Assembly: GCA_945860135.1 (NCBI GenBank)
Contig: CAMAPK010000001.1
Location: 124,001-188,000, forward strand
Origin: Nitrosovibrio sp. Nv4
GTDB taxonomy: Bacteria > Pseudomonadota > Gammaproteobacteria > Burkholderiales > Nitrosomonadaceae
Direction of reading: 5' to 3'
DNA: 64,000 nt
The position numbers and the translations under genes are program-made. Of the stretch, positions 1-64,000 are shown in pieces. The notes under the pieces were generated by a model. It did no database searches. It was given only the letters and a program-made list of their open reading frames with translations, and was not told where the DNA came from. Position 1 is the first letter of the stretch. The number at the start of each line of letters is the position of its first letter.

Positions 1-952
1 AATGAGCGGAATGAATGCCGCCGCCCGCCACGCTCACGTTCGGCAAGCGCCGCAATGAGGAATCCCTGGTCAGGGTCTGCTGCCAGCCGCCGCGTGTATG
101 TGGTTTGATCATCAATTCCACGCCAGGGAAAGAGGCGATCAACTGCACCACATAACCGACTTCCTCCCAGAATGTCGTGAAATTGCTCTTTCTCAGAAAC
201 ATCAGTACCTTGAGCCGGCTGTCGGAGCGAGGCAGCGGCGAAGGCGGCAACAACGTGGCGAGCTTGGTCAGCCATTCATCGCAATAGCGCGGCGAACCCA
301 GTACGGCGATTTTCTGGTTGTCCATGAACGGACGGAAGCGTCCGGCGCATAATTCATTTGGCACCACCAGCTTGTCAAACATGCGTCCGGCGGAAAACAG
401 TGCATCCGGTCCGAGTTTCAGCTCATTGCGCCGTATCAGTTGACTGGCATGCGGGCTGTCGCCATGCGGCAGCGACACGATACCGAGACCCGCAGCGTGC
501 GCCATCGACACCACGATTTCGACCCACTCCACGCTGATGGTCGAGTTTCTTTCAACCCAGTCAAACGCCACCACGCCCCCGTCAGCCCCCTCGAATGTAC
601 GTGTCAGCAAGCGCTGGGTGGTGCGGCGCCAGATCGGCTCGCGCCGTTTGGCATCATAAAACTGGGCTACTGCATTGACGATCGGACCCAACAGCGGCAG
701 CCGCAAACCGCGGATCAACAGCAACATCTGCCCCCGCCACCTGATGAACTCGGACAGTGGCAGCAACTCCTGAATATGCGCCACGCGCACGCCCGGCAGT
801 TTCTTCAGAAATTCGATGCGGAAATCGTTGCGGAAATACTCGAAACCGATCAGGACGACATCGCAGCTATGGCCGGAATCGACCCATTTGGAGATGACCG
901 GGGTAATGTGATCTACATCGTTGTAATGACGCAGAAAGAAAAGGGCCTTCAT
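1..952 (-). CDS. Glycosyltransferase-like protein, partial (3' end beyond window)
   Basis: Reading leftward from an ATG at 952, an open frame runs without a stop to the window edge (about 317 residues visible). The protein starts MKALFFLRHYNDVDHITPVI, and its second half carries a segment (LIASFPGVELMIKPHTRGGW) of the kind seen in CDP-glycerol glycerophosphotransferase or GT-B-like enzymes. There is no signal peptide, so it is probably cytoplasmic or peripheral. It diverges from kdsB, and its neighbours (CMP-sugar synthetase, aldolase, epimerase, HAD) fit surface-polysaccharide assembly. The family is not securely recognised; the fold and role are inferred from the tail motif and context. The frame is strongly coding while the plus-strand frames opposite it are not. 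Confidence 0.6.
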   Translation of the reverse strand, partial: MKALFFLRHYNDVDHITPVISKWVDSGHSCDVVLIGFEYFRNDFRIEFLKKLPGVRVAHIQELLPLSEFIRWRGQMLLLIRGLRLPLLGPIVNAVAQFYDAKRREPIWRRTTQRLLTRTFEGADGGVVAFDWVERNSTISVEWVEIVVSMAHAAGLGIVSLPHGDSPHASQLIRRNELKLGPDALFSAGRMFDKLVVPNELCAGRFRPFMDNQKIAVLGSPRYCDEWLTKLATLLPPSPLPRSDSRLKVLMFLRKSNFTTFWEEVGYVVQLIASFPGVELMIKPHTRGGWQQTLTRDSSLRRLPNVSVAGGGIHSAH

Positions 953-1288
953 ACCCTTATTCTTGGGGAGTTAAAAACGAGCAGCGTATCAATCATTTGT
1001 TGAGTATTCCAGAGCTGAGCTCAGGGGGTGAAAACGCGCGCAATTGTACACCGGCAGGGATGCAATTGCCAGTCGGGCCACTGCTCCGCAACCCCGTCGG
1101 GGAACTAGGGAACAATATAAACCGTTCCAGTTTCTCGCAGAGTATCACCGCTGGTGGTAGGATAGCGTTTGTGGGATAGATGCACCCTCAGAATCCATAT
1201 TCCCAACCCTCGTTATCGGATTGGATGACCAGTAATCGAGGGCAAAACACCGATCAATCGATAAACACCAATAAAACATAAATTGCCG
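953..1288. other. Divergent intergenic region, no gene seen
   Basis: This 336-base stretch separates the leftward partial gene from rightward kdsB. I see no convincing small gene or terminator. It must hold two divergent promoters. An A/T-rich segment with a CGATCAATCGAT palindrome (about 1251-1262) lies just ahead of kdsB but does not match a regulator site I know. Confidence 0.4.
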
Positions 1289-2038
1289 ATGAAAACAATC
1301 GCTGTAATACCGGCACGCATGGGTTCGTCGCGTTTCCCGGGCAAACCGCTCGCAAAACTGCTGGGGCGCACCATGCTGGAACATATCTACAAGCGCGTCA
1401 CCCTGAGCCATGCGCTCGACGCCACTTATATCGCCACTTGCGATGAGGAGATCCGTCAGGCAGCGCAGAGTTTCGGTGCTGCCGTGATCATGACATCAGA
1501 CACTCATGAGCGCGCCAGCGACCGCGTCGCCGAAGCAGTCGCCGGGATTGATGCAGATCTCATCGTCATGGTGCAAGGCGACGAACCGATGACGCGTCCG
1601 GAGATGATCGATGCGGCGGTAGCGCCATTCCGCGACGATCCGCAACTGGGATGTGTGAATCTGGTGCGCCGCATCGAAAACGAGGTTGATTTCTACGACG
1701 TCAACACCATTAAGGTGGTAATGAATCAACAAGGCGATGCGCTTTATATGTCACGGCAGCCGGTCCCGACGCTGGCCAAATCAGGTTTCGCCCAGACTCT
1801 GGCCTACAAACAGGTATGCATCATCCCGTTCCGGCGCGCCACCCTGTTTGACTACACCAGTTTGCCGTCAACACCATTGGAACGGCTGGAATCGGTGGAC
1901 ATGCTGCGACTGCTGGAACATGGCTACCGGGTGAAAATGGTGGAAACCGGGTTTGACACCCAGGCGGTGGACACCGAGGCTGATCTGGCACGGGTAGCCG
2001 GACTGATGGCAACAGATCCCCTGCTCGCCTCTTATTGA
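1289..2038 (+). CDS. kdsB: 3-deoxy-manno-octulosonate cytidylyltransferase (CMP-Kdo synthetase)
   Basis: The enzyme couples CTP and Kdo (or a related 3-deoxy-ulosonic acid) to give the CMP-sugar used by glycosyltransferases. The nucleotide-binding signature IPARMGSSRFPGKPL spans residues 7-21, followed by a VQGDEP metal/substrate segment and a normal C-terminus. At 249 residues it matches the family's usual ~248. ATG 1289 was preferred over an in-frame TTG six bases upstream because it places the conserved MKTIAVIPAR at the N-terminus. In betaproteobacteria the housekeeping kdsB usually sits by lpxK and adk. Here it lies among an aldolase, a dehydrogenase and an epimerase, so it may be a second copy dedicated to a capsule or other surface sugar (inference). 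Confidence 0.93.
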   Translation: MKTIAVIPARMGSSRFPGKPLAKLLGRTMLEHIYKRVTLSHALDATYIATCDEEIRQAAQSFGAAVIMTSDTHERASDRVAEAVAGIDADLIVMVQGDEPMTRPEMIDAAVAPFRDDPQLGCVNLVRRIENEVDFYDVNTIKVVMNQQGDALYMSRQPVPTLAKSGFAQTLAYKQVCIIPFRRATLFDYTSLPSTPLERLESVDMLRLLEHGYRVKMVETGFDTQAVDTEADLARVAGLMATDPLLASY

Positions 2039-2093
2039 AATAATGTGCCGCCTGCTACCGGCGCATGGCGACGATCTTTATTAAGGAATGTTC

Positions 2094-2855
2094 ATGCAAT
2101 TGAAATCGAAACTGTCCCAGGGTGAGTTGACCATAGGCTCGTGGATCACGCTGGGGCACCCGGCGATAGCCGAAATCATGGCCGCCGCCGGGTTTGACTG
2201 GCTGGTGCTGGATATGGAACACAGCGTGCTGGAGTTGAGTGAAATCCAAACCCTGATCCAGGTGCTTGACGGGCAGCAGTGTCCGGCCATTGTGCGACTG
2301 ACTTCGAACCACCCTGACCAGATCAAACGGGTCATGGATGCGGGCGCAACCGGTGTGATGGTGCCCATGGTCAAATCTGCCGCCGATGCCAAAGCAGCCG
2401 TGCAATCGGTCTATTACCCGCCCCGCGGCCAGCGCGGGGTCGGTCTGGCCCGCGCCCAGGGTTATGGCGCACGGTTCCAGCAATACCGGGGCTGGCTGGA
2501 GGATAACGCCGTCATTGTGGCCATGATAGAACATGTGGATGCGGTCAAGGCCATTGACGAAATTCTCGCCGTTGACGGAATCGACGCCTATATCATCGGT
2601 CCTTACGATTTATCCGGTTCCATGGGGCGACCCGGCGAACTCGATCACCCGGACGTGCAATCCGCAATAGCGCGAGTACTGGAAGCCGGACAGCGTTCGG
2701 GCAAGCCAGGAGGTATCCATGTGATCGAACCAGATCAGGAGGAGCTGCAGCGGCGCATTGCGGCTGGTTTCAATTTTCTCGGTTATGGCCTGGATATCCG
2801 CATTCTCGATTCCCTCTGCCGCAGTCATATGCAGAACATCAGGGCAAACCTGTGA
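2094..2855 (+). CDS. HpcH/HpaI family aldolase
   Basis: A class II pyruvate-dependent aldolase of the HpcH/HpaI (2-keto-3-deoxy acid aldolase) family, which reversibly cleaves or forms 2-keto-3-deoxy acids. Visible family segments are AAAGFDWLVLDMEHS near the N-terminus, MDAGATGVMVPMVKS in the middle (metal-site region), and YIIGPYDLSGSMG near residue 180. The length of 253 residues is typical. Start 2094 is chosen because an AAGGA ribosome site (2083-2087) sits six bases upstream; it would abut the alternative ATG at 2088. It follows kdsB by 55 bases and overlaps the next gene by four bases (GTGA), so the two are translationally coupled. The context suggests it makes or degrades a 3-deoxy-ulosonic acid rather than acting in aromatic catabolism; that is inference. 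Confidence 0.85.
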   Translation: MQLKSKLSQGELTIGSWITLGHPAIAEIMAAAGFDWLVLDMEHSVLELSEIQTLIQVLDGQQCPAIVRLTSNHPDQIKRVMDAGATGVMVPMVKSAADAKAAVQSVYYPPRGQRGVGLARAQGYGARFQQYRGWLEDNAVIVAMIEHVDAVKAIDEILAVDGIDAYIIGPYDLSGSMGRPGELDHPDVQSAIARVLEAGQRSGKPGGIHVIEPDQEELQRRIAAGFNFLGYGLDIRILDSLCRSHMQNIRANL

Positions 2856-3781
2856 GCAAGCTTGTCATCTCCACCTCCTCATTCGATGTGGACAACAATC
2901 CTCCGCTCCAGCGTCTGCTGAAAGCGGGAATGCAGATTGTCAGCAACAGCCACGGGCGAAAACTCACCGAAGAAGAGATCAGCGGATTACTGGGCACCGA
3001 TACTGTCGGCATGATCGCCGGCATAGAACCATTGACTGAAAACGTATTCGCATCCGCCAGCAGCCTGCGGGTGGTAGCACGCTGCGGCGCGGGTCTGGAC
3101 AGTGTCGATCTGGCAGCGGCACAGCGGCGCAACATTGCCGTCTCCAATACGCCGGAGGCTCCGTCCCAGGCGGTCGCAGAACTCACGCTGGGTCTGATGC
3201 TGGCTGCGCTGAGACGGATATGCCAGACCGACCGGCAATTACGTGCAGGCGAGTGGCCACGGATGCAGGGCCAATTGCTCGCTGCGCAAGTGGTCGGCAT
3301 CGTTGGTCTGGGACACATCGGCCGGCGTGTTGCCCGCCTGTGCCAGGCCTTCGGCGCTGAAGTCGTGGCGCATGATCCTTATATAACTCAGTCACCCGAC
3401 GGGATAACATTGCTGCCGCTGGAAAAATTGCTGGCGCAAGCGAACGTCATCAGCCTGCACCTGCCCTATGGCAGCGGCACCCACCACCTGCTGGACGCCG
3501 CGGCGTTTGCGTGCATGCGGCCGGGGGCTGTGGTGATCAATGCCGCGCGCGGCGGTCTCGTCGACGAGACCGCGCTGGGCGAGGCACTTGCTTCCGGAAA
3601 ACTGGCTATGGCTGCACTTGACGTTTTCGAGCAGGAACCCTATCGCGGTCCGCTGCTCAAATGTGACAACATAATTCTGACCTCTCACATCGGCTCCCTT
3701 GCCAAGGAATCGCGCCAGCGCATGGAAATAGAGGCCGCGGAAAATCTACTGCAGGGTTTGATCAAAGCAGGTCTAACCTAA
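2852..3781 (+). CDS. D-2-hydroxyacid dehydrogenase (phosphoglycerate dehydrogenase-like)
   Basis: A 309-residue NAD-dependent D-isomer-specific 2-hydroxyacid dehydrogenase. The Rossmann motif GLGHIG is at residues 152-157. The catalytic residues expected for the family are present: Arg in NAARGG (R233), Glu in DVFEQEP (about E262) and His in SHIG (H279). It lacks the C-terminal ACT domain of many SerA proteins, so it is a short form and the substrate cannot be fixed from sequence. The GTG start overlaps the stop of the aldolase gene, which argues for a shared pathway: for example interconverting a 2-keto acid made or consumed by the aldolase. Confidence 0.85.
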   Translation: MSKLVISTSSFDVDNNPPLQRLLKAGMQIVSNSHGRKLTEEEISGLLGTDTVGMIAGIEPLTENVFASASSLRVVARCGAGLDSVDLAAAQRRNIAVSNTPEAPSQAVAELTLGLMLAALRRICQTDRQLRAGEWPRMQGQLLAAQVVGIVGLGHIGRRVARLCQAFGAEVVAHDPYITQSPDGITLLPLEKLLAQANVISLHLPYGSGTHHLLDAAAFACMRPGAVVINAARGGLVDETALGEALASGKLAMAALDVFEQEPYRGPLLKCDNIILTSHIGSLAKESRQRMEIEAAENLLQGLIKAGLT

Positions 3782-3900
3782 ATCCGGCAATTGACCGCTT
3801 ATTTTTCAATTTAACACCATGACTTATAATAATTTCTTGCATAGATTAAGCTTCACCTTCTGGGTGAGTTCGCTACCGGGTAGATTGCACGATTTTTGCA

Positions 3901-3960
3901 GCGCATGGCTGCGTTGCAACTCCTTGGAATGGAACAACCATTCCGCGTCGTTGCGCCTTG
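3901..3960. repeat. Imperfect palindromic intergenic element
   Basis: The gap between the dehydrogenase and epimerase genes contains an imperfect inverted repeat centred on a perfect 7-bp stem GGAATGG/CCATTCC (3926-3932 and 3938-3944, 5-base loop). Partially matching outer arms share GGC and GCAAC blocks. It resembles dispersed REP-like elements, but copy number elsewhere cannot be judged from this window. No gene is supported in 3782-4034. Confidence 0.4.
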
Positions 3961-4034
3961 CCCTACACACCAAAAACCGCACACTCTACCCCGTTCAATT
4001 ACCGGATTTAGGTTTAATGGAGAATACATAAATA

Positions 4035-4967
4035 ATGATATCTGACAAAATTGCCATTGTGTTCGGTGCCAGCGGCTTTCTTGGCAGCCATGTGGCTGAT
4101 GCGCTATCGGCTGCCGGTTACCGGGTGCGCTTGTTTGACCGCTGTCCGTCACCCTACTGCAGTCCCGATCAGGAGATGATCATCGGTGACATCATGAACC
4201 TCGAACAGGTGGTAGAAGCGGCCCGTGGCGCCAGCGTAGTCTACAATTTCGCCGCCATCGCCGATATTGATGAAGCCCATAATAACCCACTGGCCACTGC
4301 AACCATCAACGTCCTGGGCAATATGCACGTACTGGAAGCGGCCCGCCTTGCCGGTGCTCGCCGGTTCGTCTTCGCCAGCACCATTTACGTCTACTCCGAG
4401 TCCGGCTCCTTCTACCGTGCCAGCAAACAGGCGGCAGAGCGCTTCATCGAAACCTATCACGAGCGCTACGGACTGGACTACAGCATTTTGCGCTATGGCT
4501 CTCTCTACGGCAGACGCGCCGATACCCGCAATGGCATCTACCGCATGCTGCATGAAGCAGTGGAACGGCATTCGATCACTTATCAGGGTAGCGGCGAGGC
4601 AATTCGCGAGTATATTCATGTCGAGGATGCGGCGCGCATGAGTGTGCAGGTGCTGGCGCCCGAATTTGCCAACCGCCACCTGATCCTGACCGGACAGGAA
4701 CGGTTGCGCATCAAGGAAGTCATGACCATGATCTCGGAAATCATGCCGTGGCAGGTGGAACTGCATTTTGATGAAGCCAATGCGGTACACCATTACGAAA
4801 TAACGCCCTACGCGTTTCAACCGCGTGTTGGCCGCAAGCTGATGCTCAACGAGCATGTCGATCTGGGTCAGGGCCTGCTCGACTGCCTCAGGGATATCCA
4901 CACGGCACTGCATCACTCCGGTGAAGACGATGACGCCACGCCAGCGGTATCCGACAACCGGGCATGA
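4035..4967 (+). CDS. NAD-dependent epimerase/dehydratase (extended SDR)
   Basis: A nucleotide-sugar epimerase or dehydratase of the extended short-chain dehydrogenase family, 310 residues. The cofactor motif GASGFLG is at residues 11-17, and the catalytic pair Tyr127 and Lys131 appears as YRASK. A GRRADTRNGIYR segment and an IREYIHVEDAA segment are typical of UDP-sugar epimerases. A GGAGAA ribosome site lies ten bases upstream of the ATG. It overlaps the following HAD gene by four bases (ATGA). The exact sugar substrate is not determinable. With kdsB, the aldolase and a phosphatase close by, it most likely supplies an activated sugar for a surface glycan. Confidence 0.88.
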   Translation: MISDKIAIVFGASGFLGSHVADALSAAGYRVRLFDRCPSPYCSPDQEMIIGDIMNLEQVVEAARGASVVYNFAAIADIDEAHNNPLATATINVLGNMHVLEAARLAGARRFVFASTIYVYSESGSFYRASKQAAERFIETYHERYGLDYSILRYGSLYGRRADTRNGIYRMLHEAVERHSITYQGSGEAIREYIHVEDAARMSVQVLAPEFANRHLILTGQERLRIKEVMTMISEIMPWQVELHFDEANAVHHYEITPYAFQPRVGRKLMLNEHVDLGQGLLDCLRDIHTALHHSGEDDDATPAVSDNRA

Positions 4968-5605
4968 GGACGGTAGATTGGCAAGCCATCATCTTCGACT
5001 TTGACGGGGTGGTGGTCGAGTCCGGGGACATCAAGACACAGGCTTTCGCTGAGCTCTATCGCCCTCATGGCGAGGCAGTGACGGCAGCAGTGGTGCAGTA
5101 CCATAGACTGAATGGCGGCATGTCGCGCTACCAGAAATTCCGCTACTTTCAGCAACACCTGCTGGGCAAGCCGCCGCTGACACCGGACGAAGAGCAGGAA
5201 CTGGACCGGCAGTTTTCAGAACTGGTGGTCGAAGCCATCGTTACCGGCGAGGCGGTACCCGGCGCGAACGAATTCATCCGTCAGCAAGCAGCGCGCATAC
5301 CTTTGTTCGTCGCCTCCGGCACACCGGAAACAGAACTGAACAGCATCGTCATGCGGCGCGGTCTGGCGCCCTACTTTACCGGGGTACGCGGCTCCCCCAC
5401 ATCAAAACAGGCATTGATCGCGGACATCCTGTCAGTCCACGCCCTTGCTCCCGAGCGTGTGCTGATGATTGGTGATGCGCTGATCGATTATCAGAGTGCA
5501 CAGTTGAATGGCGTTGCGTTTCTGGGCCGGGTACGCGCTGGGGACGATAATCCCTTCCCGCCGCAGGTGGAAACGGTGGCCGACCTGAGCTCACTGCTCG
5601 CTTGA
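4964..5605 (+). CDS. HAD-family hydrolase (phosphatase or phosphomutase type)
   Basis: A 213-residue haloacid-dehalogenase superfamily hydrolase of the beta-phosphoglucomutase / phosphoglycolate phosphatase subgroup. Motif I is DFDGVV with nucleophile Asp12 and acid/base Asp14, motif II is the Ser/Thr in VASGTPE, motif III is the Lys in SPTSK, and motif IV is GDALIDYQSA. A helical cap sits between motifs I and II. All catalytic elements are present, so it should be active on a small phosphorylated compound. It is translationally coupled to the epimerase gene and is the last rightward gene before a strand switch. A sugar-phosphate substrate is inferred from context only. Confidence 0.85.
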   Translation: MRTVDWQAIIFDFDGVVVESGDIKTQAFAELYRPHGEAVTAAVVQYHRLNGGMSRYQKFRYFQQHLLGKPPLTPDEEQELDRQFSELVVEAIVTGEAVPGANEFIRQQAARIPLFVASGTPETELNSIVMRRGLAPYFTGVRGSPTSKQALIADILSVHALAPERVLMIGDALIDYQSAQLNGVAFLGRVRAGDDNPFPPQVETVADLSSLLA

Positions 5606-5618
5606 ACCTAGATAAGCA

Positions 5619-6590
5619 TCAACGCAGCACGCCGCGCCGCAACAGTTGCCAGAAAATCTTATAACCCCACAACACGGGATGGCGTCGCAACATGGGGGTG
5701 ACCTCGACACGCACCCCGGTGTGGCGCTCTATTTTCCAGGCAGCGTAACTTACGCAATCGCGGAAGGTGAATGCCGCTTTCGTCAGCCGCAGCACCGACA
5801 GAATTCTCCCCTGCCAGCGGCGCAGCCGCCAGTGCCGCAGTGAACGCTGTTGCTCCGCCGCATCAGCCAGACAGCGGTAATTGCCATCCGGCAGAACCTC
5901 CAGTTTTCCAGTCAGCACCGGTACAGCCTGCGCCGTCAACCGGGTATAGTCATCCAGATTAAGCTGGGTCAGCAGGCGCGCCCGCGTTTCCCGCTCAGCC
6001 CGGAGTTCTGCCGCATAGGTCAGGGCCAAACCCCTGGTCCAGATTTCTTCTGCGTTCACCACGCATGAGCCCAGCGCCGGGATGCTGGACTCGAGAAATG
6101 TCACCACCGACTGGGCCAGCACCTGGTGAATGCGCTGGCGGGCAATGTCATCGCGCACATGCAGCAGCCGCGTGGGTTGAGCAAAACGCGCCCACAGATA
6201 GGGATGAAACCAGTAGCGGGTGCCCTGTTCAAAATCCGCCATTGAAACCACCGCATATTTGGCGCGGAACTTCTTTTCCTGCCTGGATGCCTCCAGATAA
6301 AAAACGTTCGGCGCCAGCCACGCATTAAGGTGCCGTAAATAACGTTCCGGGTAAGCGTTGCTGTAGCTATCCACCACCACGTAAAAATCGACAACTCCGT
6401 CAGCAGCATCCTGCGAACGCAGGCACGATCCATAGAGAATCACGGCATCCAGCGACGCGCCGAAACGTGACTTCAGCTCTTCGACCAGGACTGAAAAATC
6501 TGCCGGCACTACTCTGGAACTCAAGGATGCCATCTCGGCAATCAAGCCGTCCGGGAGCCGCTGGGCAGATGTCGAGATATGGTTCGTCAT
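5619..6590 (-). CDS. Nucleotidyltransferase-fold protein with altered active site
   Basis: A 323-residue protein whose N-terminal part resembles the polymerase-beta/MNT nucleotidyltransferase fold: VILYGSCLRS at residues 51-59, then VDFYVVVD at 67-74. In active members the glycine-serine motif is followed by an Asp-x-Asp pair; here the pair reads D68-F-Y70, so the second metal ligand is missing at the usual spot, although D74 might substitute. The C-terminal half is basic and largely helical, with no recognised domain. It overlaps the upstream lipid-kinase gene by four bases (ATGA) and is surely co-translated with it, suggesting a joint role in lipid head-group modification. Function not recognised. 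Confidence 0.75.
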   Translation of the reverse strand: MTNHISTSAQRLPDGLIAEMASLSSRVVPADFSVLVEELKSRFGASLDAVILYGSCLRSQDAADGVVDFYVVVDSYSNAYPERYLRHLNAWLAPNVFYLEASRQEKKFRAKYAVVSMADFEQGTRYWFHPYLWARFAQPTRLLHVRDDIARQRIHQVLAQSVVTFLESSIPALGSCVVNAEEIWTRGLALTYAAELRAERETRARLLTQLNLDDYTRLTAQAVPVLTGKLEVLPDGNYRCLADAAEQQRSLRHWRLRRWQGRILSVLRLTKAAFTFRDCVSYAAWKIERHTGVRVEVTPMLRRHPVLWGYKIFWQLLRRGVLR

Positions 6591-7603
6591 TGTTGCGGGT
6601 CTGTATTTTTATCGCCAGGCACCAGAAAGGTAACCGGTCCGGCTGCCGAAATACGCAGCGGCCCATCCTGGCTTGTTGCCCGATGAAATTCACCATCGAT
6701 GATGTAATCGTCATCCATCAGCAGCTCCAATACGCTGGTGTTGTGACTGTGATAACCGTCTTGTTCTTTGATGGCATCACTGTGACCGGAAAGCAGCAGC
6801 CATAACGCGCGCCATGGATGATTCCGCTGCTGCTCAACAAACGTGACATGCAGTGGCTCCTGCTCCTGCCCCCAGTAGGGGCGCATGCTAAACAGCAGGC
6901 GATCAAGCGCGCTGGCGAAAAGAACCAGATAAGTTCCATTGCGGACTGCCCCACTCGCCTCGGTGATTGTCATCTGAATCGGCGCCCATGGCCCATGCTT
7001 GCGTCCAAGAATCATACCGGCAAGATAGCCCAACATGATGATGCCCGAATAGATTTCTCCGGTGATGCCCAGCCGTTTGACCTTGCTGCGGGAGAATATT
7101 ACGGCATGGGCGATGAGACCGACGCCGAAGAACATGCCATAAATCTTGCTGGCGCCGGGCTGCTCAATGCACAATACCGGGCGTTGCAACAATATGGGCG
7201 AGATCTGTTGTGACAGGCAACTGCTTAACCGCCGCAGGATGACCTCCGGTTTGTCGTGTATTCCCAGATCCAGCGCAGTCATGTTGGTGGTGCCGCCGGG
7301 AACGATGGTCAGAACCGGCCATTTTGCAAGTCGAGTCGTAAACAAGTGAGTCAACACCGCCTGCACCGTGCCATCCCCGCCAATGATTACCAGCAAATCG
7401 ACATCGGCTTGCAGAAAAGTGTCTACCGCTGCGCCGATCTCCGCCGCGCTCGTCACCTCCCGGCAGGTCGCAGCGGGAATTTCGGCTAGCATGCGTCTTA
7501 TCACGTCGATATGCTTGCGGATACGCCCGCTGAGAGGATTGAGAAGCAACCCGACCCTGGCCGCTCCCATCCCCAATCTATCAATCTGCAACTGTTCTAC
7601 CAT
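6587..7603 (-). CDS. Diacylglycerol-kinase-type lipid kinase
   Basis: A 338-residue lipid kinase with the DAGK catalytic domain, which phosphorylates a membrane lipid hydroxyl using ATP. The nucleotide-binding motif GGDGT is at residues 75-79 and PGGTTN at 102-107 (the usual GTxND region reads GTTNMTALDLG). Family members (YegS, BmrU, DgkB and, in Caulobacter, a ceramide kinase) act at the inner face of the cytoplasmic membrane. The length fits. It is coupled to the nucleotidyltransferase-fold gene and lies beyond a 214-base gap from lptG on the same strand. The substrate could be diacylglycerol, a sphingoid base or ceramide; the GNAT acyltransferase upstream makes the latter worth testing. 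An internal Met12 is an alternative start. Confidence 0.85.
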   Translation of the reverse strand: MVEQLQIDRLGMGAARVGLLLNPLSGRIRKHIDVIRRMLAEIPAATCREVTSAAEIGAAVDTFLQADVDLLVIIGGDGTVQAVLTHLFTTRLAKWPVLTIVPGGTTNMTALDLGIHDKPEVILRRLSSCLSQQISPILLQRPVLCIEQPGASKIYGMFFGVGLIAHAVIFSRSKVKRLGITGEIYSGIIMLGYLAGMILGRKHGPWAPIQMTITEASGAVRNGTYLVLFASALDRLLFSMRPYWGQEQEPLHVTFVEQQRNHPWRALWLLLSGHSDAIKEQDGYHSHNTSVLELLMDDDYIIDGEFHRATSQDGPLRISAAGPVTFLVPGDKNTDPQQ

Positions 7604-7817
7604 CTATCTCAACCAGTACACGGCTAAAAATCGGACGGGCGGTTTCTCTTGATTCCGGCCGGGAGCGCTCTCTCCAAATGCCGCTGTAAAGTACCATGAC
7701 TGCGCCAAGCACACCAGCCAATTACCACCCTGTATCACAGAAATAACAGCGCATGCGCAATGCGCAGATCATCACCAGCCCACCATCATAGCCGCGCGGG
7801 ATTTATTCAGAGGTGCC

Positions 7818-8882
7818 CTAAAAGACTCGCCGCAGCCAGAGATTGGCCAGGGTGATCAGCGCCAATCCCGGGAGCAGCGCGGTCAGCAGCGGATTGAAAT
7901 GCAGCAGCAAACCGGCATTGGCAATAATCTGATCCAGCAGATAAACGCCCACACCGATCAAGGCAGCGAGCACCACTTTTTTACCAAGACCTGTGCGCGC
8001 CGAACCGAGAACAAAGGGTATGGAAAACAGCAGCATCGCGATGGTTGTCAATGCTCCCCCCATTTTGCGCCACAAGGCCATCGCATAGGCATCCGCTTCC
8101 TGACCCGTAGCCTGCAGAAAACGTACATGCTGAAACAGCTCAGTAGGTGAAAGACTCTCCGGTGACTTGGTCAGGGTCGAGATATCAGCCGGATTCACGA
8201 ATGATTTCCAGTTCATCGAACTCGCATTTACCGACTCGATTCGTTCTCCGGTAAAGGTCTTGGTGACGACATCATTCAATTCCCAGAGATTATCATCAAG
8301 AATATTGGCATATTCGGCATGAGTATAGGTCCTCAGGAAACCATTATCATCAAAGTGCATCAACTCGATATTCTCTGCCCTCTTGGTGCCCTGCATTTCA
8401 CCGATGCGTAATATATTCCGTTCATCCCGGGTCCAGATACCCAGATTCTTGCCCAGTTCCGCAGTCTTGCCGAGAGCGGCGGCCTGATGCGAAATGGCTT
8501 TCTGCTGGAAATGTGGGGCAATAAATTGCTCCAGTACCGCAATGAATAACAACAGGGCCAGTCCAACCCCGAGAGGGGCCAGACTGATGCGAACGGGGGA
8601 GAGACCTGCTACCCGTAACGCGGTCAGCTCCAGGTTGACTGCCAGGCGCCCCAAAGCAAACACGGTTCCCAGCAATGCAATGAATGGCGCAAGCTGAATA
8701 AATCTGCGCGGCAACAATAATGCCGTGTGCAGGAATGCATCCTGCACACGGTAAGTTCCTTTGCCGACATCGCCGAGTTGATCCAACAAATCGAGGAAAG
8801 CAAATGCCGGCAAGATTACCGCAGTGGCAACGATCAGGCCGATGAAAACCTGCAACGCGAGATAACGGTTGATTATTGTCAT
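7818..8882 (-). CDS. lptG: LPS export permease LptG
   Basis: A 354-residue inner-membrane permease of the YjgP/YjgQ family, one half of the LptB2FG exporter that lifts lipopolysaccharide from the inner membrane to the LptCA bridge. There are three N-terminal membrane helices (residues 5-120), a periplasmic beta-jellyroll of about 150 residues (containing NLGIWTRDERNILRIG and the NPADISTLTKSPESLS region), and three C-terminal helices. The start is set at ATG 8882, where it overlaps the lptF stop by four bases and gives the usual MTIINRYLA N-terminus; a longer frame upstream would only add a non-conserved tail. The pair is not beside pepA, the common neighbour in proteobacteria, and instead sits inside a lipid-enzyme cluster. 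Confidence 0.9.
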   Translation of the reverse strand: MTIINRYLALQVFIGLIVATAVILPAFAFLDLLDQLGDVGKGTYRVQDAFLHTALLLPRRFIQLAPFIALLGTVFALGRLAVNLELTALRVAGLSPVRISLAPLGVGLALLLFIAVLEQFIAPHFQQKAISHQAAALGKTAELGKNLGIWTRDERNILRIGEMQGTKRAENIELMHFDDNGFLRTYTHAEYANILDDNLWELNDVVTKTFTGERIESVNASSMNWKSFVNPADISTLTKSPESLSPTELFQHVRFLQATGQEADAYAMALWRKMGGALTTIAMLLFSIPFVLGSARTGLGKKVVLAALIGVGVYLLDQIIANAGLLLHFNPLLTALLPGLALITLANLWLRRVF

Positions 8883-9955
8883 CGACGCAGAAGCATTCTC
8901 TGCTGGGGGCTGGATGACAGCAAACCGAGCGCGGTGATGAACATCAATGCATACAGCCACCAGACACCGGGCAGGCTGCCTACGGTGCCCTGCTCTACCC
9001 AGGTTTGAGCCAATCCGCTCAGAATATAATAAAGCGCGAAAACCATGGCGGCAGCAAACAAGTGTCTCTCGCCCTTATCCTGGCGCGGTGAAGCGCGAGT
9101 GAATGAGATGGCGATCAGCGCCAGCAGAATCGTCCCGATAGGGCGCGAAAGCCGCCATTGCAGTTCGGCAATGTCGCGTGGCTGGTCCGATCCTGCCAGA
9201 AACAGGCTGGTAGCCGCCTTGCGTGCATAGCCTGTTGCACCGCCTTTATCAGTGAAATACACCAGCTTGTCGAACTGGGCAACGGTGTCTTTCGTGGTGG
9301 CATGCATAAAGCGATAGACAAAACCATCTAGCAAATGGATCTGGGATCGCTGCCCGAACTGAAATTGCTGCTGGCCCGCTTCCTTGGCCACGATGATCTC
9401 GCTGCTGTCGCCTTTGTTGACGTAATGGAATACATTTTTCATCTGCTTGCCGGCGTCATCCTTGCTCTGGATATAAATTACTCTGCCGCTACCTTCACTT
9501 CCATAGAAACGTCCAGCTTGAAATCGGTCCGTATTTAGTTCTGCCTCTGCCTGCGCATTCAGCACAAAGTTTTCTTGATAAGCCCAGGGGCGTACAAAGA
9601 TGGACAGCAGGCCGATGATGATTCCGATGGGGATGGCAACCATCAGGACGGCGTAGATTATGCGACGGTCGCTGACGCCGGCAGAACGCAACACATTGAT
9701 TTCCTGATCCCGGTGCAACCGGCCAAGACCGACGACGATGGCAACATAAAGGGCGAGCTGCATCAGCACGTCCAGGGAGATTACAGTCTTTAGCAATACC
9801 AGTTTCAGCATGACCATCACACCCAGCGACTCGGTCACTGCCCCCGCCAGAAAACGGCCACTGATGAAACTCGCATACAGTCCCGCCAGGATCACGATAA
9901 TCACCGTAAACGGTATCAACAACTCGCGTGTGATATAGCGCTCTATTATTTTCAC
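8879..9955 (-). CDS. lptF: LPS export permease LptF
   Basis: A 358-residue LptF partner of LptG, with the same six-helix and periplasmic-domain plan. The N-terminus IIERYITRELLIPF is characteristic, HRDQEINVLRSAGVS forms the coupling segment that docks on the LptB ATPase, and the periplasmic domain follows around residues 130-260. I prefer the GTG at 9955, which has an AAGGGA ribosome site six bases upstream and gives the family-typical N-terminus. An in-frame ATG at 9994 would add 13 residues without a visible ribosome site. It lies 53 bases after the nucleotidyltransferase gene on the same strand and overlaps lptG by four bases. Confidence 0.9.
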   Translation of the reverse strand: MKIIERYITRELLIPFTVIIVILAGLYASFISGRFLAGAVTESLGVMVMLKLVLLKTVISLDVLMQLALYVAIVVGLGRLHRDQEINVLRSAGVSDRRIIYAVLMVAIPIGIIIGLLSIFVRPWAYQENFVLNAQAEAELNTDRFQAGRFYGSEGSGRVIYIQSKDDAGKQMKNVFHYVNKGDSSEIIVAKEAGQQQFQFGQRSQIHLLDGFVYRFMHATTKDTVAQFDKLVYFTDKGGATGYARKAATSLFLAGSDQPRDIAELQWRLSRPIGTILLALIAISFTRASPRQDKGERHLFAAAMVFALYYILSGLAQTWVEQGTVGSLPGVWWLYALMFITALGLLSSSPQQRMLLRR

Positions 9956-10008
9956 GAATTTCCCTTGCTGCCCTCGTAGTAAAACGGTGTTCATGCGGCC
10001 GGATGCCG

Positions 10009-10839
10009 TTATGTGGACCTGCTTTCATCCTGGGAAGACGCCGCTGCTTTCGCCAGGATGGATTCCACCAGCAGCATATCCTCGACTTTGTCGACATCGA
10101 CACCCGCCTGCGGGTAAGGCAGAGTCACGGTCCGCACCTTGACCCCGACTCTGGCCGAGACCGCATTCAGCGCCCGGTCGAGTGTCAGCGATCCCAGCAG
10201 ATAGGAGAGAACGGCGCCTGGGCCAAGCACCTGTGCGATCAGGCGCCAAGGGCGTTTGCGCAAATCTTCTGCCCGTTGCCAGAATGTCACCAGATCACGA
10301 CCGCGATGATTGAAAAATGCATAGAGGTTGCAGCCACAAACCCCTCCATCACGCAATCGTATTGCCGTACGCTTGGTGCCCGGAAATGCGGCTGCCACAT
10401 CAGCATGTTTGACTACTCCCACCGTGGCATCACTATCCATCGTGCGGGACTCGCATAGAAAATAGCGGATGATCGCAGGCGTCAATAACGCATGATCCGC
10501 TGTCGTCAACAATACCGGTGCGTCATGATCCATCTGCGCCAGACCGCTATTGGCACTGCGGCTGGGTGAATTCAGGTTCGGCAGCCATGTGACACGCCCC
10601 GATTCTATCCGCCGCTGCAACTCCGGACAGTCAGGGAGCATGGATGCAGGTGGCCCGCACACCACAATCTTCCCCACCATCTCACTCGCCTCCAGCGCAT
10701 CCAGCACCCGAATGATCATGGGCGTTCCGGCGATCGGTGCAAGCGCCTTGCAAGCCGTCCCCGCCCTGCTGGCGACCGGGTCGTGCGCTGTGCGATCCGC
10801 TGCCAGTACCACAGCGCTAAATCGGTCGGTCTGATTCAT
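10009..10839 (-). CDS. MobA-like NTP transferase domain protein
   Basis: A 276-residue protein with a glycosyltransferase-A-like nucleotidyltransferase fold. The N-terminal signature of the family (LAAG-x-G-x-RM ... PK) is recognisable but altered: LAAD at residues 12-15, and KALAPIAGTPMI starting at Lys31. The central LLTTADHALLTP (residues 114-125) is the metal-binding strand equivalent, and VDVDKVEDMLLVE near the C-terminus matches the common V-DVDTPED type ending. Enzymes of this fold make CDP- or UDP-activated head groups or cofactors. Position between the GNAT gene (45 bases upstream) and lptF suggests lipid head-group activation. The substrate is unknown, and the Gly-to-Asp change at position 15 is unusual. 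Confidence 0.75.
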   Translation of the reverse strand: MNQTDRFSAVVLAADRTAHDPVASRAGTACKALAPIAGTPMIIRVLDALEASEMVGKIVVCGPPASMLPDCPELQRRIESGRVTWLPNLNSPSRSANSGLAQMDHDAPVLLTTADHALLTPAIIRYFLCESRTMDSDATVGVVKHADVAAAFPGTKRTAIRLRDGGVCGCNLYAFFNHRGRDLVTFWQRAEDLRKRPWRLIAQVLGPGAVLSYLLGSLTLDRALNAVSARVGVKVRTVTLPYPQAGVDVDKVEDMLLVESILAKAAASSQDESRST

Positions 10840-10884
10840 CTGAAATTCCGATCCTGATATCGTCTTGTCTGCCTACTATGCCGT

Positions 10885-12039
10885 TTACAGGGTCTTGCCG
10901 TAGATCCGGTAACGCTTATACTGCCTGCTGCCAATGAGATCAAGAATTGAACGCATTGCTTTGTTATCCTCAAGTATCCACGACATTTCAACTTCCTTGA
11001 TTCCTGCGGAAAGCGCTGACTTCCGGGGCTCATCGATCACCATGAAAGCCAGCGCCATACCAAGGGGAGTATTCTGAAATTGCTTGCGCACCCCCATCAG
11101 GGGTATCCGGCCGGTACGAACCGCACGGTCTCTAAACCACCGGATCAGCCGAAGCCAGCCAAATGGAAACAAGCTGCCATCAAGTTTGGCAAAGATCTCG
11201 TTGAGATTGGGCAATCCCACCATGAATGCTGCCGGAACACCATCGACTTCGGCAATCTGGATGAAATACTCCGGCACAAGCAGACGCAAGCTACTGCCCA
11301 GCTCGGCAAACTCGGCCTCGGTAAAAGGAACGAAGCCCCAGTTCTCTGACCAGGCATCGTTGAATATATCGCGCAGTATTTCCATCTCCGCACTGAAGTT
11401 ATCCATGCGTAGCGTCCTGAGCTTTATATGTTTGGAAAATTTACCGATCAGGGAACGCATTACTCGAGGCACCTCAAAATCTACGTCTACCCAGTAGGCA
11501 AGCAGATCCTTAACCGGTTGATAACCCTGTTCTTCGAGTAAACGGCCATACCATTTTGGTGAGTGCGGCATCATCACCATCGGCGGGGTGTCGAAGCCAT
11601 CCACCAGAATGCCGCATTCCTGATTGATGGACAAGTTGAACGGTCCGCTGACATGCCTGGTATGGCGGGCAGCCAGCCATGCCTCGGCAACACCTATCAG
11701 CGCAGCGCATACTTCCGTATCGTCCACACATTCCATTGAGCCAAAGTGGCCGGTATCCGCACCATGGTGTTGCCGGTGAAGCTGATCGACCTGCGCGCTG
11801 ATCCTTCCTAGCGGCTGATTATTCCGGTACGCGATCCAGGCTTGCCATTCTCCGTGCTTGAAGAATGAATTAAACCGGGAAAAATGCAGCCGCCGTTCCA
11901 GACGTAATGGCGGCACCCACATGGGGTCATCTGCGTAGATGCGCCAGGGGAGGTCGATAAATACCCCCATCTCACGATAATTTGTGACCGGGCGCACGCT
12001 AACCGCTGCAGACGTTAACTGGCTGTGATTTTCATTCAT
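10885..12039 (-). CDS. GNAT-fold acyltransferase (YghO-like)
   Basis: A 384-residue protein with the features of the YghO-like GNAT family: an N-terminal half with FIDLPWRIYADDPMWVPPL (about residues 24-42), a central HVSGPFNLSINQECGILVDG, and a C-terminal GNAT-like lobe with EYFIQIAEVDGVPAAFMVG and a closing EVEMSWILEDN. As I recall, this wider family includes the bacterial ceramide synthase of Caulobacter, which acylates a sphingoid base; that assignment here is inference. The start at 12039 puts the conserved VRPV-x-F-x-LPW segment near the N-terminus. A longer frame to 12189 exists but is not family-like. No clear ribosome site is visible. It heads the minus-strand lipid locus. Confidence 0.75.
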   Translation of the reverse strand: MNENHSQLTSAAVSVRPVTNYREMGVFIDLPWRIYADDPMWVPPLRLERRLHFSRFNSFFKHGEWQAWIAYRNNQPLGRISAQVDQLHRQHHGADTGHFGSMECVDDTEVCAALIGVAEAWLAARHTRHVSGPFNLSINQECGILVDGFDTPPMVMMPHSPKWYGRLLEEQGYQPVKDLLAYWVDVDFEVPRVMRSLIGKFSKHIKLRTLRMDNFSAEMEILRDIFNDAWSENWGFVPFTEAEFAELGSSLRLLVPEYFIQIAEVDGVPAAFMVGLPNLNEIFAKLDGSLFPFGWLRLIRWFRDRAVRTGRIPLMGVRKQFQNTPLGMALAFMVIDEPRKSALSAGIKEVEMSWILEDNKAMRSILDLIGSRQYKRYRIYGKTL

Positions 12040-12528
12040 GGTGGAGGATGGGTAGATGTGAGCAACCACACAGGGGTATTGTATATTATTGCAATGCGTA
12101 AGCGCGCTAACTCGTTTCCAGGTGGTATCATATTGCGCATCCATGGTTGCAGCTTGGAGTCCAACTGAACGTACGCTAACATCGCGCACCAGTCAGCCGG
12201 AATATTGGATACAAGAAGGGATGATCTGTTGCTCGTGCCTGCCAAAAGAGTGATCGCACTCAGAAATACGAGTCATGCTGAAAAAATACGATAAGCCATT
12301 TGCTGATAGACTTGCATTGCAGTTGCATCAACTCTGGGTGGCAATTCAGACAGCCGCCGGTGAAGCAGATTGATACACCCTGAAGCTTGTGCCCAGTAAC
12401 ATGGTCCAGTCACTTACCCTGCTTCAGTTTTAGTATGTTGAGCTAGCGGCTGAGCTTATCCGTTGCGCCGAGGAAAATACCAGGTAGTAGTCAACAATTT
12501 TAACCACACTTTATTAAGAGGCTGATTA
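12040..12528. other. Divergent intergenic region
   Basis: Nearly 490 bases separate the leftward GNAT gene from a rightward small membrane-protein gene. I see no convincing gene, repeat or RNA. Open frames within it lack ribosome sites and family-like composition. On the minus strand an A/T-rich TATACAAT (about 12072-12079) could be the -10 element for the lipid locus, but no good -35 was found. Confidence 0.4.
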
Positions 12529-12786
12529 ATGGATGAACCCGTATATAACTTGCTGATCTCTCTTGCTCTTATTCCAGTCGTTATCGGGCTGAATATCTGG
12601 GTAAGGCAGCGTCGACGCCACCGCATCAACGAAACCGGGGAGCAGGAGTTCAGCAGCCTCTCTAAAACGCTCATGTCGACGCTGGGCGAGGGACTCGCCG
12701 TAGTTGCGAGTTTGGTACTCATAATCTGGATCCTGGGAGGCCTAGCAAGATTTTTGTTCCCAGCCATATTTGGCACGAAACTGTAG
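12529..12786 (+). CDS. Small two-helix membrane protein
   Basis: An 85-residue protein preceded by an AAGAGG ribosome site. Two hydrophobic segments (residues about 6-24 and 54-78) flank a charged loop rich in Arg and Glu, so it is an integral inner-membrane protein. No family recognised. It stands alone between the lipid locus and topB, on the opposite strand to both, with no obvious partner. Confidence 0.55.
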   Translation: MDEPVYNLLISLALIPVVIGLNIWVRQRRRHRINETGEQEFSSLSKTLMSTLGEGLAVVASLVLIIWILGGLARFLFPAIFGTKL

Positions 12787-12993
12787 TATTGACTGATGCC
12801 GAGGGGAAAGCGAACGCAAGATAGACTCTCCGAAGCTCATGCCAGACCCGGTATTTGCGAAGCCTGAGAGGGAACTGATGGGTTTCCCAAATAATCGGGG
12901 ATAATTACCCGCCATCCAACGGCATAGCCCAATCTGCCGAAACGGGAATGGTCCAGAAAGAGTCCGTGCTGTGGACGCCTCTGATTTATGCAA

Positions 12994-15522
12994 TCAAGCT
13001 TTACGGGCAGCCACTTTTTTAACAGCCGGCACTCTGGCTTTAGGTTTCACTGTCTTCGTTTCCGTTGTTATTTTTGTCTGCCGCGGCTCAAATTCGAATC
13101 CCACTTTCCCGTCTGCACCCGTTACCAGATAGGCTGAAAATGGCCGGCCTTTCTTGGAAATAAACTTTGTCAGCAGATCGGTTCTACCGGTGCGCAATAA
13201 TTTGGCGACTTGTTCACGCTCAATGGGGCGCTTGAGGATTATTTTTCCGGTCTTGAAATCGCAGCTCCGCCCCGTACCGACAGCTTTCTCGCAGGTATAA
13301 CTCATGCCGTGATCAAACACCCTGCTGCCACAACGAGGACATTTTCCCAGTGCTTCCTGGCCGGAAAAGTCTACCTCCTCTGCCGTCTCCTCGCCGTTGT
13401 TACCAAAATCAAATTTCATTTCCAGCTCATCGGTGAGCTTGATGTTGGCATCGAACAAACGTCCCATTTTGCTGCGAAATCCTTGTAACGGACCAATTTC
13501 GCGTTTGGTGATCAGCGCCTCCATTTCCGCTATTTCAAATTGCCTTCCGGCAAGGATTTTCCATAACGCAAAATCACATTTCTGGCACTGGAATTTTTTG
13601 TAGGTTTCGTGCACTACGCCACCACATTTGGGGCAGGGGGATTTGAGCGTGGAAAAATCCCCGCTTATGGTTTCACCACGATGGCTCTTCGCCTGTTCCA
13701 CCATATGGCGGGTCATGACAGCAATCTCTTCCATGAAAGAATTGCGCTTAAGCTTTCCCTGCTCAATCTGGCGCAACTTGAACTCCCAATCACCAGTCAA
13801 TTCAGGTGAGGTGAGTTCAGGCACTTTCAGCCCACGCAACAGCGTAATCAGTGAGAATGCCTTGGCGGTAGGGTGCAGTTCACGCCCGACACGCTGCAGA
13901 TAGTTCTCATACACCAGACCTTCGATAACCGAAGCGCGGGTAGCAGGTGTGCCCAACCCTTTCGCGCTCATGGCTTCGCGCAACTCCTCGTCTTCCACCA
14001 ATTTGCCCGCATTTTCCATGGCCGACAGCAGCGTGGCTTCATTGAATCTTGCCGGTGGCCGGGTCTGGCTGGCAACGACTTTGACTTCTTGAGCGAGAAC
14101 CGGCTCGCCTGCTTCCACTGCAATCAGAGTCGAATTATCATCGGCACCTTCGACCTGCGCTTCCTTGCCATAAACCGCTTGCCAGCCGGGATTGACCATC
14201 ACCTTACCCTCAGTCTTGAAAGGTTCGTTTTCAACACGGGTGATGCGAGTAGTGACGAGAAATTCAGCGGGAGGATAAAAGACTGCCAGAAAGCGTTTGG
14301 TAACCAGATCGTAGAGCTTGGTTTCTGCATCGCTCAGGTTCTTGGGCTCGATCGATGTCGGGATAATGGCAAAATGGTCGGAAATTTTCGCGTTGTTGAA
14401 TATGCGCTTATTCGGTTTGACCCAGCCTGCTTTCAGTATCTGTTTGGCGAACACGCCATAGCGGGTATTTTCCAGTGAATTCAGGGCGTCTTCAACGGTT
14501 GCAATATAGTCTTCCGGCAACGCACGCGCATCGGTGCGCGGATAAGTCAACGCCTTATGCTTTTCGTATAAGGCTTGGGCCAGCCCCAGCGTGGTCTTGG
14601 CGGAAAAACCGAAGCGGCTGTTGGCGTCGCGCTGCAAGCTGGTGAGGTCATACAGCAGCGGACAGATTTCCGTAGTGGGCTTGCTTTCTTCGCTGACAAT
14701 ACCAGGCTTATCTTGACATTTGGCGCGAATAATCTCGGCTTTTTTCTGCTCCCACAAACGCTCGGCTTTCTGCTCGCTGTCCTTTTTTTCTTTGGAAAAC
14801 TTCTCGTCAAACCAGCGCCCGTTATAGCTGCCAGCCTTGGCAGAAAATGTTCCATGTATCTCCCAGTAGTCGCGCGGGATGAATTTCTTGATCGTCTCTT
14901 CCCGCTCAACCAGGATTGCCAGCGTGGGTGTCTGTACACGCCCCACGGTGGTTTTGTGGAAACCACCTTCTTGAGAATTGAACGCAGTCAGGGCACGAGT
15001 GCCGTTGATGCCAACCAGCCAGTCTGCTTCCGAGCGGCTCACGGCAGCCTCGGCCAATGGCTGCACGGCAGCATCATCAAGTAATTTTGCAAACCCCTCG
15101 CGAATCGAGGCGGGCGTCATTGATTGCAGCCACAGGCGCTTGACCGGTTTTTTGGTTGCAACATGGCGCGCAATGTAATGAAAAATCAATTCCCCCTCGC
15201 GTCCCGCGTCGCAAGCATTGATGAGCGCGTCCACATCCTTGCGCTTGATCAGCTTGGTCAAGAGCTTCAGGCGTGACTCGGTTTTCTCGATGGGATGAAG
15301 ATCGAAGTGTGGAGGAATTACCGGCAGATTGGCAAAACTCCATTTGCCACGTTTGACCTCGTATTGTTCTGGCACCGCCAGTTCAAGCAAGTGACCGATG
15401 GCTGACGACAACACATACTGATCATTCTCGAAGTAATCGGTGTGCTTGGTAAAGCCACCCAACACCCGCGCAATGTCTGTGGCGACAGAAGGCTTCTCGG
15501 CGATGATTAAGGTTTTACCCAT
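12994..15522 (-). CDS. topB: DNA topoisomerase III
   Basis: A type IA topoisomerase of 842 residues that cuts and passes single DNA strands and decatenates replication intermediates. The Toprim domain starts at residue 1 (LIIAEKPSVA), with the metal motif DAGREGE at 105-111. The catalytic tyrosine is Tyr327 in ALTYPRTDAR. Beyond the catalytic core lie two zinc-ribbon-like modules with CPKCGG...CQKC and CPRCG...C pairs (residues about 620-760), and the protein ends in a Lys/Ala/Val-rich basic tail. It is longer than E. coli TopB (about 650) because of these C-terminal modules. It stands next to dprA on the same strand with a 150-base gap, a loose DNA-processing pair. Confidence 0.93.
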   Translation of the reverse strand: MGKTLIIAEKPSVATDIARVLGGFTKHTDYFENDQYVLSSAIGHLLELAVPEQYEVKRGKWSFANLPVIPPHFDLHPIEKTESRLKLLTKLIKRKDVDALINACDAGREGELIFHYIARHVATKKPVKRLWLQSMTPASIREGFAKLLDDAAVQPLAEAAVSRSEADWLVGINGTRALTAFNSQEGGFHKTTVGRVQTPTLAILVEREETIKKFIPRDYWEIHGTFSAKAGSYNGRWFDEKFSKEKKDSEQKAERLWEQKKAEIIRAKCQDKPGIVSEESKPTTEICPLLYDLTSLQRDANSRFGFSAKTTLGLAQALYEKHKALTYPRTDARALPEDYIATVEDALNSLENTRYGVFAKQILKAGWVKPNKRIFNNAKISDHFAIIPTSIEPKNLSDAETKLYDLVTKRFLAVFYPPAEFLVTTRITRVENEPFKTEGKVMVNPGWQAVYGKEAQVEGADDNSTLIAVEAGEPVLAQEVKVVASQTRPPARFNEATLLSAMENAGKLVEDEELREAMSAKGLGTPATRASVIEGLVYENYLQRVGRELHPTAKAFSLITLLRGLKVPELTSPELTGDWEFKLRQIEQGKLKRNSFMEEIAVMTRHMVEQAKSHRGETISGDFSTLKSPCPKCGGVVHETYKKFQCQKCDFALWKILAGRQFEIAEMEALITKREIGPLQGFRSKMGRLFDANIKLTDELEMKFDFGNNGEETAEEVDFSGQEALGKCPRCGSRVFDHGMSYTCEKAVGTGRSCDFKTGKIILKRPIEREQVAKLLRTGRTDLLTKFISKKGRPFSAYLVTGADGKVGFEFEPRQTKITTETKTVKPKARVPAVKKVAARKA

Positions 15523-15675
15523 GAAACTCCTGTGAGCGTCCGCAAATTGCTGACGGTCGTTTTTAAAAGGGCATATCCCCAGTCACTGCAATCAAAGAAT
15601 AAGTACGTTGATGGACACTATTTGGGTTACAAGCAAACGGAGTCGTAAGCACCGAGCACCCGCTACAAAGTAATA

Positions 15676-16758
15676 TTACCTGATCCGCTGGTAGCGCCCG
15701 CCCGGCAGATTGGCGACCACGCCGTCCAGCTCAAGCGCTAACAGCATGGCGGATACCGCTTCTGCCGTCAAGCCGCTGCGGACACACAAGGTGTCGATAT
15801 CGCTGGTATCGTGGCCCAGATGCCTGAGCAGCACCGAGTCTTCCACGTCCATCTTAGCGGCATCATTGGTGGCGGCAGATGTAGCTTGATATCCCAGTTC
15901 TTCCAGAATGTCCTGCGCGCTTTCCACCAGTTTCGCCCCTTGCTTGATCAGCGCATGACAACCCCTGGACAACGGCGAATGGATTGAACCAGGGATGGCA
16001 AACACATCCCGCCCTTGCTCCAGCGCCTGGCGGGCGGTAATAAGGGAGCCGCTTTGCAGTGCCGCTTCCACCACCAGACAGCCGCGGCTCATGCCGCTGA
16101 TAATGCGGTTGCGGCGCGGGAAGTTGCTGCCGATGGCGGGAGTGCCCAGTGGAAACTCGGAAATGAGCGCGCCTTTTTCCGCTAGTTCGTGAGCAAGCTC
16201 GCGGTTTCTTGCCGGATAAACGATGTCGAGGCCGGTGCCCACCACTGCGATGCTGGCGGCGGCACCATGCAAGCCGCCGCGATGGGCGGCGGTGTCCACG
16301 CCGAGTGCCATCCCGCTGATAATGCAAAGCCCGGCATTGCTTGCGGCGGCGGCGAAGGCTTCGGCATTGGAGAGACCTTGGGGCGTCGCGTTGCGGCTGC
16401 CAACAATGGCAAGTGCAGGAGAGCTGAGCAGTTCGCGCCGCCCCTTGAGATAGAGCAGCGGTGGCGGGTCAGGGATGTTAAGCAGCAGACTGGGGTAATC
16501 GGGGTCAGCCAGGGTGATCACCGAATTGCTCGGGTGTTCCAGCCATTTGAGAGCGGCGGCAAGCTTGTTCTTATCCACGCCCAGAGCAATGCTGTCTGCG
16601 GCCTGTTTACTCACCACGCGCTGCAACGCAGCGACATTTGCGGAAAGAATGTCGGCGGGACTGCCAAAAGCCACCAGCAGGCGCCGCTCCGACTCATCGC
16701 CGAGACCGTCGATCAAACCAAGGCTGAGCCAGGATTCAATATCCGGCGAGAGCTTCAT
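15676..16758 (-). CDS. dprA: DNA-processing protein DprA
   Basis: A 360-residue DprA/Smf protein, which binds incoming single-stranded DNA during transformation and loads RecA. The Rossmann-like core has AIVGSRNAT near residue 116, SGMALGVDTAAHRG near 144, VVGTGLDIVYP, and FPRRNRIISGMS near 214. An N-terminal helical (SAM-like) domain and a C-terminal winged-helix domain (residues about 300-360, DIDTLCVRSGLTAEAVS) complete the three-domain layout. All expected blocks are present. It lies 22 bases after the LysM gene on the same strand, the standard betaproteobacterial pair. Confidence 0.95.
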   Translation of the reverse strand: MKLSPDIESWLSLGLIDGLGDESERRLLVAFGSPADILSANVAALQRVVSKQAADSIALGVDKNKLAAALKWLEHPSNSVITLADPDYPSLLLNIPDPPPLLYLKGRRELLSSPALAIVGSRNATPQGLSNAEAFAAAASNAGLCIISGMALGVDTAAHRGGLHGAAASIAVVGTGLDIVYPARNRELAHELAEKGALISEFPLGTPAIGSNFPRRNRIISGMSRGCLVVEAALQSGSLITARQALEQGRDVFAIPGSIHSPLSRGCHALIKQGAKLVESAQDILEELGYQATSAATNDAAKMDVEDSVLLRHLGHDTSDIDTLCVRSGLTAEAVSAMLLALELDGVVANLPGGRYQRIR

Positions 16759-16780
16759 GGCATATCTCCTGCGAGTGCCG

Positions 16781-17803
16781 CTATGGTGTTTGTACTGCGT
16801 CGAGTACCTGAATCGGTTGTGTACTTTGCATCACCAGCGCGTAGGCTACTTTTTCAAATACCTGGAACACAAAAACCAGGCCGGTGCGCTCATCGGGCAA
16901 TTGCATGACTTCTCGTTCAGATGACACTGTCTGGCTTTTACGATAAACAGCCAGAACATTGCCTGCTGCCAATCCGTCACGTGCACCTTTGCTGAGCGTG
17001 ACAATAGAGCTTCTGCCAATTTCGGTAACACCGCCGTAGACGGAAATAATACGCCCCTTGATGGCCTTATCCGGAGCGTGGGGAGCGTAGTTATTGAACG
17101 CTACGGCGGGAGTGGGAACCAGTCGATCACCCTTGAGTATCTCCTCAACTGAATGGACGATGGATATGGCACTGATATCGGCGAATTTCTCTACCTTTGC
17201 ATCTCCCAGATAAACGGCTTCATAACCCAGAATCTGGCCGTCATCGGGATCTGTCAGAGTCTTGCCGGGGCGAAATAATTGCCACGCCGAGCCTTTGTCT
17301 TTCGGCAAGCCGCTGACATAAACAATATCGCCCGCATTCAGTATCACGCGGTTGTCGCTGGTTCCCAGCACTAGCGGAGCGTTGGCAAGACCCTCTTTCT
17401 CGGTTACCAGGGGCCGGCTCAGAAATGGTTCGATTGCGGTAGCCGGAATGCTGGGGATGGCTGCAGCATCGGATTTTTCCATCCGCACCTGGGGTGACAG
17501 TTTTACCACCGCGATTTCGCTGGCGAGCCGCAACCTGCTGCCGTCAGCAGTTTTTTCCAGGATGATGACGTCCCCTGGATAGATCTTGTGGGGATTCTTC
17601 ACTTGCTCCCGGTTCAGGCCCCAGATTTGCGCCCAGAGCCACGGATCCTTTAAAAAACGCGAAGCAATCCCCCATAACGTATCACCGGGAACAACAACGT
17701 AGCGATCAGGTATATTGTTCTGCAGTTCGATGTCGGCAGCTCTGGCCGACAGGCTGAAAAACAGGCTCACGAACAAAATCACGGATATAATAGATTTCCG
17801 CAT
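16781..17803 (-). CDS. LysM domain periplasmic protein
   Basis: A 340-residue exported protein. An N-terminal signal peptide ends at ARA near residue 22. A LysM peptidoglycan-binding motif follows (YVVVPGDTLWGIASRFLKDP, then the KIYPGDVIIL close). The remaining ~250 residues form a region conserved among betaproteobacterial proteins encoded beside dprA and have no enzymatic motif I recognise. It probably acts at the cell wall. It is co-oriented with dprA and divergent from def across a 250-base promoter region, a common betaproteobacterial arrangement. Confidence 0.88.
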   Translation of the reverse strand: MRKSIISVILFVSLFFSLSARAADIELQNNIPDRYVVVPGDTLWGIASRFLKDPWLWAQIWGLNREQVKNPHKIYPGDVIILEKTADGSRLRLASEIAVVKLSPQVRMEKSDAAAIPSIPATAIEPFLSRPLVTEKEGLANAPLVLGTSDNRVILNAGDIVYVSGLPKDKGSAWQLFRPGKTLTDPDDGQILGYEAVYLGDAKVEKFADISAISIVHSVEEILKGDRLVPTPAVAFNNYAPHAPDKAIKGRIISVYGGVTEIGRSSIVTLSKGARDGLAAGNVLAVYRKSQTVSSEREVMQLPDERTGLVFVFQVFEKVAYALVMQSTQPIQVLDAVQTP

Positions 17804-18053
17804 GAATGGCCTCAGTTGCAGAAAGAAACCCGGTTCATCGGGCAGCGTACCATCGAAAAATGGGTGCCTCTAAAAATTCAATATTCCATGCAAACTGAGG
17901 TGCGTTCAAGAGTATCGACGCAACCTATGCGTGACAGGTAAAAACATTTTTTGTGGGCAGCGAAGTACTCGTGACGAAATCTGGCATTTTAGCGGCGCTC
18001 TGACAAGATGCTTTAGATTCTGCAGTTAGTTAGTTAAATATGCAAGCCTTTCC

Positions 18054-18557
18054 ATGGCACTCCTGAAGATACTGCAATACCCGGATGAGCGACTGCATAC
18101 GATAGCAGCCAAGGTTCCGGAAGTGACTGACGAAATCCGCACTCTGGTGCAGAGCATGGCAGAAACCATGTATGCTGCTCCCGGCATCGGCCTGGCGGCA
18201 ACTCAGGTTGACGTGCACCAGCGCGTGATCGTAATCGACATATCCGATACCCATGACCAGTTGCACGTGTTGATCAATCCCGAAATCACTGCTCGCAACG
18301 GTGAATCTGACTACGAAGAAGGCTGCCTGTCGGTACCCGGAATATTTGAAAAAGTAAGGCGCGCTGAGCGAGTTTCTGTCAAGGCGTGGGATCGTGACGG
18401 CAACCCGTTCGCGCTCGAAGCCGATGGTCTGCTGGCCGTGTGCATACAGCACGAAATGGATCATTTGCTCGGCAAGGTATTCGTTGAATACCTGTCGCGG
18501 CTGAAACAATCGCGCATCCAGGCCAGATTAAAAAAACAGCAGCGCAAGACAATGTGA
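18054..18557 (+). CDS. def: Peptide deformylase
   Basis: Removes the formyl group from the N-terminal methionine of nascent proteins. The three hallmark motifs are all present in 167 residues: GIGLAATQ (motif 1), EEGCLSVPG (motif 2, with the metal-ligand Cys) and QHEMDHLLG (motif 3, the HExxH metal site). The length matches E. coli Def (169). No strong ribosome site precedes the ATG. It is the first gene of the def-fmt-rsmB run, where the formylase and deformylase functions pair. Confidence 0.96.
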
Positions 18558-18684
18558 CAAACAGCACTTACTTCGCAGCCAATCAATTCCGTGCATGCCT
18601 TGTCTATTTGTGGCTCATGCTGGCGCTGCTCGTGCGCAGGTGCCCGACAGAGTCCCTGAACAAGTCCCCTGGATCAGGCTCGAC

Positions 18685-19623
18685 ATGAAAATTATTTTTG
18701 CCGGCACTCCGGCGTTTGCCGCGCGCGCACTTGAAGCTCTACTGGCGGCCGGACACGAAGTTGCGCTGGTGCTGACCCAGCCTGACCGCCCTGCCGGACG
18801 AGGCATGCAAGTCACAGCAAGTGCAGTCAAGATACTGGCGCAACAATATGAGCTTGCCCTGTTGCAGCCGCACTCGCTCAAACAATCCGGGTTAGATACT
18901 CAACTCGCTGCCATCGGTGCGGATGTAATGGTGGTTGCAGCTTACGGACTGATACTGCCCACAGCCATCCTGAGTATTCCACGCCTTGGCTGTCTCAACA
19001 TTCATGCCTCACTGTTGCCGCGCTGGCGGGGCGCTGCGCCAATTCAGCGAGCAATCCTGGCGGGCGACCGGGAAACCGGCATTACCATCATGCAAATGGA
19101 CCAGGGACTCGATACCGGCACCATACTACTGCAGAGTAGTATCCCCATCGCGCCGGATGACACTGCGCAAACCCTGCACGACAAACTTGCCTTAATCGGA
19201 GCGCGCTGCATCGTGGAGACGATGCCGCTTCTGCAACAGGGAAGACTCGCTGCCACTGCTCAGGATGAAACAGCCGCCAGCTACGCGCCCAAGTTGGAGA
19301 AAACTGAAGCGGAAGTTGACTGGCGGCTGGACGCGGAACAAATCAATCGCGCCGTGCGCGCGTTTAATCCCCATCCCGGCGCGCACTCCCGGATGCACGG
19401 AATCCCTCTTAAAATATGGCAAGCGAAAGTAGCGGCGAGCGCTGCCGGCAACCCTGGAGAAGTGGTTGCTGCCGGACGCGAAGGTATCACGGTGGCATGC
19501 GGTAACGGCACACTGCTGCTGAAAATAATACAGAAACCGGGTGGGAAAAAAATGAATGCGGGGGAATTTCTCGCAGGTTACCCGCTGCAGCCTGGCGATT
19601 GCTTTGAATGCCGGAATGATTGA
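18685..19623 (+). CDS. fmt: Methionyl-tRNA formyltransferase
   Basis: Formylates Met-tRNA(fMet) with 10-formyltetrahydrofolate. The 312-residue protein has the N-terminal KIIFAGTPAFA, the folate-binding/catalytic segment SLLPRWRGAAPIQRAI with the expected Asn-His-Asp triad (NIHASLLP and the MDQGLDTG loop), and a C-terminal OB-fold tRNA-binding domain. The start at 18685 is preferred over an upstream in-frame ATG because the family begins MKI-FAGTP. It overlaps rsmB by eight bases. Confidence 0.95.
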   Translation: MKIIFAGTPAFAARALEALLAAGHEVALVLTQPDRPAGRGMQVTASAVKILAQQYELALLQPHSLKQSGLDTQLAAIGADVMVVAAYGLILPTAILSIPRLGCLNIHASLLPRWRGAAPIQRAILAGDRETGITIMQMDQGLDTGTILLQSSIPIAPDDTAQTLHDKLALIGARCIVETMPLLQQGRLAATAQDETAASYAPKLEKTEAEVDWRLDAEQINRAVRAFNPHPGAHSRMHGIPLKIWQAKVAASAAGNPGEVVAAGREGITVACGNGTLLLKIIQKPGGKKMNAGEFLAGYPLQPGDCFECRND

Positions 19624-20902
19624 AATCCAGCTCCTGGCTACTGCGGTCGTAGGTAAGGTGCTGGCCGGCGCAAGCCTGACTGCGGTACTGCAGGAAACCT
19701 GGCGCGCCCACCCCGCTCTTTCCAGTCAGCAGCGCGGAGCTATCCAGGATATAAGCTACGGCGTGCTGCGCTTCTACGGTCAGCTTGATGCATTACTCGA
19801 GTTGCTGTTGAACAAACCGCTGCAGCAGCAGAGTCTGCGCTGCTTATTATTGGTGGGCCTGTATCAGCTGCAATATAGCAAGGCTTCACCCCATGCAGTG
19901 GTGGACCACGCCGTGTCTGCATCCTCTGGCCTGAACGACAGCAAGCGCGGCAAAGGAACAGCTGGACTGGTCAACGCGGTGTTGCGCAATTTCATGCGGC
20001 AACGCACAACTCTACTGGCACAGGCGAGCGAGAGTGAAGTCGGGCGCCATTCCCACCCGCAGTGGTGGATAGACAAACTGCGTGCACAATATCCCCGCAA
20101 CTATCAGGCGGTATTGGCAGCCGACAACCAGCACCCGCCAATGACGCTACGGGCCAACCGGCGCAAGATAAAAGTGGCCGACTACCAGAAACGACTCAAT
20201 GAATGCGGCATGCCCGCACAACTACTATGGAACGATGCCCTCATTCTGATGCAACCAGTGGCGGTGGAAAAGCTGCCTGGATTCAGCGCAGGGCTGGTGT
20301 CGGTTCAGGATGCCGGCGCGCAACTGGCTGCGCCGTTGCTGGACGTGCACGATGGCATGCGTGTGTTGGACGCCTGCGCCGCTCCCGGCGGCAAGAGCGC
20401 GCATCTGCTGGAATTGGCAGAGGTGGAGTTAACCGCACTCGACCACGATGCTGCGCGACTTTCCCGCGTAGCGCAAAACTTCACACGGCTGGAACTCAAA
20501 GCCCATCGTCTCGTCTGCGGCGATGCCGCGCAGCCGGCGGAGTGGTGGGATGGCAAACCATTTGACCGCATCCTGGCCGATGTGCCCTGCTCCGCTTCGG
20601 GAGTAGCACGTCGTCATCCCGATATCAAATGGCTGCGGCGCGAAAGCGACCTTGCCCAATTTGCCACAAGTCAGCAGAAAATACTTGATGCCTTGTGGCA
20701 GACCCTGGCCAGAGATGGTAAATTGCTCTATGCCACCTGCTCGGTATTCGCCGAGGAAAACAAGCTACAGGTAGCTGAATTTTTGCGCCATCATCCAGAT
20801 GCCCATCCGCTGCCCTTCTCCGGGATGGAAGCGATTGATGGACAACTGTTGCCGGATTCCCAGCATGACGGTTTCTTCTACACCCTGTTGCATAAAACCT
20901 GA
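19616..20902 (+). CDS. rsmB: 16S rRNA m5C967 methyltransferase
   Basis: Methylates cytosine 967 of 16S rRNA. The 428-residue protein has an N-terminal NusB-like RNA-binding domain (residues 1-140) and a C-terminal SAM-dependent methyltransferase with DACAAPGGKSAHLLEL, the Pro-Cys motif in ADVPCSASG and the catalytic Cys in ATCSVFAEEN. The start at 19616 overlaps the end of fmt, typical for this operon; a longer frame is not family-like. Confidence 0.94.
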   Translation: MIEIQLLATAVVGKVLAGASLTAVLQETWRAHPALSSQQRGAIQDISYGVLRFYGQLDALLELLLNKPLQQQSLRCLLLVGLYQLQYSKASPHAVVDHAVSASSGLNDSKRGKGTAGLVNAVLRNFMRQRTTLLAQASESEVGRHSHPQWWIDKLRAQYPRNYQAVLAADNQHPPMTLRANRRKIKVADYQKRLNECGMPAQLLWNDALILMQPVAVEKLPGFSAGLVSVQDAGAQLAAPLLDVHDGMRVLDACAAPGGKSAHLLELAEVELTALDHDAARLSRVAQNFTRLELKAHRLVCGDAAQPAEWWDGKPFDRILADVPCSASGVARRHPDIKWLRRESDLAQFATSQQKILDALWQTLARDGKLLYATCSVFAEENKLQVAEFLRHHPDAHPLPFSGMEAIDGQLLPDSQHDGFFYTLLHKT

Positions 20903-21497
20903 CCCCATCACACGACTGTTGCGCGTGGCCGCGACGCTGCTGCTGGCCGCGGGATTATTGCTGACTGCTCCTGTCCATGCGGAAGACATACACATAAAAT
21001 CTGTGGCGCTGGATGCCGTGGATGAAGGTTATCAGTTCAACGCCGATGTTGAGATTGCGCTCAACCCCATGCTGGAACGGGCACTCGAGCGGGGGATCGT
21101 GCTGTACTTCGTGAGCGAGCTCAATCTGTTGAGTCCACGCTGGTACTGGCTCGACGAAAAAGTTGCCCGGAGCAAGCAGCGCGAAGCATTGAGCTATTAC
21201 GCACTCACCCGCCAATACCGTTTGAGCCGCGGATCATTGTCACAGAACTTCAGCACACTAAAGGGGGCGCTACAGGCTTTAGGACGCTTGCGTAATCGCC
21301 CCATAGTGGCAAATTCCGAACTGAGCCAGGAGACGGAGTACATTGCGGAACTGCGCGTGTGGCTTGACCTGTCGCGCCTGCCCAAACCATTCCAGGTAGA
21401 GGCGCTCAGCTCCAAAGAGTGGAATCTGAGCTCCGACACATTGCAATGGAATGTGCGACTGCCAGCGCAGAAGCCTCAGCACGGAGCCAGGCCATGA
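20865..21497 (+). CDS. DUF4390 exported protein
   Basis: A 210-residue protein with a signal peptide (hydrophobic run LLRVAATLLLAAGLLL, cleavage near VHA) and the body of the DUF4390 family (VEIALNPMLERALERGIVLYF; WYWLDEKV; YRLSRGSL). It is almost always found between rsmB and ntrY in betaproteobacteria. Function unknown; co-transcription with the sensor kinase suggests an envelope role. The start is uncertain: ATG 20865 lies inside rsmB, and TTG 20919 or GTG 20925 would start right at the signal peptide. Its stop overlaps the ntrY start by four bases. Confidence 0.8.
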   Translation: MTVSSTPCCIKPDPITRLLRVAATLLLAAGLLLTAPVHAEDIHIKSVALDAVDEGYQFNADVEIALNPMLERALERGIVLYFVSELNLLSPRWYWLDEKVARSKQREALSYYALTRQYRLSRGSLSQNFSTLKGALQALGRLRNRPIVANSELSQETEYIAELRVWLDLSRLPKPFQVEALSSKEWNLSSDTLQWNVRLPAQKPQHGARP

Positions 21498-23665
21498 AGT
21501 ACCTCATCATTATTGGCGCAGGGTTGGGTGCGGTGATGTTGTTTCTGCTCGCAACTGCAGGTGCCAGCACCGAATTCTTTGAACGCCGCTATCAACTCCT
21601 GATCGCGCTCAATGTCGGCTTTGTCCTGTTTCTCATGGCAATGGTGGGGTATCTGCTGTGGCGGCTCAGGCGCAGGCTCAAGGACGGAGTATTCGGCTCC
21701 AGACTGGCATTGCGCCTGTTATTGATCTTCTCGCTGATGGCGATTCTTCCAGGTGTACTGGTGTATAGCGTATCGGTGCAGTTCTTGGGGAAAAGTATCG
21801 AATCCTGGTTTGATGTCAAAGTGGATCGGGCGCTCGAAGGTGGTTTGAACCTGGGGCGTACCGTGCTCGACAATCTGCTGGGTGAATTGCGCGAGAAAAC
21901 TCAGGCCACCGCACTTGCACTCTCCGAGCAATCTGCTGCACCGCTGCCGACACTAGACCAACTGCTGGATCGATCACAGATGCAGGAGGCTACGCTGTTT
22001 AATCAAGACGGCAGGATAATCGCCTTCTCTGGTGCGGATGGTAGCGGCTTATTCGCGGAAATGCCGGGTGCGCCGGCGATGGAGCAGATAAGAATGCAGG
22101 GGGCCTATAGTGAGGTTGAGTCCATACCCGGCAAGGGCCTGTACTTGCGGGTGGTGGCACCGGTCCATGGGCTAAGCTGGGAAGAAGGCAGCCGCATACT
22201 GCAATTAGTGCAGCCGGTACCAATACAGCTGGCCGGGGACGCGGAAATGGTGCAGGCGGTGTATCGCGATTATCAGGCACTGTCATTATCGCGCCAAGGG
22301 ATGAAGGAGCTCTACGCAGTAACGCTGACACTTGCGCTGCTGCTTTCACTTCTTTCTGCGCTGGCGGCAGCGTTCCTCATCAGCGAACGACTAAGCGCAC
22401 CGCTGGGCATGCTGGCGGAAGGCACCCGCGCCGTGGCTCAGGGCGACTTCAGCAGGCGCCACCCGGTGCAAAGCAAAGATGAGTTGGGAGTGTTGACCGA
22501 ATCATTCAACCTCATGACCCAGCAACTGGAGGAAGCGCGCACGGTGACCCAACGTAACCAGCAGGAGGTGGAAAGCGCCCGGGCCTACCTGGAAAGCATC
22601 CTGTCCAATCTTTCATCCGGCGTTCTGGTATTTGATGAAAGCTTGCGCCTGCGCACCGCAAATCTTAGCGCAGAACAGATCCTGAAGGTTTCCCTGAGCG
22701 GCCTCGACGGATTGACCATGGAAGAATGTGCGGCACGGGAGCCACAACTGCGTTCTCTCGAAGCTACGATCCTGGGGGGATTCCATTCGGGGAAAACAGG
22801 CGAGTGGCAGCGCCAGGTAGAGCGCCCGGGAGATGGTGGCAACCAAGTGCTGCTGCTGCACGGAACGCGTCTGCCACATGCGTCAGGCGGTGGCGGGGTC
22901 GTAGTATTTGATGACATCACCAGCCTGCTGCAGGCGCAACGTACTGCGGCGTGGGGTGAAGTGGCGCGGCGCTTGGCGCATGAAATCAAGAATCCGCTCA
23001 CTCCCATCCAGCTATCTGCCGAACGCATGCAGCACAAACTTGCGGAGAAACTGGACGGGCAAGATGCGGAAATATTGCAGCGCTCAACCGAAATTATCGT
23101 CAATCAGGTGGAGGCGCTGAAGAGAATGGTTAATGAGTTCAGCGAATATGCACGTGCACCGAAGTTGGAATTGCACCTGCTGGATATCAACAAACTGGTG
23201 CAGGAAGTGCTGGCATTATATGAGACAGAGAATACGGAGGCGGAGGGAAATCTGCCTCCACACATTGATCTGGCGCTCGCTTCCGGCCTGCCGCTGGTGA
23301 GGGGCGACTCGGCACGCTTGCGGCAAGTGATCCACAATCTGCTGCAAAACGCTCAGGACACACTGATTGGCGCCACGAAGCCTGCCATCACGGTGCGCAC
23401 TGAAATGGCGCAAGATATGGTGCGCCTCAGTGTGAGCGACAACGGGGCGGGGTTTCCAGATCAGGTCAGGGCACGCGCATTTGAGCCTTACGTTACCACC
23501 AAGCCCAAGGGTACGGGACTCGGGCTGCCCATCGTCAAGAAAATCATCGAGGAACACAGCGGTACGATACAAATCGAAAACATTCAGCCCCACGGCGCCC
23601 GTATCTCCATTACCCTGCCCATATCGGTGGAAAGCAGTTCGACAATTCAACATGAAACCGTGTGA
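21494..23665 (+). CDS. ntrY: NtrY-like sensor histidine kinase
   Basis: A 723-residue membrane sensor kinase. There are three or four N-terminal helices (residues 1-110), a periplasmic sensing segment, a further helix near 285-305, a HAMP linker (ISERLSAPLGMLAEGTRAVAQGDF), a PAS-like region, then the HisKA H-box (RRLAHEIKNPLTPIQ, phospho-acceptor His) and an HATPase domain with N-box NLLQNAQDTL, G1 box DNGAGFP and G2 box GTGLGLPIVKKI. All catalytic boxes are intact. It partners with the NtrX-like regulator that follows; in related bacteria NtrYX responds to nitrogen or redox/envelope state. Confidence 0.9.
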   Translation: MKYLIIIGAGLGAVMLFLLATAGASTEFFERRYQLLIALNVGFVLFLMAMVGYLLWRLRRRLKDGVFGSRLALRLLLIFSLMAILPGVLVYSVSVQFLGKSIESWFDVKVDRALEGGLNLGRTVLDNLLGELREKTQATALALSEQSAAPLPTLDQLLDRSQMQEATLFNQDGRIIAFSGADGSGLFAEMPGAPAMEQIRMQGAYSEVESIPGKGLYLRVVAPVHGLSWEEGSRILQLVQPVPIQLAGDAEMVQAVYRDYQALSLSRQGMKELYAVTLTLALLLSLLSALAAAFLISERLSAPLGMLAEGTRAVAQGDFSRRHPVQSKDELGVLTESFNLMTQQLEEARTVTQRNQQEVESARAYLESILSNLSSGVLVFDESLRLRTANLSAEQILKVSLSGLDGLTMEECAAREPQLRSLEATILGGFHSGKTGEWQRQVERPGDGGNQVLLLHGTRLPHASGGGGVVVFDDITSLLQAQRTAAWGEVARRLAHEIKNPLTPIQLSAERMQHKLAEKLDGQDAEILQRSTEIIVNQVEALKRMVNEFSEYARAPKLELHLLDINKLVQEVLALYETENTEAEGNLPPHIDLALASGLPLVRGDSARLRQVIHNLLQNAQDTLIGATKPAITVRTEMAQDMVRLSVSDNGAGFPDQVRARAFEPYVTTKPKGTGLGLPIVKKIIEEHSGTIQIENIQPHGARISITLPISVESSSTIQHETV

Positions 23666-23731
23666 TTACGGCCAACCACAAATAAACATCCAGGTTATGC
23701 CCAGCATGACCAGATGCTCTATTCTGAAAAT

Positions 23732-24982
23732 ATGACCAACAATACAATACTTGTCGTTGATGACGAAATCGGCATACGCGAGCTGCTGTCTGAAATCCTG
23801 CGTGATGAAGGTTACCGCGTGGCACTGGCAGAGAATGCCGGCCAGGCCCGCAACTGGCGTAATCAGACGCGCCCCGATCTGGTACTGCTGGACATCTGGA
23901 TGCCTGACACTGATGGCATCACCCTGCTGAAAGAGTGGGCGGGCAGCGGGCTGCTCACCATGCCGGTGGTGATGATGTCGGGACACGGCACCATCGACAC
24001 CGCAGTGGAAGCAACGCGTATTGGTGCGTTCGGTTATCTGGAAAAACCGATACCGTTGCAAAAACTGTTGAGTACGGTAGGACGCGCGTTACGCGGTGGC
24101 CAGGTCAAACCGCCTTCCACTCTTTCACTCACCGGCCTGGGCAAAGGGCCGATGATCGCCAATCTGAAAAAGCGCCTGGAACAGATCGCCAACCTGAAAA
24201 CGCCACTGCTGCTCACTGGTGAACCGGGAACCGGGATGGAGTTGTGCGCGCGCTTCCTGCACCGCCCCAATACGCCCTGGGTGGAGCCGGAGACACTCAC
24301 GTCTCTTGCGGATACCCCGTTTGCCTTGCTGGAGCAGGCGCGCGGCGGATTGTTGTTTCTCAAAGAGATCGGCAAACTCAACCGGCTGGAGCAGAAAGGC
24401 CTGCTGCTGCTGTTGGGTAAACTGGAAAAATACAATGTGCGGCTTGTGTGCGTCACCTCCACGCCACTGGTGGACCTGACGGCACAGGGCGCCTATGACC
24501 CCAGGTTATATGAGATTCTGAGCAGCCTCTGCGTTAATATCCCCGCGCTGAAGGCGCATCGGGAAGATATTCCCGAGCTTGCCAGCCAGATACTTTCGCG
24601 CAGCATTGAGTCAGGCGAAGTATCGTTGCGGCAATTCAGCACCGCCGCACTCAATGCGTTACGCAACTATGACTGGCCCGGCAATCTCGCACAACTGACT
24701 GGCGTGGTGCGCTCTTTGGCGCTGACCTGCACGGGTGATGAAATTTCAGTTGACGATGTGCTGCAGGCGCTGGCTTCTCCGATGTCAGCACAGGCCGTTT
24801 CCAGTGTGCCGCTTAACATCCCCCTGCGCGAAGCGCGTGACTTGTTTGAGAAAACATATTTTGACCGGCTCATCGAGCAGGAAAACGGCAACATGACCCG
24901 AGTAGCGGAACGATCGGGGCTGGAACGCACACATCTTTACCGCAAACTCAAGCTGTTAGGCATCAAACTACGCAATCACTGA
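23732..24982 (+). CDS. ntrX: NtrX-like response regulator with degenerate AAA+ domain
   Basis: A 416-residue response regulator. The receiver domain is intact, with acidic pocket D10/D11, phospho-acceptor Asp54 (LVLLDIWMP) and Lys105. The central sigma-54 activator ATPase is degenerate: Walker A reads GEPGTGME (163-170) with Met in place of the catalytic Lys, Walker B reads LLFLKEI with Lys for Asp (K211), and the GAFTGA sigma-54 contact loop is absent, with the segment shortened. The C-terminal Fis-type helix-turn-helix (NMTRVAERSGLERTHLYRKLK) is intact. It should bind DNA and respond to phosphorylation but not hydrolyse ATP or activate sigma-54. ATG 23732 is preferred over 23714 on homology. 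Confidence 0.88.
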   Translation: MTNNTILVVDDEIGIRELLSEILRDEGYRVALAENAGQARNWRNQTRPDLVLLDIWMPDTDGITLLKEWAGSGLLTMPVVMMSGHGTIDTAVEATRIGAFGYLEKPIPLQKLLSTVGRALRGGQVKPPSTLSLTGLGKGPMIANLKKRLEQIANLKTPLLLTGEPGTGMELCARFLHRPNTPWVEPETLTSLADTPFALLEQARGGLLFLKEIGKLNRLEQKGLLLLLGKLEKYNVRLVCVTSTPLVDLTAQGAYDPRLYEILSSLCVNIPALKAHREDIPELASQILSRSIESGEVSLRQFSTAALNALRNYDWPGNLAQLTGVVRSLALTCTGDEISVDDVLQALASPMSAQAVSSVPLNIPLREARDLFEKTYFDRLIEQENGNMTRVAERSGLERTHLYRKLKLLGIKLRNH

Positions 24983-25015
24983 CAGCAAAAAGACACACCC
25001 AAGAGTCTTTCGCAG

Positions 25016-25044
25016 TTGTCTGGCACCGCATCTTAAGCGATAAT
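25016..25044 (+). promoter_or_regulatory. Putative sigma-70 promoter for the tkt cluster
   Basis: TTGTCT (25016-25021) and GATAAT (25039-25044) are separated by 17 bases and lie about 90 bases upstream of the transketolase ATG. A 6-bp hairpin AAAGAC/GTCTTT (24989-25010) lies just upstream, between it and ntrX. The match is moderate; no CbbR-type site was identified. Confidence 0.4.
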
Positions 25045-25135
25045 ATTACTTTTACTGGCGCGCATCGCTGTTTGGGTCGGATGCATGCTGTCTTTTTATT
25101 TTTTTATGTCTAGTTGAGCGAGGGAGTCCGCGTCC

Positions 25136-28224
<3,089 letters not shown>

Positions 28225-28294
28225 TTTGCAATGAAGCGTAAGAAAATACGCTGAATGCCCCTGATGCTTCTCACGTCGCAAATGCGTCGCAATC

Positions 28295-28322
28295 TAAGGG
28301 ATGGCACGTATGCCATCCCTTA
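28295..28322. other. Perfect 12-bp hairpin between gap and pgk
   Basis: TAAGGGATGGCA (28295-28306) and TGCCATCCCTTA (28311-28322) pair perfectly around the four-base loop CGTA. No run of T follows, so it is not a classical terminator. Within a glycolytic operon it more likely protects or delimits mRNA (a stability or processing element), or it is a partial attenuator. Confidence 0.7.
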
Positions 28323-28346
28323 CCCATTATAAATTTGGAGCTTCTT

Positions 28347-29525
28347 ATGTCCGTCATCAAACTCGTTGACCTCGATCTCAAGGGTAGACGTGTGTTCATT
28401 CGTGCCGACCTCAACGTACCCGTCACAGACGGCAAGGTCACCTCCGACGCGCGCATTACCGCTTCCATGGCAACTATCAACCACTGTCTGCAACAGGGCG
28501 CCAAAGTGATGGTGACTTCGCATCTGGGTCGCCCGGAAGAAGGCGTGTGGTCCGAAGAAAACTCGCTTAAACCAGTCGCTGACAATATTGCCGCGCGCCT
28601 GGGCAAACCCGTGCGCTTGATCAGGGACTGGGTTGAGGGTGGATTCGAGGTGGCGGAAGGAGAGCTGGTCGTGCTGGAGAATTGCCGCATCAACAAAGGC
28701 GAAAAGAAAAATGTCGATGAAACCGCGCAAAAATACGCGCGGCTGTGCGATGTGTTCGTGATGGATGCCTTCGGCACCGCACACCGTGCCGAAGCCTCAA
28801 CCCACGGTATCGCCAAATACGCCCCTGTTGCCTGCGCTGGCATCCTGCTGACGCAAGAGCTGGACGCACTGACCAAAGCGCTGCTGAGTCCGGCACGGCC
28901 GATGGTCGCCATCGTTGGTGGTTCCAAAGTCTCGACCAAGCTGACCGTGCTTGAGTCCCTGTCCGAGAAAGTTGACCAAATGGTGGTCGGTGGCGGTATC
29001 GCCAATACTTTCCTTAAGGCCACTGGCAAAAACATCGGTAAATCCCTGTGCGAGGATGATCTGATTCCTACCGCGCGCATGCTGATGGATAAAATGGCAA
29101 AACGTAATGCCTCCATTCCGATCGCAGTAGATGTCGTGGTGGGTAAAAAATTCGATGCGAATGAACCGGCGGTATTGAAAAATGCCGATGCGGTCGCCGA
29201 TGACGAGATGATTTTCGATATCGGACCCAAGAGCGCGCAGGAACTGGCCGATATCATCATGCAGGCCGGCACGGTGGTATGGAATGGCCCCGTCGGCGTG
29301 TTCGAGTTCGACCAGTTCGGCGCCGGCACCAAAACCATCGCCATGGCGATTGCCAACACCAAAGCCTTTACCCTGGCGGGGGGTGGCGACACCATCGCCG
29401 CGATCCAGAAATATGGCATCTATGACAAAATATCCTATATCTCGACTGCTGGCGGCGCATTCCTGGAATTTCTCGAAGGAAAAAAACTGCCTGCCGTGGA
29501 AATACTGGAACAGCGCGCACGCTGA
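28347..29525 (+). CDS. pgk: Phosphoglycerate kinase
   Basis: Transfers phosphate between 1,3-bisphosphoglycerate and ADP, and in the reverse direction in the Calvin cycle. The 392-residue protein carries [21 protein letters not shown], the substrate-binding [12 protein letters not shown], and the nucleotide-binding GGSKVSTK and GGGDTIAA segments. The start at 28347 has a GGAG ribosome site at 28337-28340; an upstream TTG is not used. It follows gap after the hairpin and precedes pyk by 32 bases. Confidence 0.96.
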
Positions 29526-29557
29526 CGCCTGCGGCACACCTTGGCCCCATTCATAAA

Positions 29558-30994
29558 ATGATCCGAAGAACAAAAATCGTCGCCACTCTCGGTCCCGCAT
29601 CCAGCGACCCCAAGGTTCTGGAGCGCATGATCAATGCCGGGGTTGACGTAGTCCGCATTAATTTTTCCCATGGCACCAGAGAGGAACACATCGAACATGC
29701 CGAGCTGGCTCGTTCGCTGGCCCGTGCCGCCGGTCAGACTGTAGGCGTACTGGCAGATCTGCAGGGACCGAAAATTCGTATCGGAAAATTCGAGCATGGG
29801 AAAATCACGCTGAAAGCCGGTGACAAATTCGTGCTTGATGCCGAGTGCGAACTGGGTGATCAGGAAAAAGTCGGGCTGGATTACAAAGAACTGCCGAATG
29901 ATGTAGGAACCGGCGTAACCCTGATGCTGGATGATGGCCGCATCGTGCTGGGCGTTTCCCAAGTCAAGGGACACCAGGTGCATTGCGTGGTGGAACAAGG
30001 CGGAGTGCTGTCCAACAATAAAGGCATCAACCGCAAAGGCGGCGGACTCAGTGCGCCGGCCTTGACCAGCAAGGATATGGAAGACATCAAGACTGCCGCA
30101 GCGCTCAAAGCGGATTATCTGGCAGTGTCTTTCCCGCGCACCGGTGAAGACATGCGCTGGGCGCGTGATTTGATGCGCGAAGCTGGCGGCAAAAGTCTGA
30201 TGATGGCAAAAATTGAGCGCTCGGAAGCGATCATGGCGCTGGACGATATTCTGCAAGCCTCCGACGCCATCATGGTGGCACGCGGCGATCTGGCGGTGGA
30301 AGTGGGCGACGCGGTAGTGCCGGCATTGCAGAAACGCATGATACGTGCGGCTCGCCTCAGCAACAAACTGGTGGTAACCGCTACGCAGATGATGGAATCA
30401 ATGATCACCAGTCCGATTCCGACCCGGGCAGAAGTATCCGACGTAGCCAATGCAGTGCTGGATGGCACCGATGCGGTAATGCTGTCGGCGGAATCCGCTG
30501 CGGGGGAGTACCCGATTGAAGCGGTCGAGGCCATGGCCAGGGTATGCCTGGAAGCGGAAAAAGAATTTCTGGCAAGTCAGGAGCAACGACGCATACAGTC
30601 CGGCCTTCCGGATACCATCGAGGAAGCGATCGCCCGCGCCACCATGTTCACCGCCAGCAGCCTGAAGATCCGCGCCATTGCCGCACTTACACAAAGTGGC
30701 CGGACGGTGTTGCTGATGTCGCGCAGAAACTCCAATGTGCCCATCTTTGCTCTGAGTCCACAGGAAGATACCCGCCGCAAAATGACTCTGTTTCGCGGCG
30801 TCTACCCGATAAAATTCGGTGGCGGCTCGAATGATCCCGAGACCATTCTGGATCTGGCGGAGAACGAACTGCTCAAACGCGGTGCAGTGCGTAACGGCGA
30901 CCTGATCATCATGACCATCGGTGAGCCGGTCGGCAAGGCAGGCGGCACCAACACGATGAAGATCGTCAAAGTGGGGGAACACAGGAAGGCATAA
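29558..30994 (+). CDS. pyk: Pyruvate kinase
   Basis: Converts phosphoenolpyruvate and ADP to pyruvate and ATP. The 478-residue protein has the substrate-binding RRTKIVATLGPASS at the N-terminus, LADLQGPKIRIG, the active-site Lys/Glu segment MMAKIERSEA, MVARGDLAVEVG, and the TATQMMESM segment, followed by the C-terminal allosteric domain. It lies within the Calvin-type run between pgk and fba, an arrangement seen in other betaproteobacterial autotrophs. A fragment of a second, longer pyruvate-kinase-like gene occurs at 41819-42208. Confidence 0.95.
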   Translation: MIRRTKIVATLGPASSDPKVLERMINAGVDVVRINFSHGTREEHIEHAELARSLARAAGQTVGVLADLQGPKIRIGKFEHGKITLKAGDKFVLDAECELGDQEKVGLDYKELPNDVGTGVTLMLDDGRIVLGVSQVKGHQVHCVVEQGGVLSNNKGINRKGGGLSAPALTSKDMEDIKTAAALKADYLAVSFPRTGEDMRWARDLMREAGGKSLMMAKIERSEAIMALDDILQASDAIMVARGDLAVEVGDAVVPALQKRMIRAARLSNKLVVTATQMMESMITSPIPTRAEVSDVANAVLDGTDAVMLSAESAAGEYPIEAVEAMARVCLEAEKEFLASQEQRRIQSGLPDTIEEAIARATMFTASSLKIRAIAALTQSGRTVLLMSRRNSNVPIFALSPQEDTRRKMTLFRGVYPIKFGGGSNDPETILDLAENELLKRGAVRNGDLIIMTIGEPVGKAGGTNTMKIVKVGEHRKA

Positions 30995-31099
30995 ATAAGA
31001 CATGGGCCGGGAGTAACAAGCAGCAGCACCGTCCCGTGTACCAGCAACAATTCAATATTCAGTTCGGCATACGTATATTCTTACTTGGAGGAGGCTCAA

Positions 31100-32164
31100 A
31101 TGGCACTCGTATCATTGCGGCAACTATTGGATCATGCAGCGGAAAATGGCTATGGCCTGCCCGCTTTCAATGTGAACAACCTGGAGCAGATTCAGGCCAT
31201 CATGCAGGCAGCAGATGAGTGCAACAGCCCGGTGATCATGCAGGGTTCCGCCGGCGCGCGCAAATACGCCGGCGAAGCCTTCCTGCGCCACCTGATCGCG
31301 GCGGCGGTGGAAGCTTACCCGCATATCCCCATCGTCATGCACCAGGACCATGGCGCATCCCCACCGGTATGCATCAACGCCATCCGCAGCGGATTTTCCA
31401 GTGTCATGATGGACGGTTCGCTGGAAGCTGATGCCAAGACGCCATCATCCTACGAATACAACGTCGAAGTCACTGCCAAGGTGGTGGAGATGTCGCATGC
31501 CGTCGGCGTTTCTGTCGAGGGTGAACTGGGCTGCCTGGGCTCACTCGAATCTGGTATGGGTGAAGCAGAAGACGGCCACGGTGCCGAAGGCAAGCTGTCC
31601 CATGACCAATTGCTGACCGACCCGGAGCAGGCCGCCGACTTCGTCAAGCAAACCGGCGTGGATGCGCTGGCCATTGCCATCGGCACCTCGCACGGCGCTT
31701 ATAAATTCACGCGCAAGCCCACCGGCGACATACTCGCCATCGAGCGCATCAAGCAGATACACCAGCGCATCCCCAATACCCATCTGGTGATGCATGGTTC
31801 CAGTTCCGTGCCGCAGGAATGGCTCGACATCATCCGCGAATTTGGCGGTGAAATGAAAGAGACCTATGGTGTGCCGGTGGAAGAAATCCAGGAAGGCATC
31901 AAGCATGGCGTGCGCAAGATCAATATCGATACCGACATCCGTCTCGCCATGACCGGTGCAGTCCGCCGCCACTTGGCCAAGAATAAGAGCGAGTTCGATC
32001 CGCGCAAATTTCTCAAGGATGCAACCGCCGCCGCCAGGGACATCTGCAAAGCGCGTTTCGAGGCATTCGGCTGTGCCGGTCAGGCTGGCAAGATCAAGCC
32101 GATCATGCTGGATAACATGGCGACCAGATACGCCAAGGGCGAATTGAGAGCCGTCATCAAGTAA
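31100..32164 (+). CDS. fba: Fructose-bisphosphate aldolase, class II
   Basis: A zinc-dependent class II aldolase; in the Calvin cycle it makes fructose- and sedoheptulose-bisphosphate. The 354-residue protein has [17 protein letters not shown] near the N-terminus, the zinc-site segment [23 protein letters not shown], and GTSHGAYKF and VMHGSSSVP further on. The overall style is that of the CbbA (Calvin cycle) subtype. A GGAGGAGG ribosome site at 31087-31094 fixes the start. It closes the tkt-to-fba run and is followed by a strong terminator. Confidence 0.95.
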
Positions 32165-32185
32165 ACCCACAACGAGTCAGAGTAA

Positions 32186-32222
32186 ACAGAAAGGCAGCCC
32201 TGGTGGCTGCCTTTCTGTTTTC
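32186..32222 (+). terminator. Rho-independent terminator after fba
   Basis: A 14-bp perfect stem (32186-32199 with 32205-32218, ACAGAAAGGCAGCC against its complement) with a five-base loop is followed by a T run. It ends the central-carbon operon and sits between convergent genes. The stem's 5' arm begins with A-rich sequence, so it may also stop transcription arriving from the opposite strand. Confidence 0.92.
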
Positions 32223-32258
32223 CGCAAATGCGAATAGCTGTGAGACCGTTCAGCGCCG

Positions 32259-33806
32259 CTACCAGAACGGCCTGGTTTTATTGAAACGTGCCCAAGCCTG
32301 CTCCAGTTCCAGCTTCGTCAGTGCAGCCCGGCTTGTGCTCCAACCCAAGACTATGCCGACCGCTTCCCGCTGACCATCTTCATCCCCGGCGATGGCCACT
32401 TCACTTAGCAGTTGTTTGGCATTGGCGGTATCGTTCATTGCCCCCAGAATATCTTGCAGCACGGACAAGGCGCGAAGGTAGCGCTTCGTTTCCCTGGGCG
32501 AATAAAACCCGGCGAAAAATTCAGCGGTATAGCGCTGTTTCTTGACGACAATACGCAGAGCATGCAATTCTGCCACACTGGAATTCGTCAGTTCCTTGCC
32601 ATATTTCTTCAATTGCCGGTGACGATGCGCCAGCAGGGCAGTGGCGAATTTCTTCACCGGCGCTTTGGCTCCGATTCCAGCCGGTTTAACTGATGCCGCG
32701 TCAGGCTGGCCGAGCCAGGCTTCTGCGCTTAACCAGGCGCCCAGCTGCAACATCGATTCCGCATAATGGGCAGATTCGGCGGCGCGGCGCGCGGCTTCAT
32801 TGTGCTGGTGGCACGATTGCTTGCACTTATCCTGTAGCGCCATCATCCCTGGATGATCGGGAAAGCTGGCGCAAACCGGGGCTAATGTTTCCGTCATAAA
32901 TACATCCCAATCGCGGGCTGGGCCGAATTGGCTGGTAAGCCATTTCAGTTCCTGTGCAACCGGAGCAAATGCATCCTTGGAAAATATTCTGGAAAAAATG
33001 CTCAGGGCCGAGCGCTGCCGCCGCAAGGCGACGCGCATCTGGTGCAGGTATTCGATGTCATGGCCTGCCAGCATACCGGTTTCGTTGCTATGCAAATGAT
33101 TGAGGCAATTCCAGCTGATGGCTGCGAAGGCCGCGCTCACACTCATTTCAGCATCAAGTTCGATTGGTGCAGCTTTAAGCGGCGGTGACTTGCCGTCGGG
33201 ATAAAGCAGGTAGCCGCGCTCCGCTTTGCTCGCATTCTCCAGCCTGAAGGGAATGCTGTGCAGCAACTCCAGCGCGAACTGAAACAGTTGTCCGGGGTTG
33301 CCGGATTTCAATTCCAGTTCGATTTCGCAAATTGGGGCACTGGCATCACCGGCAATGACTTGTCCCCGGTCGAGACAGAATTCCGCTTCACCGCCGTCGG
33401 CAAGCCGCAGCATGCGGATGCTGCGGGTGAACTCGGTGGTAAACACCGGTTGCAATCGCGCGCGCAGATCGGTGGCAGCAAACAACTTGATGAGAGCGGG
33501 ATCGGTGATTTTGGTGAAATCAAGGTGCGCTCTCAGCACCGGGGCTTCCCATTCATCGCGCTGATGCAACCCTGCTGCAACGCTGCCGCCACCCTTTATG
33601 GTCTGCACCCAGCGTTTGCCGCTGCGGCGCAAGCGTAGTGCAACGCCATGCCGCTTGAGATCAAAAGCGGGAGTGTCGTAATAGACGCTGTAGAGTTTCT
33701 GCGTGACCGGTCTGGAAATACTCGATGACTTCAGCAGCGGACTACGCTGCAGCCGTGCGACACAATCAGCCGGCAGACGCAACTTGAGTTCAGTTTCGGT
33801 AGGCAT
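32259..33806 (-). CDS. CYTH-CHAD domain protein (putative inorganic triphosphatase)
   Basis: A 515-residue two-domain protein. The N-terminal CYTH tunnel domain has the diagnostic ETELKLRL (the ExExK motif) and later charged strands (EIELELKSG, RLENASKAERGYLL). The C-terminal CHAD domain (residues about 225-500) is helical with conserved His/Arg/Lys (HQMRVALRRQRSALSIF; LHALRIVVKKQRYTAEFF), which binds polyphosphate. Members hydrolyse inorganic triphosphate and associate with polyphosphate granules. It lies 48 bases downstream of ppk on the same strand, which strongly supports a polyphosphate role. Cytoplasmic; no signal peptide. Confidence 0.9.
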   Translation of the reverse strand: MPTETELKLRLPADCVARLQRSPLLKSSSISRPVTQKLYSVYYDTPAFDLKRHGVALRLRRSGKRWVQTIKGGGSVAAGLHQRDEWEAPVLRAHLDFTKITDPALIKLFAATDLRARLQPVFTTEFTRSIRMLRLADGGEAEFCLDRGQVIAGDASAPICEIELELKSGNPGQLFQFALELLHSIPFRLENASKAERGYLLYPDGKSPPLKAAPIELDAEMSVSAAFAAISWNCLNHLHSNETGMLAGHDIEYLHQMRVALRRQRSALSIFSRIFSKDAFAPVAQELKWLTSQFGPARDWDVFMTETLAPVCASFPDHPGMMALQDKCKQSCHQHNEAARRAAESAHYAESMLQLGAWLSAEAWLGQPDAASVKPAGIGAKAPVKKFATALLAHRHRQLKKYGKELTNSSVAELHALRIVVKKQRYTAEFFAGFYSPRETKRYLRALSVLQDILGAMNDTANAKQLLSEVAIAGDEDGQREAVGIVLGWSTSRAALTKLELEQAWARFNKTRPFW

Positions 33807-33853
33807 GGCTGCAAAAGTTCCTTAGTATTATCCGCGTTACCCCATGCTCAACC

Positions 33854-35935
33854 TCAGTCCTGCTTTGCCGCTGCCAGCTCCATGAGCAGCGCTTCCTGGG
33901 CGCAGAGTTTCTTGCTGCTGCGGGCTGCTCTGAGGTGGTAATGACCGTCCGCATCCATTTCCCACGATTGACTGTTATCCTTGAGATAGGGATTCAGACC
34001 TTCGGCGAGTACGCGTTTTTTCAGCCGCGCATCCAGAACCGGAAAGCATATTTCGATGCGCCGGAAAAAATTGCGATCCATCCAGTCGGCACTGGAAAGA
34101 TAGATATCGTGGGCACCATCATTACGGAAATAGAAAATGCGGCTGTGCTCGAGGAAACGTCCGATCACCGACCGCACCCGGATATTTTCCGACAGTCCCG
34201 TGATGCCGGGACGCAAGGCGCACACACCACGCACAATCAGATCGATTTTCACCCCGGCAGCAGAAGCGGCGTAGAGTGCCCGGATGATTTGCGGCTCCAG
34301 CAACGCGTTCATTTTGGCGATGATACGCGCCGGTTTTCCGGCTTCGGCAATCTGCATCTCGTTGTTGATGGCCTTAAGTACCTGGCTGTGGAAGCTGAAT
34401 GGTGATTGCCAGAGATGTTTCAGTTTCCCGGCCTTGCCAAGACCGGTCAGTTGGATAAATACTTCATTCACATCGGCACAGATCTCTTCGTTGCAGGTGA
34501 ACAGGCCAAAATCAGTATAGAGCCGGGCCGTGCTGGGATGGTAGTTGCCGGTGCCCAAGTGCACATAGCGGCGTAGCTTATCTCCTTCACGCCGCACTAT
34601 CATCGCCATCTTGGTATGGGTTTTGTGACCCACTATGCCATACACCACATGCGCGCCGACTTCTTCCAGACGGCTGGCCCAGTTGATATTGGCTTCTTCG
34701 TCAAAACGTGCCAGCAGTTCCACCACTACCGTCACCTCCTTGCCTCTGCTTGCCGCAGCGATGAGCGCTTCCATTACCACCGAATCAGTGCCGGTACGAT
34801 AAACCGTCTGCTTGATGGCCACCACGCCGGGATCCGCCGCCGCCTGCTGGATGAAGTGGATCACCGGCTGGAACGATTGATACGGGTGGTGCAACAGGAT
34901 ATCGTTCTTGCGTATCATCTGAAAAATATCCGTGGCCTTCTTTTTCTGTAGCGTTGCCGGCAGGCCGGGAATGAAGGGTGGATATTTCAGATCAGGACGT
35001 TCAATACGATCCGGAACCTGCATCAACCGCACCAAATTTACCGGCCCCTCCACCTGATAGAAATCTTCACGAACCAGGTCAAACTGCTCCAGTAAAAAAT
35101 CCGCCATGCGCGGCGAGCAATTGTCCGCCACTTCCAGTCGCACGGCATTGCCAAAATGCCGCTGCGGCAATTCACCCTGCAGCGCAATGCGCAGGTTCTT
35201 GACTTCCTCCTCGTCGACGAACAGATCGCTATTGCGGGTGGCACGGAATTGATAGCAACCCAGCACATTCATGCCAGAGAATAGTTCACCAACATGGGCA
35301 TGCAGGATCGACGACAAGAATATGAAGTTGTACTCGCTGGTGCTGATTTCCCTCGGCAGCAGAATCACGCGTGGCAACACCCGTGGCGCCTGCACAATAG
35401 CTGCACCGGAACTACGCCCGAAAGCATCCTTGCCTTCCAATTCTACCGCAAAATTCAAACTCTTATTGAGCACGCGCGGGAAAGGGTGTGATGGATCAAG
35501 GCCGATGGGAGTCAGTACCGGCATCAATTCGCGAAAGAAAAAAACCTTGATCCATTCACGCTGGATGTCATTCCAGGCAGCGCGACGCAGGAAGTTGATG
35601 CCTTCGCTTGCCAACCCTGGCAGAATGTCCTCATTCAGCAACTGATACTGGCGTGCCACCAGCAGGTGAGTCTGCTCGGAGACCAGCTTGAACACTTGGC
35701 GTGGCACCATGCCGTCAGGTGCAAAGCCGGGTGCGCCCAGCTTGATCTGCTCCTTCAGTCCGGCAACACGAATCTCGAAAAACTCATCAAGATTACTGCT
35801 GACTATGCACAAGAACCGCAGCCGTTCCAGCAGCGGATTGTCCCTGTTCTCGGCTTGGGCAAGCACCCGCCGGTTGAACTCGATCTGGCCGAGTTCGCGG
35901 TTGAGAAATAGACTGGAAGTGGGAAGTTTGATCAT
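33854..35935 (-). CDS. ppk: Polyphosphate kinase 1
   Basis: Reversibly polymerises the ATP gamma-phosphate into polyphosphate. The 693-residue protein has the N-terminal segment FLNRELGQIEFNRRVL, LLHHPYQSF, and the two histidine-bearing phospholipase-D-like motifs: HTKMAMIVRREG with the nearby HLGTGNYHP, and the C-terminal LSSADWMDRNFFRRIEICFPV. The length is normal. It precedes the CYTH-CHAD gene in the same orientation. yggX lies about 90 bases upstream, also leftward, and may be in the same transcript. Confidence 0.95.
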   Translation of the reverse strand: MIKLPTSSLFLNRELGQIEFNRRVLAQAENRDNPLLERLRFLCIVSSNLDEFFEIRVAGLKEQIKLGAPGFAPDGMVPRQVFKLVSEQTHLLVARQYQLLNEDILPGLASEGINFLRRAAWNDIQREWIKVFFFRELMPVLTPIGLDPSHPFPRVLNKSLNFAVELEGKDAFGRSSGAAIVQAPRVLPRVILLPREISTSEYNFIFLSSILHAHVGELFSGMNVLGCYQFRATRNSDLFVDEEEVKNLRIALQGELPQRHFGNAVRLEVADNCSPRMADFLLEQFDLVREDFYQVEGPVNLVRLMQVPDRIERPDLKYPPFIPGLPATLQKKKATDIFQMIRKNDILLHHPYQSFQPVIHFIQQAAADPGVVAIKQTVYRTGTDSVVMEALIAAASRGKEVTVVVELLARFDEEANINWASRLEEVGAHVVYGIVGHKTHTKMAMIVRREGDKLRRYVHLGTGNYHPSTARLYTDFGLFTCNEEICADVNEVFIQLTGLGKAGKLKHLWQSPFSFHSQVLKAINNEMQIAEAGKPARIIAKMNALLEPQIIRALYAASAAGVKIDLIVRGVCALRPGITGLSENIRVRSVIGRFLEHSRIFYFRNDGAHDIYLSSADWMDRNFFRRIEICFPVLDARLKKRVLAEGLNPYLKDNSQSWEMDADGHYHLRAARSSKKLCAQEALLMELAAAKQD

Positions 35936-36028
35936 GAAAGGCAGGCTAGGTTACACACCTTGGGTTGCTCGCAAGTATCGCGCTTCCCGCAGACTGCAGC
36001 GGAAGACGCCTTATTTTTTGGCTTTGCT

Positions 36029-36301
36029 TTACTGCGTTGGCGGCACATAGCCCATAGGCTTCTCCGCTCCGCTGTCAAAAAAATTTGCCTCCAGTTGCTC
36101 CGCCAGATATTTGCGTGCCTTGATATCAGACAGATTCAGGCGATATTCATTGACCAGCATGGTCTGGTGTGTGAGCCACCCGGCCCAGGCCTCTTTCGAT
36201 ACGTTTTCAAAAATGCGCTTGCCCAGTTCGCCCGGATAGGGTGGAAAATCCAGCCCTTCCGCTTCGTGTCCGAGCTTGACGCATTTGACGATTCTTGCCA
36301 T
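36029..36301 (-). CDS. yggX: Fe(2+)-trafficking / oxidative damage protein YggX
   Basis: A 90-residue cytoplasmic protein of the YggX family, tied to protection of iron-sulfur clusters and iron handling. The N-terminal [11 protein letters not shown] (with the reactive Cys7), [19 protein letters not shown] and W[17 protein letters not shown] match the family closely. A GGAGAAG ribosome site sits just upstream. It stands alone ahead of ppk; in E. coli it is beside mutY, a context not seen here. Confidence 0.93.
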
Positions 36302-36542
36302 TTAATCTTCTCCAACCGGAGTAACAGGGAAAGCTACGACTCCATTATGGCCATTCTCACCAGTCAAGTAAACTGTCGGCTTGAATACTCGCGCATTACA
36401 GAACTCTGCATACAATATGTAGACGTTGGATTGAACAGATAATTGCCGCAAAGACGACCCTGGTCGACCAGTCCGCGCCATCATCAGCATAAAATCAGAT
36501 ACTGGTGCACTCACTGATTGCACTCACCAGATCCTTCTGTGA

Positions 36543-38381
36543 TTAGTGCTCTCGCCGTTCGACGAACAGACTGTTTCCAACCATTTGTTTTGCTTGATGC
36601 TTGGCAGTTACTGTAGCAGTCGAAATTTCATGGTGCGAGCTAAATCTTCCTGGACTCACCAGGACTGCGCCGATGGAAAGTGTAACAAGGGAATGAAACA
36701 CGTTCTGCCCCTTGCGGTCCATCGAAAAATATCCGCCTTGGGCGTAATGTTCCGGCTTGAAAAACGGTACGATCTCGCGCGCAAAGTTCGTCAGCACATC
36801 ACGGCAACGAAGCTCCCAGTCATGACTTTGGAACAAAATGATGAAATCATCTCCACCGATATGCCCGACAAAATCCTGCTCCACGTCGCACGCATGTAAC
36901 AAAATATTGCCGGTAGCCTGAATGACTTCATCGCCTTTGCGGTAGCCGTAAATATCATTGTATGGTTTGAATGCATCCAGGTCGAAATAGCAAACGCAAA
37001 ACCCAACCTGATTTTCCAGCAAGCGGTCAATGTGCTCGTCAATCGGCACATTACCCGGCAACAGGGTGAGCGGGTTGGCATAGCGCGCTGCACTGATCTG
37101 CATCTGGGTAATTTCGCGCATCAGGTCGTGACCCGTGCCGATGCCGAGGTATTCATCCTGGTCAGTGATGATGAAGCCGTTCGACAAATGACGTTGCCCA
37201 GCGGCAACCACTGCATTACTCAAATCCTGCAGACTGATGTGCTTATCCACCACTAAAGGCGATGAATCCATGAATTGAGTGCAGGATTTCTTGCCATACA
37301 GTTCCCGCCGGTAAGGCCGTGCAAAACCGTCAATCAACGTATTGCGGTTGATTAGCCCGAGCGGTACACCCTGCTTGACTACCGGCAGGGACTCCAGGGT
37401 CGGCTCCTCGCTGAAGCGGCGATAGACCGCATCGTTATCCATTTTCGGTGTGACGGGGATCACCGAAATCAGCAGCTTCATGGCAGATAAAGTTTTCTTG
37501 ACGGCCATACTGTTTCGGGGATAAACCGAAATGCCATTTTGACGCAGGCTGCTAGTGGCGTCTGTCGAGACGACGGTAGTGGGAATGGCATTGGGGCGGG
37601 CAATGTAATAACCTTGCCCGAAAATGATACTAAGATCCTTAATTATCATAAACTCGGCATGAGTTTCGATGCCTTCCGCAATTATCTGGGTGCTCGAATT
37701 TTCCGCGATTTGCTGGATGGATCGCACAAACTGTAATTTGACAGGATCCTGGTTGATGTTCTGGATGAAGTGCTGATCAATTTTAACGTATTCTGGCCTC
37801 AGTTCGGACCACAGGCGCAGACTGGAGAATCCCTCACCCAAATCGTCAATGGCGATTTCCAGTCCCATCGAGCGATAATACCGCGCGGCTTCGAGCAGCT
37901 TGAGGTAGTCGTAGGTGGGCTGATTTTCAGTCAATTCGATTACAACCCGGCGCGGATCCAAGCCAATCGAGCGCATGTAATTCAGAATCTCTCCGCTCCT
38001 GAAGTCTGGGTCGAGCAGACACTCTGGGCTTACGTTCAGGAACAGCTTGCCGACGAGCTTTAGCTGGACGAAAGCATCCAGCGTGGCTTGGCGGCACAGT
38101 CGCTCCACTTTCGGCATCAACCCAAATTGCCCAGCGGCTTTAAACAGGCAGAACGGTGAATGTAGCGGGCTGTCGGACGGTCCGCGTATCAACCCTTCGT
38201 AACCGACGATCTCGCCCGCGGCCATCGCAATGATTGGCTGGAAATTAGCGGTCAGCCGACGCTTCTCGATAATTTCAACGAGTAGCGGAAGTAATTCGCT
38301 GCGATTGGGCTCAGGCATTGTTAGGGCGCAGCATTCCGCCAGTCCATCCGCTGAAACTTTCTTTGCACCTGCCGCCATCAA
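36543..38381 (-). CDS. EAL-CBS-GGDEF cyclic-di-GMP signalling protein
   Basis: A 612-residue cytoplasmic regulator. It has an N-terminal EAL phosphodiesterase domain (residues about 35-275), a CBS-pair region (about 300-430) and a C-terminal GGDEF domain (about 455-610). The EAL motif reads EGLIR, but the catalytic acidic and Asn residues are present (LNVSPE, IELTEN, AIDDLGEGFSS, YVKID, AEGIET), so phosphodiesterase activity is plausible. The cyclase signature reads GGDDF, not GGDEF or GGEEF, which raises doubt about cyclase activity. The order EAL first, GGDEF last, with CBS between, is a recognised type that may sense nucleotides. No membrane segments, and no operon partner. Confidence 0.85.
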   Translation of the reverse strand: MMAAGAKKVSADGLAECCALTMPEPNRSELLPLLVEIIEKRRLTANFQPIIAMAAGEIVGYEGLIRGPSDSPLHSPFCLFKAAGQFGLMPKVERLCRQATLDAFVQLKLVGKLFLNVSPECLLDPDFRSGEILNYMRSIGLDPRRVVIELTENQPTYDYLKLLEAARYYRSMGLEIAIDDLGEGFSSLRLWSELRPEYVKIDQHFIQNINQDPVKLQFVRSIQQIAENSSTQIIAEGIETHAEFMIIKDLSIIFGQGYYIARPNAIPTTVVSTDATSSLRQNGISVYPRNSMAVKKTLSAMKLLISVIPVTPKMDNDAVYRRFSEEPTLESLPVVKQGVPLGLINRNTLIDGFARPYRRELYGKKSCTQFMDSSPLVVDKHISLQDLSNAVVAAGQRHLSNGFIITDQDEYLGIGTGHDLMREITQMQISAARYANPLTLLPGNVPIDEHIDRLLENQVGFCVCYFDLDAFKPYNDIYGYRKGDEVIQATGNILLHACDVEQDFVGHIGGDDFIILFQSHDWELRCRDVLTNFAREIVPFFKPEHYAQGGYFSMDRKGQNVFHSLVTLSIGAVLVSPGRFSSHHEISTATVTAKHQAKQMVGNSLFVERREH

Positions 38382-38443
38382 GTATCTCCTAGTCTGAAAT
38401 CAGGTCGACAGCATGAAGTATAGAGAAGCAAGATGAATAAATT

Positions 38444-38677
38444 ATGACAGCCTGGTGCAGAATGGAAGAGGCATGCAAATGCAGTAACTGGGGTGTTGGT
38501 GCCGGTTATTTGTTGACTATTTTGACGCCCGCTACTGTGGGGGCTACTGCTTTAATCCCTGGCCCGGGTGCATTATCCGCCGCCAGTGGTATCGGCACTG
38601 GTTCCGTTGTAATTTTTGTTTTAATGGTGGTTCCACCGTTAGTCGTCATGCTTCGCCCCAAATCAAGGAACCGCTGA
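38444..38677 (+). CDS. Doubtful small hydrophobic open frame
   Basis: A 77-codon frame with two hydrophobic stretches (VGAGYLLTILTPATVGATAL and GSVVIFVLMVVPPLVVML). Its stop lies inside the 22-bp palindrome at 38665-38712. No ribosome site precedes it and no family is recognised; a short minus-strand frame overlaps it. It may be chance. The rest of 38382-38718 holds nothing else except the palindrome. Confidence 0.2.
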   Translation: MTAWCRMEEACKCSNWGVGAGYLLTILTPATVGATALIPGPGALSAASGIGTGSVVIFVLMVVPPLVVMLRPKSRNR

Positions 38678-38712
38678 ACAAATCCCACGCGGGATTTGTT
38701 CAGCGGTTCCTT
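38665..38712. repeat. 22-bp perfect palindrome (long hairpin)
   Basis: AAGGAACCGCTGAACAAATC plus two further bases (38665-38686) pairs perfectly with 38691-38712 around the four-base loop ACGC. It lies directly after the lipoprotein gene's stop on the minus strand and could act as its terminator, though no T run follows. The arm GGAACCGCTGAACAA resembles transposon end sequences, so it may be two IS ends placed head to head. That origin is a guess. Confidence 0.75.
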
Positions 38713-38718
38713 AGTAGA

Positions 38719-39924
38719 TTACTTGGCGATGGTGATGCTTGGTACGCCAGTACGCGGCATTTCGGTGATGGTCATTTGAAACAAGAGGTGCAATAACTGG
38801 AAAGCATCCCGGTTCCAGCGGGCGAGCGGCCCTGTGGTGTTTACTGCATAGTACCGGTCATTCCGGCGAATTGAGAGATCAGCTTTCGGGAGGGGCGATT
38901 CCGACACGACCAGTTCCATCGTAAGGTCAGGGTTTTCGTTTCCGAGGATGGGTGGGGTGCGCGGGTCTTTTTCGACATGAAACCCCGGTTCTTCTCCAAG
39001 AGCTTTTCCGAGGAAACCGAGAATCGAGTGGAAGCTCCTGAGCCGGAAAACCCCTCTCATGGGCCATTCCCCTCCGTAACTGTCGGGGCGGATATCGAAG
39101 GCAACATCGCTGGCATTCAAATCTGCCACCAGGTCGTTCAACTGCGCTCGCTCTTCGGCGGATAGCGTATTGGGATCATAGTTGGTGATGAGGATCGGTC
39201 CGGGCACATGTTTACGGAGCGTATAGGTATTGTCTTGCTGGTTATAAAGCACAGCAAACTCTTTCTGCAGGGCCTGAAAGCCCTCTGTTGCAATCGAGCT
39301 GGCAGGAATGGTCCAAGTGCTTACGAGGGGAAGCGGTTCGGCGTAAAGCTGATTTTGATCTTGAATGGCCGAAAGGTGCAACACCACGCGACGAAACATC
39401 GTGTAACCGGGTCGATCCAATGGGCTGTTGCGATAAGCGCCTTGCTGTTCAGAGTGCTGCAAGCGTACTTCCTGCGCCATCATCCGTAACAAAAGATCGA
39501 CATCAAAGCGTTGACGGAGCAACAGGGTAAGCTTGCTTTGCGGAAACGGCGTGAGGAGCCGCTTGGTGAATTCTTCCCCTTCGATCGGGACGATGCTGAT
39601 GGTGGGGTTTTCCGAAACGCTCCCGCCGAATACTGGCATCATTGTTGCCCCGGCGAGTCCCCCTAGCGCAGGCATGGCCCCTGCATTCGCTTGAAAATTG
39701 AATGTCGCTGCGATATTTGAAACCCCGGTGAAATGAATGGGCTGACGGTGATGAGCGCGGACGATATTGATCAGTAGTTGTTGAGACCCAGCGTCGGTGA
39801 CGGCTTCATCATAAGCTATGACCGCGCGGTTGAGCGCCATGGGCGATACACAACCGGAGAGTACGAACAAGGCCAAGAGGCACAGCGGCAAGCGCAGTGA
39901 ACATAGAGAGTGAAGGATGTTCAT
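38719..39924 (-). CDS. Lipoprotein of unknown function
   Basis: A 401-residue protein with a lipobox: hydrophobic leader ending in LFVLSGC (lipidated Cys near residue 25), followed by a periplasmic or outer-membrane body. A short Gly/Ala/Met-rich stretch (residues about 80-105) stands out; otherwise no domain is recognised. ATG 39924 is preferred over 39939 because a GGAAG ribosome site lies about eight bases upstream. It sits in a patch of remnants between the c-di-GMP gene and phoU, has no intact partners and ends at the long palindrome. Probably accessory. Confidence 0.75.
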   Translation of the reverse strand: MNILHSLCSLRLPLCLLALFVLSGCVSPMALNRAVIAYDEAVTDAGSQQLLINIVRAHHRQPIHFTGVSNIAATFNFQANAGAMPALGGLAGATMMPVFGGSVSENPTISIVPIEGEEFTKRLLTPFPQSKLTLLLRQRFDVDLLLRMMAQEVRLQHSEQQGAYRNSPLDRPGYTMFRRVVLHLSAIQDQNQLYAEPLPLVSTWTIPASSIATEGFQALQKEFAVLYNQQDNTYTLRKHVPGPILITNYDPNTLSAEERAQLNDLVADLNASDVAFDIRPDSYGGEWPMRGVFRLRSFHSILGFLGKALGEEPGFHVEKDPRTPPILGNENPDLTMELVVSESPLPKADLSIRRNDRYYAVNTTGPLARWNRDAFQLLHLLFQMTITEMPRTGVPSITIAK

Positions 39925-40091
39925 GTGCCGTACTTCCATTTGGAAAAGTTGAGCAGGACTGCAGTGAGGGCAACCACACGCATTCGGCTAGGACTAGGAG
40001 AAGAGTCCGGCCAACTCTGCAATGCTATCATCTAGCCCCTTCGCGATGCAATCGCACAACTTGCTTGCCCGTTCGTACAACCGCTCCAATA

Positions 40092-40318
40092 TTACCCTCT
40101 TAAACTCGATGTATTATTGTCTTGGCTGAAGGGGCCGCTGTAGTGATGGCTTTCTCTTCTCTTCTTGATCCAGCATGCATCCACATCCTTCGGGTGAAAT
40201 TTGGACTGCGTTGATTTTTCTTGCCGGGCTGTCGGCGTTACACCTGTCTTGGTTTGGGTACCCCTCTCCTGGCTGCTGTGTAATCTGGAAACTTCGACAA
40301 AAGTGGCATCGACCATTA
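40092..40318 (-). pseudogene. IS5-family transposase fragment
   Basis: Within the longer frame, the residues MVDATFVEVSR ... KTGVTPTARQE ... KDVDACWIKKRRESHHY follow the order of IS5-group transposases (VDATFVEVPRQRNSREE ... KAGETP ... QKDVDARWTKKN-x-x-HYGYKNH). The catalytic DDE core is otherwise missing and the match stops after HHY. It is a remnant, not a functional element. No clear terminal inverted repeats were identified at its edges. Confidence 0.65.
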
Positions 40319-40511
40319 TTGGGTCCACCCAGGCTGCGTGGCCTTGCGTCACTGGCTGACCAGGGATTTTGTTTGGATCAAACCTGCCCTGGGGATGTTT
40401 TTTTCCGGGACGCACCGGCTTTCCGTTCCTCTGAGCAATCGATACATAGAATCCCAAAAACACAATGATGACGAGATTGAGATAGATAAGCATCATGTAA
40501 GATCCGCTCAT
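40092..40511 (-). CDS. Small membrane protein fused to transposase remnant
   Basis: A 139-codon frame. The first ~35 residues form one membrane helix with a basic tail (MLIYLNLVIIVFLGFYVSIA then QRNGKPVRPGKKH). From about residue 66 it reads as an IS5-type transposase fragment (MVDATFVEVSR). The start overlaps the stop of a 30-codon upstream frame by ATGA, suggesting a former small operon whose second gene has been altered by insertion-sequence decay. Function unknown. Confidence 0.45.
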   Translation of the reverse strand: MSGSYMMLIYLNLVIIVFLGFYVSIAQRNGKPVRPGKKHPQGRFDPNKIPGQPVTQGHAAWVDPIMVDATFVEVSRLHSSQERGTQTKTGVTPTARQEKSTQSKFHPKDVDACWIKKRRESHHYSGPFSQDNNTSSLRG

Positions 40512-40600
40512 GGTTCGAAGTGTGTAGCGGATGAAGGGGCCGCGTGAATGAGGCCAGCACTCAGGGTTGCAGCCATGATAATGTTGCGGGTAGACTTCAT
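40508..40600 (-). CDS. Very small exported or leader peptide
   Basis: A 30-codon frame MKSTRNIIMAATLSAGLIHA... with a GGAGG ribosome site about eight bases upstream and signal-peptide character (basic start, hydrophobic core, cleavage-like IHA-AP). Its stop overlaps the next start by ATGA. It could be a genuine tiny secreted peptide, or the leader of a protein truncated by local rearrangement. Too short to name. Confidence 0.45.
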   Translation of the reverse strand: MKSTRNIIMAATLSAGLIHAAPSSATHFEP

Positions 40601-40810
40601 GAGAAGATCCTCCAGTAAGAGATACTTTTTAGAGGATTTCAGACTAACTGTGAAAGATTGCCTTCTGATGAAGATTTTATTAAGCTTTTATTAACACAAT
40701 ACAAAACAAAAGCTGGTAGCTTTACTGATTGGTGACTGGTCGACCGATAACATGTCCAATTTATTCAGATAATCAAGGTGTTCAGGAGACTCGATCCGTC
40801 AATCAGCATC

Positions 40811-40921
40811 CTACGTTTTCCAGTCCAGCGGATAAGTCTGTTCGCCCGCGATTCGTGCCACTTGCAGGCGAGAACTATTGGAGCCAAGGTCAATTGCGGC
40901 AAGGGTGAAGTATCCGGACAT
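40811..40921 (-). pseudogene. ppx: Truncated exopolyphosphatase (Ppx/GppA) N-terminus
   Basis: On the minus strand, just downstream of phoU, a frame starts MSGYFTLAAIDLGSNSSRLQ and continues VARIAGEQTYPLDWKT before a stop. This is the phosphate-1 motif of the Ppx/GppA ASKHA fold (AAIDLGSNSFRLQVARV...), normally the start of a protein of about 500 residues; here only 36 codons remain. phoU-ppx adjacency is common, so this is a ppx removed by deletion, possibly linked to the IS5 remnant 300 bases further on. No larger ppx is visible in the window. Confidence 0.75.
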
Positions 40922-40956
40922 GGCTTTCGGGTTGAATCCAATAGAGACTAAATTGC

Positions 40957-41664
40957 TTATTCCCGTACTTCGCGCTCGATCTCCTCGACGGTCACATGCC
41001 GCACATCCTTGCCCTTGACCAGGTAGACCACATATTCCGATATGTTCTTGGCATGGTCGCCAATGCGCTCAATGGCCTTCGCCGCAAATAGAATTTCCAG
41101 CGAAGTGGAGATCTTGCGCGGGTCTTCCATCATGAAAGTGATCAGTTGCCGTATGATGGAACGGAGTTCTTCATCCACCAGTTCATCCTGCCGCACAACC
41201 TGGGCCGCCGCCGCCAGATCCAGTCGGGCGAAAGCATCCAACGATTTGCGCAACATTTCCAGTGCGATGTTGGCGACATGCCTGATCTCGATGAAGCGTG
41301 GCATGTGCATGCGGCCAGCGGCGTATATCAATTTTGCCATGCGTGCGATTTTTGCCGCCTCATCGCCGATGCGTTCCAGATCGGTAATGGTTTTGATGAC
41401 CGTCATGATCATGCGTAAATCGCCGGCAGTGGGTTGTCGGCGGGCAATGATCTGACTGCAGATTTCGTCTATTGACACTTCCATCGCATTGACGCGGTGA
41501 TCATCGGCGATAACCTGCTCGATCAGATCTATATTGCTGCCGGTAAGCGCTTCGATGGCTTTCTCAATCTGCTCCTCCACCAATCCGCCCATTTGCAGCA
41601 CGCTCGAGCGTACTGCCTCCAGTTCGGCGTCAAACTGCTTGGATATGTGTTCGCTGATTGACAT
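40957..41664 (-). CDS. phoU: Phosphate signalling protein PhoU
   Basis: A 235-residue negative modulator that links the Pst transporter to the PhoR/PhoB system. It shows the two three-helix repeats with the metal-binding ERIGDEAAK (residues about 96-104) and ERIGDHAKN (about 198-206) motifs. An AAAAGG ribosome site precedes the ATG. Its usual partner pstSCAB is not adjacent; pstS lies 13 kb away on the other strand. It is followed by the truncated ppx. Confidence 0.94.
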   Translation of the reverse strand: MSISEHISKQFDAELEAVRSSVLQMGGLVEEQIEKAIEALTGSNIDLIEQVIADDHRVNAMEVSIDEICSQIIARRQPTAGDLRMIMTVIKTITDLERIGDEAAKIARMAKLIYAAGRMHMPRFIEIRHVANIALEMLRKSLDAFARLDLAAAAQVVRQDELVDEELRSIIRQLITFMMEDPRKISTSLEILFAAKAIERIGDHAKNISEYVVYLVKGKDVRHVTVEEIEREVRE

Positions 41665-41818
41665 TGCGCGCCTTTTGGTTGGTCAGAAACAGAGAATGAT
41701 ACTCGCCGGTTGTGACAATTTTGTTGCTGCTCACATCAGATGGCAATCGTCCGGATGCTGGTGTCGATACCCGGCAGCACACGTTAGCGCCACGCCCAAA
41801 GGCATGCCATTGGTCATC

Positions 41819-42208
41819 TCAATGAAAGGCCTTGGCCAGCTTCAGTTTGCGCATCATCGAACGCTTTTTATGCTGATGACCTTGCATGCGGCACAGAATA
41901 TCGTTTAGCGTTTCAACCGCCTGTAATATTGCCAGCACACAGGCTTCGGAACGGCCAAATGAGGATAATCCCAGTCGTGATAAACGGGTTTGCAGGGGAC
42001 GCAAATCATGCTGGCGTAATGCGATGTAGTGCAGCAGGTTGCGCGCACTCTTGCGTTGCACGGGAAGAGTCCTCGCGATTGCTGTCAGACTGCTTGTTTC
42101 CAGGTCGATCAGGCTCCTTCGGATAGACTCGATCTCAGCCAACAAGGAGGCATATTCGCTCGTCTTGTTGGTTGCCCGGAATGGATGCGATGATTTAGCA
42201 TTTCCCAT
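41819..42208 (-). pseudogene. N-terminal fragment of a long pyruvate-kinase-like protein
   Basis: A 129-codon frame carries KSARNLLHYIALRQHDLRPL followed by QTRLSRLGLSSFGRSEACVLA. This is typical of the N-terminal extension of a long (about 600-residue) pyruvate-kinase family protein found in proteobacteria. The catalytic barrel that should follow is missing: the frame ends after KLKLAKAFH and phoU begins about 150 bases further on. It is best read as a truncated gene. The intact pyk of the window (29558-30994) is the short standard type. Confidence 0.6.
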
Positions 42209-42454
42209 GGAATGGGATGCTCCCCGCCATTTATTACGATCCAATTACTGTGCCAGTGATGCTTCCATCTTTATAGCAGGTTCGTATGGCTGTTACCTCA
42301 GCAAAGTCGCTCATTTGTCCTGGAATTGGCCTGGTGATCTGTGCGCCGGGCAAAGCAAACCGATCACAACACCTCTCACAATGCTGGGGCCGCTAACGCC
42401 CACAGCAGATAGCCAGCAAGCGGACTGAAAAGAAAGCATACCAATCGCAATTTA

Positions 42455-42571
42455 ATTGGCGGGAGTAGAATATATTTGTTATGGACAATTGAGGAAAGCG
42501 ACGAAAACAAGCCGGACGTTATCCCCGGTTACGACGATAGCGGCAACGTCGTCGGCAGGGAAATCACTTGA
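42455..42571 (+). pseudogene. DUF2283-like remnant
   Basis: A stretch without a start codon translates to TIEESDENKPDVIPGYDDSG followed by NVVGREIT. This matches the layout of DUF2283 proteins (…VVESDE-x-x-PGVILDYD-x-x-GNVVGIEIL…), small proteins often found with toxin-like partners. Only the C-terminal half remains. The rest of 42209-42712 holds no other gene I can support. Confidence 0.4.
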
Positions 42572-42712
42572 TGGTCAGCAAGTGAATGGAAAATCCGCAC
42601 TCTGTGGAATATGCGGTGGCTGGCTGAATTCGCTGCCTGGCGAGGCGAAATATTACCCTGGAGCAGATTCAACAAATTGATCAGCACCTGACCTGGTGGC
42701 GTGCTGCGCCCA

Positions 42713-44041
42713 CTATATTTTTTTCATGAATACCTTGGAGCGGCGCTGATAGTTGTACAGCCCCTGCTTGGCCTTGGGCAACTTCCCCACCCCGGTTTCC
42801 TCGAAACCGCGCTCGACAAACCAGTGTGCGGCGCCAGTGGTAAGCACAAACAGTTTTTTGCTGCCCTGAGTTTTAGCTCTGGCCTCGATATGTTTGAGCA
42901 GGGTATCGCCGTAGCCCGCATTGCGGTAATCAGGATGCACCGCAAGACAGGCAAGCTCACTCGCCTTTTCATCGGGAAAAGGATAGAGCGCGGCACAAGC
43001 GACGATCATGCGGTCGTGCTCCAGTACGACAAAACGGTTGATTTCCATTTCCAGCAGCTCGCGATTGCGCCGTACCAGCACCCCCTTGGCTTCGAGCGGT
43101 TCGATCAGTTGCAGAATGCCGCCCACATCCTCAACTCCTGCATTGCGCAGGGATTGCAATGGCCCTTGCGAGATCATGCTGCCGATACCATCGTGAGTAA
43201 ATAGTTCCTGCAACACTGCCCCATCCACATGGCGGCTGATGAGATGTACGCGCGCCACACCACCTTCGCAGGCTTGCACCGCGCAAGGCAGATACAAACG
43301 GACATCGGCGGAAAGTTTGGCTGCCAGCCTTGCAAGTAACGCTTTGCTTTCGGCCACGGTCAACTCACGCAGCAGTTTGCCGGATTTACCTGTGGGCTTC
43401 TCTTCGATACCGGCAGTATCCATCAGAAAAATGAGCTTCTCCGCATTGAGTGCAATCGCCGCTGCAGCCGCAACGTTTTCCAGCGTCAAGTTGAAAATCT
43501 CACCAGTAGGGGAATAGCCCAGCGGTGACAGCAGCGCCACTTCACCCTGCTCCAGACGCGAGCGGATGGCGGCAGCATCCACCTTGCGCACCTCGCCGGT
43601 ATGCATCAGGTCAACGCCTTCCACTATGCCGACCGGGCGGGCCGTGACGAAGTTGCCGCTGGCCACGCGAATAGCGGCGTTGGCCATGGGTGAATTGGGC
43701 AATCCCATCGACAACAGTGCTTCGATTTCAACGCGCACTCGCCCTATCGATTCCTTCACGCATTGCAGCGTGGCAGCATCGGTCACGCGCATTCCTTTGA
43801 CATAGGTAGTCTGCAGTTTTTGTTCCTGCAGCCGCGCTTCGATTTGTGGGCGCGCGCCATGCACCAGCACCAGCCGCACCCCCAGGCTCGCCAGCAGGTT
43901 AAGGTCGTGAACCAGCTCGACGAATTTGCCGTCAGCCACCACCTCGCCACCAAAAGCAACGACAAAAGTCTTGCCGCGGAATGCATTGACGTAGGGAGCT
44001 ACCGAGCGGAACCAGGCAACAAAGTCAGTATTGAGCTTCAT
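42713..44041 (-). CDS. argA: N-acetylglutamate synthase
   Basis: First step of arginine synthesis: acetyl-CoA plus glutamate to N-acetylglutamate. The 442-residue protein has an N-terminal amino-acid-kinase-like regulatory domain (VVAFGGEVVADG; LVLVHGARPQIEARL; GVRLVLVHG) and a C-terminal GNAT domain with the acetyl-CoA loop YRNAGYGDTLLKH and a VERGFEETG close. Both domains are intact. ATG 44041 (MKLNTDFVAWFRS) is chosen; the longer frame adds a non-conserved head. Stands alone on the minus strand, ahead of the remnant region. Confidence 0.93.
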   Translation of the reverse strand: MKLNTDFVAWFRSVAPYVNAFRGKTFVVAFGGEVVADGKFVELVHDLNLLASLGVRLVLVHGARPQIEARLQEQKLQTTYVKGMRVTDAATLQCVKESIGRVRVEIEALLSMGLPNSPMANAAIRVASGNFVTARPVGIVEGVDLMHTGEVRKVDAAAIRSRLEQGEVALLSPLGYSPTGEIFNLTLENVAAAAAIALNAEKLIFLMDTAGIEEKPTGKSGKLLRELTVAESKALLARLAAKLSADVRLYLPCAVQACEGGVARVHLISRHVDGAVLQELFTHDGIGSMISQGPLQSLRNAGVEDVGGILQLIEPLEAKGVLVRRNRELLEMEINRFVVLEHDRMIVACAALYPFPDEKASELACLAVHPDYRNAGYGDTLLKHIEARAKTQGSKKLFVLTTGAAHWFVERGFEETGVGKLPKAKQGLYNYQRRSKVFMKKI

Positions 44042-44142
44042 GTTCCAAGTCGATGTATTGAAAATACCAATTAAATATTCAGGCAATAGCCGTAGTTTAC
44101 AAGTCAAAGCCTAAAACTCAAAACTGAGGCTTCCTAACCGAA

Positions 44143-44910
44143 TCAAAAATCACCCCACAGCGCCTGCAGCGCCGCAACTGCGGCCAGCGCGGCGGTTTCG
44201 GTGCGGAGTATGCGCCCACCCAGGCGTAGCGGCACAAAACCAGTCGCCCGCGCGGCGGCCTCTTCCTCCGGCGCAAGACCGCCTTCCGGCCCGACCAGCA
44301 AAGTCAGGGCGGTAACCGTGGCGGCTTCGGGGAAATCACGCAAGCCCTTTTCTGCCGTGGGTACAAACATAAAATATAAATTGCCGGGAGCGCTGGCGCG
44401 CGAATTCTTCCGCACGGTCATTTGTTCATCCAGCCAGTCAGGTAATGACAGCAGCGGCAGCACTTGCGGCAAATGATTCCTGCCGCATTGTTCGCAAGCA
44501 GAGGCCACAATTTGCTGCCAGTGCCGCGCACGTTTATCCGCGCGTTCGCCGGTGAGTCTTACTACACTGCGTCTTGTGGCAATGGGCTGGATGCGACTTA
44601 CGCCTAGCTCCACGGCTTTCTGCATGATCCAGTCCATTTTCTCGCTGGCGCATACAGCCTGTACCAGCGTGATGTTGAGTGGCGATTCGCGCTCGATATC
44701 GAACTGCTTTTCAACCGCAACCATGGCGCCGCTCTTGTCGATACGTGCAATAATTGCCGAAAACTCGCCGCCATTCCCGTTAAATAGCCTGATCTGATCG
44801 CCCTGCTCCAACCGCAACACCCGCGCAGCGTGATGCGCCGCACTGGCAGGCAATTCGATGATCCGGCCTGCAGTGATTTCACCGGGGCAATAGAAACGGG
44901 GGAATGTCAT
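44143..44910 (-). CDS. rsmE: 16S rRNA m3U1498 methyltransferase
   Basis: A SPOUT-fold methyltransferase that modifies U1498 of 16S rRNA. The 255-residue protein starts with the family-typical MTFPRFYCPGEI and has a PUA-like N-terminal domain, KMDWIMQKAVELGVSRIQPI, and the trefoil-knot SAM site LLVGPEGGLAPEE with the C-terminal LRLGGRILRTETAALAAV. A longer frame to 44934 is possible but not family-like. It is about 100 bases from argA and divergent from the thioredoxin-fold gene. Confidence 0.93.
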   Translation of the reverse strand: MTFPRFYCPGEITAGRIIELPASAAHHAARVLRLEQGDQIRLFNGNGGEFSAIIARIDKSGAMVAVEKQFDIERESPLNITLVQAVCASEKMDWIMQKAVELGVSRIQPIATRRSVVRLTGERADKRARHWQQIVASACEQCGRNHLPQVLPLLSLPDWLDEQMTVRKNSRASAPGNLYFMFVPTAEKGLRDFPEAATVTALTLLVGPEGGLAPEEEAAARATGFVPLRLGGRILRTETAALAAVAALQALWGDF

Positions 44911-44991
44911 GGTTTCGGCGTCAAATGCGCCCATGATAATATAAAAGCCGGTTTTATCAGGAATTCAGATCAGAAACTCAGGAGAGAACAT

Positions 44992-45549
44992 ATGGCAAGC
45001 TTGGAAACGCCCGTTTGTGATTTCGGCTGGAAAGCAGTGGATTTCGATTTGCCGGGAGTGGATGGAAAGCGCCACAACCTGGCAGCGGCGAAAGGTGAAA
45101 ATGGACTGCTGCTGATGTTCATCTGCAATCATTGTCCGTATGTGAAGGCGATACGGGAGCGCATTGTCCGTGATGTGAAGGAGTTGCACCAGCACGGCAT
45201 CGGCGCCATCGCCATCATGTCCAACGACCCCGCCGATTATCCCGAGGATTCTTTCGATAATATGGCACGGGTGGCGAAAGAATTTGCTTTCCCGTTTCCC
45301 TACGTGTGGGATGAGACCCAGCAGGTGGCCCAGGCATATGGCGCAGTATGCACACCGGATTTCTTCGGTCTCAACAGCAATCTCGAATTGCAGTACCGTG
45401 GGCGACTCGATGCTTCACGCAAGGAGGCCGCACCTGCTGATGTGCGCCGTGACCTGTTCGAAGCCATGCTGCAGGTCGCACAGACCGGTCGCGGACCGGA
45501 GCAGCAGATCCCCAGTATCGGCTGTTCGATCAAGTGGCGGGCGGAATAG
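44992..45549 (+). CDS. Thioredoxin-fold (AhpC/TSA-like) protein
   Basis: A 185-residue cytoplasmic protein of the thioredoxin family with the redox motif CNHCPYVKAI (Cys-x-x-Cys). The layout is that of the AhpC/TSA-like 'thioredoxin family protein' group (FICNHCPYVKAIRERI; IMSNDPADYPEDSFDNM; TPDFFGLN). No signal peptide. An AGGAGAG ribosome site precedes the ATG at 44992. The next gene (IMPase) starts two bases after its stop, so they are co-transcribed. The partner reductase or substrate is unknown. Confidence 0.88.
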   Translation: MASLETPVCDFGWKAVDFDLPGVDGKRHNLAAAKGENGLLLMFICNHCPYVKAIRERIVRDVKELHQHGIGAIAIMSNDPADYPEDSFDNMARVAKEFAFPFPYVWDETQQVAQAYGAVCTPDFFGLNSNLELQYRGRLDASRKEAAPADVRRDLFEAMLQVAQTGRGPEQQIPSIGCSIKWRAE

Positions 45550-45551
45550 AC

Positions 45552-46334
45552 ATGCTCGACGCGGTCATCGCCGCAGTCAAAGCAGTGGCGCAACAGGAAA
45601 TTATGCCGCGTTATCTGCGCGTAGCACGGCAGCGCAAGGCTGACGGCAGCCTGTTTACCGAAGCCGATCTCGCCACCCAGGAAGCGCTCACGCGCGAGTT
45701 GCGGAAAATCTATCCCGGTGCAGTGGTGGGTGAAGAGATGCCGGAACAGCAGCAGACTGAACAATGGCTGGCGGGTGATGCCGGGCTATGGTGCATGGAT
45801 CCAATAGACGGCACCTCCAATTTCGTCAACGGCCTGCCTTATTTTGCCGTTTCGGTAGCACTGATGCGCCACGGCAGGAGTGTGCTCGGCGTAGTTTACG
45901 ATCCGGTAGCGGATGAAATGTTCTATGCCGAAAAAGGCAAGGGCGCCTATCTCAATGGCGAGAAACTGCCAATCAAGGAACACGTCCCCGAACTGCGCAG
46001 CACAATGGCGGGTGTGGATCTGAAACGGCTTGATTACAAGCTGGCGGCAGCGGTCTCCACCTCACCGCCCTGTGCCTCCCAGCGCAATTATGGTGCCAGT
46101 GCACTGGACTGGTGCTACACCGCTGCCGGCCGTTTTGACCTTTACCTGCATGGCGGACAAAAATTGTGGGATTACGCCGCTGGCTGCCTGATTCTGGAAG
46201 AGGCCGGCGGGCGCATGTGCGGTCTTGATCAGGATGATTTCTGGGCAGAACCGTTGTGGCAGCGATCGGTCATTGCAGCACTCGACCCCGGCTTGTTCTT
46301 GCAGTGGCGGGACTGGATACGCACCCACCGATAA
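45552..46334 (+). CDS. Inositol monophosphatase family protein
   Basis: A 260-residue metal-dependent phosphatase of the IMPase/CysQ/SuhB superfamily. The metal motifs are present: VVGEEMPEQ (Glu ligand), DPIDGTSNFVNG (residues about 80-91) and WDYAAGCLILEEAGG near the C-terminus. Candidate substrates include inositol phosphates, fructose-1,6-bisphosphate and 3'-phosphoadenosine phosphate; sequence alone does not choose. Almost abuts the thioredoxin-fold gene. Confidence 0.88.
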   Translation: MLDAVIAAVKAVAQQEIMPRYLRVARQRKADGSLFTEADLATQEALTRELRKIYPGAVVGEEMPEQQQTEQWLAGDAGLWCMDPIDGTSNFVNGLPYFAVSVALMRHGRSVLGVVYDPVADEMFYAEKGKGAYLNGEKLPIKEHVPELRSTMAGVDLKRLDYKLAAAVSTSPPCASQRNYGASALDWCYTAAGRFDLYLHGGQKLWDYAAGCLILEEAGGRMCGLDQDDFWAEPLWQRSVIAALDPGLFLQWRDWIRTHR

Positions 46335-46401
46335 AACGGCTGTCATAGGCATTCGCAGCAAACAGGAATAGAATCGCGACAATTCAAGGCGGACGACTCA
46401 A

Positions 46402-47853
46402 TTGAAAATCATTATTCTGGGCGCGGGACGGGTGGGCACGTCGGTGGCGGAAAATCTGGTGAGCGAAGCCAACGACATTACCATGGTGGATGTCGCCGCA
46501 GACAAGCTGCTGCTGTTACAGGACCATCTGGATCTGCGCACGGTAGTGGGCAACGCTTCGCACCCGTCTGTGTTGATACGGGCCGGTGCCGCGGATGCCG
46601 ACATGATACTGGCTGTGACCCAGAGTGACGAAACCAACCTGGTGGCATGCAAGCTCGCCGCCACCATGTTCAATACGCCGACCAAGATCGCGCGCATCCA
46701 CTCGGCTAATTTTCTTGCCTACCCGGAAATCTTTTCTGTGGAAAATTTCAGTGTGGATTTCGTCATCTGCCCGGAACAGATACTGACCGAGTACATCGAA
46801 AAACTGATCGAGTTTCCGGAAGCCTTGCAGGTGCTTGATTTCGCCGATGGCAAGGTAAGCCTGGTTGCAGTGCGGGCGTTTCACGGCGGCCCCCTGGTTG
46901 GCCGGGAACTGCAGGAATTGCGCCAGCACGTGCCCAATGTCGACACGCGAGTGGCGGCAATCTTCCGCAAGGATCGCCCCATGATCCCGGAAGGCAACAC
47001 GGTGATTGAGGCTGAGGACGAAGTATTTTTTCTTGCTGCAGCAAAAGACATCCGCAGCGTGATGCGCGAAATGCGGCGCATGGATAAACCGGTCGAGCGC
47101 GTAATGATCGCTGGCGGCGGCAACATCGGCAAGCGCCTGGCCAAAGCACTGGAAAAAGATTATCAGGTAAAGATCATCGAATACGACAAGCGCGCGAGCG
47201 AACGCTTGGCGGCGGATCTGCATCATGCCCTGGTGTTGCACGGCGATGCCACTGACGAGGACTTGCTGGAAAGCGAGAATGTCGCCGAGATGGACATGTT
47301 CTGCGCGCTCACCAATGATGACGAAAACAACATCATGTCGGCGCTGCTGGCCAAGCGCATGGGTGCGCGCAAAGTAATCGCGCTCATCAACCGCAGTGCT
47401 TATGTGGATCTGGTGCAAAGCGGCAGCATCGATATTGCCATTTCCCCCGCGCAAGTTACCATCGGCTCGCTGCTCGCGCATGTCCGGCGCGGCGACGTGG
47501 CGGCGGTGCACAGCCTGCGGCGCGGCGCGGCGGAGGCGCTGGAACTGGTCGTGCACGGTGATGCCAGATCATCCAATGTGGTGGGACGCAAAGTGGCCGA
47601 TATCAAATTGCCCAAGGGCGCAACCATAGGCGCCATCGTGCGCGGCCTGCCGGCAGCAGAAAGCCGGAATTGGGGAAGTGAGGAGGAGAAAAAAAAGACG
47701 AAAGATGCCGCATCCGGTCGGGATGCGCAGGTATTGATCGCGCATCATGACACGGTAATTGAAGCGGAAGATCATGTCATCGTATTCGTGATCAACAAGA
47801 AACTGATTCACCAGGTGGAAAAGTTGTTCCAGGTCGGTGTCGGTTTCCTGTAA
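46402..47853 (+). CDS. trkA: Potassium uptake regulator TrkA
   Basis: The NAD-binding peripheral subunit of the Trk potassium transporter, 483 residues. It has two tandem RCK modules: IIILGAGRVGTSVAENL at the start and VMIAGGGNIGKRLAKAL near residue 233, each followed by an RCK-C domain. The last RCK-C region contains a charged insertion (ESRNWGSEEEKKKTKDAASG) that makes it about 25 residues longer than E. coli TrkA. It uses a TTG start. trkH follows within 12 bases. Confidence 0.93.
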   Translation: MKIIILGAGRVGTSVAENLVSEANDITMVDVAADKLLLLQDHLDLRTVVGNASHPSVLIRAGAADADMILAVTQSDETNLVACKLAATMFNTPTKIARIHSANFLAYPEIFSVENFSVDFVICPEQILTEYIEKLIEFPEALQVLDFADGKVSLVAVRAFHGGPLVGRELQELRQHVPNVDTRVAAIFRKDRPMIPEGNTVIEAEDEVFFLAAAKDIRSVMREMRRMDKPVERVMIAGGGNIGKRLAKALEKDYQVKIIEYDKRASERLAADLHHALVLHGDATDEDLLESENVAEMDMFCALTNDDENNIMSALLAKRMGARKVIALINRSAYVDLVQSGSIDIAISPAQVTIGSLLAHVRRGDVAAVHSLRRGAAEALELVVHGDARSSNVVGRKVADIKLPKGATIGAIVRGLPAAESRNWGSEEEKKKTKDAASGRDAQVLIAHHDTVIEAEDHVIVFVINKKLIHQVEKLFQVGVGFL

Positions 47854-47865
47854 CCGGACTCGTCG

Positions 47866-49323
47866 ATGAGCCGTCTCTTTGCCGTCACCAATGTGCTGGG
47901 TATGGTGATCATGATATTCGGGCTTGCCATGCTGTTGCCCCTGGCTGTCTCTTTCTGGCTGGATGACACCGCGCTGTTCGCGCACTCCCAGGCCATCCTT
48001 ATCACTATTTTCTGCGGCCTGGTGATGTCGCTGGTGACACGCTGGCACCGGCGCGAACTGCAGGTACGCGATGGCTTCCTGCTGGTAGTGCTGGTCTGGT
48101 CGGTATTGCCGGTATTCGCTACCCTGCCGTTCATGTTTTTCATGCCGCATCTGGGCTTCACCGATGCCTATTTCGAGGCCGCTTCCGGCATCACCACCAC
48201 CGGGGCAACGGTGCTTTCTGATCTGGACAAGCTGCCGCCTTCCATCAATCTGTGGCGCTGCGAACTGCAGTGGCTGGGTGGCATGGGCCTGATCGTGCTG
48301 GCCGTCGCCATCCTGCCACTGCTCGGCGTGGGTGGCAGACAGATGTTCAAGGCGGAAACCCCGGGACCAATGAAAGATACCAAGCTGACGCCGCGCATTG
48401 CCGAAACTGCCAAAGCCCTGTGGTTGATTTATGCAGGCATGACCCTGGCCTGCATGGTTGCGTACCAGTTGGCTGGCATGAGTTGGCTCGATGCGGTTAT
48501 GCATGCCTTCACCACTCTGAGTCTGGGAGGAGTTTCCTCACACGATGCCAGCTTCGGTTACTGGAATTCGCCGCTGATAGAAAGCATCGCCATTTTCTTC
48601 ATGCTGATCGCGGGAATAAATTTCGCTTCGCATTTTCTGGTGTGGCGGGCAAAAAGCTTTTCACCCTACCGCCATGATCCGGAAACGGGGATGTTCATCC
48701 TGATTACAGTGGGAAGCTGTATCGGCCTCGCGTTCTATCTCTGGCTCATGGATGTGTACCCCGACCCCCTGACAGCACTACGCTACGCCAGCTTCAACAC
48801 GGTTTCGATCGCCACCTCCACCGGCTATGCCAGCACGGATTACTATCTGTGGCCAATTTTTGCGCCGCTGTGGATGCTCTTCCTTTCCAGTTTTTGCTCG
48901 TCGTCAGGCTCCACTGGTGGTGGCATCAAGATGATCCGTGCCCAGATTCTGTTCAAGCAGGTATTTCGGGAAATGATCATAATCATGCACCCCCAAGCAG
49001 TCTCACCCGTGAAGCTTGGCGGTAGCGTGGTGCCGAACCGCATTGTTTTCGCGGTACTGGCCTTCCTGTCCATCTATATCGCCAGCATTATCTCCATGAC
49101 ACTGATTCTTGCTCTGAGCGGACTGGATTTAATTACGGCTTTGTCTGCCGTAGTAGCGTGTATCAACAACCTGGGTCCGGGCTTTAGTCAAGTCGGTCCC
49201 GCGACTACTTTCGCAGTGCTTACCGACTTCCAGATCTGGGTGTGCAGCTTCGCCATGTTGCTGGGACGGCTGGAGCTTTTTACTCTGCTGATCGTATTTA
49301 CCCCCGCGTTCTGGAGGAAATAA
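47866..49323 (+). CDS. trkH: Potassium transporter subunit TrkH
   Basis: The integral-membrane potassium channel subunit of Trk, 485 residues with about ten hydrophobic segments. The four pore-loop repeats with selectivity glycines are visible, for example FEAASGITTTGATVLSDL, TLSLGGVSSHDASFGYW, FNTVSIATSTGYASTDY and NNLGPGFSQVGPA. The gate-associated SSGSTGGGIKMIR is also present. Paired with trkA on the same transcript. Confidence 0.94.
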   Translation: MSRLFAVTNVLGMVIMIFGLAMLLPLAVSFWLDDTALFAHSQAILITIFCGLVMSLVTRWHRRELQVRDGFLLVVLVWSVLPVFATLPFMFFMPHLGFTDAYFEAASGITTTGATVLSDLDKLPPSINLWRCELQWLGGMGLIVLAVAILPLLGVGGRQMFKAETPGPMKDTKLTPRIAETAKALWLIYAGMTLACMVAYQLAGMSWLDAVMHAFTTLSLGGVSSHDASFGYWNSPLIESIAIFFMLIAGINFASHFLVWRAKSFSPYRHDPETGMFILITVGSCIGLAFYLWLMDVYPDPLTALRYASFNTVSIATSTGYASTDYYLWPIFAPLWMLFLSSFCSSSGSTGGGIKMIRAQILFKQVFREMIIIMHPQAVSPVKLGGSVVPNRIVFAVLAFLSIYIASIISMTLILALSGLDLITALSAVVACINNLGPGFSQVGPATTFAVLTDFQIWVCSFAMLLGRLELFTLLIVFTPAFWRK

Positions 49324-49432
49324 TCCTTCTGACTTAAGAGCCCGCATCACCGATAGCAAATTCTCCGCCCGCTTGATAGAATTAGCGTTTTCCATTTAAT
49401 CGAATCATTCCATCATCTATCCAGGATCCCTC

Positions 49433-50701
49433 ATGGCCACCAAAGACTTCTACCCTGCTAAAAAAATCAGCACGTTTTATCCGCCGCAACGCACCCTGAT
49501 GGGACCGGGGCCATCGGATACACATCCGCGCGTGCTGTCCGCCATGGCACGCCCGACTCTGGGTCACCTTGACCCGGTGTTCACTGACATGATGGAAGAG
49601 ATGAAAAGCCTGCTGCGCTATTCATTCCAGACTGCCAATTTACTGACTTTTCCGGTTTCTGGTCCGGGCTCGGTGGGGATGGAAATGTGCTTCGTCAATA
49701 TGGTCAATCCCGGTGACAAGGTGATTGTGTGCCGCAATGGCGTGTTCGGCGGACGCATGATTGAGAACGTACAGCGCTGCGGCGGTGTTGCGGTGGTGGT
49801 GGAAGATCGCTGGGGAGAGCCAGTAGATCCGCAAAAAGTGGAAGATGCGCTGAAACAGAATCCCGACGCAAAGATCGTCGCTTTCGTTCATGCCGAAACA
49901 TCCACCGGCGTATTGTCAGATGCGAAAACGCTGTGCGAGATCGCCCGTCGCCACAATTGCATGACCATAGTGGATACGGTTACTTCGTTGGGTGGTTCCC
50001 CCATCCTGACCGATGAATGGAAGATAGACGCGATTTATTCCGGCAGCCAGAAATGCCTGTCGTGCCCGCCGGGCCTGTCGCCGGTCAGCTTCTCCGAACG
50101 CGTGGTGGATCTGGTCAAGAATCGCCAGAGAAAAGTACAAAGCTGGTTCATGGATCTGAACCTGCAACTGGGTTACTGGGGTTCCAGCCGCACTTATCAC
50201 CACACCGCCCCCACCAATGCGCTGTACGCGCTGCATGAATCGCTGTTCATGCTCTATGAAGAAGGGCTGGAGCATTCCTGGGCACGCCATCAACGCAACC
50301 ATAAGGCACTGAAAGCGGGACTGGAAACCATGGGGATGGAATTTGTGGTGGCAGAAAAATATCGCCTGCCGCAATTGAATGCGGTGCACGTGCCGGCTGG
50401 CGTGGATGAGAAGGAAGTCCGGCGCAGACTGCTCGCCGACTACAGCTTGGAAATCGGTGCTGGACTGGGCGACTTCGCCGGGAAAATCTGGCGTTTCGGC
50501 CTGATGGGCTATTCCAGCAAAATCGAAAATGTGATGCTGTGCCTGAGCGCACTGGAAAATGTATTCTCCGATATGGGCAGGAAAGTCGAACCCGGCGCGG
50601 CGGAATCGGCAGCGCATCAAAGCTATGCTGCCAACCCGCTGGCGCTGCCGCAGCAGATGTCGCTGCCGCTGCATGCAGTAGCAAAAGCAGCGGGAGCCTG
50701 A
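49433..50701 (+). CDS. Class V aminotransferase (alanine/serine-glyoxylate type)
   Basis: A pyridoxal-phosphate aminotransferase of 422 residues resembling alanine-glyoxylate and serine-glyoxylate aminotransferases. The N-terminal MGPGPSDTHPRVLSAM, the VDTVTSLGGSPI cofactor segment and the Schiff-base Lys in SGSQKCLSCPPGLSP are present. In an autotroph it would turn glyoxylate into glycine during glycolate salvage. It is alone between trkH and the convergent metF. Confidence 0.88.
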   Translation: MATKDFYPAKKISTFYPPQRTLMGPGPSDTHPRVLSAMARPTLGHLDPVFTDMMEEMKSLLRYSFQTANLLTFPVSGPGSVGMEMCFVNMVNPGDKVIVCRNGVFGGRMIENVQRCGGVAVVVEDRWGEPVDPQKVEDALKQNPDAKIVAFVHAETSTGVLSDAKTLCEIARRHNCMTIVDTVTSLGGSPILTDEWKIDAIYSGSQKCLSCPPGLSPVSFSERVVDLVKNRQRKVQSWFMDLNLQLGYWGSSRTYHHTAPTNALYALHESLFMLYEEGLEHSWARHQRNHKALKAGLETMGMEFVVAEKYRLPQLNAVHVPAGVDEKEVRRRLLADYSLEIGAGLGDFAGKIWRFGLMGYSSKIENVMLCLSALENVFSDMGRKVEPGAAESAAHQSYAANPLALPQQMSLPLHAVAKAAGA

Positions 50702-50704
50702 AAC

Positions 50705-50738
50705 CATTTCCCTTCCTCGATTACGGGGAGGGGAAATG
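50705..50738. terminator. Hairpin between convergent aminotransferase and metF genes
   Basis: CATTTCCCTTCC (50705-50716) pairs with GGAGGGGAAATG (50727-50738), with one G-T wobble and a ten-base loop. It sits between two converging stop codons and is a likely bidirectional terminator, though no T run follows. Confidence 0.5.
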
Positions 50739-50763
50739 ATGTCCGCCTTGCACAAAACCTAAA

Positions 50764-51609
50764 TTACAACCCCAGGCGTTGCCAGATAGTAGTCGACAGT
50801 CCCGCCGAATTCAGCGTATAGAAATGCAGCCCCGGTGCACCCCCTTTGAGCAAGCGGTCACACAGGTCGGTCACGACATCGAGTCCGAATGCGCGAATTG
50901 ATGCACTGTCATCCCCGTAACCTTCCAGCCGCTTCCTGATCCAGCGCGGAATCTCCGCGCCGCAAGCATCCGAGAATCTCGCCAGTTGGGAAAACTTGTT
51001 GATCGGCATGATGCCGGGCACGATCGGAATGTCGATTCCCGCCGCTTCACACGCTTCAATAAAACTGAAATAGGCATCCGCATTGTAGAAGTACTGAGTA
51101 ATAGCGGAATTCGCTCCCGCCTCCACCTTACGCTTGAAGTTTTGCAAATCCTCCTGCGCCGAACGCGCCTGCGGGTGATACTCCGGGTAAGCGGCCACTT
51201 CGATGCGGAACGCATCACCGAATTCCTTGCGGATAAACGCCACCAGTTCGTTGGCGTAACGAAATTCCCCCGCCTGCGCCATACCCGATGGTAAATCGCC
51301 ACGCAGCGCGACAATATGACGGATGCCGTGGTCACGATATTTTTCCAGCATGGCACGGATGTTTTCGCCGGTCGAGCCGATACAGGAAAGATGCGGGGCA
51401 GCCGTATGTCCCTCGGCCTGAATTTCCAGCACCGCTTCGAGAGTGCGGTCGCGGGTGGAACCACCCGCACCGAAAGTCACCGAAAAGAATTTTGGACTGA
51501 GTTGCGCCAGTTGCCTGCGGGTAGCGCGCAGTTTCTCCATTCCTTCCGGCGTCTGCGGCGGGAAGAATTCAAAACTGAAAGTGGGGGTGAATTTTTTCTG
51601 TGATTCCAT
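50764..51609 (-). CDS. metF: Methylenetetrahydrofolate reductase
   Basis: Reduces methylenetetrahydrofolate to methyl-THF for methionine synthesis. The 281-residue FAD-dependent barrel has FSFEFFPPQTPEGMEKL at the N-terminus, SVTFGAGGSTRDRTL, HLSCIGSTGENI, ALRGDLPSG and the EYHPQA segment. A GGAGGGAGGCGGGAA leader gives a strong ribosome site for ATG 51609. It is 27 bases downstream of ahcY on the same strand and is probably under the same SAH riboswitch. Confidence 0.94.
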   Translation of the reverse strand: MESQKKFTPTFSFEFFPPQTPEGMEKLRATRRQLAQLSPKFFSVTFGAGGSTRDRTLEAVLEIQAEGHTAAPHLSCIGSTGENIRAMLEKYRDHGIRHIVALRGDLPSGMAQAGEFRYANELVAFIRKEFGDAFRIEVAAYPEYHPQARSAQEDLQNFKRKVEAGANSAITQYFYNADAYFSFIEACEAAGIDIPIVPGIMPINKFSQLARFSDACGAEIPRWIRKRLEGYGDDSASIRAFGLDVVTDLCDRLLKGGAPGLHFYTLNSAGLSTTIWQRLGL

Positions 51610-51636
51610 TTCCCGCCTCCCTCCACAAGCCAAGAA

Positions 51637-53076
<1,440 letters not shown>

Positions 53077-53098
53077 GGAACAATCTCCTGAAAAATGA

Positions 53099-53174
53099 AC
53101 GAGCGCCGTTGTTACGATATCCTCCATCGCCGAGCCTCGCGGGATTGTGCCCGTTGCAGCGCTCCTCAGCGTGG
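53099..53174 (-). ncRNA. SAH riboswitch upstream of ahcY
   Basis: Read on the minus strand, the leader shows the conserved core of the S-adenosylhomocysteine riboswitch: GAGGAGCGCTGCAACG, then GAGGCTCGGCG, then AACGGCGCTC, in the right order. GAGCGC pairs with GCGCTC to close the domain, and CGAGGCTCGG forms the central pairing. It ends just before the ribosome site of ahcY (53076). It is normally an ON switch for SAH recycling. Boundaries are approximate. Confidence 0.9.
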
Positions 53175-53213
53175 AGGGTAGAACTAAACTTCAACCGGTG
53201 AATCCGCTACTGT

Positions 53214-54395
53214 TCAGGCCGCTACCGCGCCCTTAATTCCCGCATCAGCGCGAAGCTGTGCCGCCTTGTCAGTCGCTTCCCAGGTGAATTCCGGCTCGTC
53301 CCGGCCAAAGTGGCCATAAGCAGCGGTCTTGGCGTAAATCGGACGCAGCAGATTGAGAGAATGAATGATGGCACGTGGACGCAAGTCGAAATGCCGTTCG
53401 ATCAGTTTGGCTATTTCGTCGTCAGAAATTTTTCCCGTGCCGAAAGTGTCGACCATCAGCGAAACCGGGCGCGCCACGCCAATGGCGTAGGCTACCTGTA
53501 CTTCGCACCTGCTGGCGATACCGGCAGCAACGATGTTCTTGGCCACATACCGCCCGGCGTAAGCCGCCGAACGATCCACCTTGGACGGATCCTTGCCGGA
53601 AAAAGCGCCGCCGCCGTGATGCGCCGCACCACCATAGGTATCCACGATGATCTTGCGGCCGGTCAAGCCACAGTCACCCATCGGCCCGCCCACCACAAAA
53701 CGTCCGGTAGGATTAACCAGATAACGCGTATCGCTGCTCAGCATGCTTTTGGGGATCACTGGTTTAATGATCTCCTCGATTACCGCTTCCGACAACTCTG
53801 CATGAGAAATGTCCGGATGATGCTGGGTGGATACCACCACGGTCTCGACCCGCTGCGGCCTGCCGTTCAGGTAGCTCACCGACACCTGCGACTTGGCGTC
53901 GGGACGCAGCCACGTCAGGCGTCCGTCTTTTCTCAGTTCCGCTTGCCGTTCCATCAAACGGTGAGCATAGTAAATCGGCATCGGCATCAATTGCGGCGTC
54001 TCATCGCAGGCATAGCCGAACATGAGCCCTTGATCGCCCGCACCCTGATCCATTTCCTGTTCTTTGGTACGGTTGACCCCCTGGGCGATGTCGGGTGACT
54101 GCTTGTTGAAAGCGGTCAGCACCGCGCAGGTAGTGGAATCAAAACCAATGTCGGAGCTGGTGTAACCGATGCGCTTGACGGTCTCGCGCGCGACCACATT
54201 GTAATCCACCGAAGCATGGGTGGTGATTTCACCCGACATCACAATCAGCCCGGTGCTGCACAGGGTTTCGCAGGCTACCCGCGCATTGGCATCCTGGGCC
54301 AGAATCGCGTCCAGGACTGAATCGGAAATTTGATCGGCCACCTTGTCGGGATGGCCTTCGGATACGGATTCGGAAGTAAAAAGATATGCGCTCAT
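53214..54395 (-). CDS. metK: S-adenosylmethionine synthase
   Basis: Makes SAM from methionine and ATP. The 393-residue protein begins [20 protein letters not shown] and contains [16 protein letters not shown], the [21 protein letters not shown] loop in two overlapping blocks, and [19 protein letters not shown]. It lies upstream of the ahcY riboswitch on the same strand; the 137-base gap holds the switch. I looked for a SAM riboswitch in its own leader and saw none. Confidence 0.96.
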
Positions 54396-54468
54396 GTTTT
54401 CCAGCTAATTAGGGTTTGAAAAAGCCTCGTAGGATAGCAGATTATGCCTCTTGCAAGAAGCCTCCCCA

Positions 54469-54515
54469 CTTCCCACTTCCCACTTACTACTTACTACTTA
54501 CTACTTACTACTTAC
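54469..54515. repeat. Heptanucleotide tandem repeat
   Basis: Two copies of CTTCCCA (54469-54482) are followed by four full and one partial copy of CTTACTA (54483-54515). The tract reaches into the last codons of the DUF2024 gene on the minus strand (54508 onward) and lies in the gap before metK. It is likely prone to slippage; a length change could alter the spacing between the DUF2024 gene and metK. Confidence 0.8.
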
Positions 54516-54765
54516 AACCTTCCATCTTGTAGATGAAATAACCATCCTTGTTAATTGCGTCGACAACATTAGGAGGTGCGCTCTGACTGTGACAGAAACT
54601 GCATTCCCTGCTCGTGACGGTAGCATCCTCTTCGCCGATCGAGGTCAGCCACTGTTTGGCATACTCGACCGCTTTCGGATCGTCTTTCACTGCAGTGAAG
54701 ACATCAAAGTGCATGGTGTGGCCATCCTTGGCTTTGACATAAGTGTCATAAACGTGCATTTGCAT
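54508..54765 (-). CDS. DUF2024 family protein
   Basis: An 85-residue protein matching the DUF2024 family (MHVYDTYVKAKDGHTMHFDV; KQWLTSIGEEDATVTSRECS followed by FCHSQ). The Cys-x-x-Cys in ECSFCHS suggests metal or redox chemistry, but function is unknown. Start 54765 has an AGAGGAAT ribosome site. It runs toward metK; the heptamer tract lies at and beyond its stop. Confidence 0.8.
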   Translation of the reverse strand: MQMHVYDTYVKAKDGHTMHFDVFTAVKDDPKAVEYAKQWLTSIGEEDATVTSRECSFCHSQSAPPNVVDAINKDGYFIYKMEGCK

Positions 54766-54919
54766 AATTATTCCTCTATAAATTAAGGTCTTGGGAAACT
54801 GAAGCGGACTCTGCCTCAGTGGCTCAATTGATTCGCCGCATAGGCTACCACGGCGCTGGTAAAAGTGGAATGCGGTTTCTTTCGAGTGCACATAGCAAGA
54901 TTGATGCAGTCCTGCTTTA

Positions 54920-54937
54920 TGTCACAATACTGTAATA
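54920..54937 (+). promoter_or_regulatory. Putative Pho box upstream of pstS
   Basis: TGTCACA (54920-54926) and TGTAATA (54931-54937) are two direct heptamers 11 bases apart, the spacing of a PhoB half-site pair, about 70 bases upstream of pstS. The match to CTGTCAT is partial but supported by the function of the gene. Confidence 0.6.
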
Positions 54938-55001
54938 TTAATAGTCCATTATATTAATGTTGCCATGTGGCGGCCATCTGATCAAACAAATGGAGGATGT
55001 A

Positions 55002-56021
55002 ATGTTGCGATCGCACAATCTTAAAGTACTGGGCATGTTCACCGTATTGGCTGCGTTAACTGGCGCCGCCGGTATTGCGAGTGCGCAATCGGTTGTCAAA
55101 ATTGACGGTTCCAGCACCGTTTATCCTATCACCGAAGCGGTAGCAGAGGACTACCAGATAGCCAAAAAAGGTGCGGTCAAGGTGACGGTCGGCATCTCCG
55201 GTACGGGTGGCGGCTTCAAGAAATTCTGCCGTGGCGAGATCGATATCGCCAACGCTTCCCGCCCTATTCAGCGAAAGGAAATGGAAGAGTGCAAGAAAGC
55301 CGGTGTGCAATATGTTGAAATGCCGGTGGCGTACGATGCGTTGACCGTGGCGATAAATCCGAGGAACACCTGGAGCAAAACCATGACCGTCGCGGAATTG
55401 AAGAAAATCTGGGAACCGTCCGCCCAAGGCAAAATCACCAAATGGAATCAGATAAACCCGGCCTGGCCTGATGAAACCTTCAAGCTCTACGGTGCGGGTG
55501 CGGATTCCGGCACTTTTGACTATTTTACTGAAGCCATCGTTGGCAAGGCCAAATCGAGTCGTGGCGACTTCACCGCTTCCGAAGACGACAACGTCCTGGT
55601 ACAAGGGGTAGCGAGCGACAAGAACGGATTGGGTTTCTTCGGTTTTGCCTATTACATCGAAAATCAGAAAAAAGTCACCGCAGTTGCGATAGATAGCGGT
55701 AAGGGCGGCGTTATCCCGTCTGCCGAAACAGTAGAGGATGCAAGTTACCAGCCTTTGGCCCGGCCCATTTTTATCTATGTGAACATCAAGTCAGCGGAAA
55801 AACCCGAGGTCAAGGAGTTTGTTACGTTCTATATGAAGAATGCGCTTACCCTGGTGAAAGAAGTCCAGTATTTCCCGTTACCGCCAAGTGCCTACACCGC
55901 CATCATGCAGAACTTCACCAACAAGAGGCTGGGAACGGTATTTGGTGGCATATCGGCAGTGGGCCTCTCGATCAGCGAACTGCTCAAGCGCGAAGCCCGG
56001 CTGGAATTCGAACATAATTGA
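55002..56021 (+). CDS. pstS: Phosphate ABC transporter substrate-binding protein
   Basis: A periplasmic phosphate-binding protein, 339 residues. The signal peptide ends near residue 28 (GIASA), then [40 protein letters not shown] and [16 protein letters not shown] supply the phosphate-binding Ser/Thr/Asp set, typical of the PstS/SphX type. GGAGG six bases upstream fixes ATG 55002. The transporter genes pstCAB are not next to it; it stands alone with a Pho box, followed by the porin. Such orphan pstS genes are often induced by phosphate limitation. Confidence 0.92.
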
Positions 56022-56233
56022 TGGTCGAATTCATCCTGTATCGTCTTTGTTGAAGTGTTACCTGAATAATCCCACCGTGGGGTGCGCGCCGCAGGCCGCA
56101 CCCCATCTTAATTTCTGTCTGCTCCCCGCTCGATTCGCATTCACTCTCTTCTCTGCAGCGTAGTCTTTTCTGACTAGCTTTGACTTGTTCTTGGTAGATT
56201 CGTAGACCATTCCAACTAGCCACTTATTTTAAT

Positions 56234-56272
56234 TGTCATAGAACTGTCATAAAGTCGTAACAGGGATGTCAT
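56234..56272 (+). promoter_or_regulatory. Putative Pho box upstream of the porin gene
   Basis: TGTCATA at 56234 and TGTCATA at 56245 are 11 bases apart, and a third TGTCATA begins at 56267. The half-sites match the PhoB consensus (CTGTCAT) better than those at pstS. They lie about 55-90 bases upstream of the porin start. The rest of 56022-56326 holds no gene. Confidence 0.8.
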
Positions 56273-56326
56273 AACTCATCGGTACCATCCCCTCAGTTTC
56301 ATTAATCATAACTCTGAGGGGGAAAT

Positions 56327-58060
56327 ATGAAGTTATCCAGAATTACGGTGGCAGTGATTGCTGTGCTGGGCGCAGGCTTGGGTGCTGGCATGGCATCCAG
56401 CGCTTTTGCCCTTGATCTTTACATGGACAAGAAAACCAAGCAGCTCTATGCAGAACCTGGACCCGGCCGCGAGCGCCTCGGTTCTTTCAAGAAAGTCGAC
56501 GATGCTCCCGCAGAATCCGCAGCAAAAACAGTCACGGCTGAATCACCCCCGGTTCCTAGAGACAGGTCAGCGGCGATGAGAGAGAAGATGGCAGGTGCCC
56601 GTCTTCTCAACGATGTCGCGGTGCTGCAGGAGCATGTCAAGGAAATCGAGAAAGTTCACATGAAATTCGATGACCGTGGTTTGCATTTTGAAACCAAGGA
56701 CGGCAACTTTTCAATGTCGTGGAATGGACGGTTACAAGCCGCTTCACAGTACAACTTCATCAATGAAGTTGACCCCAACACCCCTTATCTTGTTGGCTCA
56801 ACCTCTACTGCGAGCTTACCCAATGAGTTGAACAGCGGCATGAATATCCGCCGGGCACGTCTAGGTGCCGAGGGTACCTTCATGAAGATCTTTGATTACA
56901 AGTTTGAATACGACTTTAGCCGCGGCAATGGCTCGGTGGGATCCGGAATTACCGATGCGTTCGTGCGGATGAACCAGACCAACGCCTTGTCATATAAGCT
57001 CGGCTCCTTCAAGGAACCGTTCAGTCTGGAAGAAGCCGCCAGTAACCGCTACCTCACCTTTATTGAACGTCACATGTCGGTCAACGCGTTCGTCGACAAC
57101 CCCAACACCTACAAAACCGGTATCGGTGCTAACTACGCGATTCCGCGCTGGCAGACCGGGTGGGCCTTCATGACAGAACCAATTGGCGCCTGGTCGGCCG
57201 CCTCTACCTCGGTTAATGCGAACGGCAACCAGAGCCGCAACAATGGTTCGGGCGACAGCGGCTGGGAAGCCATCGGCCGTATATCCGGCAGGCCGTGGAT
57301 GCAAGACGAGACCCACTTCGTTCATGTCGGTGCTTCCGCAGGGCATACCGATGTCAATAACCAGTACAAGTCTGATGGAACCTTTCAAGGTGCGGGGGGC
57401 ACGGGCGGCGGGGGCGGGATGGCTTTTTTTGCTTTCCCCGGAACCAACGTGGACCGCACCAATATGCTGAATACCGGAAACTTGACTCATGGAAATGTAG
57501 GGGCTGCGAATCAGGTCAGGATAGACAGCTATGACCGGATGGCAGCAGAACTCTGGTTGAATCACGGCCCGTGGTCAGCTCAAGGTGAATACCTGCGCAC
57601 CAATCTCAATGGCTTGGGGTATACCGGCGAACATCTGACCGGCGCCTACGGATTTCTTAGTTACTTCCTGACCGGCGAATCCAAGGCTTACCACGTCAGA
57701 AACGGCGCGGCGAATCGGATAAGGCCCAGACAACCCTTCCAATGGAGCAAGAATGGCGGCTGGGGAGCATGGGAGGTCGCCGCCGGTTATGACTACATCG
57801 ACATGAACAGTGGGATCGTCAAGGGCGGCAGTGCCAAGATGGCCAGAATAGGTCTTAACTGGTACCCCCATTCGAACGTCAAATGGCAGGCCAACATTCA
57901 GCATGTATTGGATGTGAATACAGCAGGAACTCCGCGCAATGAGACTTCAACAACGGGCAGCCCTAACACTGGATTCTCAGGTGGTGCTGGCGCACGTACC
58001 AACGGCTTTCACAATGCCGATCTGACTGTATTCATGACACAGCTTCAGGTCGATTTTTAA
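56327..58060 (+). CDS. Phosphate-selective porin (OprO/OprP type)
   Basis: A 577-residue outer-membrane porin of the OprO/OprP family. The signal peptide ends near residue 28 (SSAFA). A coiled-coil-like N-terminal segment (residues about 75-115) precedes the barrel, which contains the family-typical GMNIRRARLGAEG, FKYEYDFSRG-like FEYDFSRGNG, LGSFKEPFSLEEAASNRYLTF and the NWYPHSNVKWQANIQHV close. It ends in Phe (LQVDF), the outer-membrane insertion signal. A strong upstream Pho box fits phosphate-starvation induction with pstS. Confidence 0.9.
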   Translation: MKLSRITVAVIAVLGAGLGAGMASSAFALDLYMDKKTKQLYAEPGPGRERLGSFKKVDDAPAESAAKTVTAESPPVPRDRSAAMREKMAGARLLNDVAVLQEHVKEIEKVHMKFDDRGLHFETKDGNFSMSWNGRLQAASQYNFINEVDPNTPYLVGSTSTASLPNELNSGMNIRRARLGAEGTFMKIFDYKFEYDFSRGNGSVGSGITDAFVRMNQTNALSYKLGSFKEPFSLEEAASNRYLTFIERHMSVNAFVDNPNTYKTGIGANYAIPRWQTGWAFMTEPIGAWSAASTSVNANGNQSRNNGSGDSGWEAIGRISGRPWMQDETHFVHVGASAGHTDVNNQYKSDGTFQGAGGTGGGGGMAFFAFPGTNVDRTNMLNTGNLTHGNVGAANQVRIDSYDRMAAELWLNHGPWSAQGEYLRTNLNGLGYTGEHLTGAYGFLSYFLTGESKAYHVRNGAANRIRPRQPFQWSKNGGWGAWEVAAGYDYIDMNSGIVKGGSAKMARIGLNWYPHSNVKWQANIQHVLDVNTAGTPRNETSTTGSPNTGFSGGAGARTNGFHNADLTVFMTQLQVDF

Positions 58061-58095
58061 AGCAGTACAAACAACATACAACTGAGCGCACCACC

Positions 58096-58126
58096 CGAAG
58101 GCTCCGGATGATCTCCGGAGCCTTCG
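58096..58126. terminator. Hairpin after the porin gene
   Basis: CGAAGGCTCCGGA (58096-58108) pairs perfectly with TCCGGAGCCTTCG (58114-58126) around a five-base loop. It lies about 35 bases past the porin stop. No T run follows, so termination may be Rho-assisted or the hairpin may stabilise the 3' end. From here to 58395 I see no gene, only a promoter. Confidence 0.7.
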
Positions 58127-58331
58127 TCACGAGTGAGGCCTCCTGTTTACCGGAGCCAGAATTCTTGCTGTCTGGCTGTCAGGCCATCTGTGCTGCCTGG
58201 TAAGGAACCTCTCTCCCTCCCCACTCCATATCCTCATTCAGCACACCACGCCAAGCAACCCACCCGCAATTCGCTGCCCGGCTTTTCCATTCCTGGCGGG
58301 CAAATATTCGCAATCCATTCCGCACAACATA

Positions 58332-58360
58332 CTGGCAATCAGATTCCTGTCTGCTATAAA
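58332..58360 (+). promoter_or_regulatory. Putative sigma-70 promoter for the secreted-peptide pair
   Basis: CTGGCA (58332-58337) and TATAAA (58355-58360) are 17 bases apart, ending about 35 bases before the first small gene's ATG. The -10 matches five of six consensus bases. Confidence 0.5.
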
Positions 58361-58395
58361 TAGAAAGCGTTCGACTTGCTCAAAGAGGCTGTGCC

Positions 58396-58548
58396 ATGTG
58401 CCAACTCGGCAAATCTGTATCTACCGCGGCATTAGCAGGAATGATGTTTGTTTCGTCTGCCGTCATGGCGCAACGGGTAATCATTCCCACGCCGATGCCG
58501 GCCGGCGTTATCAACCCGATCGTAGTAATGCCCGACCCGTATTTTTAA
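58396..58548 (+). CDS. Small secreted proline-rich peptide
   Basis: A 50-residue frame with an AAAGAGG ribosome site. A signal peptide (STAALAGMMFVSSAVMA) is followed by a short mature part rich in Pro, Val and Ile (QRVIIPTPMPAGVINPIVVM then PDPYF). The next gene starts 12 bases later with its own AAGGAG site, so the two are co-expressed. No family recognised. Confidence 0.6.
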   Translation: MCQLGKSVSTAALAGMMFVSSAVMAQRVIIPTPMPAGVINPIVVMPDPYF

Positions 58549-58559
58549 AGGAGAAAATC

Positions 58560-58901
58560 ATGTACACCGGAATGCAACGAATTGGCACGATGATGAGTAC
58601 GCTACTCTTGATCCTCTTCCTGGGCACAGTTGCCCATGCTGCCGATCCCAAGACTACGAAACAGCAGTATCCGGTCGAAAAGATGGAACTGCAGATCTCC
58701 AAGGATGGGAAAACTATCGTTGATCAGAATGGACGGGAGGTTGCCCGGTTTGTTAAAGACATGCAGGTACGGCCGGTGGAAGGGGCAACCCAAAGCTTGC
58801 CGGGATGCCAAGTCTGCACAGATGAATGCATCATCTACGAGGGGGAGCGATGCGTGAAGAAAATCCGTTCCTGCACGTGGGACTTCGACTGCAAGCGATA
58901 A
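58560..58901 (+). CDS. Small secreted cysteine-rich protein
   Basis: A 113-residue protein with an AAGGAG ribosome site and a signal peptide ending near VAHA. The mature part has a beta-strand-like segment (KMELQISKDGKTIVDQNGRE) and a C-terminal Cys-rich tail with six cysteines: CQVC, then C, C, C and C (CQVCTDECIIYEG, ERCVKKIRSCTWDFDCKR). It may form disulfides or bind metal. Function unknown; found with the proline-rich peptide. Confidence 0.65.
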   Translation: MYTGMQRIGTMMSTLLLILFLGTVAHAADPKTTKQQYPVEKMELQISKDGKTIVDQNGREVARFVKDMQVRPVEGATQSLPGCQVCTDECIIYEGERCVKKIRSCTWDFDCKR

Positions 58902-58941
58902 TAGCCGCGCGGCATTAAAACGCGATCAGCATCAGTATCTC

Positions 58942-58968
58942 AGGCCTCGGCGCATTCTGCCGAGGCCT
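58942..58968 (+). terminator. Terminator-like hairpin after the secreted pair
   Basis: AGGCCTCGGC (58942-58951) pairs with GCCGAGGCCT (58959-58968) around a seven-base loop, followed by CCGGGTTT. It lies about 40 bases past the stop of the cysteine-rich protein gene. Confidence 0.65.
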
Positions 58969-59086
58969 CCGGGTTTCATGACAATCGGTTGACTTTCATG
59001 GTCGAAACCTTACAATCTTCACAGTCCTGCCCAGCGCTTGCTGATTGCAGTCCGTCGTGCCCCAAGAAATTTCTCACCGAAACTCC

Positions 59087-59728
59087 ATGTACCGTATCGC
59101 CGCTTTTGCTCTCGCTGTCATCTCCGTCGTTCCATTTGCGTGGGCGCTCGATGTGAAGAGTCCCGGTCCGGACTGGACTGAAGCCAACCGCACTGCTGAG
59201 TTGGTCATCTTCACCAAAGACGTGACGGAGGGCCGCAGGATCATGGCAGTCGCCGAAGTAGATGCCCCGCCGGAAATTGTCTTCAATGTCGTCAGTGACT
59301 TCGACAACTACCGGGATTTCATGCCTTATGTGGAAGAATCACGAGTGCTCAGCCGAACGAGCGACAGCGAGCTCCTGTCGTACCAGCGCATCGCCCCGCC
59401 TTTCGTAAGCGAGCGCGACTACCCGCTTAAATTCACGCTGACGCGCGGTACGCCCGCGAACGGTGGTGTGTTCAAGACCGAGTGGAGCGCAGTCCCCAAA
59501 ACCCTGCCCAAGATCAAAGGCATCGTGCGCATCGCGCTCAACGACGGCTCCTGGCTGATGGAACCGCTTGATGGCGGCAAGCGCACGCGTCTCACCTACA
59601 CGTTGCTCACCCACCCGGGTGGCCTGATTCCAAACTTTGTCGCGAACCTGTCGAACACGGTTGTAATCCCGAAACTGTTCGCGGCCGTGAAAAAACGCGC
59701 CGCTGAGAAAAAGGGTGCGGCGAAGTAG
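59087..59728 (+). CDS. START/SRPBCC-like exported protein
   Basis: A 213-residue protein with a signal peptide (YRIAAFALAVISVVPFAWA) and a body of the START / polyketide cyclase-like fold (MAVAEVDAPPEIVFNVVSDF, DNYRDFMPYVEESRVLS, FVSERDYPLKFTL). The fold binds a hydrophobic ligand in a cavity. The C-terminus is Lys/Ala-rich. Periplasmic location is inferred; the ligand is unknown. ATG 59087 is chosen because it starts the signal peptide. Confidence 0.75.
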   Translation: MYRIAAFALAVISVVPFAWALDVKSPGPDWTEANRTAELVIFTKDVTEGRRIMAVAEVDAPPEIVFNVVSDFDNYRDFMPYVEESRVLSRTSDSELLSYQRIAPPFVSERDYPLKFTLTRGTPANGGVFKTEWSAVPKTLPKIKGIVRIALNDGSWLMEPLDGGKRTRLTYTLLTHPGGLIPNFVANLSNTVVIPKLFAAVKKRAAEKKGAAK

Positions 59729-59775
59729 CACTCTGGTAATTCGCCTGACATCCAATAACAGGCACGGATCAAAAC

Positions 59776-60144
59776 ATGTCCAGCAAGGTCTACTACAACA
59801 GCGCATGCCCCGTCTGCAATGCAGGCATCAAGGATCAGCGCCAGCGCATGGAAGCCTGTGGCGTCAAGGATATCGAGTGGGTTGATGTGCACGCCCACCC
59901 TGAGGCAGCAGCGGAAGTGGGCGCTTCATTGGAGCAGGTGCGGGAACGGTTGCACGTCAAAGACCCGGATGGGCGGATCAATGTCGGTGCCGACGCATTC
60001 GCCTACCTCTGGTCACAAACGCGCAGCCAGCACTGGCTCGCAAAGCTGCTGCAGTTGCCCGTGCTCAGTCAGCTAATGCAATTGGCGTACAACCTTTTTG
60101 CCCGCCTGCTTTATCGCTGGAACCGCGCCAAGAAACACTGGTGA
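59776..60144 (+). CDS. DUF393 (DCC) thiol-disulfide oxidoreductase-like protein
   Basis: A 122-residue protein of the DUF393 family with the N-terminal redox motif in VYYNSACPVCNAGI (Cys-x-x-Cys). The family is predicted to have a thioredoxin-like fold. Downstream motifs (GADAFAYLWSQT; ARLLYRWNRAKKHW) fit. It follows the START-like gene by 47 bases and converges with pyrC. Function unproven. Confidence 0.8.
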   Translation: MSSKVYYNSACPVCNAGIKDQRQRMEACGVKDIEWVDVHAHPEAAAEVGASLEQVRERLHVKDPDGRINVGADAFAYLWSQTRSQHWLAKLLQLPVLSQLMQLAYNLFARLLYRWNRAKKHW

Positions 60145-60203
60145 TGTCGCCACGGATCAGGTAATCCACCAAACCGCATGTGGTCACGGTAGTCGTACCC
60201 GTG

Positions 60204-61235
60204 TTAAATCATTTTCCAACCAACGCTTTCCCCCGCCCGCAGCGGAATCAGCGCTTCTCCGGCGAATTCCAGTTGTGCGGGAACATTCCAGCTTTGCTTC
60301 ACCAGCGTAATGGTGTCCTGGTTACGCGGCAGTCGGTAGAAATCCGCGCCGTGGAAACTGGCAAAGGCCTCCAGTTTGTCCAGCGCACCGGCCTGCTCGA
60401 AAGCTTCCGCATACAGTTCAATCGCGGCGTGCGCGCTGTAGATACCAGCGCAACCACAGGCAGCTTCCTTGCTGGCTTTTGAATGCGGTGCACTGTCGGT
60501 GCCAAGGAAAAATTTCGGGTTGCCGCTGATGGCGGCTGCGACCAGCGCGCGCCGATGGCTTTCGCGCTTGAGCACCGGCAGGCAGTAATGGTGCGGACGG
60601 ATGCCGCCTTGAAACAGCGCATTGCGATTGAGCAGCAAGTGGTGAGCGGTAATGGTGGCAGCGATATTGCCCGCTGCGCCCGCAACAAACTCCACTGCCT
60701 CTCGGGTGGTGATGTGTTCGAACACCACCCGCAACTGCGGGAAACGCTGGGTGATAGGAGCCAGCACCTGCTCGATGAAAACCTTTTCGCGATCGAATAC
60801 GTCCACTGTGGGATCAGTCGCCTCGCCATGCACCAGCAACGGCATGCCTGCCTGCTGCATCGCAGCGAGCGCGGCGTAACAGCGGGCTATGCCGGTGACG
60901 CCCAAGTCGGAATGGGTGGTGGCACCGGCCGGATAATATTTCACGCCGTGGATCGCGCCGCTTGCCTTGGCTGCGATGATCTCCGCAGGCGCGGTATGAT
61001 CGGTCAGGTACAGCGTCATCAGCGGCTCGAAGCGCATCCCCGGCGGCAGCGCAGCAAGAATACGGGCGCGATATGCCAGCGCCATGGCGGTTGTCACCAC
61101 TGGCGGCCTGAGGTTGGGCATGACGATGGCGCGGGCGAAACGCTGCGCGCTATGCGGCAGCACCGCCTGCATTTGCGCGCCATCGCGCAGATGCAGGTGC
61201 CAGTCGTCGGGGCGGGTGAGAGTCAGCGTCGTCAA
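60204..61235 (-). CDS. pyrC: Dihydroorotase
   Basis: Third step of pyrimidine synthesis: cyclises carbamoyl aspartate to dihydroorotate. The 343-residue class II enzyme has the zinc motif [20 protein letters not shown], the carboxylated-Lys region [23 protein letters not shown] and [13 protein letters not shown]. All metal ligands are present. No pyrimidine-gene neighbour is next to it. Confidence 0.95.
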
Positions 61236-61436
61236 GATCAGGTGTGCCGTAATCGTTCGCGAATCCGGATTGTACCCCAGCAGCCTGTCTGACTATAGGC
61301 CCGGAATGGGATACACCTGACGGATCGCAATTTGTTCATTTGACCGGGCAATGCAAAAATACCATGCGATTCCTCGATTAATTTGGCAGAATGTACCCCA
61401 TTGCTGCAATTGTTTTTTTATGAGGGAGAGATCACG

Positions 61437-62780
61437 ATGAAATACCAGAGCTTTCAGGAGTTCGGCGCTTACATAGCCGAACGCAATCCAGGCCAGCCGG
61501 AATATCTGCAGGCAGTTGCCGAAGTCATGGAGAGTCTCTGGCCTTTCATCACCAGCCACCCGCGTTATGCCGAGCACGGTTTGCTGGATCGCCTGATCGA
61601 ACCGGAACGCATCATCATGTTCCGGGTATCCTGGGTGGATGACCATGGTGAGGTGAAAGTCAATCGCGGTTACCGTATCCAGCACAACTCCTCCATCGGC
61701 CCCTACAAAGGCGGCACCCGTTTTCACCCCTCGGTCAATCTCTCCATCCTCAAATTTCTGGCTTTCGAACAAACCCTCAAAAATTCCCTGACCACCCTGC
61801 CGATGGGCGGCGGCAAAGGCGGCGCCGACTTCGACCCCAAGGGGCGCAGCCCTGGAGAAGTGATGCGTTTCTGCCAGACTTACATGTGCGAATTGTTTCG
61901 CCATGTCGGCTCCGACACTGACGTGCCCGCCGGTGACATCGGCGTAGGCGGGCGCGAAGTGGGCTTCATGGCCGGCATGATGAAGAAACTGTCCAACCGG
62001 GCCGATGCAGTCTTCACCGGCAAAGGCTTGAGTTTCGGCGGCTCGCTGATTCGCCCGGAAGCCACCGGCTACGGCACGGTCTATTTCGCCGAGGAAATGC
62101 TCAAGCACACGGGCCGCTCCTTCGATGGTCTGCGCGTTTCCGTCTCTGGCTCCGGCAATGTCGCGCAGTACGCAGTGGAAAAAGCGATGGCACTGGGCGC
62201 CAAGGTGCTGACGGTTTCCGACTCCAGCGGTACGGTAGTTGACGAAGCGGGTTTCACCGCCGAGAAACTGGCCGTGTTGATGGAAGTGAAAAATCATTTG
62301 CGCGGCCGCGTCAGCGACTATGCTGAACGCATGAAAGTCAGTTTCATTCCCGGTGTGCGGCCATGGCATGTGCCGGTGGACGTGGCGCTGCCGTGCGCGA
62401 CCCAGAACGAGCTGGATGAAAAAGATGCGGCCACCCTGATCAAGAATGGCGTGATCTGCGTGGCCGAGGGAGCCAATATGCCTTCCACCGCAGAAGCCGT
62501 GAAACTGTTCGAGCACAGCAAGGTGCTGTTCGCTCCGGGCAAAGCCAGCAACGCGGGCGGGGTGGCCACTTCCGGTCTGGAGATGAGCCAGAACGCGATG
62601 CGCCTCTCCTGGCCGCGGGAAGAAGTGGATGCCCGTCTGCTGGAAATCATGAAAGCCATCCACAACTCCTGCCTGCAATACGGCCAGCGCAAGGACGGCA
62701 GCATCAGTTATGTTGACGGCGCCAACGTGGCCGGCTTCGTCAAAGTGGCGGATGCGATGCTGGGACAGGGCGTGATCTGA
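61437..62780 (+). CDS. gdhA: NADP-specific glutamate dehydrogenase
   Basis: Fixes ammonium onto 2-oxoglutarate. The 447-residue protein carries RIQHNSSIGPYKGGTRFHPS, the catalytic Lys in TTLPMGGGKGGADFDPKG, PAGDIGVGGREVG, and the cofactor-binding VSGSGNVAQYAVEKAM (GSGNVA), typical of the hexameric NADP type. A GAGGGAGAG ribosome site precedes ATG 61437. Single-gene unit. Confidence 0.95.
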   Translation: MKYQSFQEFGAYIAERNPGQPEYLQAVAEVMESLWPFITSHPRYAEHGLLDRLIEPERIIMFRVSWVDDHGEVKVNRGYRIQHNSSIGPYKGGTRFHPSVNLSILKFLAFEQTLKNSLTTLPMGGGKGGADFDPKGRSPGEVMRFCQTYMCELFRHVGSDTDVPAGDIGVGGREVGFMAGMMKKLSNRADAVFTGKGLSFGGSLIRPEATGYGTVYFAEEMLKHTGRSFDGLRVSVSGSGNVAQYAVEKAMALGAKVLTVSDSSGTVVDEAGFTAEKLAVLMEVKNHLRGRVSDYAERMKVSFIPGVRPWHVPVDVALPCATQNELDEKDAATLIKNGVICVAEGANMPSTAEAVKLFEHSKVLFAPGKASNAGGVATSGLEMSQNAMRLSWPREEVDARLLEIMKAIHNSCLQYGQRKDGSISYVDGANVAGFVKVADAMLGQGVI

Positions 62781-62799
62781 ACATTATCCTGGCAACCTC

Positions 62800-62853
62800 C
62801 CGTTCGCTCTGAGCCTGTCGAAGGGAGCCAGTCGAAGGGTTCACCACGAATGG
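62800..62853. repeat. Dispersed-repeat-like sequence after gdhA
   Basis: CCGTTCGCTCTGAGCCTGTC followed by GAAGGGAGCCAGTCGAAGGG is of a short repeat type often seen in proteobacterial genomes (family TTCGACAGGCTCAG-x-GCGAACGG). It contains a direct duplicate GTCGAAGGG. It occupies part of the 311-base gap before the restriction gene; nothing else is supported in that gap. Confidence 0.5.
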
Positions 62854-63091
62854 ATTTAATCTGTGCTTCCCTCGCCAGACTCCCGCCGTCCCGAGGAGTA
62901 ATTCCAATTTTTACTAGCGTATAGAGCAGGTGTGATTTCTATGCCCATGGTATTCCTGGCACTGTATTCGTGTGGGCAATGCGCTGGCATCCAGTAGCCG
63001 TTTACTGAGCATAATTCGCAGATCAGATTAGGCTCCAAGGTCGTACAAGATATTTCCCCAGCATTCGACACTGTCAACCACGAGAGTGCAA

Positions 63092-64000
63092 ATGGCCGCA
63101 AAAGAGGCAAAAGCGCGCATCAAGCTCAACAAGTTGCTTGAAGAAGCAGGTTGGCGCTTCTTCGATGTCGGCAAAGACAAGGCCAACATCGTGCTTGAGC
63201 CCAAGGTCAAGCTGACCAAAGCCGCGATTGATGCGCTGGGCGAGAACTTCGAGTCCACTTCCAACGGTTTCATCGATTTCCTGCTGCTTGATGAAGCAGG
63301 CTTTCCGCTCTTGGTGCTTGAAGCAAAAGCCGAAGACAAGAATCCGCTAATTGGTAAAGAGCAGGCACGCAAGTACGCCAAATCGCAAAACTGCCGCTTC
63401 ATTATTCTTTCCAATGGCAACCTGCACTACTTCTGGGATCTGGAGCAAGGCAACCCACACATCATCACGCGCTTCCCGACACCGGAATCCATCAAAGGCT
63501 ACCACCGTTTTCAGCCCAGTCCGAATAAGCTCATTACCGAATCGGTGGGTAAAGACTATATTGCGCTCACCCAAATGCCCGGCTACGCCAGCGAAGCAGG
63601 GTGGAAGGACGAAGCCGAGCGAGAGACCTTCATCCAGAAAAACCGCCTGCGTTTTCTGCGCGATTACCAGAAACGCGCCGTGCAGGCGATACAAGATGCC
63701 GTTGCCGAAGGGCATGGCCGCTTTCTGTTTGAAATGGCCACCGGCACCGGCAAGACGCTCACCGCTGCAGCTGTTATCAAGCTGTTTCTGCGCACCGGCA
63801 ATGCTCGCCGCGTGTTGTTCCTGGTCGACCGCCTGGAACTTGAAGACCAAGCTAACAAAGCCTTCGTCGCCCACTTGAAAAACGACTACACCTCGGTAAT
63901 CTACAAGGAGCGTCGTGACGAATGGCGCAAGGCTGAGATTGTTGTCACCACGGTGCAATCGTTGTTGTTCAACGACAAATACAAACGCCTGTTTTCGCCC
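63092..64000 (+). CDS. hsdR: Type I restriction enzyme R subunit (HsdR), partial
   Basis: An ATG at 63092 opens a frame that runs to the window edge (303 codons) without a stop. The N-terminus has a PD-(D/E)xK-type nuclease segment (NGFIDFLLLDEAGFPLLVLE then AKAED), followed by the superfamily 2 helicase start: a Q-motif-like FLRDYQKRAVQAI, Walker A MATGTGKTLTA and VLFLVDRLELEDQA. This is the R (restriction/translocation) subunit of a type I system. The M and S subunits are not upstream, so they should lie beyond 64000 if the system is complete. Confidence 0.9.
   Translation, partial: MAAKEAKARIKLNKLLEEAGWRFFDVGKDKANIVLEPKVKLTKAAIDALGENFESTSNGFIDFLLLDEAGFPLLVLEAKAEDKNPLIGKEQARKYAKSQNCRFIILSNGNLHYFWDLEQGNPHIITRFPTPESIKGYHRFQPSPNKLITESVGKDYIALTQMPGYASEAGWKDEAERETFIQKNRLRFLRDYQKRAVQAIQDAVAEGHGRFLFEMATGTGKTLTAAAVIKLFLRTGNARRVLFLVDRLELEDQANKAFVAHLKNDYTSVIYKERRDEWRKAEIVVTTVQSLLFNDKYKRLFSP

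Follow-up and report, generated by a model that had tools for sequence, protein, structure and literature searches.

The minus-strand locus at 5619–12039 of the window, by which we mean the whole 64,000-nucleotide stretch of Nitrosovibrio sp. Nv4 DNA that was analysed, is a member of the known phosphosphingolipid (ceramide phosphoglycerate, CPG) gene cluster. Judging from sequence, we consider it probable that its products synthesise a phosphosphingolipid and export it, and that in the Nitrosomonadaceae this lipid has replaced lipid A; this estimate covers the function and no particular history of the LptF/LptG pair. A CPG-type cluster was known earlier from Nitrosomonas eutropha, according to the available portions of PMC9386255 and PMC11324152. 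New here is the combination of family-wide LpxC absence, retained LptD and a sole LptF/LptG pair beside the ceramide synthase.

Layout of the locus

All six open frames that the initial annotation had placed on the minus strand are present, and its identification of a GNAT protein, a MobA-like protein, LptF/LptG, a DAGK-type kinase and an NT-fold protein is borne out by profile scores or AlphaFold folds. The features are:

10885–12039 (−): tandem GNAT-fold N-acyltransferase (predicted), by gene order the counterpart of Caulobacter CerS (CC_1154)
10009–10839 (−): MobA-like nucleotidyltransferase, by gene order the counterpart of CC_1153
8879–9994 (−): LptF of the sphingolipid-linked clade (PF03739 and tree)
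7818–8882 (−): LptG of the sphingolipid-linked clade (TIGR04408 and tree)
7657–7752 (−): probable remnant of a decayed CpgA gene, from its C-terminal part; CpgA is a CDP-alcohol phosphatidyltransferase (tblastn)
6587–7603 (−): DAGK-type lipid kinase, by gene order the counterpart of the ceramide kinase CpgB (CC_1160)
5619–6590 (−): NT-fold protein of Tam41 type, by gene order the counterpart of CpgC (CC_1161)
1283–5605 (+): convergent five-gene module of KdsB-like, HpcH aldolase, 2-hydroxyacid dehydrogenase, NAD epimerase and HAD genes (Pfam/NCBIfam)

The several 4-base overlaps described previously come down to two, NT/DAGK (6587–6590) and LptF/LptG, the latter if LptG starts at the ATG at 8882, which is its likely start although the listed frame opens at a GTG at 8960. 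LptG and the DAGK gene are separated by 214 bases. The order GNAT-MobA-LptF-LptG-DAGK-NT recurs in the Nitrosomonadaceae, often with CpgA before DAGK, and is therefore not due to chance; an exception is G011, in which DAGK and NT lie several kb further on.

Assignment of individual genes

LptF and LptG score well above the Pfam PF03739 cut-off of 27.9 bits (199.2 and 214.3 bits, respectively), and LptG also matches the NCBIfam LptG equivalog TIGR04408 (313 bits, cut-off 240). The MobA-like protein is recognised by PF12804 (59.9 bits, cut-off 27) and matches PDB 2dpw (E 9.1e-23); its gene also follows GNAT in L209 and L213, two loci whose order follows the published Caulobacter locus numbers and which agree with the window in the neighbours of GNAT, kinase and NT. 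The DAGK-type kinase (PF00781, 64.6 bits, cut-off 23.6) is the sole DAGK_cat match found in its genome, which is 89% complete.

Searches of Pfam and NCBIfam gave no significant match for the GNAT protein, and the best matches of its AlphaFold model (mean pLDDT 82) are tandem GNAT structures. The gene was found in 35 of 37 Nitrosomonadaceae genomes, its own included, and in none of 24 genomes from other families of the order. Its predicted fold and gene order mark it as a probable ceramide synthase (CerS) of the CPG type, with a predicted N-acylation activity. The NT protein falls below the gathering cut-off of Pfam Tam41 (PF09139; 17.2 bits, cut-off 24); the five best PDB matches of its AlphaFold model (pLDDT 84) are all Tam41 CDP-DAG synthases (E 1.2e-7 to 3.4e-7, TM 0.46–0.58), so that the model has a Tam41 fold. 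DAGK is followed directly by NT in the window, as in L209, L213 and L136, and gene order thus predicts for this side-by-side pair the roles of CpgB and CpgC.

Sphingoid-base genes and relation to known clusters

The initial annotation saw no serine palmitoyltransferase in the window, expected the base-forming step to lie elsewhere, and named the lack of a sphingoid-base synthase in the genome as one part of what would speak against its reading. Our search, which covered this genome, found Spt on contig C30 in an aasR-cerR-acpR-spt operon. With 598.9 bits, Spt exceeds the NCBIfam SerpalmtaseBetaP cut-off of 500; all ten of its top PDB sequence matches are serine palmitoyltransferases, and its operon neighbours carry ACP, AMP-ligase and epimerase domains; the genome thus appears to encode Spt, AcpR, AasR and CerR together. 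Aminotransferase (PF00155) matches number 15 in this genome, and one of them, L003, was read as an alpha-oxoamine synthase. In two gammaproteobacterial metagenome-assembled genomes (L135 and L136) the GNAT/LptFG cluster adjoins the spt operon. The presence of this operon in our genome, and of both halves side by side in these two, therefore identify the window locus as a member of the CPG cluster. The earlier reading, synthesis and export of a phosphorylated sphingolipid-like lipid, is thereby largely upheld at the level of gene content and order.

Compared with the Caulobacter crescentus CC_1152–CC_1168 cluster for CPG/CPG2, as far as described in the available text of PMC11324152, window and genome hold counterparts of CerS, the CofC-like CC_1153, LptF2/LptG2, ceramide kinase, CC_1161 and the spt operon; the Caulobacter cluster also has the phosphoglycerate cytidylyltransferase CpgD (CC_1152) and LptC2 (CC_1168). 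Unlike in Caulobacter, the spt operon and the CerS locus are on separate contigs, and neither CpgA (CC_1159) nor LpxC, both present in Caulobacter, was found in the genome of the window. The cluster's LptF/LptG are second versions in Caulobacter (PMC11324152, available text), whereas the window pair, apparently of this second-version type, is the only one found in its genome. N. eutropha (Neut_0458–0461, Neut_1100), of the same family, shares the aasR-epi-acpR-spt order and likewise has its CerS locus apart from it; the accessible parts of the accounts of its CPG orthologs draw no link to lipid A loss or to a single LptFG pair (PMC9386255; PMC11324152), and the window's genus differs in being without CpgA.

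Lipid A genes and the Lpt pair

LpxC was searched for in 37 Nitrosomonadaceae genomes and found in none, while it was found in all 24 genomes from other families of the order and in the Caulobacter control genome. LptD is present in 37 of the 37. LptF/LptG-type matches number two in 34 family genomes, three in one and none in two, and a comparison of coordinates places the sole complete pair less than 5 kb from the ceramide synthase gene in every one of the 35 genomes that have a pair. The family thus seems to keep the permease pair and translocon of an LPS export system without the LpxC expected for its lipid A substrate. As reported in the available part of PMC3087551, only lpxK of nine lipid A genes is present in N. 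europaea and only lpxA in N. multiformis, with genome reduction offered as the explanation.

In 30 of 46 CerS-bearing genomes outside the family, an LptFG pair lies no more than 20 kb from CerS. A second pair is present in 5/5 of these with LpxC and in 0/25 without, a contrast for which an exact test overstates independence because many of the LpxC-less genomes share one family. The pattern fails in three more genomes without LpxC: G193 has no LptFG, and in G331 and G351 the pair is on another contig. Like the genome of the window, the LpxC-less genomes of other classes carry CerS, usually with a single LptFG pair close to it; they are probably mostly sphingomonads (alphaproteobacteria), which we take to be LPS-free and to have glycosphingolipids. 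Since no LpxC was found in the window's own relatives, the Nitrosomonadaceae, the sphingolipid is probably in place of LPS there.

History of the LptF/LptG pair

In the main trees, from which three long-branch betaproteobacterial rows were removed and whose groups were defined only once an initial tree was in view, the family's LptG and LptF group with the CerS-linked LptG and LptF of three genomes (support 99/94 and 100/98, respectively). The second pairs of those genomes fall with the betaproteobacterial ones (LptG 96/96, LptF 89/95); in L135 and L136 the second pair lies elsewhere than the pair at the spt operon. The LptF trees omit the LptF of 12 of 17 other-class linked pairs, which the filter did not recover. 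The p-AU tests, run with fewer rows and also without both pairs of G173, reject a clade of family and betaproteobacterial housekeeping LptG (p-AU 1e-7). The linked LptG of the other-class LpxC-less genomes groups apart from the Nitrosomonadaceae and gammaproteobacterial ones; a single clade is weakly rejected (p-AU 0.024), and we therefore do not claim a single origin of all CerS-linked LptG. The CerS match of G173, which we infer to be a gammaproteobacterium (same class, other order), has one in-frame stop.

The same function could have arisen by another route, compatible with our reading, in which a vertically inherited LptFG was kept after lipid A loss and drawn into the sphingolipid cluster, which later moved to gammaproteobacteria. 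The corresponding LptG clade of family, gammaproteobacterial-linked and betaproteobacterial housekeeping rows is not rejected (p-AU 0.099), but LptF weakly rejects it (p-AU 0.026) and gamma- and betaproteobacterial housekeeping rows group together in the best trees (LptG 89/90, LptF 99/97), so that we consider this history possible but unlikely.

K34, K40 and K41 of E. coli LptG, which presumably have a role in LPS contact, are all replaced in the window LptG. These positions do not separate sphingolipid-linked from housekeeping LptG and were ruled out as a marker of sphingolipid cargo.

Proposed pathway

In our model Spt, AcpR, AasR and CerR would form the sphingoid base, which the GNAT protein would acylate to ceramide and the DAGK-type kinase would phosphorylate. 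The Tam41-type protein may then activate or extend ceramide-1-phosphate, while the MobA-like enzyme may supply or activate material for the headgroup. Flipping of the lipid may fall to the ABC exporter next to spt, and LptF/LptG would extract the lipid and deliver it across the Lpt bridge to LptD, lipid A having been lost in the Nitrosomonadaceae and the Lpt route being used for the ceramide-phosphate lipid.

The lipid might instead remain in the inner membrane or serve as a minor stress lipid, with phospholipid or a polysaccharide-anchored lipid making up the outer leaflet. An apparent surface-polysaccharide region, read from sequence starts, does adjoin the locus, but the single LptFG pair is embedded among lipid genes and LptD is kept throughout the family, which makes this improbable. 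Slightly less probable still is an ordinary betaproteobacterial exporter lying by chance near sphingolipid genes and carrying a different cargo, such as a glycolipid of another kind or a molecule resembling lipid A from unknown enzymes: the pair is the sole one found in its genome, LptD is retained and LptG residue 34 is Asp, as in 19/20 betaproteobacterial housekeeping LptG, but the housekeeping clade is rejected, proximity to CerS holds in 35/35 genomes, the related pairs in L135 and L136 adjoin the spt operon with a second pair elsewhere, and LpxC was not found in the family.

Ammonia-oxidising bacteria drive nitrification, and our literature search found no proposal as to which lipid occupies the outer leaflet of an outer membrane that seems to lack lipid A; a sphingolipid is a concrete, testable candidate. 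If lipid A has indeed been replaced, this would provide a betaproteobacterial example of a sphingolipid naturally standing in for LPS, would mean that the Lpt route can be wholly re-dedicated to another lipid, and would bear on LPS dispensability in some bacteria and on cargo choice by LptFG.

CpgA and the plus-strand module

CpgA is present in 25 of 37 Nitrosomonadaceae genomes, with no match in the genome of the window or in eight congeners. A tblastn search with the CpgA C-termini of 50 relatives matched the gap between LptG and DAGK (best E 1.5e-7), and 7657–7752 is probably a decayed CpgA remnant. Such matches also occur in L057, L058 and L060, three of ten CpgA-less named loci; the other seven gaps gave none, and four control gaps gave nothing at E≤0.05. 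CpgA is required for CPG2 and not for CPG, and since the window's genus is without it, a simpler headgroup than CPG2 should be expected there.

The plus-strand module is found in all ten named loci that have LptG and DAGK but no CpgA, only partly in L068, where the contig ends. Its left flank looks polysaccharide-like, as judged from sequence starts only, so that despite this co-occurrence we do not assign it to the lipid pathway; it is probably part of an adjacent surface-polysaccharide region. A combined scheme holds that in all Nitrosomonadaceae lipid A gave way to a ceramide-phosphate lipid transported by a dedicated sphingolipid-type LptFG, and that in CpgA-less lineages the KdsB-like/aldolase module provides a CMP-activated keto-acid sugar joining surface polysaccharide to ceramide phosphate, giving a sphingolipid-anchored LPS analogue. 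The lipid A swap is its well-supported half, the glycan link is suggested by gene neighbourhood alone, and the scheme as a whole is doubtful. Module and CpgA occur together in four loci (L074, L077, L119 and L126), and HAD is found in 14 and the KdsB-like gene in 11 of 80 loci.

A probable sphingolipid gene cluster completed by an operon on a second contig

The source genome of the window (2.04 Mb in 39 contigs, 89% complete) carries the following cluster:

10885-12039, minus strand: GNAT protein; no significant Pfam match, structure model with a tandem GNAT fold
10009-10839, minus strand: MobA-like protein
8879-9994, minus strand: LptF
7818-8882, minus strand: LptG
6587-7603, minus strand: DAGK-type kinase
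5619-6590, minus strand: NT-fold protein; structure model resembling Tam41, a CDP-diacylglycerol synthase of mitochondrial type

A search of this whole 89% complete genome returned a single LptF/LptG pair and a single DAGK domain, both those of the window. The initial annotation held that the base-forming step would have to lie elsewhere, and a serine palmitoyltransferase (spt) operon is indeed found on contig C30 (locus L042):

6923-8788: fatty acyl-AMP ligase
8796-9710: NAD epimerase
9744-9998: ACP
9995-11182: serine palmitoyltransferase
11294-13024: ABC exporter with similarity to HepA and MsbA, but under their NCBIfam cut-offs

The operon order matches aasR-epi-acpR-spt of N. eutropha (Neut_0458-0461), whose ceramide synthase (CerS) is Neut_1100 according to PMC9386255.

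The left flank (window 1-5605, with contig C1 104500-124400, L248) resembles a surface-polysaccharide cluster by the first 60 residues of its frames, which suggest sugar nucleotidyltransferases, dehydratases and glycosyltransferases; it extends as far as a KdsB-like module whose orientation is convergent to that of the lipid genes.

Gene order links the cluster to the Caulobacter ceramide locus

In two gammaproteobacterial MAGs (loci L135 and L136) the spt operon adjoins GNAT-MobA-LptF-LptG divergently, followed by the CDP-alcohol phosphatidyltransferase CpgA and NT, with a DAGK match in L136 and none found in L135. Locus L209 runs spt, NT, DAGK, CpgA, LptG, GNAT, MobA, and L213 has the same order without spt, its stretch starting at NT (LptF placed by position in both); this is the locus-number order CC_1162 to CC_1153 of Caulobacter, as given in PMC11324152. 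By gene order, the window GNAT would correspond to CC_1154 (CerS), the MobA-like protein to CC_1153, LptF/LptG to CC_1156/CC_1155 (LptF2/LptG2), the kinase to CC_1160 (ceramide kinase) and the NT protein to CC_1161. The Tam41 fold of the NT model fits the proposal, made in PMC11324152, that CC_1161 is possibly a CDP-DAG synthase-like activator.

Nitrosomonadaceae carry the cluster and lack LpxC matches

The GNAT is present in 35 of 61 genomes, comprising our own, 34 of the 36 other Nitrosomonadaceae and 0 of 24 from the order's other families; named relatives are Nitrosospira, Nitrosovibrio and Nitrosomonas, the closest being a Lake Pavin Nitrosospira MAG (99% identity). From 92 named loci we retained 80, all except L135 and L136 probably from Nitrosomonadaceae, with matches to MobA in 76, LptF in 76, LptG in 74, DAGK in 62 and NT in 63, counts affected by the many contigs that end within the cluster. 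No MobA-like gene was found between GNAT and LptF in L081, L102, L111 and L120.

LpxC was found in 0 of the 37 Nitrosomonadaceae genomes searched, including four single-contig genomes that are 99-100% complete (G010, G015, G019, G033), and in 24/24 genomes from the order's other families; LptD is present in all 61. Independent support for the probable absence of lipid A comes from PMC3087551, where N. europaea has only lpxK and N. multiformis only lpxA of the lipid A genes, ascribed to genome reduction. Of the family genomes, 34 have two LptF/LptG matches and G033 has three; G007 and G029 have none, and no GNAT match was found in them either. In the remaining 35/35, an LptFG pair lies ≤5 kb from the GNAT. 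The second LptF of G033, an ABC exporter gene resembling the one next to spt, and CpgA lie no more than about 6 kb apart (L252, C1 203000-222000); the main cluster is about 0.7 Mb away.

Gene content, linkage, folds, phylogenetic grouping, the missing LpxC matches and the retained LptD are observed; from knowledge of the protein families we infer that the gene products would form a ceramide, phosphorylate it, activate its headgroup and flip the lipid for Lpt transport, the sphingolipid probably replacing lipid A. Among the titles and abstract starts retrieved from open-licence papers, none joined lipid A loss in Nitrosomonadaceae to the sphingolipid cluster or the single LptFG pair.

CerS-linked LptFG across the phylum

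A sample of 397 genomes across the phylum yielded CerS-type GNATs in 48. Outside the family, LpxC was not found in 28 of 46 CerS-bearing genomes, and 30 of the 46 have an LptFG pair ≤20 kb from CerS. A second LptFG pair is present in 5/5 linked genomes with LpxC versus 0/25 without (Fisher p 7e-6; as the genomes are related, this value should not be read as a probability for independent samples). The remaining 16 genomes divide as follows: G193 (L223) has CerS and the Spt operon, and since neither LpxC nor LptF/LptG was found there, its sphingolipid may use another transport route; G331 and G351, without LpxC, have the LptFG pair and CerS on different contigs; G226, with LpxC, has one LptFG gene near CerS; and 12 LpxC-bearing genomes have no linked pair. 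In LpxC-less genomes of another class, probably sphingomonads (e.g. G084, G251, G395), the single LptFG pair adjoins CerS, an arrangement suggesting Lpt transport of their sphingolipid as well.

In trees of 61 LptG and 50 LptF sequences, the family proteins cluster with the CerS-linked proteins of L135, L136 and the genome G173 (support 99/94 and 100/98). Each of these three genomes has four LptFG genes, and the LptG and LptF outside the CerS-linked pair group with housekeeping sequences of betaproteobacteria (96/96 and 89/95, respectively); LpxC, searched in G173 only, is present there. A clade of family and betaproteobacterial housekeeping LptG is rejected (p-AU 1e-7). If instead the family's vertical LptFG pair had been recruited into the cluster and passed on later, the corresponding tree is not rejected for LptG (p-AU 0.099), but is weakly rejected for LptF (p-AU 0.026). 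We therefore regard the grouping of Nitrosomonadaceae LptFG with sphingolipid-linked LptFG as firm, and the history underlying it as not firm.

Probable loss of CpgA in the genus of the window

CpgA (CC_1159) is required in Caulobacter for the ceramide phosphoglycerate lipid CPG2 and not for CPG, according to PMC11324152. It is present in 25 of 37 family genomes and in 0 of 9 from the genus of the window. Between LptG and DAGK, where relatives have CpgA, the window retains a stretch similar to the C-terminal part of CpgA (best E 1.5e-7). Of 10 named loci without CpgA, 3 have such a match too, and none of four control gaps does. Given this absence and the probable remnant, the genus should stop short of CPG2. 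The MobA-like gene is retained in the window without CpgA, whereas its Caulobacter counterpart serves CPG2 formation.

Ten loci combine a KdsB-like/HpcH/2-hydroxyacid dehydrogenase/epimerase/HAD module next to the cluster with the absence of CpgA between LptG and DAGK: L057, L058, L060, L061, L064, L065, L066, L068 (only HAD and epimerase visible before the contig end), L090 and L100; L074, L077, L119 and L126 have both the KdsB-like module and CpgA. In L050 (G019), two frames at about 3766-5786, between a CpgA-like gene and LptG, resemble, by reading alone, a potassium-uptake pair.
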